From contig NC_081182.1 of assembly GCF_029867415.1 (NCBI RefSeq), positions 46,959,317 through 47,023,316 on the forward strand: DNA of 64,000 nucleotides, in the 5' to 3' direction. Positions 1 through 64,000 of the stretch are shown here, one piece after another (position 1 is the first letter of the stretch; each line of letters opens with the position of its first letter). Source of the DNA: Vicia villosa. Lineage: Eukaryota; Streptophyta; Magnoliopsida; Fabales; Fabaceae. Position numbers and translations under genes: made by a program. The notes under the pieces are model-generated. The model was not told the DNA's origin, did not search any database, and saw only the letters and a list, made by a program, of their open reading frames with translations.

Positions 1-1180
1 ATGCTTTTACGTACTCAGTAGCTGCATGGCTTCTTGGAGTAACATGCGTATGACTTTCCTTGTGTGCATTGGCTGGCAGAAATTTGAAGTGTCTCACCAA
101 GCTAACATGTTCGAGCTAGCAATCTTATGCACATGCCTCTCCTTCAATACATCACCATATGACATGAGAATGGTGTTGTTTTAAAGAGGGAACGTCATAG
201 CTTAACATTGATGTTGAAGAGATTAAGAGATGGGGCTTGCAACTCCTTCAAGTTCCTTTTAAAAAATGGCCCCTGTGCTTTTGCTACACACACGCGCCAG
301 CTTTTTCTTGATGGCTGCTAACTTTGACATATCCAAGTATCTCACTTTGATGTCTTACAACCCAATATTCCCTCAACCAAATGGCCTTCCCAAGTATCTC
401 CTTTTTCACATGAACTTCTTTCCTAACACAACACCATTTGAAAAATATGATTAATATATAATGCAGCCTCCTTAAAGACTCCATAACTTGAAGTTACCGA
501 ACCAATTCAATATCCAAGTCTCCTTGGATTTCCACATTACTCCAAGGTTAAACAATATGCCATTGTGATCTTAAAATTGTGACACCATTTATCCATGAAG
601 ATATTGATTGCACTGTTGATTGCACTATTGCGACAGTAATTTTCTTATACACATAATTAATCTCCCTTCATCACACCATTGTATAATGTCATATCCAATA
701 AGAATGTGTGCTTTAGAATAGATTCTTAAACTACTGTTCTAAAGTTGCCATGGTATACCAATCTGATGTTGAATGGAGTTTTGAGCAAAATAAGGTGTTA
801 ATGGCGTTTCTTACTTCATGGTTGCAGTGTGTTTCAGCCATAGATGGTAATTGAAATGAATCAGGTTATTGAAGTTACGGTGTTGTTCGGTTATGGTGAG
901 GAATGGTTGAAACGGAGGAAGTGGCGGTGGAGGTGATTATTCTCGCGGTGGAGGTGGTGGTGGTTGAAAATGAAGAAAGAAGCAGGGACAGTGATAAGAA
1001 TAGTGAGCCCAGTCATCGCCACCATGTCTACTAACACATTGCCCAGTCAGCAAGCATGGTAAGAAGGAGTGGTAAATCCAGGTTTTGGGTTTTATAAGGG
1101 GCGTTTCGTAAAAAAAACATTCAAGGGGGCCAAACCGAATCTCGCTATAATGGCAGGGGGTGAAGTATATTAAACCCTTT
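1..1180. other. Intergenic DNA, no gene recognised
   Basis: No convincing coding region is visible. Short open frames at 266-454 (+) and 284-484 (-) overlap antisense and resemble no family I know. A Gly-codon-rich GGTGG run lies near 900-965. Composition is less AT-rich than the DNA that follows, so this may be an old gene or element remnant. Confidence 0.4.
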
Positions 1181-1184
1181 AATA

Positions 1185-2560
1185 TTTTATTTGATAATAT
1201 ATTTTATAAATAAATAATTACTAAATTTATTTTTCATTATTATAACTACTAAATTTATTTAAAATTTATCTCCAAATGTGTGATCCGTACGAACATACAC
1301 GTGTAAATTAAATCTACTTTTAATATAATAAAGTGAATCTTTTGCCGACAACGTGAAAGTTTTCGGTGGAAGTCGTAGACGACAAATTCAATGGTTGGGG
1401 GTGGAAACTGCGTGTTTAGATTTTCGACGATGAAGACGGTTCTGCGTTAGCCGGCGTGATTTCCGGTGGCAGGTTAAGGGCGGTGCGAAGATCCAACGAC
1501 GGCAATCGGAAAAAGATCCTTCCCTTTATCTTTTTTTTATCTCTTTGATTTCTTCTCTTCTTCCCAGTTTCCAATATACTGAGTTGTTGTTATTTTGTTT
1601 TCTTAGCTATCACTTGAAAACATTACTTTTATAAGTTTAATGATACATATCATTACCTACTATATATTCAATTCACTAAATCATAAAATGTATATTTTAT
1701 TCTACTGAGAGTATGTATCAGATCGATTGGATTTTGTTTTTTAATAGAAATTATAAAATTAAAATTATAACCAATTATAAGAATGATTGACATGCCTGAT
1801 GGGTCAAACCAGTTTTTTCATAATACATATTTGGTTTAATAGCAATTACCAAACTATTTTAAATATATTCGTATAAATTTTGATAATTAGATTCTTTTAT
1901 AAAAATTATAATATTCAATAATTTTTTTAATATCTATGGTGTAAAGAATATATTTGTAATAAATATATTAATTGTAATAAATTTATTGTAATAAATATCT
2001 ATGATAATATTCAATAATATTTTTAATATCTATGATAATAAATATATTAATTGTAATAAATTTATTGTAATAAATATATTTGTTGTAATAAATTCATTAT
2101 ATTTGTAATAAATATAATAAATATATGGGTTATGGTAAATATATTTATTATAATAAATATATTTATGGTAATTAATTCATTATTTTGTAATAAATTTATG
2201 GGTAATGGTAAATGAGACCTAAATAAAGAAAATTTTTCTTAAAAAAAATAATAGAATAATCTATTTATGAAATAACTATCTTATTTGTAAAAAAAAAAAA
2301 AACTTAAATATATAAGAAAAGAGAGAGTCCATTTTTTAAAAACTTACTCTTTATTATAAAATAACTATCTTATTTGTAAAAAAATTAAGAGAAATAATTA
2401 TTTAATATAATATTAAATAACTTTTTTAATTATAGTATTCATTTCAATTACATAAATTTTATTTTTTTTCCGAATTCAATTACAAATAAAATATGTCAAC
2501 TAATAAATTACTAAACAAACCTACAATATAAAATTTCTTAAATTTAAGATAGTATATTTA
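1185..2560. repeat. Very AT-rich low-complexity tract
   Basis: Much of 1900-2220 consists of degenerate repeats of AATAAATATATT and TTGTAATAAAT words, followed by A-runs near 2288. No open frame of note and no transposon ends were recognised. A decayed Helitron-like hairpin (core GATCCGTACGAACATACACG) sits near 1281-1310, similar to the hairpins found at 5365-6054. Confidence 0.55.
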
Positions 2561-3060
2561 TTTTCAAAGTAATCATTAAGAGATAGTACCATGATTACCT
2601 ATTATACGTTTTACTAGACCCTATTATACGTTTTACTAAAAAAAAATTATTTTAATAATTTTATTTATTGCAGACCATTCATATTGATAAAACCAAACTT
2701 ATTATAACCTGCCTCCACAAATTGGGAAACCTACACCTCTTTTACCGTAAAACCTTCAAATTCCAAGATGCTTCAGCAATTTTCAATTCAACTCCATCGT
2801 GTTATGTTCCAATTTTTTTTATATCCCACCTTGGGAGATAATTTTCCTATTTACAATACTTCATTTCTCTTTCACCGTGGTTCTAGCTTCCCTTCAATTG
2901 TTATTAAAAAATTGCTATACTCTTGCTTATCAAGCATCCATTCATATATCAACCGATTATTATAGGCAAGACAACCACAAATATGCAAGACAACCACAGT
3001 TAATATGTGTTTCATTTGGCCTATATTTATTCATCCGTGAAATCCTATCAATTTTATCAT

Positions 3061-3473
3061 AATTGTTTAATTTTTTTATTTGAAGTTATATCAATGAAAT
3101 AAATATTTTTAATATTATTTATTTATTAACAAAATAATTAAATTTTTTGATAAAATATTAATTGTCTTTTTTAATTAGAATATATTTATCTCTCCCTTGA
3201 GATAAATCATTTTTTGGTTATCCAACGATCAATTGGAGACCTAAAAAATTATATAATCAAAATTATAGAATGAATAAAGTTTTATCGTCCAATATAATCA
3301 TTTAATTTTATTATTTTTTTATAATCAATGTTGTTGTTTAATTTTTTTTATTTGAAGTTATATGAGTGAAATAAATATTTTTAATATTATTTATTTATTA
3401 GCAAAATAACTAATTTTTTTAATAAAATATTAATCGTCTTTTTTAATTAGAATACATTTATCTCTACCTTCCA
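3061..3473. repeat. Direct repeat pair, ~143 bp
   Basis: The block at 3061-3203 (starting TTGTTTAATTTTTTT, continuing GAAGTTATAT and AATAAATATTTTTAATATT) recurs at 3331-3473 with a few substitutions. A spacer of about 130 bp separates the copies. Both end in a TTTATCTCTMCCTT-like word. No terminal inverted repeats were seen, so this is either a local duplication or the ends of a small unrecognised element. Confidence 0.7.
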
Positions 3474-4220
3474 TACAATATCAACAAATATACAAAACCT
3501 TGACATAATTCAAATTCAAATGGAGAAATAATTGAAAATAAACGAAAAAGATTTTGTATAGAATTAAAAATTAAAAACTAAATAATAAATGATATTCAAA
3601 ATTGATTCAAAATTTATTATATGTTAATTGCGTAAAGGACTAATAATAAATATTTATCAATAATTGAAACGTTATGTTTACCAATATGCATCAATATCAT
3701 TACCAAATAATTATATATTTGAATGAATTATTTATTGATCAACAAATCAAATAATTAATTTAGTGTCAGAATTGCTTCATTAATCTAAACTACTAACAAT
3801 TATAATATATAATAATACTAAATATAGTTTTATCTATAAATATTATTTATTTTTTATGTTCTTTTTAAAAATATATGCAATATATTAATTATAATTAAAG
3901 ATACTATTAAAGTATAATAAAAGATATTAAAAACTTCAATTATCAAAAAATGTTAGTAATTTTTTATGATAAAATTTAGGTGAATTCTTATCTACCCAAC
4001 ACAAAAATTTGGGTAGAGTTACCTTTAGTGTAAAATGCATTGAAAACAACCAAAACGTGTATCATTTATTAAATAATTAAAGATGATAAAATTAAATGGT
4101 GTTATATGATTGGTTGAAGGTACACTACCCAACTTTTTTAGATGGGTAGAGAAGTTGTCCCCTAAAATTTAACATTTATACTAAAAAAAATAGCTATTAA
4201 TATTTTTTCTTACAAAAAAA

Positions 4221-6064
4221 ACATGATACAATTATGATGTATAAATACATAAATTTCTTATGAAAAACATACATTTTTCGACTGACCAAAACTAGGGGTG
4301 ATCAAAACCAAACCAACCCAATAGAAAATCGCAAACCAAACCAAACCGAAACCGCAAAAAACCGCATTTGGTTCGGATTAGTTTGGGTCATCTTTTAACA
4401 AAACCGCACGGTTTGGTTCGGTTTGCGGTTTGTATTTTGTAAACCGAACCAAACCGAATCAAACCGCATTATATTACAACCTAAATTTTACTTAACTCAC
4501 ATCCAACATGAACTTAAACCTATTATACCTTAGCCTTATGATTACCAACAATTTTCTCATCCTTACACATATAATTTCAGTCCCGATCTTCTCAAATCTC
4601 TAATAAAATTATCGCACCTTCTTTGCCACATACATCTTCCTTCTTCTTCTATAATCTCTACTCTCTTATATTCTTTCTTTTTCACCTTCTCATTTTTATG
4701 TAAATGTTCCGTACTTCAGTTTCGTTTTTATCGCACATCTTCTTCTCTAATCTCTCAAACCTTTCTTTTCTTTTTCACCTTCACAGATCTCTTGTCTCTT
4801 ATATTCTTTTGTTTCATTATAATAATTTTTATATTGTTTTATGCTATTGTTTTATGTTTAATATTTCACTTTTGTCTAATTTAATTTTTACATATTAAAT
4901 GGAAAATTGTTGTCAAAATATGACGAGTTTTGTTGTTATTTGATAGTGTATGAATGTCTAAATACAAAGTTATGTTGTCATCTATATGTGTATGTATGAC
5001 TCAATAAAATATTTGTAAAAAACCGAACCAACTGAACCGAGCCAAACCGCATTAGTTTGGTTTGGTTCGGTTCGAATTTTTTTTAAAAGTCAACCGAACC
5101 AAACCAAACTGCACGATTTTTTCTCTTGCGGTTCGGATGATTTTTTTCGTCAAAACCGCCCAAACCGCACCACGAACACCCCTAACCAAAACTACTTATA
5201 AAATTACATTTAACATGAGACAATTATGATTGATGAATACATAATTTCTTATAAAAAATGTTATTCTTTTTGTATTTTATATACATTTTTAACCATCATA
5301 TTTTATATACATTTTTAACCATCACTATATTATATTAATTTACTATTTATAATGACATTGTATGAACCGTGCGTTCGCATGGGTAAATTATTTCTTAATT
5401 ATTTTCTTTATTTTTCTACTAAAATATATATTTTTCGACGGGGCAAAACTACTTAATGTGTATATATTTTATTTACATTTTTAACCATCATTATATTATA
5501 TTTATTTACTACAGATAGATAAATACTTAATTATTTACTTTATTTTTTATATGGACATATTAATTTATAATTGATATTTTTGAAAAAATAAATCTATTAA
5601 ATATATTGAAATTTTTATTTAAAATAAGTAAAAAGATTTCAAATCCTTATAATAAGATAGAGGTATGAGTGACAATAAATAAAATTTGGACAAAAAAGTT
5701 TGGTACCTGTTACCAAATCAAATAAATATAATCACATATATTATATTTATTTATTATTCATAATATTGTGTAATCCGTGCGAACGCACGGGTAGATGACT
5801 ACTCACGGTAGATTTATAACTATATTGTATGATGTGTGCGAATGCACGGGTAGATGACTAATTAATTATTTTATTTATTTATTCTACTAAATTATATATT
5901 TTTAACTAAATTAAATTAATATTTATATGACAATTATAATTTCAAATGTTTTTTATTTTAAATTTATGTATCTTTTATATATATTTATTAACCATCATTA
6001 TATATTTATTTATTGTTTATATCGACTTTGCTTGACCCGTGCGAACGCACGGGTCCTTTACTAG
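4221..6064 (+). mobile_element. Helitron 3' tail with repeated terminal units
   Basis: A canonical Helitron 3' terminus ends at 6064: hairpin 6035-6054 (9-bp arms ACCCGTGCG/CGCACGGGT), a six-base spacer, then CTAG followed by T. Upstream the same type of hairpin recurs at 5365-5384, 5773-5792 and 5832-5851. Each is preceded by variants of ATTTTTAACCATCATTATATT and TTTATTTACTATTTAT, so the tail is built of tandem degenerate units. The hAT element at 4293-5184 is inserted inside this repeat area. The same terminus occurs at 63057-63086 beside a Helitron helicase, so this copy is probably a non-autonomous relative. The 5' TC end was not found. Confidence 0.75.
4293..5184. mobile_element. Non-autonomous hAT-type DNA transposon, 892 bp
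   Basis: The element starts TAGGGGTG and ends CACCCCTA (8-bp perfect terminal inverted repeat). It is flanked by a perfect 8-bp target duplication, ACCAAAAC, at 4285-4292 and 5185-5192. An 8-bp TSD with TAGGGGTG-type ends fits the hAT superfamily. Both subterminal regions (4305-4470 and 5018-5170) carry many copies of AACCAAACCG or its complement CGGTTTGGTT, in both orientations, a pattern typical of hAT transposase binding regions. The middle (4490-5010) is AT-rich with no transposase ORF; the 64-codon frame at 4704-4898 is hydrophobic low complexity and probably meaningless. Confidence 0.85.
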
Positions 6065-6149
6065 TTATTCATTAAATAAGGAAATATTACAAAAAGAAAG
6101 ATGCAATATGCATAAAGAAACAATAAGCAACAAAGGAAGTCCCCAATAA

Positions 6150-6520
6150 AGGACTACTCATAATCCTCATCATCAGTACTGAACATCCCAGAAGGCATTG
6201 GTATTCTATTTTGAGCAAGCTAATGTGCCAAGAAGTTGAACTTTTTGTCTATCCTTTTTTTCCCTTGATGAGAGTGTTAAGAGTTTCGGTAGAAATACTT
6301 TGAGGGATCTCATAATCAAAATTCTCCAATGTTGAAGGTTCTCATTTCTGATATGGAACTTGTTGACTTGAGCAAGCTTTCTTTCCTTTAAGAGGCATTT
6401 GAATCAACATCCATTGGTGATTTCTATTCACATTTGCCCTATTGCATTATTTTCTATCCTTGAATAAGCTTTATCTGATTCTTCTTCAATGAAGAAGCCA
6501 TAATGCTCCAAATTTTTTGT
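6150..6520 (-). pseudogene. Decayed coding remnant of unknown family
   Basis: Read on the minus strand, this stretch gives partly continuous protein-like segments, for example ENFDYEIPQSISTETLNTLI and, in another frame, NRIPMPSGMFSTDDEDYE followed by a stop near 6152. Frames shift and stops interrupt. The acidic C-terminus looks like a real protein end, but I do not recognise the family. It lies just outside the tandem duplication that starts at 6532. Confidence 0.25.
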
Positions 6521-7021
6521 TATCATATCACCATATTGTAACTACATATTCTTTCTCTTTCTCCCCATCATATGATCTATCACCACAGTAATCCAATTTG
6601 TTTCTACTTTATTAGCAAGTAACCAAAGCTCTGTTTCCTTAGGATGAGGATATGTGTGTTTACCGGTGTTTTTGATAAACAATCACAAGTTTACTCCGCT
6701 TCTGATATTAACTCGAAAATTCTCGGAAGCAATTTGTGCAGAGCACGTGTGCAAAAAGTAGTGTGTGTGAATCAAATGAAACTATTTGTATAAAGACAAA
6801 GTAAATGTAGATTTTAATTGAAGCAAAGTTACTGGAAATGCAATAATTGACATTAAACAAAAGTGAAATGCAAGACAATAAAGATATTATTTTGTTTAAG
6901 GAAACAAAAAGACAATGAAAAGAAAGAGCGCAAAGTCATACATGTTTCTCACAAACGATTTCGCTCTGTAACTAGGGTACTTCGGTTCTATAGAGAATGT
7001 ATGAAACATTGCAAACTCTAC

Positions 7022-8421
7022 TGATAAGTGCCAAATTGTAGTTATTTTGTGTATAATTTTGCGGCACTTATCTTCTCTTTTTCCTCAATTTAGACGCGTT
7101 TTAGTGTATATTACATACAATACGTATACTTTGTATTTAATCAAGTTTTGGATTCACTTATGAACCGACTAATAGTTTTTCATTCATTTTGTAGGTATTT
7201 GAGCATGTATGGAGCATTGAGTAATAAAGCTTAAAGGATGCAATTTTGGATCAATAAAAGAAGAAGCAATAAAAGGAATAAAAAGTTACAGACTGGTGTG
7301 GGTCGCCAGGCGGAGCAATTGGCTCGCCGGGCAAGCGTTGGAAATTTTGGTCTTGCTTCTGCCTTGGGCCGCCTCTTGGTCGCCGGGCGGAAGAAGAAGG
7401 AGTCTCCGGGCGAAAGAAGATATTTTGCTAGCTTATTGATGTGGCAGAGGCTGTGTGGCCAGGAATAAAGGTTTCATCGGACAGAGCAATTGGCTCGCCG
7501 GGCGAAAGTCGCGTAGCAGAATTTTGTTTATATTTCATTTTCATTTCATTTGTTAGGTTATGGTTTTGGGAGAGGGTTTTTGTTCTCTCAACTCCATCAA
7601 CCACATTTTTCTCTAGGATTAGCTTAGATAACAACTTTGGGTCGTGCATTTGGTGATTCGGAGGTGGACTGCTCATCAACCGGCGCTGACAAACCAGAAG
7701 ATTCATGGTTTTATCTCTATTTCTCTCTATGTATTTATCTTAGTTGGGTTTTGTATACATATTTACTTTGAACTCATGTATATTTGTCGCCCATGGCGTT
7801 ATATAAAGCTTGCTTTACAAATCCTTGTTGATTGTAATCTTAGATTTTTGCTCTGTGCTAGGGATTTGGGTTGTTTTAGAGATAGACTTCTTGAATCCTT
7901 ATCTAGGATGATTATCTGTTAGTTTTTGAATTTTAGAGATAGATTTAGAGCTAACAATCTTTATGGGTGTCGAAGCTTAATGCTTTCGTGTTGGTTGTGT
8001 CGGTTGAGAGATCGTCGACACGATTGATATGGATGTCTGCTGTGTTGTTAGGGTGTGCTGAGAGATCGTCGTCGAGATGATATAGTATTCCTCTCTACTT
8101 TGGGTTAGAAATGACTTAGTGTGTGAGCGATGTCGGATGACATTGATGAGTACTGTAGGTTGAGTGTAACTGGTCGATAAGTTTAAGTTTGTGAGAAGTA
8201 GATTATATACAATGCTTGATAAGTCTTTTCTTTTTGAAGAATGAATTCTTTTTGTGTTGATATTTACTTTTCCGGTTTCATATTTAAATTCATTCAAAAC
8301 CAAACTCAGAACTATGGAAATTATTGAACGGCAATTCAATGCACTAGTCCCTGTGTAGACGATAATTTCCCAGATAAATACTTCTAAAACTTGTGTTGCT
8401 TGTCGCTTTACCGCTTCAACA
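7022..8421 (+). mobile_element. Solo LTR, copy 1 (1400 bp)
   Basis: Starts TGATAAGTGCCAAATTGTAG and ends CGCTTCAACA, so it has TG...CA ends, and is flanked by the perfect 5-bp target duplication TCTAC (7017-7021, 8422-8426). No internal retrotransposon region is present, hence a solo LTR left by recombination between two LTRs. The middle carries repeated GC-rich words of the CTCGCCGGGCG type (7305-7510). Short ORFs inside are not considered genes. Lineage is not assigned; the family's conserved 3' end (around TGTGTAGACGATAATTTCC) resembles Athila/Angela-type LTR ends. Confidence 0.85.
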
Positions 8422-8426
8422 TCTAC

Positions 8427-9008
8427 TACTATGTACGAGTCTGTTATTTATACTAGTCTAAAAGAATCATCGACGACATTTACACCTTTAAGCATGCAAC
8501 ACATATTCATATGTAACTTATACTTCTGAAAACACTTCCACATTACTAGGCTTACAAACTACTGAAATATCCAATATCCCATGTTCTAGCTGCTCATAGT
8601 CATTAACTGCTTCTTCAAAACCATCAGATATGATATCTGTCGACACTCTTCTCTTCAACTAACTCTGAGACTTAAAAAATTTCTATCTCTTTTGATCGGA
8701 TAACCTCGTCGACGCACGTATCGTGTCGAGATAAACTTTCGTCAAAAATTCTCTTTTCTAGATTTCAAACATATTTAGAGGAAAAATTTATCCTAATCTT
8801 ATGGATCTGCTCTTGTAATTCGTCCAAACCATACATATCATGCTGGTCGAGGCTCCTCGATCAACGCAATTGCTTATGTAGAAACTTAATTAATGCTTCC
8901 AACACTTAGCTCTGTCAAAGCTTGTTAATTAATTAATTTCCTTTTAGCTGGATTTCCATTAATTAATATCATTTTAGTTGGAATTTTCAAGCTAACAGAT
9001 GCCCCCCC
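8427..9008. other. Decayed retroelement internal DNA
   Basis: Sequence between the solo LTR and the recognisable reverse transcriptase remnant. No frame is preserved. It probably belongs to the same minus-strand Ty3/gypsy element as the RT fragment next to it; repeated in unit 2 at 12961-13541. Confidence 0.4.
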
Positions 9009-9009
9009 A

Positions 9010-9440
9010 AAAGGTCATTTTCTATCATATATGTTAGATGGAAGAAAGATAATGCTTTTGCAACCACTTCGACAATGTTTACAATAGCCTGCACAGTCAC
9101 ATCTCCCTGACCAAAATACATTACTATATTTCAAGCCAGCATTTTTTAGGCCAAAATGCATTACTACCCATCGGCCTTTGTTACAACTATTAGCCATGAA
9201 CTATGTATTGGGCCCATCGTATGGAATCATTTAATCTAATTATAACCCGAGTATGCATCCATAAAAATGAGCACTATGTAGCTTTAAGATCCATCAATTA
9301 GTCTATCAATGTTAAGCCACATATATGGATCTTTTGGACACACTTAATTGAGATTGGTGAAGTCTACCATTTTCCTCATGGATTTTTTACCAAAACCACG
9401 TTAGAAAACAAGGAAGGATATTTGATCATATTAATAAACC
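9010..9440 (-). pseudogene. Ty3/gypsy reverse transcriptase fragment, copy 1
   Basis: Translating the minus strand across stops and frameshifts gives hallmark Ty3/gypsy RT words: a VDFTNLN-like segment followed by CPKDPY, NIDRLIDG, then MDAYSGYN, and downstream WVVMHFGLKNAG (the MPFGLKNAG motif of the family). Stops replace several residues, so the gene is dead. It is the same element as the protease-like remnant near 14230-14660 (in the second copy the two are adjacent in the expected protease-then-RT order). Confidence 0.75.
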
Positions 9441-10108
9441 TGTAATCTTTTCATTTCTTAACCTCTTCCATGATAATGATTATTTTTTATACTTCTACTT
9501 TTTGGTTACTCTAGATAACAAGCTTGGACTCTATTTTGAGGAAGAAGTAATGACATACCACAACCTTATTTATTCTGGACATATCTGAGGGTGCCTAAGT
9601 GAATATATTTATTCTGGACATATTGTAACTACATATTCTTTCTCTTTCTCCCCATCATATGATCTATCACCACAGTAATCCAATTTGTTTCTACTTTATT
9701 AGCAAGTAACCAAAGCTCTGTTTCCTTAGGATGAGGATATGTGTGTTTACCGGTGTTTTTGATAAACAATCACAAGTTTACTCCGCTTCTGATATTAACT
9801 CGAAAATTCTCGGAAGCAATTTGTGCAGAGCACGTGTGCAAAAAGTAGTGTGTGTGAATCAAATGAAACTATTTGTATAAAGACAAAGTAAATGTAGATT
9901 TTAATTGAAGCAAAGTTACTGGAAATGCAAAAAGTGACATTAAACAAAAGTGAAATGCAAGACAATAAAGATATTATTTTGTTTAAGGAAACAAAAAGAC
10001 AATAAAAAGAAAGAACGCAAACTCATACATGTTTCTCACAAACTATTTCGCTCTGTAACTAGGGTACTTCAGTTCTATAGAGAATGTATGAAACTTTGCA
10101 AACTCTAC

Positions 10109-12955
10109 TGATAAGTGCCAAATTGTAGTTATTTTGTGTATAGTTTTGCGGCACTTATCTTCTCTTTTTCCTCAATTTAGAGGCGTTTTAGTGTATATTA
10201 CATACAATACGTATACTTTGTATTTAATCAAGTTTTGGATTCATTTATGAACCGACTAATAGTTTCTCATTCATTTTGTAGGTATTTGAGCATGTATGGA
10301 GCATTAAGTAATAAAGCTTAAAGGATGCAATTTTGGATCAATAAAAGAAGAAGCAATAGAAGGAATAAAAAGTTGCAGACTGGTGTGGGTCGCCCAGGCG
10401 GAGCAATTGGCTCGTCGGGCAAGCATTGGAAATTTTGGTCTTGCTTCTGCCTTGGGCCGCCTCTTGGTCGCCGGGCGGAAGAAGAAGGAGTCTCCGGGCG
10501 AAAGAAGATATTTTGCTAGCTTATTGATGTGGCAGAGGCTGTGTGGCCAGGAATAAAGGTTTCATCGGACAGAGCAATTGGCTCGCCGGGCGAAAGTCGC
10601 GTAGCAGAATTTTGTTTATATTTCATTTTCATTTCATTTGTTAGGTTATGGTTTTGGGAGAGGGTTTTTGTTCTCTCAACTCCATCAACCACATTTTTCT
10701 CTAGGATTAGCTTAGATAACAACTTTGGGTCGTGCATTTGGTGATTCGGAGGTGGATTGCTCATCAACCGGCGCTGATGTTAAGTGCCAAAATGTAGTTA
10801 TTTTGTGTTTGTAAATAGTGGCACTTATCGATACTTTTTGTTAATACCGTTTGAATAATTCCCCGTTTTTTTGTATATTTGTATCGTTTGTGTTTTGTTA
10901 CGTTTTCGTGTAAATGTATATCGTTTGATAGTTTTGTTGTCTTTTTGTAGGTATTTATGTGTGTTCGAAGCTTTGAGGAATAAAGTGTCGAAGACACGGC
11001 GGCGAACACGCGATTTTACCAATTCATCAGCGGGCAAGGCTCAAAATAAGGATGATCAAATTCATCAATTTGGTTGCAATTTGTTCATTGTTAGATAGAG
11101 CATGGAATAAGCTTTCCAACGCTTCGAACCAGGCGCAAATCGGAGTTACAGTTCTCAAGATATGACCAAAATAAGATTTCCATTTTCTGTTGAGCGGGCT
11201 AAGCGGGCTTGACCGCGCTAAGCGCGGTCTGGGAGCATTTTTGACCCGTTTGGCAGAAAGTTGGGCGCTTAGCGCGGTTTTTTGGCGCTAAGCGCGGTCT
11301 GGAGGTTTCAGAACAATAAAAAACAGCCCGCTTAGCGTGCTGGGCGCGCTTAGCGCGGTCTGCGACTTCAGTTTTGGTATATATGTTGTAAAATCACATT
11401 TTTAGGGTTTTTTTATCATCCATTTCCCCCATGGAGTGGCTCTGGTCCAATTTTGATAGTTTAGAGGCTTAGGAAACACCATTGGGTGCGACGTCATGTG
11501 GATTGATCATGGATCTGTCTCGATTTCATTGTATCGGTGAGATCTTTCTGGTTCATCTTCTCTCTTCCCTTTGTTTCATTCCAATGGTGGGTGTTGTATG
11601 TATGTTTCTACTCTTATTGTATGTATATTTGTGGATCTTGGGATCGTTTATATATTTGCTTTACAAATCATCATTGTTGTTGTTCTTGATCTTTTTGCTT
11701 AAATGCTCTGGATTTGTGTTGTTGCAGACATGGACACCATAGATCTTGATTAGGAATGATAACTGTTAGTTTCTGGGTTGCAGACATGGATTTAGGACTA
11801 ACAATCGTAGTGGGTATCGAGTCTAATGCCTCCGTGTTGTTTGTGTCGGTGGAGAAATCGCTGATGTGAATAGTACGGTTGAGCTTTCGTCGGTGTTGCA
11901 GACATGGACACCGATGTGGCATCTCGAGTGATGCCCGGTGATGTTGATGCGTATTGTGAGTGTCGAGCGATAGATCTTCAGATTTAAGTATTCGACGGGT
12001 AGAACGAAATGCAATTCCATAACTATTTCTCTTAGACTATTGAGATTGTTTATCTGCTTTTATTTACTTTTCCCGCATTTACCTTTCCGCAACCAATCAT
12101 GAAACTTAGAACGCGAGATAGTCGAACGGCAGTTTTTCTCAACCGATCTCTGTGGACACGATAATTCCCGGATGAATATTTCCAAATCTTTTGTTGCTTG
12201 CCCTCTACCGCTTCAACAGCTGACAAACCAGAAGATTCATGGTTTTATCTCTATTTCTCTCTATGTATTTATCTTAGTTGGGTTTTGTATATATATTTAC
12301 TTTGAACTCATGTATATTTGTCGCCCATGGCGTTATATAAAGCTTGTTTTACAAATCCTTGTTGATTGTTATCTTAGATTTTTGCTCTGTGCTAGGGATT
12401 TGGGTTGTTTTAGAGATAGACTTCTTGAATCCTTATCTAGGATGATTATCTGTTAGTTTCTGGATTTTAGAGATAGATTTAGAGCTAACAATCTTTATGG
12501 GTGTCGAAGTTTAATGCTTTCGTGTTGGTTGTGTCGGTTGAGAGATCGTCGACACGATTGATATGGATGTCTGCTGTGTTGTTAGGGTGTGCTGAGAGAT
12601 CGTCGTCGAGATGATATAGTAGTCCTCTCTACTTTGGGTTAGAAATGACTTAGTGTGTGAGTGATGTCGGATGACATTGATGAGTATTGTAGGTTGAGTG
12701 TAACTGGTCGATAAGTTTAAGTTTGTGAGAAGTAGATTATATACAATGCTTGATAAGTCTTTTCTTTCTGAAGAATGAATTCTTTTTGTGTTGATATTTA
12801 CTTTTCCGTTTTAATATTTAAATTCATTCAAAACCAAACTCAGAACTATGGAAATTATTGAACGGCAATTCAATGCACTAGTCCCTGTGTAGACGATAAT
12901 TTCCCAGATAAATACTTCCAAAACATGTGTTGCTTGTCGCTTTACCGCTTCAACA
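10109..12955 (+). mobile_element. Solo LTR, copy 2, interrupted by a nested solo LTR
   Basis: Same LTR as 7022-8421, with the same TCTAC flanks (10104-10108, 12956-12960). It is therefore a duplicate made by the segmental duplication rather than an independent insertion. Its body is split at 10777/12219 by the nested LTR 10778-12218. Confidence 0.85.
10778..12218 (+). mobile_element. Nested solo LTR (1441 bp), related family
   Basis: Begins TGTTAAGTGCCAAAATGTAG, ends CGCTTCAACA, with target duplication GCTGA at 10773-10777 and 12219-12223; the empty site is preserved in copy 1 near 7685-7692. Start and end resemble the surrounding LTR, so the two are related families of the same lineage. At 11195-11365 there is a cluster of palindromic GC-rich words of the type GCGCTAAGCGCGG. 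No coding region is present. Confidence 0.9.
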
Positions 12956-13542
12956 TCTACTACTATGTACGAGTCTGTTATTTATACTAGTCTAAAAGAA
13001 TCATCGACGACATTTACACCTTTAAGCATGCGACACATATTCATATGTAACTTATACTTGTGAAAACACTTCCACATTACTAGGCTTACGAACTACTGAA
13101 ATATCCAATATCCCATGTTCTAGCTGCTCATAGTCATTAACTGCTTCTTCAAAACCATCAGATATGATATTTGTCGACACTCCTCTCTTCAACTAACTCT
13201 GAGACTTAAAAAATTTCTATCTCTTTTGATCGGATAACCTCGTCGACGCAAGTATCGTGTCGAGATCAACTTTCGTCAAAAATTCTCTTTTCTAGATTTC
13301 AAACATATTTAGAGGAAAAAGTTATCCTAATCCTATGGATCTGCTCTTGTAATTCGTCCAAACCATACCTATCATGCTGGTCGAGGCTCCTCGATCAACG
13401 CAATTGTTTATGTAGAAACTTAATTAATGCTTCCAACACTTAGCTTTGTCAAAGCTTGTTAATTAATTAATTTCCTTTTAGCTGAATTTCCATTAATTAA
13501 TATCATTTTAGTTGGAATTTTCAAGCTAACAGATGCCCCCCA

Positions 13543-13975
13543 AAAGGTCATTTTCTATCATATATGTTAGATGGAAGAAAGATAATGCTTTTGCAACCAC
13601 TTCGACAATGTTTACAATAGCCTGCACAGTCACATCTCCCTGGCCAAAATACATTACTATATTTCAAGCCAGCATTTTTTAGGCCAACATGCATTACTAC
13701 CCATCGGCCTTTGTTACAACTATTAGCCATGAACTATGTATTGGGCCTCTCGTATGGAACATTTAATCTAATTATAACCCGAGTATGCATCCATAAAAAT
13801 GAGCACTATGTAGCTTTAAGATCCATCAATTAGTCTATCAATGTTAAGCCACATATATGGATCTTTTGGACACACTTAATTGAGATTGGTGAAGTCTACC
13901 ATTTTCCTCATGGATTTTTTACCAAAACCACGTTAGAAAACAAGGAAGGATATTTGATCTTATTAATAAACCTGT
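13543..13975 (-). pseudogene. Ty3/gypsy reverse transcriptase fragment, copy 2
   Basis: Duplicate of the remnant at 9010-9440, with the same RT words on the minus strand (CPKDPY, NIDRLIDG, MDAYSGYN, FGLKNAG). Stops and small indels persist, so it is inactive. Here the upstream part of the same element (protease) is preserved at higher coordinates. Confidence 0.75.
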
Positions 13976-14144
13976 AATCTTTTCATTTCTTAACCTCTTC
14001 CATGATAATGATTATTTTTTATACTTCTACTTTTTGGTTACTCTAGATAACAGGCTTGGACCCTATTTTGAGGAAGAAGTGATGACATACCACAACCTTA
14101 TTTATTCTGGACATATCTGAGGGTGCCTAAGTGAATATATTTAT

Positions 14145-15180
14145 ATTTTTCTATAGCAATCTTATAATCTTGACTTTCTCTTTCTTTGAAAGATATGTTC
14201 CAATATTATTATTTTGAAAGCTTTTGGGAACCAATCGATAATATTTTAAAATCCTCCGTAGGCATTATCAAAAGGATATTTCATGGTTATATAGAGGGTG
14301 GATATAACTGCTTCTAACACATTAAATGTGGGCCTGCCTATGATGATGTTGTAGGGGGTGTGTTTTATTACAAGGAATTTAACATTGGCTATAATGGCAT
14401 TTTCTCCTCTCTCGAACATATTTCTAATTTACAAATGACCACAGACTTGCACCTTCTACTCTAAAAAACCCCACCAATGAGCCTTTGAAATGATGAAGGA
14501 GTTCAGGGTCCAATTGCAACCTTTCAAATGCCTCCTAATACAAAACATTAGATAAGCTCCAGAGATCAGTTATAACTCTTTTGATATACTAGTTAAATAC
14601 ATGCACACTAATGACCAATGGGTCATCTTCGTGAGGAAAATATTACTTGGCCAGCGATGTTACCTTCAATCCACATAATGAGTCATAAATATGCATAACC
14701 TGGATGACATATCTTCTCCAAGAAGAACCTCGACATGTTCATGTACCACCTTACCATTGTCTTCCTGAGTGTTTTTGTCAAGATTTTGCATTTGAGAGAG
14801 TATGATGCATCAATTAGGGACATTTGGATATTGAGGGAGGTGATGTACTCCTGAGATCACTCTTGCCATCAAAATATGTTAATGGAGATTTTTTGAAACA
14901 TTCAAGGATACGAGCATCCTAGACTTCAACGGAAAGAGGCTAAGGATCAAGAAACTTTTTCAATTTCAACGAAACAATTTGTTGTTGCCTTTGCTACAAG
15001 TCTGGCACATCTTCCTGCAAAACTTCATTTTGCCGCCACAATTCTTTCATAACGGTGAACATTTTTGTTACGGCTTGCCGGTCATCGTTGTTACTGCTTG
15101 TAGTATTTTTCACTATTGGAAAAAATGATATACTTGTGGAATTTTTCGAAGGTGACGCCCAAGAAATTTAATAGAAATTT
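14145..15180 (-). pseudogene. Ty3/gypsy gag-protease remnant
   Basis: On the minus strand near 14230-14660 there is a retropepsin-like remnant: FPHEDDPLVISVHVFN, a stop, then IKRVITDLWSLSNVLY (the position of the D-G-S catalytic motif, here degraded), EAFERLQLD, a FKGSLVGF segment, and later, in another frame, YNIIIGRPTFNVLEA. This matches the protease region of plant Ty3/gypsy polyproteins and precedes the RT in the right order. The part above 14700 is too decayed to read but may be gag-derived. Several frameshifts make it non-functional. Confidence 0.65.
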
Positions 15181-15342
15181 GTAAATAGTTGTTAGCCTAA
15201 CTGACCATATAACCAACAAAGCCTTATTTTTAGTGTTCTCTAGTATTCTATTTTTTCTATGCTACCCATATGCCTTTTATAACTCGGCTTCTACTTTCTT
15301 CACTCACACGATTACCGTCGTTAATATGTTTATGTTGATTAA

Positions 15343-15630
15343 TGATAGGAAGAAATTCCTACCAAGAATATAGAATTAGGGTTTAAACAATAAAAGAGAA
15401 AGACATTAAAATAAAGCTAAGAAAATAGAGATAAAAGATAAATTTGATTTCTTTGATTGATATCCTTAATTGTGTCAAAGACACTACATATATAGTATTC
15501 ATAGTGGATCCTTAACTAGAAGACCCAAACACTATAAAAAGCCCAATAACTATAAAAGTACTACTAATAAAAATTAGACATTAATTTAAATAACTAAATT
15601 ATTTATCTAAATAATTTCTCTTCTCTATCA
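15343..15630 (-). repeat. 3' LTR of the captured-gene element
   Basis: 288 bp, TG...CA bounded. The fusion ORF runs through the LTR edge, and its stop codon at 15599-15601 lies inside this LTR, so the last ten codons are LTR-encoded. Confidence 0.95.
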
Positions 15631-18514
15631 TTACCAACCCCTTCAAAAACAACCTTGTCCTCAAGGTTGTAAACCAAATTGCTAAATCAAGTTTTCCTGG
15701 ATCCCATTGCTTGAATTTGGAGAGCCAAACTTTTTTGCACATCTTCAATTGCTCACTAGGATCCCCACATGTTATCCTCCTTTCACTTACAAGGCTGACA
15801 GTTTTAGAACTATAACAGGTTCCCTTATTTGTACCATGGGTGGGGGACAGTAAGTTTAAAGGGGTATACGTGAACCAAGTAAACAATCTAGTAACCCAAA
15901 CTTTGCCTCCAAGCACAAGTTGTTGTTCAGAAGCTTCATGTATTCCTTCTAGTGGGTTGGCATTATAGACAAGATACCATACACACTGGTTACTGAAGAT
16001 ACACCTCAAGCCTTTAGCAACAACCTGCCGGCAAACACCGGAGCCCAGCCAATTATGAATTACTGTTCGTGGAAGGAGCTTTGTGGGAAATGTCACAGGA
16101 GTCTTGTTTTTCGAAAGAGCCATGTGTTGAGCATTCAATACAAAATATTGATAAGCATCATTAGCAGTCATGCTGTGATCCTGAAGCCACTTATTCACAC
16201 GGGCAGTATTGGTCCAGCAATCTGTATTCACTTCATCTTGAGCTTCAAATAATTTTCGATGCGTCAATAGTTGGAAGATAAGATATGCAATCTCCATCAC
16301 AATACTAGCAAATCTTGAAAATTGCAGAGATGAATCTGCATCGATAGTAACCGAAACCCCACCATATTGGAACAATAAGGGCAGTAAGTGATACAATAAT
16401 GCCATAAGAAACATAAGCAAGTTCATATCTGCCTGTCTTCTGTCGAATTTTTGCTTGGCTCGAATATTTGCAATGCTGCCGCATAATAGAGAGGTTCCAA
16501 GAACAAGAAGAAGGTCGGAGAGGATGGAACCAAGTAGAGAATACTTGACCACATCAATTTTGTTATTGCTAAGTGCAAATATTGCAATGATGAGTTCTGT
16601 AGAAATACTAGATGGATCCTGTTTCGACGCGAGAAACTTCTGAACGATCTTGGACGCACTGTCAAGCAACTGCTCTCCTTGAGGAAGTTTGTAAACAGAC
16701 ATAACAGCCAGAATAGCATTTCTCCAAACAAAAGGATGATGATGTTCGAGATTCGACAAAATCGAAAGGATCAACGGTTCAATGATATCAGATTCATTAA
16801 TACGGCAAAGGAACCAAAGAATGAACTCGTTGGGCGATTGAAGATTGTTACGGAGATTCTGACAACTGAGGATCATCTGTACTCTAAACATTTCACTGGT
16901 CTTATCATTGATAATAGAATCATGTTCAGACTCAGAGTAATCCAACTCTATAGCAGTGAAAATAAGACTCTCAAACAGTTGACGCAGGTTCGCCTCAGGT
17001 GGTGGAGGTACCGCCGTAGCAGCGGCATCAATCAACAACACAGTCTTAAGCAAAATCTCAAGCAAAGGAGCAGCAAAATTATCGAGACAATGCTTTGAAG
17101 TAGCAATCAAATGAAGAACAATTTTAGTATCAGAAGTAGTGTTAAAAATTGAACCTTTTTCTTCAAGCTTAGCTCTGAAAGTGCGATAGTTAACCAAATC
17201 AATGTCACTAGTTTTCTGATCATTGATTTGAACCACTGCTTCTTCAGCTTGTGCGTCTACTTCCAGTTTCTTTTCAACACTGTTGCTTTCTTTTGCATAT
17301 TCTTGTGCAATTTCTCCCACCATTTCTAAAGGGCTTATATCACCTTCAATCAAATGAAGCTGAGGATCAGTACTGAAAGTAATAACCTTCCCTTTCCAAG
17401 GTTCCTTACTCAATTCAGAAACCAACAATCCTAACGCAACAGACACCACCATAGGGATCCCATCCATGCTCCCAGACACATCACACACAACAATACAATT
17501 AGTCATCTTTCCTTTTTTGAGCAAATCATCAACTATTCTCTTCCATTGCAGCTCAGCAACTTCCCCACCATCTCCATCACCCAAAGACCCTATAATCTCA
17601 TGGTGAATCAAAGCACCAGCTGCAATAGTAGTCTTCCCATCTTTCTTGTCGTTAATCTGTTTACGAATTGCGGATTCAGTGTTTCGGATGTCGACAATGG
17701 GCTTAGAGCGGAAGAGAGACTCGGCATCACGGTAGCCGGTAGTGGAAATGTGGTGGTCGTCGAGATGAGGCGACGCCGCTGGAGGAGATAAGACTCTCAT
17801 GGTTGTGGCGGTGAGCGGTGGTTGGGGTTTATAGATTGACGCCGGTGGTAGCTCCAGTGGTGAGATCTCTCTCACCGACTCTATTTCTTCAGTTTTCTGG
17901 AGTTCTTCTATAGATGCTAAGTCGAGATAGGATCCGATAGCTGGACCTTCTCCTTTTTCGGCCATCATCGAACAGAATGCTAGGGTTTGGTTTTGATTTG
18001 TACGCGAAGGAGAAAAGACTATGGGTTTGGTGTTTTTGGTGACGGGAAGAGTTAACTGAATAAGGGCTGAGTCAGGTAGAATCCTTGGAAATGGAAGATG
18101 CGTTGTCATTCCTCCTCTGACTGCACTAAGCATGTTTTGTTTTTTTAGTTTCTTTTTCTTAAAAGAGGGGTGAGACACCTGCAAGTGTTTCTCAAAATCA
18201 CGTTTAATTGTGTAAAAGGTTTTTGTTGGTTGTAGTTGATGATGATTATGGTAGTAGTATGAATAAGGAGATGATGAATATGGGTTAGGATTAGGTGTAT
18301 GTGGTGAATACCCATGATTTGGATACAAACTTGGTGATGGTGTTGGAACATATGGATTTGTGTAATAGGGTGAGAAAAGTTCCCATGGAAATGATGGAAA
18401 TGAAGGTATGGTAGGAGTTATGAAAGAGGGGTTTGTGGGATAGGTAGGAGGAATGCTCCATTGATGAGATGAAGGTGTAAGATAAGGGTAATTCATTGGA
18501 GGATTTGAGTACAT
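15599..18514 (-). CDS. Chimeric retrotransposon-borne ORF built from at least seven host genes
   Basis: One uninterrupted ORF of 971 codons starts with the ATG 15 bases inside the 5' LTR and ends within the 3' LTR. Residues 1-134 are Pro/Tyr/Ser-rich with a basic KKKKLKKQ patch (119-126). Recognisable segments follow in order: about 239-290 COG1 N-terminus; 291-391 DUF2828/vWA; 440-474 amidophosphoribosyltransferase; 475-515 exportin-2; 546-636 coatomer beta; 637-759 CAX exchanger; 760-870 GH20 beta-hexosaminidase. The last 100 residues look like retroelement 3' sequence read in frame. Segments 135-238, 392-439 and 516-545 are unassigned. Every piece is a truncated domain, so parental activities are not expected; the CAX part would still supply membrane helices. 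The frame has survived with no stop, which fits recent origin or selection. It could be translated from an LTR transcript, but nothing here proves it. This is not a normal host gene. Confidence 0.9.
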   Translation of the reverse strand: MYSNPPMNYPYLTPSSHQWSIPPTYPTNPSFITPTIPSFPSFPWELFSPYYTNPYVPTPSPSLYPNHGYSPHTPNPNPYSSSPYSYYYHNHHQLQPTKTFYTIKRDFEKHLQVSHPSFKKKKLKKQNMLSAVRGGMTTHLPFPRILPDSALIQLTLPVTKNTKPIVFSPSRTNQNQTLAFCSMMAEKGEGPAIGSYLDLASIEELQKTEEIESVREISPLELPPASIYKPQPPLTATTMRVLSPPAASPHLDDHHISTTGYRDAESLFRSKPIVDIRNTESAIRKQINDKKDGKTTIAAGALIHHEIIGSLGDGDGGEVAELQWKRIVDDLLKKGKMTNCIVVCDVSGSMDGIPMVVSVALGLLVSELSKEPWKGKVITFSTDPQLHLIEGDISPLEMVGEIAQEYAKESNSVEKKLEVDAQAEEAVVQINDQKTSDIDLVNYRTFRAKLEEKGSIFNTTSDTKIVLHLIATSKHCLDNFAAPLLEILLKTVLLIDAAATAVPPPPEANLRQLFESLIFTAIELDYSESEHDSIINDKTSEMFRVQMILSCQNLRNNLQSPNEFILWFLCRINESDIIEPLILSILSNLEHHHPFVWRNAILAVMSVYKLPQGEQLLDSASKIVQKFLASKQDPSSISTELIIAIFALSNNKIDVVKYSLLGSILSDLLLVLGTSLLCGSIANIRAKQKFDRRQADMNLLMFLMALLYHLLPLLFQYGGVSVTIDADSSLQFSRFASIVMEIAYLIFQLLTHRKLFEAQDEVNTDCWTNTARVNKWLQDHSMTANDAYQYFVLNAQHMALSKNKTPVTFPTKLLPRTVIHNWLGSGVCRQVVAKGLRCIFSNQCVWYLVYNANPLEGIHEASEQQLVLGGKVWVTRLFTWFTYTPLNLLSPTHGTNKGTCYSSKTVSLVSERRITCGDPSEQLKMCKKVWLSKFKQWDPGKLDLAIWFTTLRTRLFLKGLVMIEKRNYLDK
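15905..16237 (-). other. Captured fragment: GH20 beta-hexosaminidase
   Basis: ORF residues 760-870 contain DEVNTDCWTNTARVNKWLQD, NDAYQYFVLNAQHMAL, RTVIHNWLGSGV and VVAKGLRCIFSNQ. This is the second half of the catalytic barrel of plant beta-hexosaminidase. The Asp-Glu at 760-761 aligns with the family's catalytic pair and lies exactly at the fusion with the CAX piece. The barrel is incomplete and an internal stretch (around 803-812) is shortened. Confidence 0.9.
16238..16606 (-). other. Captured fragment: CAX-type vacuolar cation/proton exchanger
   Basis: ORF residues 637-759 contain TELIIAIFAL, then KIDVVKYSLLGSILSDLLLV and LGTSLLCGS, a charged loop with KFDRRQAD, further hydrophobic segments and HRKLFEAQ. 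This is the middle of a plant CAX antiporter, starting within the first conserved cation-selection repeat (its upstream Gly-Asn is missing) and ending in the acidic-loop region. It would add about three to four membrane helices. Confidence 0.93.
16607..16879 (-). other. Captured fragment: coatomer subunit beta
   Basis: ORF residues 546-636 contain QMILSCQNLRNNLQSPNEF, then FLCRINESDIIEPL, NLEHHHPFVWRNAILAVMSV and YKLPQGEQLL. These are diagnostic of the N-terminal HEAT-repeat trunk of beta-COP, a COPI coat subunit. Several substitutions and a small deletion after NEF suggest decay or divergence since capture. Confidence 0.92.
16970..17092 (-). other. Captured fragment: exportin-2 (CAS/CSE1-like)
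   Basis: ORF residues 475-515 contain HCLDNFAAPLLEILLKT and LLIDAA, then LRQLFES. This is characteristic of a HEAT-repeat stretch in plant exportin-2, the recycling factor for importin alpha. Only about 40 residues are present; a short poly-Pro insertion (503-506) differs from what I remember of the family. Confidence 0.7.
17093..17197 (-). other. Captured fragment: amidophosphoribosyltransferase (PurF-type)
   Basis: ORF residues 440-474 contain NYRTFRAKLEEKGSIFNTTS followed by DTKIVLHLIATSK. This corresponds to a short stretch in the glutaminase half of plant amidophosphoribosyltransferase, the first enzyme of purine synthesis. Only about 35 residues are present and no catalytic centre is included. 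Confidence 0.72.
17342..17644 (-). other. Captured fragment: DUF2828 / vWA domain
   Basis: ORF residues 291-391 match the C-terminal vWA-like part of plant DUF2828 proteins: GEVAELQWKRIVDDLLKKGK, then VVCDVSGSMDGIPM with an intact metal-ion-dependent adhesion site (DxSGS, 345-349), then VSELSKEPWKGKVITFS and LHLIEGD. The domain is cut after about 100 residues. The parent function is unknown. Confidence 0.9.
17645..17800 (-). other. Captured fragment: COG1 N-terminus
   Basis: ORF residues 239-290 contain GYRDAESLFRSKPIVDIRN and a following AIRKQINDKK stretch. This matches the N-terminus of plant conserved oligomeric Golgi complex subunit 1, including a Met-Arg-Val start-like sequence (239-241). 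The piece stops in the middle of the first conserved helix region, just before the DUF2828 segment, with a lysine-rich junction. Confidence 0.8.
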
Positions 18515-18529
18515 GATGAAAGCACCAAT

Positions 18530-18817
18530 TGATAGGAAGAAATTCCTACCAAGAATATAGAATTAGGGTTTAAACAATAAAAGAGAAAGACATTAAAATA
18601 AAGCTAAGAAAATAGAGATAAAAGATAAATTTGATTTCTTTGATTGATATCCTTAATTGTGTCAAAGACACTACATATATAGTATTCATAGTGGATCCTT
18701 AACTAGAAGACCCAAACACTATAAAAAGCCCAATAACTATAAAAGTACTACTAATAAAAATTAGACATTAATTTAAATAACTAAATTATTTATCTAAATA
18801 ATTTCTCTTCTCTATCA
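18530..18817 (-). repeat. 5' LTR and likely promoter of the captured-gene element
   Basis: 288 bp, reads as identical to the left LTR. On the minus strand a TATA-like CTATATATG word is present near 18672-18682, so this LTR could drive the ORF, whose ATG lies only 15 bases past the LTR edge. Confidence 0.9.
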
Positions 18818-18822
18818 ATTAA

Positions 18823-19288
18823 TGTTGTTTTCCTTCCATCTGTAGCCTTGTTTGAGCCTAATGGCCACAAGGACCATTAACATTGTTGCATTCATATATG
18901 TCAAATTCATCAAGACTAATATTTATGATTTTGCATCCATACCTTAGCTTAAGCTAACCACGATATCGGACGAGCTTATTTAGGGTTATGATTCATTAAT
19001 GCTAAGCTGGTATCTAACCATTAGCTTAAGCTGATCACGAGACCGAACAAGCTCACCACCTCTTCCAAACGGCAAGCTCTTGTACTTCTCTCGATTCTTT
19101 CCCTTTGAATCTTCTCTAAGTTCTATGCATGGAGTGTAGAGGTCTGTTGATGTAGAGTATATCTTGAGTACATATGAATATACCGACTCACACTCTTCCA
19201 AACACAGAACGTGTAGAAGCGAAGTGTTTTGACTTATAAGAAAATTGGACAAACATATAGACATAACGTTACAATTCTATTAATAAAT
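18823..19288. other. Spacer, no gene recognised
   Basis: No transposon end or coding segment is convincing. A near-repeat, AGCTTAAGCTAACCACGA versus AGCTTAAGCTGATCACGA (18949, 19024), is present, each followed by a GACGAGCTTATT-like or GAACAAGCTCA-like word. Confidence 0.35.
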
Positions 19289-19762
19289 TGTTATATTTAT
19301 TTAATATTTTATGGACTACAATCAATTGTTATTTAGTTTGTGAAAAACAGATTAATCGTGATTCTGATGGGGTGCATAAATAGACTCATTTATTGGTTAA
19401 GTGGTCCTTTTAATTAAAGTCTGAGTATCTGAAACCTGATTGGTGTGGGCAAAGTGTTGGTTTTTAACCCTTGGCCTATAATGGGTAGGGGCTAGAGTTA
19501 TATATATATATTATATGGATAGGTCTCCTCTGTAATCCTGAAATCAGAAACATAACTGATTGTCAGTGACAGTTCCACAATTTGTCCCATTGAGAGTTAT
19601 GAACGGGAGTGTGAAATACAGAGGAAGATCCGGTCACGCATCTCTTAGGATTATGAATAAAGGTAACAAGAACGGAAACCCTTATTCTCAAATCATGTAT
19701 ATAACAAGTAAGTGTTGATCTTCTAATTTTATATAATTAATCGGTGAATTTTTCTACTTACA
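19289..19762 (+). mobile_element. Old Ty1/copia LTR, left (5') copy
   Basis: Begins TGTTATATTTATTTAA and ends TTTCTACTTACA. It matches the LTR at 49917-50373 along its length (shared words TTAGTTTGTGAAAAAC, CAGAGGAAGATCCGGTCAC, AAGGTAACAAGAACG) with roughly one difference in every five or six bases by eye. A copia gag lies downstream in the same orientation, so this is the 5' LTR. A copia-like PBS directly after it was not recognised. Confidence 0.75.
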
Positions 19763-20052
19763 TTTACATTTAATATCAAAACTTAGATTATATGAATTAG
19801 AACTCAATTGTTTGTCATTAATATATAATTATGAATTAAAGGTTTAATTTATTTTGGTTCAATATTATATTTGTTTGCCGTTAATATTAGCGACACAGTG
19901 TAGATATTTTTTCCAAATAAAATTGCATGTACATTAAAATAATAGTTGCATGCAATTGGTGAATACTTGTTTTGTGCCGGTGAAATTTTTCTTAGTGACT
20001 GGATGCAATTTCATGATAAGCTAAATAAATCTTTTTGAGAAATTAGAGGTAG

Positions 20053-20570
20053 TGATAGCCAATTATTCGTTTACTCTGCTGAACATTTATTGATTTGAAG
20101 AATTTGTCCCTCTTTTGAAAAAGCACTTGCCTCCATTTTAAAAGCTTTAAGGTGCCAAAAACAAATTGGTTTTCTTATGTGGATATAGTTATAGTGATAG
20201 CCAATTATTCGTTTACTCTGCTGAACATTTGTTGATTTGAAGAATTTGTCCCTCTTTTGAAAAAACACTTGCCTCCATTTTAAAAGCTTTAAGTCTTATT
20301 GAGATATTACACAATATCTCACAATCGTTGATTTGAAGAAACAGAATTTTCCAAGTTGAAGAATTTGAAGCTCTTTTGAAGCAAATATCTCACAACCGTT
20401 GATTTGAACAAAGTTGAAGAATTAGTCCCTCTCTTGAAAAAGCACTTGCCTCCATTTTAAAAGCTTTAAGCCTTATTGAAATTAGACAATATGGGCCTGT
20501 TTGTTTCAGCTTTAAGGTGCCAAAATATTCTTCAAATCAACGATAGTGAGATATTGTGTAATATTCCTTC
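20053..20570. repeat. Complex repeat with tandem copies and a 40-bp inverted arm
   Basis: A 142-bp unit starting TGATAGCCAATTATTCGT at 20053 repeats at 20195, and parts (GCACTTGCCTCCATTTTAAA) recur at 20439. A word at 20301-20340 is repeated in inverted form at 20528-20567. GGGCCTGTTTGTTTCAGC at 20493-20510 looks like a MITE terminal sequence. This is best read as a rearranged or partially duplicated MITE inside the copia leader. Confidence 0.65.
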
Positions 20571-21210
20571 TTATTGAAATTGACATTGTTGATTATAAAA
20601 AATGTATTGGGAATGCTATATTGTTAAGTTCATGATTGGTTCATGAATTTTTTATTTTGGCATGAGATTTGATTCCTATGAAAGTTCTTCTATGAATTAT
20701 CGTGTGTGATTGATTACCACCAAAGTGAGATCACTCATTTTAATTTATAAAAGTCTCTTTGTAGTTTGAGGAATGGTTTTAAGTCATTACTATGACTGAC
20801 TTCCCAAAGGAGTACAGTTGTATGTAGAGATTGTGGTTAATTAAGGATATAATTATTGGATATGCTTTGGTCTAAAGGATTTATCTGCCCAACAGAGATA
20901 GATTTCTAAATTCAATGTATGCTCGCTGAGAAGATTATTCTTGAAATTTGTGGATGAATATGTTTGAGGTGCTTTGGTTTAGAGAATTTATCTACCCAAA
21001 GGAGATAAATTTTTTAACCAAATGTATGCTCATCGAGTAACTCATCTAAGGTTCTGACCCTTGTTGTGACTTGGATTTACGCATTCCACCCAAAGGCGAT
21101 TGCATGATAAAGTTGGCCTCTTTGTGATAGCTTATGTTCATCAAAGTTATATCTTGCATTTATTATTTGTTTTAATACACTCCTGTTTTGTCTCAACAGT
21201 AACCTTCTCT

Positions 21211-22119
21211 ATGAACAATTATTCTGCTTCTATTGAGATCCTGAATGAGTCTAATTATAAGAAATGGAAACAAGACTTAGAGTTTTCATTAAGGATTGGT
21301 GATCTTGACATGGCATTGCGTGAAACCGAACTTGTGATCAATGCTTAGAGTACACCTGAACTAAAATAAAAATTAGCTAAGTGGGAGAGGAGTAATTGAC
21401 TTAGCTTGTGTGCTATTAAGAGGATTATTTATGAGCATCTGATTAGCGGACTACCCGAGAAAGAGATTGCTAAAGAATATCTTACTGCTATTGTAAAGAG
21501 GTTTCAGGTATCTGATAATGTTGAATTTGGATATTTACTGAAGCAACTCACAAACTTGAAATATGATAACAATGGAGTGTTAGGGAGTTCATTCTTAGAA
21601 TGGTTCGTGTCCAACCCAAACTGAAAAACCCATAACATTGACCTGAATGAGAATTTCATTGTGTCTCATGCCTTAAGTTGTGTACCTACTGAGTTCCCAC
21701 AAATTAAAACTTCCTATAATACTTTTGGTGATAAGTGGACCGTCAATAACCTTATTACCAAGTGTGTAGTTGAAGAAGAGAAACTCAAGAAGGAAATAAG
21801 TGATTTAGCCCTTCTTACTGTTCATGCAAAACTCCATTTCGGTAAGAATTTTTGGAAAAATAAGAAAAACAATAATAGTGCTTCTCATAGTCATCCTGAG
21901 TTTAGGGACCCTGATATTGGTCAACACTATAACATAAGAGGTTCCAAGCGCGTTGCTTTCAAGAAATCCTTTTGGTGCAAGGAAAAAGAGCATAAGAAAA
22001 CTGATTGTCATGTTTTTAAAACTTGGTTAGACAACAAGAACAAATATGGAGGGGTTCAGAAATCAACGGAGACCAAATTAGGGCATATTAACATGACTTT
22101 GCATTCATTCATTAACTAA
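21211..22119 (+). pseudogene. Ty1/copia gag remnant
   Basis: In-frame pieces read MNNYSASIEILNESNYKKWK, LEFSLRIGDLDMALRE, then in the next open segment LISGLPEKEIAKEY and a helical GYLLKQLTNLKYDNNG, followed by an FWCKEKEHKKTDCHVFK zinc-knuckle-like motif near 21970-22020. This is the standard layout of plant copia gag (N-terminal gag domain, CCHC knuckle with its first Cys lost). Three or more stops (for example near 21346 and 21622) break the frame. It belongs with the LTR at 19289-19762. Confidence 0.8.
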
Positions 22120-22781
22120 AACGTCTAAAAGCATGAGATCAAGGGTCATTAGGCAAGCAGGGGTTTCACTTACGTCTTGGCACAAGGTTAATTATTTCCT
22201 CAAAGATGGTATTTGCACTTAGGCATATGATTTTGGTTGGCCCATTCATTTAAGGGCATTTGATCAGATGGCTTACTGTATGTTTATTCACATGGATAAT
22301 CAATGGATGTCTTGACCTAGGGTTTATTTCCCTAGGCACTTGGTGATCACGAACTTCATTGAATTTAGGGTTCTCTATGCTTCATTGATCAGGTGGCTAG
22401 GGATCTCCTTCTAGAGTTTTCTTCCCTGGACACTTGAATCCGAGTCTCTTTGAATTTGGGTTTGCATCCCTAGGCTTTTAATGTTCAATTAACTTCAGGG
22501 TCTGTCTTCATTATGGTTTATGACATTTGGTGATCAAACTAAGGATTTAATGTCAATAGCCTTGTCTTGGATTGGTTTAAGACATTCATGCACTTAGGTA
22601 GATTACATATATTACAAGGCATTAATCAGAGTTGCTTCTCTTATTGCAAGTTATTGCTTGATTCTCCTTGGAAATTGAGAAAACAATTGAAAGGATGGGT
22701 TTTAATTCCTAGCATCGGATGTAAAGGAATATTTGATCATTTGAATTTGTAAGGTAAAAGAGTTCTTGACCAATACAAGTC
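22120..22781 (+). other. Decayed copia internal DNA
   Basis: Downstream of gag no protease or integrase motif is recognisable; frames are short. It is probably residual copia sequence. Confidence 0.35.
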
Positions 22782-22927
22782 GTGAGATACAAATTAAGGT
22801 CCATTTATTACAAGATACTTACAAAATTACAAAAAAAAATAAAGATACAATTGAGTGAGATACAAATTAAGGTCCATTTATTACAAGATACATACAAAAT
22901 TACAAAAAATAAAGATACAATTGAGAG
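22782..22927. repeat. Two-copy tandem repeat, 73-bp unit
   Basis: GTGAGATACAAATTAAGGTC starts both copies (22782 and 22855); the copies differ by a T/A change, the length of an A-run and a few end bases. The 3' edge abuts the MITE at 22942. Confidence 0.85.
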
Positions 22928-22941
22928 AATTACAAAAAAAA

Positions 22942-23022
22942 GGCTTAAATAGTCTTTTGGTTCCTGTAAGTTAGCGTGTTTTTGTTTTTCGTCCCTGTAT
23001 TATTATTTTTGGAGATAAAGTC
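22942..23022. mobile_element. Left part of a MITE split by the Tekay-like element
   Basis: Starts GGCTTAAATAGTCTTTTGG. Its inverted partner is at 47410-47431 (CCAAAAGACTATTTAAGCC). Removing the 24-kb insertion and one AAGTC copy rejoins a MITE of about 294 bp. TSD of the MITE itself is obscured by A-runs on both sides. Confidence 0.8.
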
Positions 23023-23900
23023 TGTAACACCCCACACATATATGTCTAGAATAATATGCATAAAATATTAATTATGGTCCATAGACGAAAAATACATAAT
23101 ATTCGCAACGGAAATAGAAGTACACAAATACAAAAGCCGAATGTATCATGGCCAAAATATTAGTACATCACAGGAGTACATGTCCAAAATACAAGAACTA
23201 GTAAGCACGATAAAGGAACTAAAAGAAACATCCAACATGCATCGCCAAAAGGACTAATCCATCTTGCTCTTACCACGATCTTGCCTCGAACCACCTGAAA
23301 AAGATAGAATTGGAATGGGATGAGATTACTAAATCTCAGTGAGTCCGCCTATCCTAGTAGTCCGCTCGGATCTAAAGGGTACATGCATCAAAACCGAATC
23401 CACCATTGATCCGGGATTTATCCTCACATCCGGTACAAGCACGGAGAAAACAAGGAATCGTCTACCATAGAACTCATCATATTACAAGTACACGAATAGT
23501 ACAAAAACACGTATGCAGACCCATACCCATGTACGGGGGATCCAGAAGTGGTAACAACCAAACTACCAAGGCTGCACACACACCCTCGGTGAGTAACCAA
23601 GTACCTGTCGTCAAAAAGACTCGCACAAGACCCATCGCTAGATGAAAAAGATAGATCCTATGTGGCATTCCATCCGTGATGAGTTACAGCGGTGATGTTG
23701 CCTACACGGCGTCACGGCCTCATCATCATCCATATGCAATATGGTATCCACAAGTGCGAATACGCCTAATTGACTGTACAAGCCCATCCGGTTAGGAGCC
23801 TAAAAGTGTAGCCTACATGGCACCATTAGAGGTGGGTTACCCAAGTGATTTCGTCTAATTGGCATCACAACTCCACCATACCAAGCACGCCAGGTGTATT
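23023..23900 (-). repeat. 3' LTR of the Tekay-like element, left part
   Basis: Matches 45019-45896 with scattered substitutions. It ends at GTATT, the target duplicated by the Ogre-like insertion. Confidence 0.9.
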
Positions 23901-26900
23901 TGTCATACCCCAAAATTTGCCCTCCATGTTCCATTCACAATGATTCAGAGTTCAAGATTCAATGCCAAAGCTTTGCTCAAACAATCCCCAAGATACACAG
24001 TCAACTGATTCAATCCTGAAGGTCAACTACAATCAAAGCATGATTCAAATTATGATCATTGGTCAAACATCAAGTATAGAGGAGTATAACCATCATTTGA
24101 TCAAGAATGATCATGATTCCATTAATAGAAACTCAGAGATGAGCAAATGCAAAAAGGTTCAAATTAGGGTTTCTTAGGAGAAAGTCAACCCAACTTTGAC
24201 TGGGCATAACTTTCACATGGAACATCAAAAATTCCCCACTCAAAGCCTATTTTGAAGGAAATTGGATTCCCTACAACTTTGTCTCTCACAAGCCAGGGCT
24301 AGAAATGATTCATTTGAGAGATACAATGCAAAAGATTACAGGTCATTTTCAGGCATCCCTCAAAAGCAGTTTTTTCGCAAAGAGGATATGGTCAAGATAA
24401 AAGCTCCAAGTGAAAAATATATTCCAAAGTGGCTTATAGAGGACCTCTTGAGGTTTCCAAAAAGTCTTAGAACTCCCTCATAGCTTAAAAATTGAGTGAG
24501 ATATGCTTGGTCAAAGTAGGGTAATTTTGGAGGACCAAATGTGAAATAAAAGAGGTCAAAATGGAATTTTTCACAAGTGGGCCTATGTTTTGCAATCCAA
24601 ACTTGATCCATAAGATATCTAGGCTTCCCAAGACACATGCTACGAAGTTAAATATTTTATTTGAATTTTTAAGGATTTTATTTCATTTTTTTAATGATTT
24701 AATCAAGATAAAAATCAAATATTTTGTTAAAAGGTGCATATTGATCAAATTCAATCAGCATTTATGTCAAAACACAATATAATTTTCGTGCACAAATGAT
24801 TGAAAAATATTGGCATGAGATTTGGCAAAAATAGAAAGTTTATATTCAAGATTTGAATCAATTTTTACAAACTTGGCAAGAGTGGATTTAGTGATCATTG
24901 GGCCTCAAATTCTTGACCTAATACAAGCCTATAAGTAGATGAAGGTATGCATACGAATCGGGGTTGAAAATCTGGACCAGAGGCACAAGCTCAAGAACAC
25001 AAAAACTCACCAAAAACTTGAGATTCGGTTTTGGAGAATTAACCGTTTGCAAGAAGAATTAAGAAGTGCAAAACGTTTCTCAAGCGATTCTGAACGTGTG
25101 AGGATCATTACGCATCATCAACAACCCCAGAATCTCTCCATATAAGCCCAGGTACGTGGTTCTGAATCTTTGCTCGATGTGCATAATTGTCGCATTCATG
25201 TGTTAAATTATGTGTATGTTATGCTTGGTGTGATGACCGTGATCGTTTCTAGATAGTTTATTTGAAGTTTGTGTGTCTGATACATGATATGCCATTAGAA
25301 GTCAAACGAAGCTTTTAGGGTTTCAATTGGGGTTTTCCCATACAGGTTAAATTAAGCCTAATTAATGGTATAATTGGATCCGTATGATAGAAACGAAAGG
25401 GAAGGATAGGTCGCGCCTTATTTATGTGAACGTATATGCAAATCGTTGTTTCACAGGTTTAATTGCTACGAAAAACTGCGTGGCGAAATCGTAGCAAATT
25501 CATAGAGTCTTTTGCAGGTGTTTTGGGGAAGATGATGGCGTGTCAACGCCCGGTTGGTGTGTTTGAATTCGCGCGCGCGTTTTCATGTATATGTTTCACA
25601 TTTTTTTATATTGCAGCGAGCGTGAGTCTTAAACAGTTGAAACGTTTGGTTGAGTTGGTTAAAGGGCGCATCTGGGAGTGGGAGGTCATGGGTTCGAGCC
25701 TCCCCTCCTTCATTATTTTTCTGATGAAATCACTTCTTGATCCGGTACCTGCGCCTGCGCATAGACTATCATACGCCCTCACGATCCAACCCTTGATCCC
25801 CACTATTCCTAGATCTAACGCCCCCAGCCTGGCTCCCCTATACTATACACCCCAAGCCTAACCACACTGAACCAAAACTCCATAAATCTAAATTAATTTC
25901 AATTAAATATATGTTTTATTTAATTCTTTTTAATATATTTATCTATATGACACTAATTACTTTTATAAGTAATTTAACATATGATATTTATATTAAAAAA
26001 TGCAAATTGTTGTTCGTGCCGATTAAATCGATTAATCGCTATGGTCAACAATAATTTTAACTAAATGTTTATTTAATTAAAATACAATTAATTTCTATTT
26101 AGTTAAATGGTTTCAACCATCCTCATTGGTTGTGATGATTAACTATTCAATTTCCTCATTCCTAATTCGTTATTCTTTTTAATCGAATCAATCGATTACG
26201 AGGGATAACGATACAAATTAATTATTAAATTATTAAAATACAATTCAATTATATTCGATCAAATGGTTGCAACTATCTTATTAGTTGTGATGATTAATCC
26301 TTTTTTCTAACTTCAAATTTGTTATTCTTTTTAATCGAATCAATCGATTGCGAGGGGTAACAATGCAAATCAAATTCATAATTATTAAAAATACCTTAAT
26401 TCATTATTAGTGATAATCGAATCAATCGATTAAAATTGATAGTGATGCAATCTCAATCTTTTAACTATGGCGATTGAATCTATTGATCGTTGCGGTTAAT
26501 AGTGCTAAATCAAACCAGGGTTGTACGCCCACATTCTAAAACACTCCTCGAAACCTTTCAAAACCACGATACTACGGATTTACATCCTTTCAAACACTGC
26601 GATGTTCATAACTACGATAAGGTAATTCAAAATACCTTCGAACTTCGCATTTCAAAACCACTTCAAAACAACTTCAAACACATTCATATCAAATTCTAAG
26701 GCGTACAATCCTGTGCCCCCGAACTACGTAGACTCTGATCCTCCATAAGGAGGTACGTAGGCACTTGGCAACAAGGCGAGTCCCCCTCTTCCAAACTCTA
26801 ATCATGTTCAAATAATTAGCCTTTAACTCTATTTACTGTCTGTCATCTTTCTTTATCTTTTGCCACAAACCTTCACCTTTGCAATGTTAACCTTTAGGAA

Positions 26901-27040
26901 AGGGTTTTGGGTGCCTAACACCTTCCCTTAACCCGAATATAGTATCTTACCCTAAATCTCTTAATTGCATAGGTTTCCTATTCGCCTTGATAGAATAGGT
27001 GGCGACTCTCTAAGCTTTAAATTTTAGGCAGGTTGCTACA
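23901..27040 (+). repeat. 5' LTR of the Ogre-like element
   Basis: 3140 bp. Contains a tRNA-like A-box/B-box pair at 25647-25701 and a region (26019-26435) with repeated AATCGAATCAATCGATT-type palindromic words. ORFs inside are short and shared with the other LTR, so they are not treated as genes. Confidence 0.92.
25647..25701 (+). promoter_or_regulatory. Pol III-like A box and B box in the Ogre-like LTR
   Basis: TGGTTGAGTTGG (25647-25658) fits the tRNA A box and GGTTCGAGCCT (25691-25701) fits the B box, 32 bases apart. The intervening and flanking sequence does not fold into a proper tRNA (the T-arm stem is broken). It looks like a tRNA or SINE relic; the same pair is at 34873-34927 in the other LTR. 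Confidence 0.5.
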
Positions 27041-27042
27041 GC

Positions 27043-27060
27043 TGGCGACTCTGCTGGGGA
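27043..27060 (+). other. Primer-binding site, Ogre type
   Basis: TGGCGACTCTGCTGGGGA, two bases after the 5' LTR, the form used by Ogre/Tat-lineage elements (tRNA-Arg primer). Confidence 0.8.
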
Positions 27061-27957
27061 AAACTATAATGGTGAATACTATGCTCCTATAGGTTTTAGG
27101 TTTTGGCAGGGTTTAGGTTTGACAACTTTTTAGGGTTTGGCTAATTCGCCTTTTTTAGGGTTTGCAATTATTTTTTTTGTTTTTTGTCTAAAAAAAAAAT
27201 ATTTAATTGTTTATATTAATATGTTTATATTTATTTGTTTATGTGAATATATTTATATTTTATTGCCTGCTGTTATATTTTTATATGCACTGCTGGATAT
27301 TATGTCGTGTTAAAACCCTAAGTGTGGGAGTTAACTTTGAGATCAATAGGGGAGTATGAATCTCCTACGAGTCTCATTGATAATTCCACTCGGAGTGGGT
27401 TGAGTGTTCGGAAATGTCCAAAACGAGGCTTGACTTTGTTGAGGGCAGGACTGGATACTTGGCTGATCTCTCCGAGAACCTACCCCAAAAATTCGAACCT
27501 CATGGATAAAGTGAGTTGTTCTAAAATCCGAAGAGACAAAAAGTCTCGGATGAGACCTTCTAGAACCCCCTATGAAAAGGCTGGCTCCCAAGAGCCGCTA
27601 CGTCGAACCTATGAACCTGGATTTCTTGAAATATTATGATATGATTTGCATTTTTGCCTTGTATGATTTGTTTTTGTTTTGTTTGTTTGTTGCTACATCT
27701 TTGTGTTTTCATGCATCATTCCTCATCTGCATTCTTGCATCATGTCTTATCCAAAAAAAAAGATATAAAAAAAGGATTTTATCCATAGATGTGGGTAAAG
27801 GCATCAATACAAACAAAGCATATCACGCATGGCATACGCATCATTTTCATGGCATTAAGAGAAGATTTCTCTTCTATCTTCAGACCAAGGGACCATTGGG
27901 AAGGATAACCTAACATCCCGACCGTCTTATCAAACCAGATTTCAGCAAAAGAAATTG
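27061..27957 (+). other. 5' leader of the Ogre-like element
   Basis: No long ORF. Open frames at 27322-27639 and 27572-27913 are short and lack recognised motifs. Full Ogre elements carry an additional ORF upstream of gag; it is not identifiable here. Confidence 0.5.
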
Positions 27958-29475
27958 ATGGAGCAGCTAGAACAAAATCAAACTGCCCTTCGTGAAGATG
28001 TGGATCAACTAAAGGTTAGTGTGGAAGAGGTTAAAGGAGGTATGGCTCAGATGCTAGAATTCATGAAGGCCCTCATGGACAACAAAGAAAAGGCAAAAGA
28101 GGTTCAGTCTAGGGATACCCTGGTTCAGGATGAGATCCCCAACGACGAAAACCCGCTGCTAGGATTTGTTCCAGGCTTTGGCCCTACTAAGGACAGACCT
28201 CAAGTTCGCTCTGTTAGGAGAGCTATCCAATTCCAAGAAAAAGGAGAGACCTCTCAAGAAGGATTTGTCCCCACTCTGCAAACGAAGGGGACAACCCACA
28301 CAGTTCGCATTCCTGCTGACAATGTCCCTAAGGACGAAGATTACCTGGATCTACAATACGGGGTGCAAGAGGTGGACAATACAGCCCAAGCACCTCAGAC
28401 ACAACAGTCTGTTCCTAACTCTAAGGAAGACTCCAAGGGTAGTGAACAAATCAAGGCGCTGGAGGAGAGACTAAAAGTGATAGAAGGATACGATGTCTTC
28501 GATGTGGATGCCTTCGAAATGAGTTTGGTCTCAGACTTGACCATCCCTCGCAAATTCAAGATTCCCGATTTCGAGAAATACAAAGGACTCACATGTCCGA
28601 GGAATCACTTGCGCATGTATGTACGAAAAATGGCTGCTTATGCCCACGATCAAAAGCTGATGATACATTTCTTTTAAGAAAGTTTAAGCGGAGCGTCTAT
28701 TGACTGGTATATGCAACTAGAGAAGTCTTCTGTCCGAAGCTGGAATGATCTGGCCAACACCTTCTTAAAGCATTACAAGTACAACTTGGACATGGCACCC
28801 GATCGGATGCAATTACAAAACATGTCACATAAGAAGGATGAATCATTCAAGGAGTATGCCCAAAGGTGGAGGGAAATGGCTTCTCGAGTCCAACCTCCCC
28901 TAATGGACAAAGAACTGGTGGACATATTTATGAGCACTTTGCAAGGACCATACTACGACAAGATGGTCGGATGCACATCTTCGGGGTTCTCGGACATGGT
29001 AGTCATTGGCGAAAGAATTGAAGATGGGATAAAAAATGGGAAGATACAAGGGGCACCCTCAGGTTCCTATCACACAAAAAAGTCATATGACGGAAAAAGG
29101 GAACCCAACACTGTTGGAGCGATCCTGGTTAATCAGACACCAACACTACAACAGAAGGATCAGCAAAAACAACAGGGTGGCCAACGCCCCTGGAGGTCCA
29201 AGCCAAAACGATCATTCACCACATTGCACATGCCACTGTATCAAGCTCTGCAACGTCTGCTCAGTCAGAACTTGATAACTCTGCTGCCTCCATATTCAGC
29301 TCCGACTAACCCCGCTCCCGGGTACAAGCATCATGCTAGGTGCGCTTATCATTCAGATAGTCCTGGTCATGATACAGAGGATTGTGGTCCATTGAAGCAC
29401 AAGATCCAAGATTTGATTGAAGAAGGGCTCATTGAGTTCGAAGATCCTAGCAAGTCTAACACCATAGGTGGCTAG
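27958..29475 (+). pseudogene. Ogre/Tat-like gag with one premature stop
   Basis: Starts at ATG 27958. The N-terminus is a coiled-coil-like stretch (ALREDVDQLKVSVEEVKGGM). The gag core follows: PRKFKIPDFEKYKGLTCPRN, a TAA stop at 28675-28677, then in the same frame SLSGASIDWYMQLEKS, HKKDESFKEYAQRWREMASR, a GFSDMVVIGERIEDG segment, and a C-terminal zinc-binding-like CAYHSDSPGHDTEDC. The order and motifs are those of Tat/Ogre gag. The frame stays open on both sides of the single stop. No pol follows. Confidence 0.88.
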
Positions 29476-30899
29476 AAGGAGGATTTCTTAGATCATTAGT
29501 TTTGTTTCCATTTGCAATTTCTTTATGTTTGTTTAAACATTAGTCTTATGACATACGCTATGTACTTTTTCAAAAATCATTAATGCATTGCTTACGTTTG
29601 TCTTGATTCATTCCTAGTGTTCTCACTATATTTAAAACTGTGTTTTTACTCGGTTTTCTCATCTTGTGATATTCAACTCTCGATTAAAGTCGTACACCTT
29701 TTGAGGGAGAATGACGAAAACGATACCATAATTTCATACACCATGCTTTCGAACAGACCGTGTTGACGATGTACAGGCATTGTTTCGATTCCCAGACAGT
29801 GGAGATATAAGGATGTTAATCCCTCGTCAACCCCTTTGAGCCTAAAGAAGTAGGAGTTTTCCTTCATATAAAATAAAACCCTTAATACATGACCTGGGGT
29901 AGGGTAGTTGCTCAGTTAACTTAATTATTCCAAGTTGTTCCTTTGAACATAATCACCGATGGTTCCCCGTCATCATTAATTCCGGCAGTCAATATCCGCA
30001 AAGGAAAACAAAGAAAAAGAAAGCAATACAAAAGCCTGCTAAGTCAAAACCTATTAAGGAGACTTAGGCAAAACTGGGGCATCCCGCTGACTGTAGTTTT
30101 AAAACAAACAGTTCAGAAAAAGTTAGGGATAACAAATCCGAAAAAAGGTTACTATGTACCTTCGACAAAAGGAAATACTACAAAAAGGAGAATGACTGCC
30201 TCTGCAGATAAACCTTTGGTTTTTGAACCATCATAAATGTCAATGTCACAATTCCCAAATTCTTTTGGAGACTAAATGCATAGCTAACTGAGCATAGGAC
30301 TGGAGAACATCGCGAAGGTTGGGATGGGTACAAATAAACTTTGAGCCTCTATCTTTTGTTTCTTTAAACCGTGAACCAGGCCACGTTACAACCCTTAAAA
30401 GTCCTAACTGAAACATGGTTAGTTCGAAAGCATACCGTTGCCAAAGGTATCCCGACTCCTTAAGGTCCACTACAATTCTTGAGTTGATGTCACTTTCTTG
30501 CAAAAGAAAAAAGACAACTTTGTTTTACTCAAAAAAAATGTTTTCAAACTTTCAAGGCAGACTATGCATTTGCATTTCATTATAAAGTACACTTGTCTAT
30601 ATAGATTTAAATGTTAACATCAGGGAGAAGTTGCCTGGGGCATGACTAATGGCTAGAAATCCTACTGACTGGTGAAGTAGCTTTTAAAAGCTCGTCAAAA
30701 AAAAAGAAACATCTCTTACGCATGACTGGGATGGCTAACGTGTACACATGGCATAACTCGTCATCATCCCATTTACATGGGGCAATCAAATCAAGATCCA
30801 TGGAATCTCCCAAGGACGCTGAATAGCCCATGGGGCAAGCCCATTATCTGGGGGCACGTTGCAAATGGTGTCAATACCACTCTCACATCCTTTCCAGGA
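29476..30899 (+). other. Ogre-like element interior without recognised coding
   Basis: Sequence after gag where pol would be expected. Frames are short (about 100 codons or less). A TTTGAGCCTAAAGAAGTAGG phrase near 29836 resembles the 3' part of Ogre-type elements, suggesting an internal deletion removed pol. Confidence 0.5.
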
Positions 30900-33110
30900 A
30901 CCTTTATAGGATATTTCTCATTCTATCCGTGCAGTCTTCTTTAAGACATGTTCAAACACTCCTTACCCTTTCTAGGAACTTTTTCAGATAGTCTTTTAAG
31001 ACACATTTTCCTATCCCTTCTATTTTTCAAACCCTTTCAGACAGTCTTCTCTAAGACATATTCTTTTCTACGAACCTTTTCTAGGTAGTCTTCTGTAAGA
31101 CATCTCTTAACTTCTTTCAATCAGTCTTTTAAGACATGTTCAAACTTTTCTTATGATTTCCAAAACCTTATCAAACTTTGTTTAAAGTATAGAGTCTTTT
31201 CTAAGACAATTCACCATCCTTTCTGGGGATGATCTTCTTCAAGATGTCTTTTCCTAAGTTTTGTTTAAAACCCCACAAACAGTCTTTATCCTCTATAGGA
31301 ATCATTTTTGACCATCTGCACAAACATATCCCTTCGAGCTTTGTTTAAAGCGCAGTCTTGTTTAAGACAATTTCCCATTCTTTCCAAGGACCTCTTCAGG
31401 TAATCTTATAAAAGACATTATCTCATTCTGAGTACTCAGCAAATCACCATCCGTCAGGCGCTACCGAAACGCGTGACTCACTCTGAAAAGCTTCTGCTTC
31501 ACATCCAACACTTACAATCAAGAATCCTATTGACTAGGGGCATTCTTTTCCAAGAATTCAAACACTGGGGCAATGCATATCAGGCAAGACATGGTGAAAT
31601 TCGAGTTCCCTCGAAAGGTCCCTCCTTCAAATCCAGGGGCACATCTCTCAAAATTTCCGATATTCGGGAAGTCATACTAGCATCATACAAAGAGCATTGT
31701 TGCATATTTGATCTTCTCACGCCTGTACTATTCACATCCCGCAGTGTGGGATAGGCGCACATGCATAATTCTCATTGAGAATCTCATTACATAGTACATG
31801 CATCATGACATTGCATAAAAACTAACGCTACCTTTTTAGGTCACTTCATAATCAAAAAGATGTTATCATCCAATTACAGTGCAAATACGATCGTATCAAC
31901 GATTCAGTCTTAACAGATACAATTCTAATACCTCATTCCAAGTCTTTCTTCAAAGATAATACAGAGGCAACCAAAGAATTTCTTACCTCTCCAGGTAGTC
32001 TTGTCCAAGACAATTATCTCAATCTTTCCAAGCTGTCTTGTTTAAGACATATCATCTCCCGTCTAAGAGCCTTTCCAGGTCAATTTTGTTTAAGATGCTT
32101 CATATCTTTTTAGAAGCCTATCTAGGTAATCTTGTCTAAAGACGTTCATACCTTTATAGGAACCTTTCTAGGTAGTTTTGTTTAAAACGTCTCACGACCT
32201 TTATAGGGATCTGTATAGGTAGTTTTGTTTAAAACATATCATCCCCTTTGTAGGAACCTCTATAGGTAGTTTTGTTCAAAACGTTTCATGTCCTTTATAG
32301 GAATCTGTTTAGGTGAGTTTTGTTTAAAACGTGTTGTATCCTTTATAGGAACCTTTATAGGTAGTTTTGTTTAAAACATATCATCCCCTTTGTAGGAACC
32401 TCTATAGGTAGTTTTGTTTAAAACGTTTCATGTCCTTTATAGGAATCTGTTTAGGTGAGTTTTGTTTAAAATGTATCATATCCTGTCTAAGAGCCTCTCC
32501 AGGTCAGTCTTGTCTAAGACGTATCACACCCTTTCCAAGTACTTTTATAGGTCAGACTTGTTTAAGATGTATCGTACCTTTCTAGGCAATCTTGTTTAAG
32601 ACATGTTGTGACCTGTATAGGTAATCTTGTTCGAAACGTTTTCGAATCCTCTCTAAAAAACCCTCTTCAGGTAGTCTTCTGCAAGACATTCTTCTTCTAA
32701 GCACCTTTTCAGGTAATTTTCTTCGAGACATTCTTGTCCTAAGCACCTTTTCAGGTAGTCTCTTTCAAAAAAAACAATTTGGCATCCTTTTCAGTCTTCT
32801 TTAAGACATTCTACGAACCTTTCTGGGTGATCTTTTCTAAGACATTCATTGTCCTCTCCAAGAATCTCTTTAGGTAGTCCTTGCAAAACATTTCCAGCCT
32901 CTTCAGGTAGTCTTCTTCAAGACAAATTTCCGTATCCATTCCAGAAACCTCTTCAGGTAGTCTTATGTAAGACATTACTTTATATCTCTTCAGATACAAT
33001 CAAATGGGTGGCATCTATAAGCCCATCTCCCACAGAGCTCCTTTCCTATGCAAGCAAATTTCAGGGCATTTTAGTGTCCAATCGTCTTCCACCTCTTCAG
33101 GTTCAAGAAG
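30900..33110 (+). repeat. Long imperfect tandem-repeat region in the 3' part of the Ogre-like element
   Basis: Repeats of the theme CTTTTYAGGTAGTCTTNTTTAAGACA run for about 2.2 kb. The best-preserved block, 32148-32480, has 47-48-bp units of the type CCTTTATAGGAACCT-CTATAGGTAGTTTTGTTTAAAACG. A two-unit stretch recurs (32231-32333 and 32375-32471), giving a higher-order period of about 143 bp. Hypervariable 3' repeats of this sort are known from legume Ogre elements and can seed satellites. Confidence 0.85.
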
Positions 33111-33126
33111 ATTGAACAGGGGCAGC

Positions 33127-36100
33127 TGTCATACCCCAAAATTTGCCCTCCATGTTCCATTCACAATGATTCAGAGTTCAAGATTCAATGCCAAAGCTTT
33201 GCTCAAACAATCCCCAAGATACACAGTCAACTGATTCAATCCTGAAGGTCAACTACAATCAAAGCATGATTCAAATTATGATCATTGGTCAAACATCAAG
33301 TATAGAGGAGTATAACCATCATTTGATCAAGAATGATCATGATTCCATTAATAGAAACTCAGAGATGAGCAAATGCAAAAAGGTTCAAATTAGGGTTTCT
33401 TAGGAGAAAGTCAACCCAACTTTGACTGGGCATAACTTTCACATGGAACATCAAAAATTCCCCACTCAAAGCCTATTTTGAAGGAAATTGGATTCCCTAC
33501 AACTTTGTCTCTCACAAGCCAGGGCTAGAAATGATTCATTTGAGAGATACAATGCAAAAGATTACAGGTCATTTTCAGGCATCCCTCAAAAGCAGTTTTT
33601 TCGCAAAGAGGATATGGTCAAGATAAAAGCTCCAAGTGAAAAATATATTCCAAAGTGGCTTATAGAGGACCTCTTGAGGTTTCCAAAAAGTCTTAGAACT
33701 CCCTCATAGCTTAAAAATTGAGTGAGATATGCTTGGTCAAAGTAGGGTAATTTTGGAGGACCAAATGTGAAATAAAAGAGGTCAAAATGGAATTTTTCAC
33801 AAGTGGGCCTATGTTTTGCAATCCAAACTTGATCCATAAGATATCTAGGCTTCCCAAGACACATGCTACGAAGTTAAATATTTTATTTGAATTTTTAAGG
33901 ATTTTATTTCATTTTTTTAATGATTTAATCAAGATAAAAATCAAATATTTTGTTAAAAGGTGCATATTGATCAAATTCAATCAGCATTTATGTCAAAACA
34001 CAATATAATTTTCGTGCACAAATGATTGAAAAATATTGGCATGAGATTTGGCAAAAATAGAAAGTTTATATTCAAGATTTGAATCAATTTTTACAAACTT
34101 GGCAAGAGTGGATTTAGTGATCATTGGGCCTCAAATTCTTGACCTAATACAAGCCTATAAGTAGATGAAGGTATGCATACGAATCGGGGTTGAAAATCTG
34201 GACCAGAGGCACAAGCTCAAGAACACAAAAACTCACCAAAAACTTGAGATTCGGTTTTGGAGAATTAACCGTTTGCAAGAAGAATTAAGAAGTGCAAAAC
34301 GTTTCTCAAGCGATTCTGAACGTGTGAGGATCATTACGCATCATCAACAACCCCAGAATCTCTCCATATAAGCCCAGGTACGTGGTTCTGAATCTTTGCT
34401 CGATGTGCATAATTGTCGCATTCATGTGTTAAATTATGTGTATGTTATGCTTGGTGTGATGACCGTGATCGTTTCTGGATAGTTTATTTGAAGTTTGTGT
34501 GTCTGATACATGATATGCCATTAGAAGTCAAACGAAGCTTTTAGGGTTTCAATTGGGGTTTTCCCATACAGGTTAAATTAAGCCTAATTAATGGTATAAT
34601 TGGATCCGTATGATAGAAACGAAAGGGAAGGATAGGTCGCGCCTTATTTATGTGAACGTATATGCAAATCGTTGTTTCACAGGTTTAATTGCTACGAAAA
34701 ACTGCGTGGCGAAATCGTAGCAAATTCATAGAGTCTTTTGCAGGTGTTTTGGGGAAGATGATGGCGTGTCAACGCCCGGTTGGTGTGTTTGAATTCGCGC
34801 GCGCGTTTTCATGTATATGTTTCACATTTTTTTATATTGCAGCGAGCGTGAGTCTTAAACAGTTGAAACGTTTGGTTGAGTTGGTTAAAGGGCGCATCTG
34901 GGAGTGGGAGGTCATGGGTTCGAGCCTCCCCTCCTTCATTATTTTTCTGATGAAATCACTTCTTGATCCGGTACCTGCGCCTGCGCATAGACTATCATAC
35001 GCCCTCACGATCCAACCCTTGATCCCCACTATTCCTAGATCTAACGCCCCCAGTCTGGCTCCCCTATACTATACACCCCAAGCCTAACCACACTGAACCA
35101 AAACTCCATAAATCTAAATTAATTTCAATTAAATATATGTTTTATTTAATTCTTTTTAATATATTTATCTATATGACACTAATTACTTTTATAAGTAATT
35201 TAACATATGATATTTATATTAAAAAATGCAAATTGTTGTTCGTGCCGATTAAATCGATTAATCGCTATGGTCAACAATAATTTTAACTAAATGTTTATTT
35301 AATTAAAATACAATTAATTTCTATTTAGTTAAATGGTTTCAACCATCCTCATTGGTTGTGATGATTAACTATTCAATTTCCTCATTCCTAATTCGTTATT
35401 CTTTTTAATCGAATCAATCGATTACGAGGGATAACGATACAAATTAATTATTAAATTATTAAAATACAATTCAATTATATTCGATCAAATGGTTGCAACT
35501 ATCTTATTAGTTGTGATGATTAATCCTTTTTTCTAACTTCAAATTTGTTATTCTTTTTAATCGAATCAATCGATTGCGAGGGGTAACAATGCAAATCAAA
35601 TTCATAATTATTAAAAATACCTTAATTCATTATTAGTGATAATCGAATCAATCGATTAAAATTGATAGTGATGCAATCTCAATCTTTTAACTATGGCGAT
35701 TGAATCTATTGATCGTTGCGGTTAATAGTGCTAAATCAAACCAGGGTTGTACGCCCACATTCTAAAACACTCCTCGAAACCTTTCAAAACCACGATACTA
35801 CGGATTTACATCCTTTCAAACACTGCGATGTTCATAACTACGATAAGGTAATTCAAAATACCTTCGAACTTCGCATTTCAAAACCACTTCAAAACAACTT
35901 CAAACACATTCATATCAAATTCTAAGGCGTACAATCCTGTGCCCCCGAACTACGTAGACTCTGATCCTCCATAAGGAGGTACGTAGGCACTTGGCAACAA
36001 GGCGAGTCCCCCTCTTCCAAACTCTAATCATGTTCAAATAATTAGCCTTTAACTCTATTTACTGTCTGTCATCTTTCTTTATCTTTTGCCACAAACCTTC

Positions 36101-36266
36101 ACCTTTGCAATGTTAACCTTTAGGAAAGGGTTTTGGGTGCCTAACACCTTCCCTTAACCCGAATATAGTATCTTACCCTAAATCTCTTAATTGCATAGGT
36201 TTCCTATTCGCCTTGATAGAATAGGTGGCGACTCTCTAAGCTTTAAATTTTAGGCAGGTTGCTACA
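33127..36266 (+). repeat. 3' LTR of the Ogre-like element
   Basis: 3140 bp, the same as the 5' LTR except for differences noticed near 34477 (A to G) and 35052 (C to T). Confidence 0.92.
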
Positions 36267-37589
36267 GTATTGTCCAGGTGAGACACGTCATAAAGACTCT
36301 CACAAGCACACTCGCAATGGTAGCTCAGGTGTGTCAATCATACCAAGAACGCCAAGGTGTATTCTCCATGTGAGACACGCCATAAAGACTCTCACAAGCA
36401 CACTCGCAATGGTATTGTCGGAAACTAGTCCATATACAATGGTGCCTTACCACCTAGTAGTGGCCCACTTCGATTCTAGCATACCACACGCATAACAAGC
36501 GTCAATCACACAATGCAAACAATCCCAAATGTTCAACCGAAACAAAGGGTATCAACAAGATATTCATATCTTATCACAATGTAGCATTCACATTTAAGCA
36601 TAACGTAGCAATTAAGAGCATTGAGATTAATTCAGCCTTACTATGCATAATTCACATGTTTTCCAATTGTCGCACTTAACTGAATGTACGTCAGATATGT
36701 CGAAAAATGATATTAAGACATTGAGGCTAATTTTCCTAGATAGTACATCTCGTTAGCTTTCTAACGATATATCATACGCGTCAAACGGGTACACGAATAG
36801 GGAGTTATGAATTTTCAAAAGTTGCTGATTTTTCCCTCTGCGCCCAGGGTAATCGGTTACTCTGGGACCAGTAACCGATTACTGGCATGAAAAATGCCCA
36901 GCCACGCAAATTTACACAGGGTAACCGGTTATCCAGAATCCAGTAACCGGTTACTCTGAAGCAGGATCGATTTTTCTGCATTCTAAGAGTTCTAAACCAG
37001 TCCCAATGTCCTATAATTGATTCCCTGCATCCTCAATACAGTCCCAACGAATTTGCATCATATAAACACATTCAGAAACATCAACATGCAAGGATTTAAG
37101 GCAATTAGACAAGTTTAACATCATTGGTTCATAGATTAATTCACAATCCCTAAACCCCAAATAAAATCCCTACATGCAAAAACCCCAAGGTTTCTAACTA
37201 AGGACTCACCTTAGAAGGAGATGAAGATGATGATGGAGCTGAGAGCAAGATGAAGATGATGATAGAAGCAAATCTTGGACAGATTCTGGTGCATGCAAGT
37301 ATGGAGCTTGGACCAAGTTTTGGAAACTTTCTCCTCTTCCTCTCTTCCCACGTTTCCTTCTCTCCTTCTCTCCCTCACAAAATTCTGTTTTGACCAAGGA
37401 AAGAATGAGGGAACCAAACACGTCCCAATTCTATTTAAGGGTGAAAGTACTATAATGCCCCCCATTGTTACTAATTAGCCTAATTGTTACATTAAGCCTA
37501 CTAATAAAAGGTGTATTATATTTGTCTCACTAATCATATCACATTATCTTAGTGATAATAATTCGGACAATATAATACCGGGTATTACA
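36267..37589 (-). repeat. 3' LTR of the Tekay-like element, right part
   Basis: Resumes with the second GTATT copy and matches 45892-47213. Carries the same palindrome cluster at 36848-36958. Confidence 0.9.
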
Positions 37590-37606
37590 TTCTCCCCCCC
37601 TTAAAT
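37590..37606 (-). other. Polypurine tract of the Tekay-like element
   Basis: On the minus strand reads AAGGGGGGGAGAA directly before the 3' LTR, the expected plus-strand priming site. Confidence 0.8.
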
Positions 37607-37631
37607 AGAATTCGTCCTCGAATTCGAAAAC

Positions 37632-37934
37632 TTACCAAAACAAGTGAGGGTAGGATTCCCGCATCTCTGACTCGAGCTCCCACGTAGATTCCTTAGGACG
37701 CGTCTCATCCCACATCACTTTCACGATAGGTATCTCTTTACTCCGTAGAGACTTGCTAGCACGCTCCAAGATACGGCAAGGTTGAGGATCATAGGAGAGA
37801 TATGGTTCTACTTCAACTGAATCCGGGAGAATAGGATGAAAAGTATCGGGCACAAACTTTCGGAGCTGAGATACATAAAACACATCATGCAGCCCGGATA
37901 GTGAAGGTGGTAATGCTAACTGATAAGCCACTTC
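37632..37934 (-). pseudogene. Integrase C-terminus with chromodomain-like region
   Basis: Continues the integrase after the 2.84-kb solo LTR: AYQLALPPSLSGLHDVFYVS, then SQLRKFVPDTFHPI and KEIPIVKVMWDETRPKESTW, ending near LESEMRESYPHLF. The layout LP..L..LHDVFHVSQLRK plus a KVxW...TWE segment is that of chromovirus integrase C-termini of the Tekay type, whose chromodomain lacks some aromatic residues of the classical one. Confidence 0.85.
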
Positions 37935-40774
37935 TATAACACCCCACTTTCCCATTTTATAAAAATACGGTAAAATAAAAAAATTTATCAGAGTTCACAA
38001 ACAAAAGTGGAATGTCACGTCATTTCAAGCCAAACAGAATATGAAGTCTCAATTACTTCATCTATTCATTTCTCATTAATCAATAAAAACAGCGGAAATA
38101 TTATTTTATTTGAAAATAATCACGGCACAATTGCCAACTGATTCCAAAACTCCACACAAAATCGTGGTCCTCAAATATTTGAATCAAAAAAAGATACGTA
38201 ACAACATTCAATTAAAAATAACAAATAAAATAATCCCCAAAAACATCTCGTGTTACGTATCAGAGAGACTCGAACTAACAACACGGAAGACTTCCATAAT
38301 GCTATCCTGGACTTCCACTGCTATTCTTGAGTACCTGCCCATTTCCCATGGTAGGGGAAATATCAGCAGAAAGGGTGAGTACTCACATACCATTACAAAA
38401 GATATAGGAACAGATATAATAACGTAATTCACAAGCCGTGGTTCATGTTCACATAACATCACACTGCATATACAAACTTCATTTATTCAAACATTCATCA
38501 CAGTATAAATTAACGCATCATTCACAATATCATAAACAAGTCATCACAGATCCATTCATTTATGCAACTCCACAATGCACATATCACGACACACATGTCC
38601 CTCCCAATCACAACTCAACAAACATATAATAATAATAATGACAATGCAATGTGACTCAATGACTTGACACAATGCATGTGGTACCAAAACATCGTGGTTC
38701 ATGACCACAGTTCCCGTCGGAACTCTCGACCCCTTTTTCATGGTCCAGTGTGACCCCTATTTCATGATCACACCCACGACCCCTGTTTCATGGTCAAGTA
38801 CGATCCCTATTTCATGACCGCACCAATTCGTGGTTCATTCAATCGAACCCGATTCCTAAAAGAATCCGGATAATTCGCATACACTCCACTGAGCAACGAA
38901 TTATCTCCAGCACGACTCCACAATTGAGTCCGGACCTACTAGGCATCTACCATAGATTTTCACCTAGCAGTCTCAATGCTATGTTATGCAATGCACAATC
39001 AACACAATATGCATGATCACAAATAACAACATGCATATCACACGATCCTCTTGATCACACGTAAGTCACACACTAACCGTAATTCACAAAGAATTACTAC
39101 AACACAATATGCACATTCATAATAGATAATATGCATATCACACGATCCTCCTGATCACACGTAAGCCACACACTTACCGTAATTCACAAAGAATTACCAC
39201 AACACAATATGCACATTCATAATAGATAATATGCATTCAACAACAACATACAACAACTACCAATTCATATGACTATCATACAGTCACTACATCATACCAC
39301 AACTGTCCAACACATCACATATACATGTCAAAACCTGCAGCAATCACAATCCACAGCTACAACACACATTCGCACAACCAGACTCAACATTTCACAGTTC
39401 AACACATCGTAACATATACGTAAAAAAATATAACGCATCGAATTATTATAATTCTGGTATTGAAAATAATTTTAACAGAAAGTACACGAAACCAGATCTC
39501 CAACAATTCGAACAGCGCGCGAGTCGGATACACGGAACAAAAGTTATGATTTTTCAAAGTATTTCCTTAAACCCGACACCGACATTTTACACTGACACCT
39601 TAAAAGCACATTAGACCTTATTTAAATTTAATTCTAGGACTTGAAGCCATTTTTACAAGAAAGTACACTATATTAGGTTTCTCCAGGTTCGAACGGTGAG
39701 TCAAACGGACACCCGAAACTCAAGTTATGAATTTTTGAAGTTTTATAAAAATCCTGCATTTTTCCTGCGAACAGCTTTCGGGTTCCCACTCAAATCCCCT
39801 CAAAATCTCATCTAAACATCACTATAATACAAATTAAATACATAGCAACCTATATCTATCATGTATCAACAATTAGGAACCTTAAAACATGATTTCTAGC
39901 ACAAAAGTTTTGAATCCAAATCCAAACCCTAACATTTCAATTCTAGCAATTTCAAGAACAAAATCCCTTTTCAAAATTGTTCGTAACTTCATTCCGACTC
40001 TGACGAGCGAACACGCAACAACAACACATTTACATCATACACTTCATAATCATACAATCTCATAACAACAATTGCAACCAATTATCATTCCAACAACAAT
40101 CATCATAACAACATAGAATTCATAAATCAAAAATCAACAATCATCAAAATTATCTCATAACGACAAATCCCCAAAACCCCAAATCATATCATTATACCTA
40201 AACCCATATCAAGAATAATAGCATGGAAACCCCCCTTACCTCGAAATTGCTCAGAAAATTCTGCGTAGATTGATTCTTGAAATTGCCCTAGTTCTCCCTT
40301 GATCTTTCTCTCTAGCTTGTTCTTCTTCCTCTTCTCACTTCTACAATGTTTTCACTTTTCTACGTAACTCTCCCTTTTCTCAACTTCTAATTCTCTTTTA
40401 TTCCAATACTAACCCTTAGACATCTAATACCTAATTCCAACCTTACCCTTCCCTAATTAAATAATTATTTAATAAATCACTAAATAATATTCATTCTATT
40501 ATTCTATTAATAAAAATAACAACATTAATAATAATAATAATATTAATAATAATAAGCATAAAAATAATAATAACAATAATCATAATAATAATGGTAGTAA
40601 CTATAATAATAAAATAAAACTATTATTACTTATATCACATAATTACTACCGACATTTCCAGTCTACCCGTCCCACTATGGACTTCACACCTACACGCTCA
40701 ACCACACACCCTTAACAAGGCCAAACAATTAAAATAACACATGACGATTAAATAATTAAAAATGGGGTGTTACA
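37935..40774 (-). mobile_element. Solo LTR (2840 bp) inserted in the Tekay-like integrase
   Basis: Left edge TATAACACCCC (the expected TG mutated to TA), right edge GGGGTGTTACA, with target duplication ACTTC (37930-37934, 40775-40779). There is no internal coding region, so it is a solo LTR. The TGTAACACCCC-type ends suggest the same broad chromovirus group. Contains a two-copy tandem repeat at 39035-39237, short imperfect repeats (CCCCTATTTCATGATC type) at 38727-38830 and an AAT-rich tract at 40495-40620. Orientation is uncertain. Confidence 0.85.
39035..39237. repeat. Two-copy tandem repeat in the solo LTR (~100 bp)
   Basis: The word ATATCACACGATCCTCYTGA starts each copy and AATAGATAATATGCAT ends each; copies differ by a few bases only. 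Confidence 0.85.
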
Positions 40775-40779
40775 ACTTC

Positions 40780-42711
40780 ACCCACCCGGCTCATAATCTG
40801 ATATGGTCCCACGTATCTCGAACTGAGCTTACGCGTTTTGAACGGTCCTCCCAACCTCAATCTTGGAGTGACCTTCAAATACATGTGATCACCAACTTCA
40901 AATTCTAAAGGTCTCATCCGTTTGTCCGCATAATTCTTTTGTCGGTCTTGGGCTTTCTTAAGATTATCTTGGATCATCTTGACTTTCTCGGTAGTTTCTT
41001 GTATAATCTCCGGTCCAAGAATACTCTTCTCCCCTACTTCGGCCCAACATAGTGATGATCGACATTTTCTCCCGTATAGAGCCTCATAGGGAGCCATACC
41101 CAAACTAGCATGGTAACTGTTATTATATGCGAACTCTACCAATGGCAAATGATCCTTCCAACTCCCACCTTCTTCTAGAATGCAGGCTCTCAACATATCT
41201 TCTATTGTCTGGATTGTCCTCTCCGTCTGCCCATCGAATTGAGGATGATTAGATGTACTCATATCCAGTCTAGTCCCCAATTCCTTATGAAACATCTTCC
41301 AAAATCTCGAAGTGAACTTTGGATCACGATCGGACACTATACTGGATGGTACACCATGCAACCTTACAATCTCCGCTATGAAGAGTCTTGCGAGATGAAT
41401 CACCTTGTGAGTTGTCTTTACAGGTAAAAAGTGAGCAGACTTGGTCAGCCTATCCATTATCACCCATATAGAATCATATCCGCCTCGAGCATGCGGTAAT
41501 CCCACAATGAAATCCATGGAGATAGAATCCCATTTCCACATCGGTATCTCCAGTGGTTTTAACATTCCTCCTGGCCTCTGATGTTCAATCTTAACTTGTT
41601 GGCAAATGGAACATTGTGCTACATACTGTGCAATCTCCTTCTTCATTCCTGGCCACCAAAAGTCTTTCTTCAAGTCTTGATACATTTTGGTCGATCCAGG
41701 GTAAATAGAAAATCTACTCTTGTGTGCTTCATCCAGAATCAAACGCTTCAACTCAGAATCATTCAGTATGCACATTCTCTGCTTAAACAAAATAATTCCA
41801 TCAGGTGCTCTAACGAAATCAAACATGCCTTCGCTCGCTTGTAATTGCTCATCACGCTCTTGTGATATCCGAATTCTTTCTCGCAGTTCATTCTGGATGC
41901 TCAAGTTACTAATCAACACACCATTGGGCGTCCATTCAAACTGAAGGTTAAGATTTCGAAACCTTTCCAATAATCCATGTTCTAACATCATCAACTCCGC
42001 AACTCGAAATTCCTTCCTACTCAAGGCATCTGCCACTTTATTAGCCTTTCTTGGATGGTACTTCAATTCAAAGTCATAATCTTTAAGATATTCCATCCAT
42101 CTCCTTTGTCGCATATTCAACTCCTTCTGGTTGAAAAGGTATCTCAAGCTTTTATGATCACTGAACATCTCAAAGTGAACTCCATACAAGTAATGTCGCC
42201 ACACTTTGAGTGCAAAAACTATTGCAGCAAGCTCAAGATCATGGGTCGGGTAATTCTTTTCATGAGATCTCAACTGTCGAGATGCATAAGCTACCACCTG
42301 ACCATCTTGCATCAACACTCCGCCTAAACCTTTCTTAGAAGCATCACAGAACACTTCATATGATCGGTTTGGGTCCGGAATCACTAACACAGGTACAGTA
42401 GTCAACTTCTTCTTAAGTTTCTGAAAACTCTGCTCACATTCGGAATTCCATTCAAAAGAAACTTCCTTACGGGTAAGCTTCGTCAATGGTAAGGCTAACT
42501 TAGCAAACCCCATGATAAATCTTCGGTAATAACCTGCCAAACCTAGGAAGCTTCTGACTTTAGTTACACTCTTCGGTCGATCCCAATTCACCACTGCTTC
42601 TACTTTAGAAGGATATACTGCCACGCCTCCTCCTGAGATGACGTGACCAAGGAAACTTACTTCAGATAGCCAAAATTCACACTTACTGAACTTGGCGTAC
42701 AATTGTTTCTC
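40780..42711 (-). pseudogene. Tekay-like RT end, RNase H and integrase, second part
   Basis: Same frame as the upstream part, after a second TGA (42712-42714). Contains the RT thumb ([17 protein letters not shown]), RNase H ([14 protein letters not shown] and further), the integrase zinc region (its second His position is Tyr in SIYPGS; CSICQQ pair present) and the DDE core with [19 protein letters not shown] and a [11 protein letters not shown] segment. The DDE residues look intact. The frame is cut at 40775-40779 by a solo LTR. No active product is expected. Confidence 0.9.
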
Positions 42712-42714
42712 TCA

Positions 42715-44862
42715 AAGATTAGACAACACAATCCGCAAATGCTCTTCATGTTCTTCGGAAGTACGAGAATATACCAGAATGTCATCAATGAAGATCACTA
42801 CGAATTGGTCCAGATATTGTTGAAATATTCGATTCATGTAGTCCATGAAAATTGCTGGAGCATTAGTCACACCAAACGTCATAACTAAAAACTCGTAGTG
42901 ACCATATCAAGTTCTGAATGCAGTCTTAGGTACATCCAAGCTCTTCACTCGGATTTGATGGTATCCTAACCTAAGATCAATCTTCGAGAACACACTGGCT
43001 CCTTTCAACTGGTCTAGGAGGTCATCAATCCGGGGTAAAGGATATTTGTTCTTTATGGTAACTTTATTCAGCTGACGATAATCGATGCACAAGCGCATAC
43101 TTCCGTCTTTCTTCTTTACCAAAAGAACAGGAGCTCCCCATGGAGAAACACTGGGCTGAATGAAATGCTTAGCTATAAGTTCTTCTAACTGGCTCTTCAA
43201 TTCTCTGAGTTCAATAGGAGACATCCTATAAGGAGTGATGGAAACTGGGGCTGTTCCAGGAACAAGATCAATTGAGAATTCTGCTTCCCTTTCCGGAGGA
43301 AGAGAAGTGATATCCTCAGCAAATACATCAGGGAAATCGCACACCATCAGAATCTCAGACAATTCCACCCTTACAGAAGGTTCCTTAGAAAGAACTAGAA
43401 GAAAGGATCTTTCTTGAGAAAAGAGATAATTAACCGCGCTGATCGTACCTTCTACCAACTTGGTAATTGCATCATCGGAAGAAGTCTCTTCTGCAGGAAT
43501 AAATATGGTCTTCTCCTTGCAACCAATATACACCGAGTTAAGAGACAACCAATCCATTCCAAGGATGACGTCGAGTCTTTTGAGGGGTAAGCAAATTAGA
43601 TCAATCGGGAAGTCACGACCATTAAAAGACACCGAACACCCCTTACAAATTAGTCGAGCTTCCACGGTATCATCCGTCGCCGAAGAAATGATTATAGGAT
43701 CAGGTAATGGAGTAACTTCCAAACCAAGTCGGTAAACACACTCGGTAGAGACAAAAGAATGAGTAGCTCCACAATCAACTAAAACACATAAAGGTTGGTT
43801 GTTAACATAACACGTACCCGCAATGAGATTGTTGTTCCCTTTTGCCTTTCTTGCATCTAGGGTGTATACACGACCTGCAGTCTTCTCAGGATCTTTCTTC
43901 TTTGGACAATTATTAATAACATGGCCCGGCTTCCCACACTCGAAGCAAGTAACTGGAAATGGCTTACATTCACCATGGTGTCTTCTCTTGCACTTACCAC
44001 ACTGAGGAGGATAATTAGAGTGGTCACCATAACCCTGCTTCTTCTTGGATGGAGAATTACGGGGCCTCAAGTGTTGAGTAGCTCTCCCTTGTTCTCTATA
44101 GTTAGTTCTATTTTGGTCCCTCTCTTCTTGAACCCTCTTCAAACTGTTTTTAGCAACATAACATTGCCTCAAACATTCAGCATAGGTAGTGAACTCTCTT
44201 TTGGACACACTATGAGCGATGTTGGCCCTCAAACCCATCATGAACTGGTCAATCTTCCATAGTTCATCCGGAGCATAAACAGCTTGTCGCGAGTAATCGG
44301 CCATGTCCTCAAACTTCTCAGCATACTCTGGAACCGACAAGTTGCCCTGCTTGAAGTTCTGGAATTCTCTTTCTCTTTGGGTCCGAACGCTGTTAGGAAA
44401 ATACTTCTCTAGAAATGCTGCCTTGAAGTGATGCCAATCCTTAGGGATCTCTTGAGTAGTGAAATAAGTAGATGCGGTATTCCACCACCTAAGAGCCGGT
44501 CCTTTCATCTTTTGTGTAGCGAAGATTACTTTCTCTTCTTCATTACACTGGATTGCTTGAAATATCCTCTCCATACTAGCCAACCAGTCATGAGCTACCA
44601 CTGGGTCAAGACCACCTACAAATTCTGGAGGATCCATCCTGAAGAAGGCACGAAAGTCTGGTCTAGTTGCAGCTTGAGGAACGGGAACTTGAGTAGGAGG
44701 TTGTTGTCCCTGCATGCCTTGCATCATTTGAGCCATCATCTGATTTTGCTGTAGCATCTGCTGCATCATCTGTTGCCAAGGCACGCCTGCACCTCCGGTT
44801 TCTTGCTCAGGCTCCACATTCCTAGTTCTGGGCCTTCCGGGACCTCTGCCTTGCTCAGCCAT
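42715..44862 (-). pseudogene. Tekay-like gag-protease-RT, first part
   Basis: The probable start is the ATG at 44862 (or 44868), about 150 bases past the LTR; the open frame extends further up into the LTR. In order: a Gln/Met-rich N-terminal stretch; the gag domain (around [10 protein letters not shown] and FLEKYFPNS); two zinc-knuckle-like motifs including [14 protein letters not shown]; retropepsin [11 protein letters not shown]; and the start of RT ([47 protein letters not shown]). A TGA at 42907-42909 breaks the frame in RT before the FIDD motif. The frame is otherwise kept to the next stop at 42712-42714. Confidence 0.9.
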
Positions 44863-45000
44863 CTCCATGTCTGTCCTACACATGGAATCAAGTTGATCAG
44901 GCTCAATGCCATAAATAAGACATAAGGAATCATGCTGACTATACACATATGAGGTAGAATTGTACTGCATTATGATGTGTCTTAGCAAAGTCGAAGATCG

Positions 45001-45016
45001 ACCTACTCTGATACCA
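45001..45016 (-). other. Primer-binding site (initiator tRNA-Met type)
   Basis: On the minus strand reads TGGTATCAGAGTAGGT two bases after the 5' LTR. Matches the common plant PBS complementary to initiator tRNA-Met apart from the 3' bases. Confidence 0.85.
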
Positions 45017-45018
45017 AC

Positions 45019-47213
45019 TGTAACACCCCACACATATATGTCTAGAATAATATGCATAAAGTATTAATTATGGTCCATAGACGACAAATACATAATATTC
45101 GCAGCGGAAATAGAAGTACACAAATACAAAAGCCGAATGTATCATGGCCAAAATATTAGTACATCACAGGAGTACATGTCCAAAATACAAGAACTAGTAA
45201 GCACGATAAAGGAACTAAAAGAAACATCCAACATGCATCGCCAAAAGGACTAATCCATCTTGCCCTTACTACGATCTTGCCTCGAACCACCTGAAAAAGA
45301 TAGAATTGGAATGGGATGAGATTACTAAATCTCAGTGAGTCCGCCTATCCTAGTAGTCCGCTCGGATCTAAAGGGTACATGCATCAAAACCGAATCCACC
45401 ATTGATCCGGGGTTTATCCTCACATCCGGTACAAGCACGGCGAAAACAAGGAATCATCCACCATAGGACTCATCATATTACAAGTACACGAATAGTACAA
45501 AAACACGTAAGCAGACCCATACCCATGTATGGGGAATCCAGAAGTGGTAACAACCAAACTACCAAGGCTGCACACACACCCTCGGTGAGTAACCAAGTAC
45601 CTGTCGTCAAAAAGACTCGCACAAGACCCATCGCTAGATAAAACAGATAGATCCTATGTGGCATTCCATCCGTGACGAGTTACAGCGGTGACGTTGCCTA
45701 CACGGCGTCACGGCCTCATCATCATCCATACGCAATATGGTATCCACAAGTGCGAATACGCCTAATTGGTTGTACAAGCCCATCCGGTTAGGAGCCTAAT
45801 GGTGTAGCCTACATGGCACCATTAGAGGTGAGTTATCCAAGTGATTTCGCCTAATTGGCATCACAACTCCACCATACCAAGCACGCCAGGTGTATTCTCC
45901 AGGTGAGACACGTCATAAAGACTCTCACAAGCACACTCGCAATGGTAGCTCATGTGTGTCAATCATACCAAGAACGCCAAGGTGTATTCTCCATGTGAGA
46001 CACGCCATAAAGACTCCCACAAGCACACTCGCAATGGTATTGTCGGAAACTAGTCCATATACAATGGTGTCTTACCACCTAGTAGTGGCCCACTTCGATT
46101 CTAGCATACCACACGCATAACAAGCGTCAATCACACAATGCAAACAATCCTGAATGTTCAACCGAAACAACGGGTATCAACAAGATATTCATATCTTATC
46201 ACAACGTAGCATTCACATTTAAGCATAACGTAGCAATTAAGAGCATTGAGATTAATTCAGCCTAACTATGCATAATTCACATGTTTTCCAATTGTCGCAC
46301 TTACTGAATGTACGTCAGATATGTCGAAAAACGATATTAAGACATTGAGGCTAATTTTCCTAGATAGTACATCTCGTTAGCTTTCTAACGATATATCATA
46401 CGCGTCAAACGGGTACACGAATAGGGAGTTATGAATTTTCAAAAGTTGCTGATTTTTCCCTCTGCACCCAGGGTAATCGGTTACTCTGGGACCAGTAACC
46501 GATTACTGGTATGAAAAATGCCCAGCCACGCAAATTTACACAGGGTAACCGGTTACCCAGAATCCAGTAACCGGTTACTCTGAAGCAGAATCGATTTTTC
46601 TGCATTCTAAGAGTTCTAAACCAGTCCCAATGTCCTATAATTGATTCCCTGCATCCTCAATACAGTCCCAACTAATTTGCATCATATAAACACATTCAGA
46701 AACATCAACATGCAAGGATTTAAGGCAATTAGACAAGTTTAGCATCATTGGTTCATAGATTAATTCACAATCCCTAAACTCCAAATAAAATCCCTACATG
46801 CAAAAACCCCAAGGTTTCTAACTAAGGACTCACCTTAGAAGGAGATGAAGATGATGATGGAGCTGAGAGCAAGATGAAGATGATGATAGAAGGAAATCTT
46901 GGACAAATTCTGGTGCATGCAAGTATGGAGCTTGAACCAAGTTTTGGAAACTTTCTCCTCTTCCTCTCTTCCCACGTTTCCTTCTCTCCTTCTCTCCCTC
47001 ACAAAATTCTGTTTTGACCAAGGAAAGAATGAGGGAACCAAACAAGTCCCAATTCTATTTAAGAGTGAAAGTACTATAATGCCCCCCATTGTTACTAATT
47101 GGCCTAATTGTTACATTAAGCCTACTAATAAAAGGTGTATTATATTTGTCTCACTAATCATATCATATTATCTTAGTGATAATAATTCAGACAATATAAT
47201 ACCGGGTATTACA
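45019..47213 (-). repeat. 5' LTR of the Tekay-like element
   Basis: 2195 bp. Contains a partly duplicated internal block (45883-46040; AGGTGTATTCTCCA...CACTCGCAATGGTA twice) and a palindrome cluster (GTAACCGGTTAC type, 46467-46575). Confidence 0.9.
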
Positions 47214-47218
47214 AAGTC

Positions 47219-47431
47219 CTCAAATGTTAAATTTCATTTGATTTTAGTCCCTAAAGTAAAAATCTGCTGGTTTCTTGCAAATTTTTCTTTGAATTTTCCT
47301 GCGGATTTTAATTTTAAGGACTAAAACTAAAAGGATTGTAACATATAGGGACCATTTCCAAAAAAAAATAAGATACAGGGACGAAAATAAAAAACACTTC
47401 ATTTTATAAGGACCAAAAGACTATTTAAGCC
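47219..47431. mobile_element. Right part of the split MITE
   Basis: Continues the MITE started at 22942 and ends with the inverted terminal repeat. Contains the phrase TAGTCCCTAAAGT and GGACTAAAACTAAAAGG typical of abundant legume repeats that start with GGCTTAAATA. Confidence 0.8.
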
Positions 47432-47726
47432 AAAAACAATTACAAAAGTGCTATGGTTGACTCTTTTAGTCAATTGTTAACTTTGGTCAAGTGTTGACCG
47501 TTGACCAGAACATTGACCAACTCAATGTGACTCCCGTAAACCAATTCTCCATGTCAGCTTCATGCTCAACTAGTCAATACATTCAGCAAAATCAGATGCA
47601 AAGTGCAAAAGAAAAAACGGTACGAGGCATCGCTATTATTCAATACACCACAAGCCAATACATCAAACTCATACGAGTCAATTCCACATTAGCATTCAAC
47701 ACTACAGTTCACAACATAAAAAAATA
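47432..47726. other. Spacer, no gene recognised
   Basis: Includes a TTGACY-rich stretch (47454-47520) with several TTGAC/GGTCAA words. No coding or element ends were recognised. Confidence 0.4.
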
Positions 47727-47873
47727 CTCCCTCCGGTCCTATTTATAAGAGAAAATTGACTTTTTAGATTCATTGAATAATCAATGTATCTAGTCTATAA
47801 TACTGTCCAAATACATTTGTTATTGAATGAATCTAAAAAGCAAACTTTCTCTTATAAATGAGACCGGAGGTAG
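47727..47873. mobile_element. Stowaway-like Tc1/mariner MITE (147 bp)
   Basis: Starts CTCCCTCCGGTCC, ends GGACC-like inverted partner GACCGGAGGTAG, flanked by TA (47725-47726, 47874-47875). Longer inverted arms include TTATAAGAGAAA...TTTCTCTTATAA. Size, ends and TA target are those of Stowaway MITEs. Confidence 0.85.
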
Positions 47874-47875
47874 TA

Positions 47876-48990
47876 GTTGGCAATAAAAAGACTCTGCAGT
47901 ATGAGACCGGTTCAGAAAAAGTGGAGAACAAAATCCATTCACGTTATAAATCTAACCTGCATTAGATAATCATCAAAGCCAAGCATCAATGAAACTGGTC
48001 ACACAGTTCCAAATAGAACACATACAGAACCAACTTACTAATTGATCTCTAAATAACATTATCACTAATGTTACATAACAATAAAAAACTAAAAGTTAAC
48101 AGTCCAATTAAACAAAATGTTTAGCAACAACATCACACTATTTCAAACCAACTCTTAACCCTAAAAATACTACACTCACCGTTCCAAGCCCTTTTTTTAA
48201 TTTTCTTCTTTTAATTATGTTAATTAGTAATGGAAAAATGGAGATCAAAATTGTGTTGTTGGACCAGGCCATTCGGCCAAGGCAAGTTCTTGCGCTAAAA
48301 ACCCATAGGAGCCCCCGCACCACCTCCGTTTTTGATACTGAAGCCAACCATCCAAAAAATGGCCCTTGGTCCTATTGAGTGGGCTTCTGGCGCCTTTACT
48401 TGGCTGCACCTATACTTCACATAAGCACCACTGACTCCACTAAATTTGTTAAATTTTAAATTTTTCACATATTTTTTCCTATTTTTTCTAGATGATAAAA
48501 AACAAATAAAATCATAATTTTTTGTTAGGATTTTTAGGATAAATTTCCACTTATTTTTAAAATTTTTCCATTTAAAAAAATACTTTCAAATAATATTAGA
48601 ATAGTTTTTTTTAGCAAATTAGGGTTAGATTTAGAATTAGATAACTCTTAGAATTTTTTCTTTAGATATTAACAGAGATCTTTGATTTCTTTGAATATGT
48701 TGCATATCTAGTTTCCTATTTTTCTTTTGAGGCTTATAATTACATTCCTTGCCCATGTGAGACCTGTGTTGGTCCATGTGCATTCACGTTTTCAATTGTT
48801 CATCTTACTCATATATCTATTTGTTGACTGGCTGATCTTTGTCTCCGCCTCCCTTTTTTAACCATTTCATAATAAAAAACCAAAAATCTTCTTTTCTTAA
48901 GCAAAAAAATCAAAACACTTAATCAAAATTCAAACTCTTTCAAATTTAAAGAAGAACTATTCGTGTACCTCTTGCTTAAGAGGACCACTT
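47876..48990. other. Spacer, no gene recognised
   Basis: Short frames only (for example 48138-48347 on minus). No motif or element end is convincing. Confidence 0.4.
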
Positions 48991-48999
48991 GAGTAAGTT

Positions 49000-49444
49000 A
49001 TTTTTTTAGGGTAAGTTATTTTCACTCGATCGCATCAAAGGCTGTGCATAATATTAGAGTGTGGACGTTAACTCTGCCCATTAAAAAACACAAACAAACA
49101 AAAGAAACTGTTGGGAGGAACTACGAAACTCTGATTTCCCTATTGCACGTTAGGGATACGTAGACTCAGGATTCGAGTAATCTTTGTGAGCTCACTTATT
49201 TATAACCCTTTCATTTTTCCCTTATAGCATGTGTTCTCTTAGCAAGTAAGCATTTGATATAACACACCATTTGATTAGAAACAACAAGAGTGGATCTCGT
49301 AAAGTACTATGGATGCGAGGGATGCTAATACCTTCCCCTTGCGTAACCGACTTCCGTACCTTTCTCTTGGTTGCGAGACCAACCTTTTCCTGTTTGAGGT
49401 TTGCTGGATATTTTATTTCCATTATTGAGATAAATAAAGTTCAG
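49000..49444 (+). mobile_element. LTR 3'-end fragment of a Ty3/gypsy element plus PBS
   Basis: The stretch includes GATGCTAATACCTTCCCCTT and GCGTAACCGACTTCCG, conserved in many legume gypsy LTR ends. It ends in AAATAAAGTTCA and is followed one base later by TGGCGACTCTGTTG (49446), a tRNA-Arg-type PBS. The left edge of the LTR is not found and nothing recognisable of the interior follows, so it is a truncated 5' LTR. Confidence 0.6.
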
Positions 49445-49499
49445 TGGCGACTCTGTTGTGTTTTTTCGCAATAGCAATAGGTATGATTTTGAGCTCAAC

Positions 49500-50373
49500 G
49501 TTACTGTGCCGGTGGTCGATGCCATATTAGAGCTAAGGCATCATGATTTGCAAAATCATGCCATTTCTTTGGCTTTAAGGCATTTGAGAGAAGTTATTAA
49601 GGACTGACAGAGAAAATATCAGTTTGGTTGTTGGATTACATTGACATGTTATTTTCTTTCCACACTCAACACTGATGACTAGTTGACGGAGCCCGTTGTA
49701 TCTGTAACCATGGAAGGTTTTATTTTAATGAAAGATATAATAATCGTCATGATTGACTTTTGTTGGATGGAGTCATATTCGGATACTGCACATGGAATCA
49801 TGCATTTTATTAAAATGCGACCGCATTTTAAGAAATTAGTCGTTAACCCGAGAGTCGTTTTCAAAATGTGTTTTTAAAATTAAAATCGCACAATTGATTT
49901 TGTCCAAGTGGGGGAATGCTATATTTATTTAAAATTTTATGGGTTACAATCCATTGTTATTTAGTTTGTGAAAAACGGGTTAATCGTGATTATGATGGAG
50001 GGGCATAAGTAGGCTCCTTTATTGGTTAAGTGATCATTTTAATTAAAGCCTAAGTATCTAAAACCTGATTGGAGTGGGCAAAAGTGGGCTTTTAACTATT
50101 GACCCATAATGGATAGGGACTAAGGGTATATATATTATATGGCTAGGTCCTTCTGTAATCACAAAATCAGAAACATAATTGACGGCTCCATAACTTACCC
50201 CATTGAAAGTTGTGAACGAGAGTGTAAAATACAGAGGAAGATCCGGTCACTCATCTTTTAAGATTCTGAATCAAGGTAACAAGAACGTTAACCTATTTCC
50301 AAATCATGTCTACACCAAATAAATATTAATGTTCTAATTTCATATAATTAATCATTGAATTTTTCCGCTTACA
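49500..50373 (+). mobile_element. 3' end of the old Ty1/copia element with its LTR
   Basis: A copia-type polypurine tract, AAGTGGGGGAA, ends at 49916 and is followed by the LTR 49917-50373 (TGCTATATTTATTT...CGCTTACA), the partner of 19289-19762. Upstream DNA (49500-49900) is non-coding remnant. Flanks TAAAT (19284-19288) and TTAAT (50374-50378) match at 4 of 5 bases, which would fit one ancient element. Confidence 0.7.
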
Positions 50374-50914
50374 TTAATTTATCTAATTAATAGAATTTCT
50401 ATCCCTTAGTGTGAATTCAAAACTAAATAAATTTAAAAAATTAAAAATACATGCTGAACAGTAGTAGAACACACCACTCACGCAAAAGCGTCCTGATATA
50501 AATAAAAAACATTGGTTGAAGTTTGTAATATTTTGGTGTCAAATGAATATTCTGAAGCCATCGTTAAAGGTAGTCAACATTACCTTTAATATGATGGGAA
50601 TGGATTGGATGCTAAGTGTGATCAAGATGAAACTGATGTTAAAAACAAAAGACATGACACACTTTAGTTTCCTCAAAACCAAAATCTAATCTACTACGTC
50701 ATTAACATAATTTAAATAATCCATGCATACATCACTTTGTTAAGTGTGCTGACGGAAAAATGAGTAAAGTGATTATTACTATAGCTAATGACAATGATTA
50801 ACCCGTTTCCCATTAAGGAGTCATAGTTTATGAGGATATTAGACTAATAGAATTGACTTTTAGAAACAATGTAATCATATAATTGGATTCTAGAAGCAAA
50901 GATGTGGATGACGG

Positions 50915-50945
50915 TATAAAATCCCACTACTCTCTCTCTTTCTCC
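50915..50945 (+). promoter_or_regulatory. Core promoter: TATA box and Y-patch
   Basis: TATAAAA at 50915-50921 is followed by a pyrimidine-rich CTCTCTCTTTCTCC at 50931-50945, a typical plant core promoter arrangement about 50 bases ahead of the ATG at 50971. Confidence 0.6.
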
Positions 50946-50970
50946 AAAGCTAATAGAAAGTGATAGTAAT

Positions 50971-51153
50971 ATGGAGAGAGTGGAGAAAACAGAGGCATGG
51001 CAGAAATCCAAGAATGGAAGTGTCTTTCCTGCAAAGAAACGTTCTGTGAAGCAGATGATATGGAATCAATTTGCTGATTCCATAAAGGGTTCAAGTTGCA
51101 ACACGGTTTTGTCACCTCCTTCTCAGTCGTCAAAGTCTAGCAGTAATGTTTAA
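50971..51153 (+). CDS. Possible small host protein, 60 aa
   Basis: Intronless ORF with ATG at 50971 and stop at 51151-51153. The product is hydrophilic, with a basic VFPAKKRSVKQMIWNQF stretch in the middle and a Ser-rich tail. Similar short plant proteins with an FPAKK.SVK.M core exist as I recall, but no function is known to me. Support comes from the promoter elements upstream and an AATAAA signal at 51449-51454 about 300 bases downstream, which together outline a complete small transcription unit. It lies beyond the copia LTR in less repetitive DNA. It could still be a chance ORF. Confidence 0.5.
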   Translation: MERVEKTEAWQKSKNGSVFPAKKRSVKQMIWNQFADSIKGSSCNTVLSPPSQSSKSSSNV

Positions 51154-51448
51154 TGTACACCCTTATTCTACATCAAACTAATTCATCTAGAAGTTCCTCT
51201 ACTATTCTGTCTTTCTCTATAGTTTCCTTTTTCTATCGGTCCCTTGGTGTTGTTGTAGTTAAGGTTGCTTTTGCTGTGGTGTTCCATAGAGTTTGTGTTT
51301 GTCTTATGAGATATGATTATGAATCATATACTATGTAATAGGTTGATCCTTCACTATTGCTTCCAGAATGTTTTGTTTGCTGTAGTTTTGGACTTTGAGT
51401 AAATTATGTTAGGTGTTCTTCTTAGTTCGTATTTTGTCTATTTTTATA

Positions 51449-51454
51449 AATAAA
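51449..51454 (+). terminator. Poly(A) signal AATAAA
   Basis: Canonical AATAAA following a T-rich 3' region; best matched to the small ORF at 50971-51153. Confidence 0.4.
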
Positions 51455-51970
51455 GTATTCTGTTGACATCAATGTGTTAAAAGTTACTTTGAAACCAACT
51501 CTTGTTCATTTATTTTTACATTAGAATATTTAAATATTTATTTATTCAACTTTGAATTGTTGAGTAAAAATACAAAAATGCAACCGTTTAAAGAGTGTGA
51601 ATAAACCTCAAAAATAGTTTTGAAAAGTTTATCAAAATTTAAAAATGAAAAAATAGTTTAGTTTGTTTGGCAGAAACAAAGTGCGTATAAAATGATTGTA
51701 TATAAACCTAAATCAGTACTCAATATGATAAAGATCTAATCAAACAGCTTACCAAAAGATCACTAAAACAATGAACGTATTAATATCACTAAAATCAATA
51801 TAAAATGAATTCTAGAATCACAATTTTTACCCTTAATCAACAACAAAATTATTCTAAGTATCTATTATAACAAAAATTACATTTAATCGATAAATCGCTA
51901 TCAAGATAAAAATCTAACAACATATGATTCTAAGAAAGCGATATAAACCATCTAAACATGTAATCCCACG

Positions 51971-51975
<5 letters not shown>

Positions 51976-52001
<26 letters not shown>
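51976..52001. repeat. (GA)n microsatellite
   Basis: About 13 GA units. Confidence 0.95.
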
Positions 52002-53295
52002 ACTCCAAATTTATAGTGGTTCATTGAAAAAAAATTTCTTTCTGGATCTTTTGGAATGTACACAACTCGATGAACTGGAGTCTATACGAAATATTTACTC
52101 AAATTCGCTTCTTGAATCTTCCAATCTCAACAACCTACTCATAAATCTTCGTATGCGGAAATTTTCACACAATTTCGCCGGTATCTTGAGTATTGGTCTG
52201 TCTGAAGATTAGGAAGAACCCAAACCCTGTCTATAGGCTTTCAAACAGCACTACCAAGGTTAAACCTGGAGAGAAGAATCCCCTTCTTTTTCACTGAAAT
52301 TGTCAGAACCAGACAAAACACCATGCATCCTTGCAATCCTCTGAAATCTTAAATAAATCTTCAAAGAAACGTTAAATTCAAAATGAATCTCCTCAATCAA
52401 TCAGGAATCTTCCAAGATAAGATTCGGGTTCATGCAACAATGGAAAAAGAATGAGATAGAAGATGAAATAAGTCGTTTGCATATGTTCAAGAAAGATTCA
52501 AATCAATTGTGCAAAGCCTCTTTTGTTAGTACTACCCGTGAATTCCTATTCAGGAGTCCCTCTGATTATGAGATTCCTCTGACTTTGTCTCAAGCACTCT
52601 CTCAAGTGTTTGAACAGTTATAATATAGTATGAATGGTGAAACATATTACAATATAAAACAAACTATATTCCTGTTTATAGGAATTATACTAGCGAATAA
52701 AGTTTAACAACATAAAACTAGCAAGGAAAACAAAAAACTCATTAAATTAAAACACGTCTTGCTTGTCGTCTCAGGAACTTAGTTTTTTACATATGGAGGG
52801 TTCCTCCTTAAATAGAATAGAATTCAGTTGCATGGCGCGTTAAAAGCTTGAATATTTCACGTGGGTGAAGCAAATCCAAAACGCGCAAGATAATAAACTC
52901 TATTAAGATGATTTGCAATCTTTGATACGGTAAATCTCCTTCAATTCGATTTGATCTTTTTAGATATTGAAAATTGTTCTTTTGGAAAAACTTTCCTTAT
53001 TCCAAAAAGCACATAAAACAAATAAACAATAATGGAAACAAATTTTTATCATTTGCGAGATTTACTCAGGACACACTGGCTTCTGAATGAGGTAGAATAT
53101 CTCACAATATGTGGAACATCTTACTCCACATCTTGCCTCTTGGTTTGAGCTCATAGAGACAGAATATCTCAACACAATGTCATGGTATCTTACTTCACAT
53201 ATTTCCTATTAAAATTACGTCAATCAAATGTAGCAACACTAAAGAAGGGTTCGATGCTACTTCTAAAAATAAATAAAAAAATTCAAGTGGGAGAA
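52002..53295. other. Spacer, probably decayed retroelement
   Basis: No coding domain is recognised; short frames at 52024-52212 and 52432-52623 lack motifs. GAATATCTCACAATATG-type words repeat at 53095-53175. The next feature begins with a copia-style PPT, so this may be decayed copia interior. Confidence 0.35.
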
Positions 53296-53780
53296 TGTTG
53301 AAACATTTGTAATACCATGTGAGACAGTGAATTTTGAATCCCACGTTGGACAACCTTCACATTTTTCAAATGTTTATATAGTGGAGGTAGCCTCAGTGGA
53401 GTACTGAGGGATGTATAAATTTTGCAAATTGGAGGAATGATTTCAATAATTAACACCTCGTGTGGGGATTGTCGTTGATGTCTAATTGACTCGAATCGGT
53501 TTGGGCATGTCCTAGGGTTGTGGCTTAGTTTGGCTTAATTTATTTTTAGAAAAAAGAAATAATTTTCAAAATGAGACATCATCGACTCCACACAAGTCAA
53601 CGTGTATTTTTCACATGTTTTTTAGTGTTGCGCAAACGTCAGCACATGGTATATAGTTGATTTGACCGAACCTTCGTTCTCCATTTTCTCCGGCCCTTTT
53701 GTCATTTTGCTATTTGTTTCCATAATATTTAAATGATTTTGGTTGTTCGTTCATGGATTGCTATTGATTTTTTTTAATAT
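53296..53780 (+). mobile_element. Probable copia-type LTR start
   Basis: A polypurine-like AAGTGGGAGAA (53285-53295) is followed by TGTTGAAACATTTG, and then GAATCCCACGTTGGACAA, a phrase common in plant LTRs. The 3' boundary is not determined; no matching partner LTR is in the window. Confidence 0.5.
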
Positions 53781-54583
53781 AGATAGATAGCTTTGCTCAG
53801 GTTTCTACTCACACCTAAACTTCTGAGTTTTCTCCCTTCTATCTCTTTTTTGCTATTTGAGTTTTTCAAGTCTTTTCTCTCTTTTCTATTCTTGAACTTT
53901 TTCAAATATTTTTCTTTAAAAAAATTGCTTTTGGATAAATGTCTACGGAGATTAGTCATTGTCGAAAAACTATTACTAGTGGCATAGAATATCGACAATG
54001 ATAATCAATTTGCACAGTCACAAAATATTTTAAAGAAAGAGATTTAATCAATTTGCACAGTCACAATGATAATCTCTTTATGATAATTTTCTAATAAACT
54101 TCAAATTTAAATTTTCTGCCAAAATTGTCTTAAAAAACAACCAAAGAACATGTTTTGTTTAATTTATTACGTATTAATAGTTGAACTACAACAATCCTTC
54201 AAGTTCAGTGCATTTGCTCAGATCACTATCAACTAGATTGCAAACAATTCCAATAAACACCAAACAAGACTCTACAAAACTTAAAAGTCGTCAATATCAC
54301 TTATCTAAAAGAGTCTAAATGGTCCTACCATGTGCTCAAATATCTATCCCATGCTAAAATAATTAAATTATTCAATGGTTTATATTTTACCACCAAACTA
54401 CCTTCTTATATAACAAGTCTTATTCACTACTATTTTGTTATTTTTTTGTGTAACTTCCATATACAAATTGATGTTATTAATTGCAGTAACAAGTATACTA
54501 TATATATAGACTATAGAGTATAGACAAATAAACATTGAAAAAGTCATTAAATATGACCCCATTTCTAAGTTCCATTATTGCTG
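53781..54583. other. Spacer before the coiled-coil gene
   Basis: Low-complexity pyrimidine-rich DNA (53800-53900), then AT-rich sequence. No coding or element ends recognised. It includes the 3' flank of the minus-strand gene that ends at 54584. Confidence 0.4.
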
Positions 54584-57538
54584 CTATCTTCTAAAGCATA
54601 TCATTCCTTCACGAGCCAATGTTCCCTCAAGGTCCCCTATAATTCTAGCTGTACGAACTTCTAAGCCTCTTTGAACTTCATGGAACAAATTCCTTATACT
54701 GTCAGAAAATCGATTCATGTCAATGCCAGCACTTTTTTCCATCTCTTCTGCCACTCCAACAAATCCAGAAACTATCTTGGATTGAATCTCAAACATTTTT
54801 TGTCCTGTTGCAACTATGTATCTTTGTAATTGAAATGTCTCTTCCAAGAAATGCTCCAGGGTTGATGTTTTCTCCTTTGCTCTTGCATTATTCGTTTCTC
54901 CGCGATTTGCGTAGAGGACATTCTCTTGCTGAAATAATGTGCGACAAAATATGATTCATTCTCTCAACTTGACAATGCCAAATGAAGTTAGACACTAGGA
55001 TGATTTAGACTACAGTTAATGCAATATTGCTCCATTTTTTAATATCATAAATGAACATTAAAGGGAAGCCAAAAAAGACCCGCATTGCTCGAAAATGTGG
55101 ATTCTAGTGTCAAAGCAAAACTAATAGAAATTTAGTTCAACCATATCGCGTCATGCAGATATTTTTTAAAATGACATGAAATACTATTGGATGCAAGCAC
55201 AAAATACACAAAAATATACATGAACCAATGCTTACCATCCGTTTGCAAAGATCGTCGGTCTTCTCCTGGAGGGATTGATATCTTCCGACTTGTTTATTAA
55301 GCAAAGTAATCAAGGACAAATAAGCCTTCATACTAAAGTTGCTTTCTTCACTAATTTCTGCGTGTTCTTCATTGTTTTGCTTTCCTGTCAACCTTTCAAT
55401 AAGAATTAGTTGCTGTTTAAGCCTTTTTATCTTGTAAGATACTCCAAGAGCATGAAGATCCATCTTCCATTGGAATGGTTTTGCATCGTTAAAGGGCTTG
55501 CTAGTAGATCCTGTTTTTTCAGGAGTATCGATTTCTATGTGATCTGGACTTTGATACTGCACAGAGGTAGGATTATCCTCTCCACAAACATGTTTTTCTA
55601 CTTCAATCCTATTATCTGGCGATTGAACTTGTGAATTGGAGTTTTCAAACTCGTCATGGTTCAAAGGCTGCACCACCTCCTTTTCGCAAACTTCCTCGAT
55701 CAAAGTTTCCATCATTTCTAGCTGTTTTTCACCTGGTTTTCTCTTCACAATCTTGACTCTAGACCAGACAGGATCTTGAGACAGCTCTGAAGATTGTGGA
55801 GACAAACTAGAGTTGTTTCTAAAGCAGTTTAAAGGCCTCAATTTTGATGCAACTTGGTCTTTGAGGGAATTAAGTGCATCCTCTCTCTCCAATAATAAGC
55901 TCTCTAATTTCATCTTGTCATGTCTCAGCTGTGTCACGTCCTTCACTAATCCCTCCATGTGAGATTGAAGTTGCTTTGTTTCTAGTTCTGTTCTCAATAA
56001 CTGCCACCTAAATGCCTCTAACTTCTCATCTTTGATCCTCATTTGTTCTGCAAAAGCATCTAGCTCTATGTGATGCCTCTGTTCAATCAGGGTTGCATAT
56101 CTTTCTGTCTCAGCTCTCATCCAATCTTCCAAACGCTTTGCGTTAGCAGGAATGGCTAAAGACAAAACAGGTGACAAAAAGGGTCAGCTCAACAAATCGA
56201 CACTCTAGCTAGCTAGCCATTAACCTCTTTAGACTAATCTTTTGTTATAAAAGTAACTTATACATAAGCAATTATACAATTAGTGTTTATGCTATAAGTG
56301 TTTAATTAAACTGTTAATGCAAACAAGGCCTGAAACAAATAAAATTGAGAAAAAAGTTTGTAGGACTTAAAAATCTTACACGAGTCTTCATTTCTTTGAG
56401 ACAAGTAGTGATCAGAAATGGGTGAAAACTGTTCTTGTTCATTTGAAACTTGTGAGGAACCTGTTGAAGAACTATATTGCTGAATACCTCTGGCACTAGG
56501 AAAAACATCCTTCCTAGAACTCAAATTCAGCAACATGTTCTTAAGGGAATGTCTGTCATGTTTTCCTTCTGAAACTACCCTCCATTTTTCAGTTTCTTGC
56601 TCAGCTTGCTTCCTTCTAGCCTTAGATAATTTAACCTCTTTCAACAGCATTTGCTTTTCTGCAATATCAAGTTTAGATTTCCTCAACATTGCTGACAAAA
56701 TCTTATCTTTTTGGTCCAAATCTTTGTGAAATTTTGCAATCTCCAAAGTTAATTTCTGGACCATCAAATCAGATTCTTCTTTATTCTCCATGATTGAAAT
56801 AAGCTCCTGTTTTGTAGCTTCCGCATGCTTAACAGCACGGCCAAGTTCAGCCTCAAGGTGCCTTTGATTTGAAACCAGCTCAATGAAAGCAGTTTTGTGT
56901 TTCCTGAGATCAGAAGAATGTTCTTGAGCGTCATGCCGAAAAGATTCTCTCAATTCTTCTGCTTCCTTTTCAGCTTTTTTCACCTTTTCTTCTAGCTCCT
57001 TCCTCTTCTTCTCTTCCTCTTCAATCTTCTTGTCTTTTGACTCCACCAAACACTCCATTTCCTTCAACTCCTGATCCAATTCAGCGATTGCCGAATCCTT
57101 TTTTTTCTCAAACACTCTTAGCTCATTCAGTAAAGCACCAATCTGTTGGCGAAGTTTCCGTCTTTCACTAAACCAGCTTTGCTCTTGTGCAGCAAAGATC
57201 CCAACCACTTTCTCATTCGCCTTTGCATCTTCGTGTCTAATCTTTTTCAGATTCTCAATTTCCATCTCAGCACTTTTCAGCTTTTGGTTGACCTCATTCG
57301 ACACTTCCTTCTGAACTTTCCACACAATCAACCCCAAAAGCTGTGCACTTCCTTGAAGCATAGTCTCAACAATTCCAGACAAATTCTTTTCAACTTCAAA
57401 ACCTGGTTTTCTAAGGACTTGAAGTGCAAAAAATGCACAAGAAACACCAAAATACATTGGATACATACCATCACCATCAGTATTATCAATCTTGCCATAC
57501 CCAATTCTATCCAAAACATAAACTTCCTTATCACCCAT
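54584..57538 (-). CDS. Plant coiled-coil protein, three exons, 807 aa
   Basis: Exons (minus strand): 57538-56380, 56155-55236, 54928-54584. Donors are GTAAGA (56379) and GTAAGC (55235); acceptors are TTTAG (before 56155) and TTTCAG (before 54928); the frame is continuous and ends at a stop at 54584. The N-terminus (MGDKEVYVLDRIGYGKIDN) has a short hydrophobic stretch (YFGVSCAFFALQVL). A long Lys/Glu-rich heptad region follows, from about residue 70 to 340, with the conserved-looking ISAMLRKSKLDIAEKQM-type core (here KILSAMLRKSKLDIAEKQML). The middle exon has RLEDWMRAETERYATLIEQR and a charged coil, then a Ser-rich linker; the last exon is helical. This matches a plant family usually annotated as myosin-, paramyosin- or USO1-like, from memory; the molecular role is not established. 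It is the only clearly intact multi-exon host gene here. The upstream open frame begins with GTG at 57541; the ATG at 57538 is the start. Confidence 0.9.
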
Positions 57539-57880
57539 CACTCACTGCAACATAAAAACAAACAGTTAGAAGACAATTCCAGTAACAACAACAATAAGCC
57601 TAACATTACAGATCCCAAATGATTCATCAATAATTGGAAACAAAATATGCATAATTGAGTAGAAACAATGTTGAAGAACTTAACATATGTTTACCTAATG
57701 CAATGCAATTCACATCCAAGGACAAAAATGGAAATTAAAGGGGAAGAAACTGCAAATAGAATAAGGAAGAAAAAAAGTAGTTTCAAATTCCAATGGACAA
57801 GTTAAGTTGAGCAGTCACACCAAACAGCAAAGAGTGATATGTAATTGATGTGAAATTGGTATCTTCTATAAATAAATAGG
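57539..57880 (-). promoter_or_regulatory. 5' region: UTR intron and TATA-like site
   Basis: The start ATG is preceded on the minus strand by TTGCAG, a splice acceptor ending at 57545, so an intron in the 5' UTR is likely; a donor candidate, TTAG then GTAAAC, lies near 57694. A TATA-like TATTTATTTATAG occurs at 57866-57878 on this strand. Confidence 0.5.
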
Positions 57881-57899
57881 AAGAAGAAAATGCACATTG

Positions 57900-59275
57900 T
57901 AATGTGTACTCTATAGCCTATAATAACTGAATAGAAAGAAAGAAAAATAAGGTGTACATGATTATGAATTTTGGTTCCTGGTTTTCAGTGATAGACTTGT
58001 CTAATGTCTAGTAACCCCACATGCTCCTTCCTTATTTTATTCTTTTTATAATTCTATACCTCTAATTTTTCAATACTCTTGGAAGTAGATATAAATAGTG
58101 GATGATCTGATTTAATTTTCGAGAGTGGTCCGATCTATAGTATGTCCTGTGTCTGATATGTGTCAGTGTCAAAGTTGTCATAGCACACTCTTGGGTCTGA
58201 TCCAATATAATAATTGTTTGAAACTAATGGAATTCGAATCTAAGACTTTGAGTGGAGCACGCTCTCAGATCTCAAGTCTTCACCCACTGATTAATCTCAT
58301 TGCTTCCGCTCATTTAACTCGATTAGTGGATATCTTGCACTCATTAATTTTTTAAATATTTATACTTTCTTATTTAATTTTCTATTTTTTTTCCTTCTCC
58401 TCCTACCACCACCAACCCTCCAATTCCCACTCTTTTCTCTCAACCATTTTAGTAGGCAAAAGCACTTGATTCCTGGATGCTTGTCACCAATTCTGACAAA
58501 GAAAAAGAACTTGAAGAATCAAAAGAATATATATATACATATATATCTTCAACAACTTGTCTTTAAAATAATCAATACAATTACAATTGCTTACCTGTAT
58601 TTTGATTATTAGAAGACACAAAAAGACACTTTTGTAATAATAAAACAAAAGACTTGTAAGACTAGCCTTTTTAGCAACAATAAAATAAATAAAAAATCAG
58701 AGACATTGCATATTTGAATATGCATAAATAGCAGTAACATAAAGTATATTTTTCAGTTTTCTATTTATATAAACGTATCAAAGTTGTGAACAAGTACCGG
58801 TTGCTTTGCAATTTGATTAACCCAATTTTGATAAACTGGTCCTTTTCATGATTGTAGCATATGTTTTATCAAAATCATTACAAACTAACAAATTTGATAG
58901 AATATGGACCACGTATCTTATCCGTAAATTATACCTAGGAATTGTCCACATAACGCACTTTACAAGTATGTTGAATTACACATTTTGATACCTAAATAAT
59001 CCTATAGTTGCTAGAAAATATAACTTGTTGAGAGACAAAAATATATCTTGCGTTAAGTGTGTATCTCTCAATTTGCAAGCAACATAGTTGTATTAGAGTC
59101 ATGGCATGCTTGTCTTTAACTTGTTTCCTTTTGTGAGCTGTGATGTGTAAAGGTGTAACATGTTGAAGAAAAGCTATATCACACTAAATTATGAATGCCA
59201 GGGTTATGTAGCACAAATTAAGGTACTGCTAGTGTTAGTATTAAGTTGCAGGACCTTTCTTAAGTCTCAAGAAAG
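57900..59275. other. Spacer, no gene recognised
   Basis: Upstream flank of the coiled-coil gene. A 76-codon frame (58125-58355) has no motif. No element ends recognised. Confidence 0.4.
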
Positions 59276-59321
59276 TCTCAAACTCAAACTCAAACTCAAA
59301 CTCAAACTCAAACTCAAACTG
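59276..59321. repeat. (CAAACT)n hexamer repeat
   Basis: Seven CAAACT units in line between TCT and GGAACT. Confidence 0.95.
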
Positions 59322-60513
59322 GAACTCTTCAAAAAAGCCTAGAATTAAAAATAAATCATTAATTTAATTCATTTTATTCATTTTATTAATTTAGAAATTA
59401 AATTAATAAAAAATGATAGTATAAAAATTAAATTTACTATTTATTCTACATTTTACACTAGTGAATTATTGAATATTTAGATATTGAGAAAATAAGATAT
59501 GCCCCGTGATTATAAAATAGTTTAATATTGACAATCAATAACCTACGTGTATTTGGTAAAAAAAAAAAAAATAACCTACGTGTATTCCGTCATTCTCAGT
59601 CATTTTTTTTATATTTAAAAAAAAAATATTAGTCACATGACAGACTGCTATTTTTTATTAGATGATAATATAAAATATTTTAAGCCTATTTTATTTGAGT
59701 AAAAAATACTTTTTTTTTTACTTTTAAATATTTGACTAAACAATTTCCAATTATATTTGATTTATAAACCAGTGTTCTTATAGTCAAATTCAATTTTAAT
59801 CCATCACTCCATATTTTTCATTGAAAAATTGATTGTGTGTCCATTTTAAAATTTTTAAATGATAAATATTTTTTTTATTTTTAAAATTTTTCAAATACAT
59901 TTTATTCTCTTTTCACATTTTTTGTTAAAAATTAATAGATCTTCATTTTTAATAACGTATAATTTATTTTTTATCTTTGAAGTTTTACAAATACTTTTAT
60001 ACGATATATGTCAAATTTAAATACAAAATAGGGGAAGTGTGAATTAACACTTAGCTCATTTCCTATCTAATATGCTAACGTTGAAATATTATTAAATACT
60101 ATACTAATTTAATTATTATTTAATAATTAATTATAAAGTCAGCTGGACATCATTATCACAGCAATGATGGCAAAACTTTTTTCACAAATTTATTTATTTT
60201 ATTTTAAAGTGACAACTAAGAACGAAAATGATTTATTTTGTAATTATACGATAAATAAAACTCGTGATAACAAAAATCAGATAAATATTTGACATGGTGT
60301 GATAAAATTAGATTTCATCATTTCTTACTTTTTAACGTAAGTGTGAATTCCCTTAACAAATTCTTTAAAACAAACAAATAAATAAATAAATAAATAAAAG
60401 GATTTAAACCCACTCTTTTTTTCCCTCTTACTTTCTCCATTGTGCTAGAAGAGAAATGACAATTGTAGTTGTGCATAAGATTTAATAAAATTATATTCGT
60501 GTCACGGATCATG
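59322..60513. other. AT-rich spacer
   Basis: Poly-A runs with a repeated ATAACCTACGTGTATT word (59538, 59571) and a (AAATA)n stretch near 60375. No gene or element ends are recognised. Confidence 0.45.
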
Positions 60514-61107
60514 TTGATGTGCATAAGGTATATTCTTATGCACGGTTCATAAGTCTCGTATGAGTAATATTTAAAGGGTCATGCTAACAAGTGCTCCAGG
60601 GGCACTCTTTAAGCATTCCATATAAAAAAACAAACTTCAATATCCAATACATTGAATACAAGAAATTTCAATAAAACAAACTTTGTTATTCTTTAAAAAA
60701 ATCAGTTATTTTTATTTCTAAAACATTAAATATAAGTATTACTTACCTTTTTAAACTCTTAACAAGTGCCCCTGGGGCACTCGTTAGCATTTCTCATATT
60801 TAAATTGTTCCGAGTAACATTTTAGTTAGAAACGAGTAATAATATCATAATCCATGAATAATATATGCATTATTTGTACACGTATATTAATTATGAGTAA
60901 TTATTAATTGTAAGTAATGAGTACACTATTCTGAGTAATATCGAATTTTAACTATTTTGAGTAATATATTCATTATTCTGAGTAATATTTATACTATTTT
61001 GAGTAATCTTTATATTATTTTGAGTAATATATATAATACTTTGAGTAATATAAACAATATTTAAGTATTTATATACTGTGCATAAAGATATACCTTATGC
61101 ACATCAA
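60514..61107. mobile_element. Inverted-repeat element with a nested MITE
   Basis: The left end TTGATGTGCATAAGGTATAT (60514-60533) is the inverted complement of the right end ATATACCTTATGCACATCAA (61088-61107). A second hairpin-type ATTCTTATGCAC word flanks it. The interior right half is full of GAGTAATATNTATAC-type words (60790-61070). No target duplication was recognised. The MITE 60576-60795 sits inside. It is probably a MITE-like palindromic element. Confidence 0.6.
60576..60795. mobile_element. Mutator-type MITE (220 bp)
   Basis: Left end GGGTCATGCTAACAAGTGCT, right end read inverted GAGAAATGCTAACGAGTGCC (terminal repeats with mismatches, both containing a CCAGGGGCAC word). A perfect 9-bp target duplication ATATTTAAA is at 60567-60575 and 60796-60804. 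A 9-bp TSD points to MULE. Confidence 0.88.
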
Positions 61108-61244
61108 GAAATCTCTTTAGGGTTATCACTATTGTGCATATCTCTTTCCTAACATAAGAGAGAAATAGGATAGAAGAAATTATTCAAATCCAACTATAAA
61201 TAGGTCTAACATGTGAGACTTATGGTTTAATAATTATTAGAGGT

Positions 61245-62556
61245 TTGTTGAAGAAAGATCGACTTGCAACATGTGAAACATCGACTTGCAACATTGAGAA
61301 GAAAGATGAACTTGCCGGTTTGTTGAAATTAACTAAGTTGATTATTTGGGATGAGGCCCCAATGGCTAACAAGTGTTGTTTTGAGGCCCTTGACAAGTCC
61401 TTGAAAGATATTATGGGTACTGCAGAAAAGCCTTGTGAACAAATATTTGGAGGCAAAATTGTTGTATTTGGTGGTGATTTTAGACAAATTCTACCTGTTG
61501 TGCCTAGAGGTACTCGTTCTGATATTGTTCATTCTACAATAAATGCCTCATATATTTGGGCACATTGCAAGGTTTTAACACTCACAAAAAACATGCGGTT
61601 GGTGTCGGGATCACATTCAAACAATGCTGCAGAGATTGAGAGTTTTTCTAAATGGATTTTAGATGTGGGAGATGGAAAAATTTCAGAACCAAATGATGGT
61701 TATGCTGAAATAACTATTCCACCAGAATTTCTATTACAGGATTTTTTGGATCCAATTGAAAAAATGGTAACAAGTACTTATCCAAACCTACTTGAAAACT
61801 TCACAAATCCAGAGTTCCTCCAAAGTCGAGCAATCCTAGCTTCAACTATAGAGATCGTCGATGAAATTAACGATTACATTACAAATCTACTTCCAGGTTA
61901 CTATACTTTATACATTACATAGTCTATTTTTTTTATTGACCACTAATATTTATTAAAGATAAACTCTTTTCATAGGTGATGAGAAGGAGTTTCTAAGTAG
62001 TGATACTATTGACAGATCAGAAGCAAATGAGAATGAGGCTTTTGAGCATTTGACTCCAGAATTTTTAAGCTGTTTGAAAACGTCTGGTTTGCCTAATCAT
62101 TGCTTAAAATTGAAGATTGGCACAACCATTATGTTGATTAGGAATTTGGATCAATCAGAAGGACTTTGCAATGGTACAAGATTGACGGTAACAAGGCTAG
62201 CAAATCATGTGATCGAGGCTAAGATTATTTCAGGTACACATGTAGGAAACACAATTTACATACCTAGAATGTCTTTGTCTCCTTCACAATCCCCTTGGCC
62301 ATTCAAACTTATTAGAAGACAATTCCCCATCATTGTCTCATTTGCAATGACAATAAATAAATCTCAAGGTCAATCATTAGACTATGTGGGTTTATATTTG
62401 CCAAAAGACGTCTTCAGCCATGGACAACTATATGTTGCAATGTCAAGAGTCAAAAGCAAAGGAGGCTTGAAAATTTTAATTCATGATAAAGACAAATTGC
62501 CATTGCAAGTAACAACAAATGTGGTGTTCAAAGAGGTTTTCCACAACGTTGTATAG
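61245..62556 (+). pseudogene. Helitron PIF1-type helicase, 5'-truncated
   Basis: Two open segments (to 61896 and from 61976) are joined by a probable 79-bp intron (61897-61975, GTTACT...CATAG) that restores phase. Motifs in order: LIIWDEAPM (Walker B), FGGDFRQILPV, ALTLTKNMRL-like region, then after the intron RLTVTRLANHVIEA, SFAMTINKSQGQSLD and YVAMSRVKSKGG (helicase motifs V and VI). The Walker A loop and the whole Rep domain are missing upstream, so this is the C-terminal part of a RepHel protein. It lies 530 bases ahead of the Helitron 3' terminus in the expected orientation. The truncated N-terminus makes activity unlikely. Confidence 0.88.
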
Positions 62557-63056
62557 GTATTATACTTCCCCATTATATCGTTTTTACCTTTTTTACTTTC
62601 ATATATACTACTCATTTTTAATATGGACTTCCATGATTTTTATTATACAAGGAAAGAAAGGTCCTACATTTAAAGGTGACTACCTAAGATGATGTTTCAC
62701 TTCTAAATTGGTAACTATAATTCTAAGGTATATTTCTATTTTTCATATGAGACTTTGTTTAAATATATTTACACTCTATGCACCTTTGTCGATATAAAAT
62801 ATATACTTATTATTGTTTTTCTATACTTTTCAGGATACAAGGTGAATTACGGACTATACTTTTTGTGAACTAATTTTGAAGACAATTATTTGTCATTTCA
62901 GTTCTATTTTTTGTTGTTGTTTTATATAACCATGTAAATCAAATTATCGGTATATTGGTCTCAACTCTATTTCTATTTTATACAATATGCTACATTAAGA
63001 ATTTTTAAGACTTTGTTTACGTTTGTATAATATGATACACATTAAGATATAAATTT

Positions 63057-63076
63057 ACCCGTGCGGACGCACGGGT
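63057..63076 (+). terminator. Helitron 3' terminal hairpin
   Basis: Perfect 9-bp arms around a GA loop, six bases before CTAG. It closely matches 6035-6054. Confidence 0.9.
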
Positions 63077-63086
63077 CTTCTACTAG

Positions 63087-63497
63087 TTATTATAAAAATA
63101 AAATAAAAAATTTACTTTATTAAAGAAAGATACTAGATTATCTTATATTTTCACGTTAAATTATCGAGAAAAACTTGAATGAGATGATAAGAATCTCTTT
63201 CAGGTTAATTAGAAATTTAATTTAATCAGACGTCTTAAATACAAATCTAAAATTGAGAATGCAACAGTGTTAAATTTGGTATATAGCCACGTGAATATGA
63301 AGAAAATAACCCTTTCTTGTATGTGTCGATTTCTCTCATCTCCCTTCATCTCTCCCTTCATCATCAGAGGGAGTTTTTTAGTGAATTAGTTTCGAAACCA
63401 TAGCTAAGTAGTAAAGGGAAATTGCTTCATTCCAGGTAACTTTAGTCCAAAGTTTTGCAGTTGTGGTTGGAGAGCAACAAATTTATGCATCTTTATG
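63087..63497. other. Spacer, no gene recognised
   Basis: AT-rich DNA after the Helitron end. No element ends or coding seen. Confidence 0.4.
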
Positions 63498-64000
63498 TGA
63501 GAGAGAGAGAGAGAGAGAGAGAGAGCATACCTGAGGTTTTGTGTTTCCAAATGAGTCTGTCATCCAAATTGTTCAAAGGAATTGTAATGTTTTGAAAGAT
63601 GTTGAGCAAGGAGGGGAAGATGGCCTGAAGCTGCACATGAACATTCCAACAGGGATTGCTAATGAAATATTGAACAGTTGATTGCACCTTGTAGAAAATA
63701 TCCTGAGGAATGTTAAGAAGCAAGGCAATGTTAACATCCACCAAATCATGTAGCCAGAAATTTATTCTGCTACCAGTTCCTATTAACCACTTGCAATTGG
63801 AAAGGATAGTATCAAAAAAATTGCTTGATGTATGTCCAAATTGAGAAAAAGATGTGGTATTTGATGCAAGTATTCTTCCTGTTAACTCATCCTCTTAAAA
63901 ACTTATCCCAACAAAGAGAAGAATTGACCATTTCCCAATAAAGATTTAACTTGGCTACCTCATTAATCTTAGCAATTGATCTCAAGTAAAGCCCTTCATC
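63493..64000 (-). pseudogene. LINE reverse-transcriptase 3' region remnant, partial
   Basis: On the minus strand the reading gives INEVAKLNLYWEMVNSSLCW, then a segment like WDKFLRG, and after stops and a frameshift DLVDVNIALLLNIPQDIFYK, then VHVQLQAIFPSLLNI, and LIWKHKTSG at the edge of the GA repeat. This resembles the zinc-ribbon-like region downstream of plant LINE reverse transcriptases. It is decayed and continues beyond the window. Confidence 0.65.
63498..63525. repeat. (GA)n microsatellite
   Basis: About 14 GA units. It interrupts the LINE remnant at its lower edge. Confidence 0.95.

Follow-up and report, generated by a model that had tools for sequence, protein, structure and literature searches.

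A young, recombinant LTR retrotransposon of Vicia villosa carries pieces of at least seven host genes in one reading frame

Introduction

How does a single reading frame come to contain pieces of many unrelated genes, and what keeps it open? The question is raised by a 971-codon frame in a stretch of 64,000 nucleotides of the Vicia villosa genome, referred to here as the window. An earlier note had described this frame as joining, inside an LTR retrotransposon, fragments of no fewer than seven host genes that are unrelated to one another. All seven named families were confirmed. The frame lies on the minus strand, as do all features of the element described below.

Structure of the element and its reading frame

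The element is about 3.5 kb long and is bounded by two LTRs of 288 bp, the 5′ LTR at 18530..18817 and the 3′ LTR at 15343..15630. They are 100% identical, with TGATAG...CTATCA (TG...CA) ends, and the element as a whole lies between copies of the 5-bp target site duplication (TSD) TTAAT. The internal region of 2899 nt opens with a presumed primer binding site (PBS), ATTGGTGCTTTCATC (18515..18529), followed immediately by ATG, and a near-identical layout is found in most family members examined. Both the PBS-like sequence with TGG and a purine-rich stretch are present in the window element at the expected places. The frame (15599..18514, ATG at 18514, stop at 15599) spans the whole internal region, starting 15 nt past the 5′ LTR and ending 32 nt within the 3′ LTR. 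There it contains no stops, against 39-83 in the remaining five frames; a plus-strand reading, with 40 stops, was ruled out.

Pfam and PDB searches with the 971-codon frame gave no matches to reverse transcriptase (RT), integrase, protease or capsid, and no Ty3/gypsy gag/pol relics were found in the window element. Since it has one frame, without such matches, the element is regarded as non-autonomous. In another member, L026, a Ty3 capsid-like piece was detected at E 0.0025, which is weaker than Pfam's cut-off. Membership among TRIM elements was rejected on size, the internal region alone measuring 2899 nt against 1172-1449 bp for whole TRIM gene carriers in the available part of the soybean report (PMC4717578). 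The window element is a young non-autonomous LTR retrotransposon belonging to a V. villosa family.

Host gene pieces in the frame

The frame begins with a Pro/Tyr/Ser-rich leader (18155..18514, residues 1 to about 120), in which no Pfam domain was found in the window copy. The earlier note had listed residues 1-134 among the windows to be mapped to parent genes; residues 1-125 are instead the constant leader of the family, found at dozens of loci. The leader is followed by a module common to L022, L023 and L028 at 95-96% identity (17800..18154), and then by an N-terminal piece of COG1, conserved oligomeric Golgi subunit 1 (17646..17800). A Pfam search with this 52-residue piece alone gave no COG1 domain, and its identity was settled through the longer COG1 stretch of the L028 module together with a protein search, in which it matched a V. 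villosa COG1-like protein at 87%.

The next piece (17338..17645) derives from the DUF2828/DUF7788 vWA family, with host genes at C2:105.85 and 105.60 Mb (94-95% DNA identity). Its joint with COG1 falls within a 6-nt microhomology, GAAAGA, and an in-frame jump, LIEGD|ISPLE, lies inside it. Further downstream are pieces of amidophosphoribosyltransferase (17090..17199), common to L044 and L045 at 95-96%, and of exportin-2, CSE1/CAS (16970..17095), whose probable host gene at C389:287526 matches at 81% DNA identity, with many further copies in the genome. These are followed by pieces of coatomer beta, beta-COP (16606..16878; host gene C5:596802-597086, 84%), the CAX cation/proton exchanger (16235..16602; host tandem cluster C5:12.35-12.44 Mb) and the GH20 beta-hexosaminidase, HEX (15897..16225; host gene C2:9795970-9796769). 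The tail (15631..15896) is common to L041, L002 and L009 and ends with GAGGACAAGGTTG...GAAGGGG abutting the 3′ LTR. This last stretch recurs in several members and is probably the polypurine tract region.

Pfam matches were obtained for DUF7788 (2.5e-18), Adaptin_N (5.8e-11), Na_Ca_ex (3.8e-10) and GH20 (3.5e-7), and, weaker than their own cut-offs, for DUF2828 (9.9e-6) and GATase_7 (4.8e-4). PDB matches were found to 'Vacuolar cation/proton exchanger 1' (7e-40), coatomer beta (7e-16) and, across 36 residues, 'Amidophosphoribosyltransferase 2, chloroplastic' (1.8e-7). Host-family assignments apply to the frame outside the leader and residues about 126-238, 399-438, 517-541 and 887-945.

The route of capture can be read from two of these pieces, HEX and CAX, for which alone the intron test is informative. 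The HEX piece is without the introns of its host gene, and the CAX piece lacks an intron that measures 273 or 278 bp in the host cluster; both therefore derive from spliced RNA, and capture at the DNA level was rejected. An assembly or annotation artefact, or Pack-type gene capture from DNA, would be the least credible account of the locus. No supporting point was found for it, and it conflicts not only with these intron-free pieces but also with exact TSDs, paired LTRs and independent copies across many contigs.

The element family and exchange of modules

The V. villosa genome contains a family of elements in which the LTR, the ATG and the leader are constant and the cargo is variable; 40 of 1746 candidate loci were scored in the leader survey. 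All eight leader-bearing proteins found (534-1699 aa) are V. villosa mosaics. They were found in this species only, and on this ground an ordinary conserved host gene or retrogene was rejected; no such gene lacking LTRs emerged as the source of the whole protein.

A frame of 780-983 aa whose end falls between -125 and +34 nt relative to the start of the 3′ LTR was present in 11 of the 27 paired-LTR elements examined, and the full frame was missing in the other 16; an exact 5-bp TSD was found in 16 of the 27. L039 was left out of these counts because it comprises two adjacent elements with wrong LTR pairing. C-termini vary among intact members, those of the window copy and L042 being alike, and QWDPG occurs in several. 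L052 lacks the full frame despite its identical LTRs, and so do L026, L033, L045, L054 and L056, in which LTR identity is 99% or more. A frame open at the time of the last insertion is therefore not an absolute rule.

Every assigned module of the window copy is also present at one or more other family loci, and the nearest relatives among the examined elements differ by part: L027, L046 and L042 for the LTR, L022 for the leader, L044 for the amidophosphoribosyltransferase (ASE) piece, L053 for CAX and L041 for HEX. The COG1 module, like the LTR, is nearest to L027, so different sources are not indicated for every module. The DUF2828 piece had been considered as unique to the window copy; this was rejected, since L060 (listed for residues 273-393) holds the same piece at 96% identity, also with COG1 ahead of it as a COG1-DUF2828 fusion. 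Because all assigned modules recur in the family, comparison of these sequences indicates that the window copy is a recombinant, largely assembled by recombination between elements, and no capture is demonstrably its own. The description of the element as a collector of transcripts thus holds for the family, in view of the intron-free HEX and CAX pieces.

Constraint on the reading frame

An open frame across so many pieces could be trivial: coding sequence taken from the host brings an open frame with it, the copies are young, and intact ones may simply have been picked. The first element sample was indeed chosen by protein similarity, and only two of eight paired-LTR elements were intact in a sample chosen by LTR and leader DNA alone (10 fetched). 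In addition, 8 of 14 elements with LTR identity of at least 99% were intact, against 3 of 13 others. A first frame test, in which 11/11 cargo indels and 8/37 LTR indels were multiples of three, was itself biased because the modules were taken solely from open frames; it left out L029/L042 (21% diverged; indels of 4, 15, 159 and 6) and the pair of the window copy with L046, which overlaps other pairs.

The comparison was therefore repeated on every cargo match that reached 85% identity and 150 nt, from intact or broken elements alike, long gaps splitting matches and remaining uncounted (46 comparisons, 1605 substitutions, 40 indels, 25 of them in multiples of three). The control consisted of 19 within-element LTR pairs and 7 of 17 between-element pairs, the other 10 being dropped as more than 25% diverged. 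Frameshifting indels per substitution amounted to 0.0093 in cargo and 0.093 in LTRs, an approximately ten-fold depletion, and indels in multiples of three were similar (0.016 and 0.026). Since comparisons share lineages, p-values are optimistic; in a hand-picked subset of 12 pairs there were 8 frameshifts among 630 substitutions (p 4e-8) and 13 of 21 indels were multiples of three (p 0.004). The depletion extends over shared modules with a DNA divergence of 1-15%, which mostly exceeds that of the LTR pairs in the elements concerned, and a simulated neutral frame stayed intact in 18% of runs at 0.5% divergence and in 2.5% at 1%. As frameshifts in cargo are depleted across the family, the open frame is no lucky accident, and its persistence without selection is considered quite improbable.

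Across 2327 codons dN/dS was 0.66-0.83. Taken with the frameshift depletion, this suggests that the frames are kept open, and that openness seems to be maintained more than the protein sequence; a dN/dS below 1 may allow some constraint at the protein level. It could also be cited, together with NCBI's annotation of several members as protein-coding, in favour of host exaptation, in which the chimeric frame would be a new vetch gene with its protein under selection. Such an origin is very improbable, given that cargo varies between lineages, that sequence constraint is weak, and that identical LTRs and the TSD mark a recent mobile insertion.

It is also conceivable, if unlikely, that the element itself uses the mosaic protein, the leader being a Gag-like peptide for packaging or localisation that needs a long, stable C-terminal filler and so keeps the fusion in frame. 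The leader is conserved family-wide, with dN/dS about 0.58 and 16/16 indels in multiples of three (11 non-independent pairs), and the cargo frame is kept. However, this dN/dS is not strongly low, the window copy's leader matches no Pfam domain, cargo identity is freely variable and C-termini differ among members; moreover, leader function by itself would not need a frame reaching the 3′ LTR.

A proposed mechanism

The explanation we favour, with somewhat better than even confidence and on the strength of sequence comparisons, is that the family arises by template switching at the RNA level and is then filtered by translation and nonsense-mediated decay (NMD), which would favour mosaics whose frame runs nearly up to the 3′ LTR. 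The ends, which are constant (LTR, PBS-like start, ATG, leader and the stretch before the 3′ LTR), bear a variable string of host-cDNA pieces. Reverse transcription would take place in particles of a putative autonomous partner, where the enzyme may move between the element's own RNA, the RNAs of sister elements and host mRNAs packaged with them. The mosaic RNA would be translated from the leader ATG, and a frame that closes early would leave a presumably long 3′ UTR. Plants degrade mRNAs bearing long 3′ UTRs, as described in the accessible part of one study (PMC3711448). Early-closing RNAs would be removed in this way, most likely by NMD, so that most new copies would come from mosaics that stay open nearly as far as the 3′ LTR. 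The chimeric protein is probably a by-product, and as a mosaic it is not expected to adopt a fold.

A broader proposal is offered more tentatively, at slightly less than an even chance: that this is a class of retroelement selected for little but translatability to its end, with long in-frame chains built from unrelated host cDNAs, modules passed on between elements by template switching and NMD as the frame filter. If true, such a class would keep generating new multi-domain reading frames.

Relation to known systems and significance

Multi-gene capture by LTR elements has hitherto been a curiosity, resting in the literature found on two three-gene cases, maize Bs1 and a soybean TRIM. As the available parts of these reports describe them, Bs1 carries a chimeric gene from three host genes (PMC13317346), and GmaRetroS15 is an LTR-bounded TRIM with fragments of three host genes, its capture being compared to exon-only capture (PMC4717578). 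The vetch element resembles Bs1 in combining segments of several unrelated host genes within an LTR element, intron-free exons being shown here for HEX and CAX; unlike Bs1, it has at least seven genes in its frame and belongs to a many-member family with differing cargo, exchanged modules and a measured frame constraint. Relative to this three-gene precedent, the scale and the frame constraint appear new. With GmaRetroS15 it shares a legume host, LTR boundaries and several host gene fragments, whereas the accessible text on the soybean carriers (1.17-1.45 kb) mentions no long frame across all fragments and shows no combinatorial family.

In maize B73, 425 LTR elements with host gene fragments were reported, never with more than one standard nuclear gene per element under the conditions of that paper, as far as its available text states (PMC2774510); in the vetch elements several host genes are common. 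TR-GAG elements, in the portion of their description available (PMC8704663), are likewise non-autonomous, single-ORF LTR elements, probably mobilised in trans, but their ORF encodes GAG, in contrast to the leader and host cargo of the vetch ORF. Pack-MULEs and Helitrons also carry host gene fragments, at times in chimeric transcripts, according to the part of the source available (PMC13317346); theirs is capture by DNA transposons, unlike the RNA-level capture and LTR/TSD structure of the vetch family.

The family offers many natural experiments within one genome, so that gene fusion at the RNA level, including microhomology at joints and the source mRNAs, becomes open to direct study. It also allows one to ask whether RNA surveillance filters the cargo of retrotransposons, and how frequently new multi-domain reading frames originate in this manner. 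A practical consequence concerns annotation, for which these mosaics are a hazard: several are listed by NCBI as protein-coding genes of vetch, one of them as an alpha-mannosidase.

Architecture of the window element

In the window (C3:46959317-47023316 of the 2.03-Gb Vicia villosa assembly), a 3.5-kb LTR element carries a single frame of 971 residues, translated on the minus strand from an ATG at 18514 to a stop at 15599. Repeat comparison places its 288-bp direct repeats, on the same strand, at 18530-18817 (5' LTR) and 15343-15630 (3' LTR; plus coordinates). The LTRs are 100% identical, start with TGATAG and end with CTATCA, and the 5-bp duplication TTAAT is present on both flanks, which bears out the earlier description of one 971-codon frame inside an LTR retrotransposon. 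The 2899-nt internal region contains no stop in the leader frame and 39 to 83 stops in the remaining five frames. A 15-nt PBS-like stretch is located between the 5' LTR and the ATG, and the stop of the frame lies 32 nt into the 3' LTR. Pfam and PDB searches of the frame gave no match to reverse transcriptase, integrase, protease or capsid; thus, the element is non-autonomous.

Host gene pieces and their spliced origin

The seven host families named in the earlier note are all supported by protein or DNA matches. Residues 1-125 form the constant leader of the element family and come from no named host gene, and the assigned pieces account for all but about four stretches of the remaining frame. 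The COG1 piece shows 87% identity to a V. villosa COG1-like protein in a protein search, and a longer COG1 stretch is held by another family locus, L028 (VPS51_Exo84_N, 2e-15). The DUF2828/DUF7788 vWA piece (308 nt) is 94-95% identical to two host genes on contig C2. The amidophosphoribosyltransferase piece (ASE) matches a chloroplastic enzyme of known structure over 36 residues (1.8e-7, PDB search), and locus L044 has a longer one (GATase_7, 1.8e-19). The exportin-2 piece has an 81% match to a genome locus with a CSE1-like translation, while the coatomer beta piece is 84% identical to C5:596802-597086. The cation/proton exchanger piece (CAX) resembles vacuolar cation/proton exchanger 1 (7e-40, PDB search) and matches a tandem gene cluster on C5 at 88-96% by exon; the GH20 beta-hexosaminidase piece (HEX) matches C2:9795970-9796769 at 78-95% by exon. 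Residues ~183-194 may resemble the HSP70 N-terminus.

The window element carries spliced host pieces. The intron test rests on HEX and CAX, the exportin-2, coatomer and DUF2828 pieces being uninformative, as they lie within single exons or long open frames. Along HEX, four host exons follow one another in their original order (query 13-51, 50-145, 145-189 and 188-341), whereas in the host gene they are 239, 114 and 86 bp apart; GT and AG borders fit gaps 1 and 3, and in gap 2 only the donor side was read. At the second exon border, the window copy has a 21-nt in-frame deletion relative to locus L041, whose reading (TPVNWEETFNTFPTKLL) runs on across it. Similarly, CAX directly joins two exons that lie 273 or 278 bp apart in the host genes, of which the cluster has four copies. 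With exons joined in this way without introns, the view of a collector of transcripts holds for the element family.

The element family and its cargo

The window protein gave 56 matches in the genome, about 34 of them beginning in the leader. Searching at the DNA level with the LTR and leader sequence gave at least 43 (the best 40 of 1746 first-look candidates scored). In a collection of 5.8 billion sequences, all eight leader-bearing proteins (534-1699 aa) were from V. villosa, which speaks against an ordinary conserved gene of related species. The 37 loci examined comprised the window copy, 20 from protein hits, 6 chosen for long open frames and 10 DNA-ranked, the latter being the first ten of the DNA ranking outside the loci already chosen, included for less bias. 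Paired LTRs were found in 27 of the 37, with an exact 5-bp duplication in 16 of these 27; the remaining 10 were without paired LTRs or dropped. The dropped locus, L039 (C4:102509500-102516500), has two family leaders side by side in opposite orientation, representing nested or adjacent insertions.

The frame ends between -125 and +34 nt of the 3' LTR start in 11 of the 27 paired-LTR elements. Intact frames (aa) occur in the window copy (971), L029 (961), L032 (813), L035 (973), L040 (780), L041 (983), L042 (908), L043 (918), L044 (910), L051 (868) and L055 (931). Of the ten DNA-ranked loci, eight had paired LTRs; two of these eight contained a full frame, and two further elements had just 3-4 in-frame stops.

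The cargo of the family is diverse. According to Pfam, it includes, in a list that is not exhaustive, pieces of HSP70/HSP110, Noc2, dynamin, GH3, ketol-acid reductoisomerase, protein kinase, CTP synthase, class-V aminotransferase, NOP5NT, copper amine oxidase, sieve element occlusion, GH38 mannosidase, CID, O-fucosyltransferase, RPW8 and DEAD helicase, to which PDB searches add arginine decarboxylase, dipeptide epimerase, subtilase and a CCR4-type nuclease. Locus L023 combines an RPW8 domain piece with an O-fucosyltransferase piece. Downstream of a shared module, L023 and L026 contain a Ty3-capsid-like piece, which in L026 scores below Pfam's cut-off (E 0.0025) and which may descend from an ancestral gag or have been captured from a retroelement. 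The V. villosa family mosaic P0034, annotated as 'probable alpha-mannosidase At5g13980' in public databases, starts with the COG1-containing module of the window element.

Module exchange between elements

Modules have been exchanged between elements. Among the examined paired-LTR elements, the nearest relative shifts along the window copy: L022 for the leader (98%), L027/L028 for the COG1 module (92-94%), L044 for ASE (96%), L053 for CAX (94%) and L041 for HEX (90%). Its LTR is closest to those of L027 (96% over 184 nt), L046 (90%) and L042 (89%). Between the window copy and L041, the CAX-HEX cargo is 94% identical in DNA against 63% in the LTR alignment. The exportin-2 and coatomer stretch is common to the window copy, L011 and L012 at ~90%; parts of the exportin-2 module occur at 35 places, 6 of which, including the window, continue beyond the downstream joint.

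The DUF2828 piece is 96% identical to that in L060, where a COG1 piece also lies upstream. L060 is located 7.6 kb past L021, a locus with a broken leader, and both lie on one strand within C4:100612300-100623000. L021 has the family leader with COG1 cargo and ends at residue 273, and the COG1-DUF2828 fusion resumes in L060; a 198-nt repeat present in both (96%) suggests a nested insertion of another repeat element. At the COG1-DUF2828 joint, L060 lacks ~48 nt relative to the window and its DUF2828 is then colinear with the host. The window joint has GAAAGA in common with the COG1 continuation in L028. Within the window DUF2828 piece, the sequence jumps from LIEGD straight to ISPLE; the corresponding host sequence is DNEGDISPLE. 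Every assigned module is thus found elsewhere in the family, which points to assembly of the window copy largely by recombination between elements, and no capture is demonstrably its own.

Constraint on the open frame

Six module pairs in open frames (2327 codons) differ by 95 synonymous and 200 non-synonymous changes (omega 0.66-0.83 at kappa 1-3). They contain no nonsense changes against a neutral expectation of 12-18, an absence that follows from the choice of modules. Indels were multiples of three in 11/11 cases, against 8/37 in LTR comparisons. The test was repeated irrespective of element state with 46 cargo comparisons at ≥85% identity, giving 1605 substitutions and 40 indels, 25 of them multiples of three. 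Per substitution, frameshifting indels numbered 0.0093 in cargo versus 0.093 in LTRs, and in-frame indels 0.016 versus 0.026. In a neutral simulation, 18% of frames survived at 0.5% divergence and 2.5% at 1%; intact frames were found in 8/14 elements whose LTRs are ≥99% identical and in 3/13 below that value. These results indicate that frameshifts are avoided across element lineages and that the frame decays with age. The constraint bears on openness more than on sequence.

Age and intactness are not always in agreement. L052 has identical LTRs, yet its frame is broken, in the leader, whereas L055 shares its cargo and keeps a full 931-aa frame although its two LTRs are 92% identical. The two cargoes differ by 66 substitutions and 0 indels over 1973 nt.

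Proposed mechanism and known systems

The observed structure, spliced host pieces, module exchange and frame constraint are most likely explained by template switching during reverse transcription, mobilisation in trans, and a filter favouring RNAs translatable almost up to the 3' LTR. Nonsense-mediated decay would be the simplest such filter, because plants break down RNAs whose 3' UTRs are long (PMC3711448), because openness is what is chiefly constrained, and because C-termini vary among the elements; the main rival explanation is that the leader protein is required in cis.

Maize Bs1 (PMC13317346) and a soybean TRIM (PMC4717578) contain three host genes each, in contrast to the at least seven host families of the window frame. 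Under the conditions of a maize B73 study, no single LTR element combined fragments from two or more nuclear genes (PMC2774510), and surveys of rice and sorghum found LTR-element capture of hundreds of genes (PMC3726574). Another vetch assembly study reports LTR expansion, and its accessible part mentions no gene-capturing element (PMC12984296). Neither this family nor a comparable frame constraint was found described in the open-licence papers searched.

Other repeats in the window

Overlapping direct repeats at 6532-14059 (98-100% identical, spacings of ~3.09 and 4.53 kb) are probably nested or duplicated repeats. LTR-like direct repeats of 300 nt (23891-24190 and 33117-33416) are 99% identical and 9.2 kb apart, and the ORF between them (27955-28677) looks gag-like by eye. 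A tandem array with a 47-nt unit occupies 32127-32504, as six overlapping 142-nt copies.
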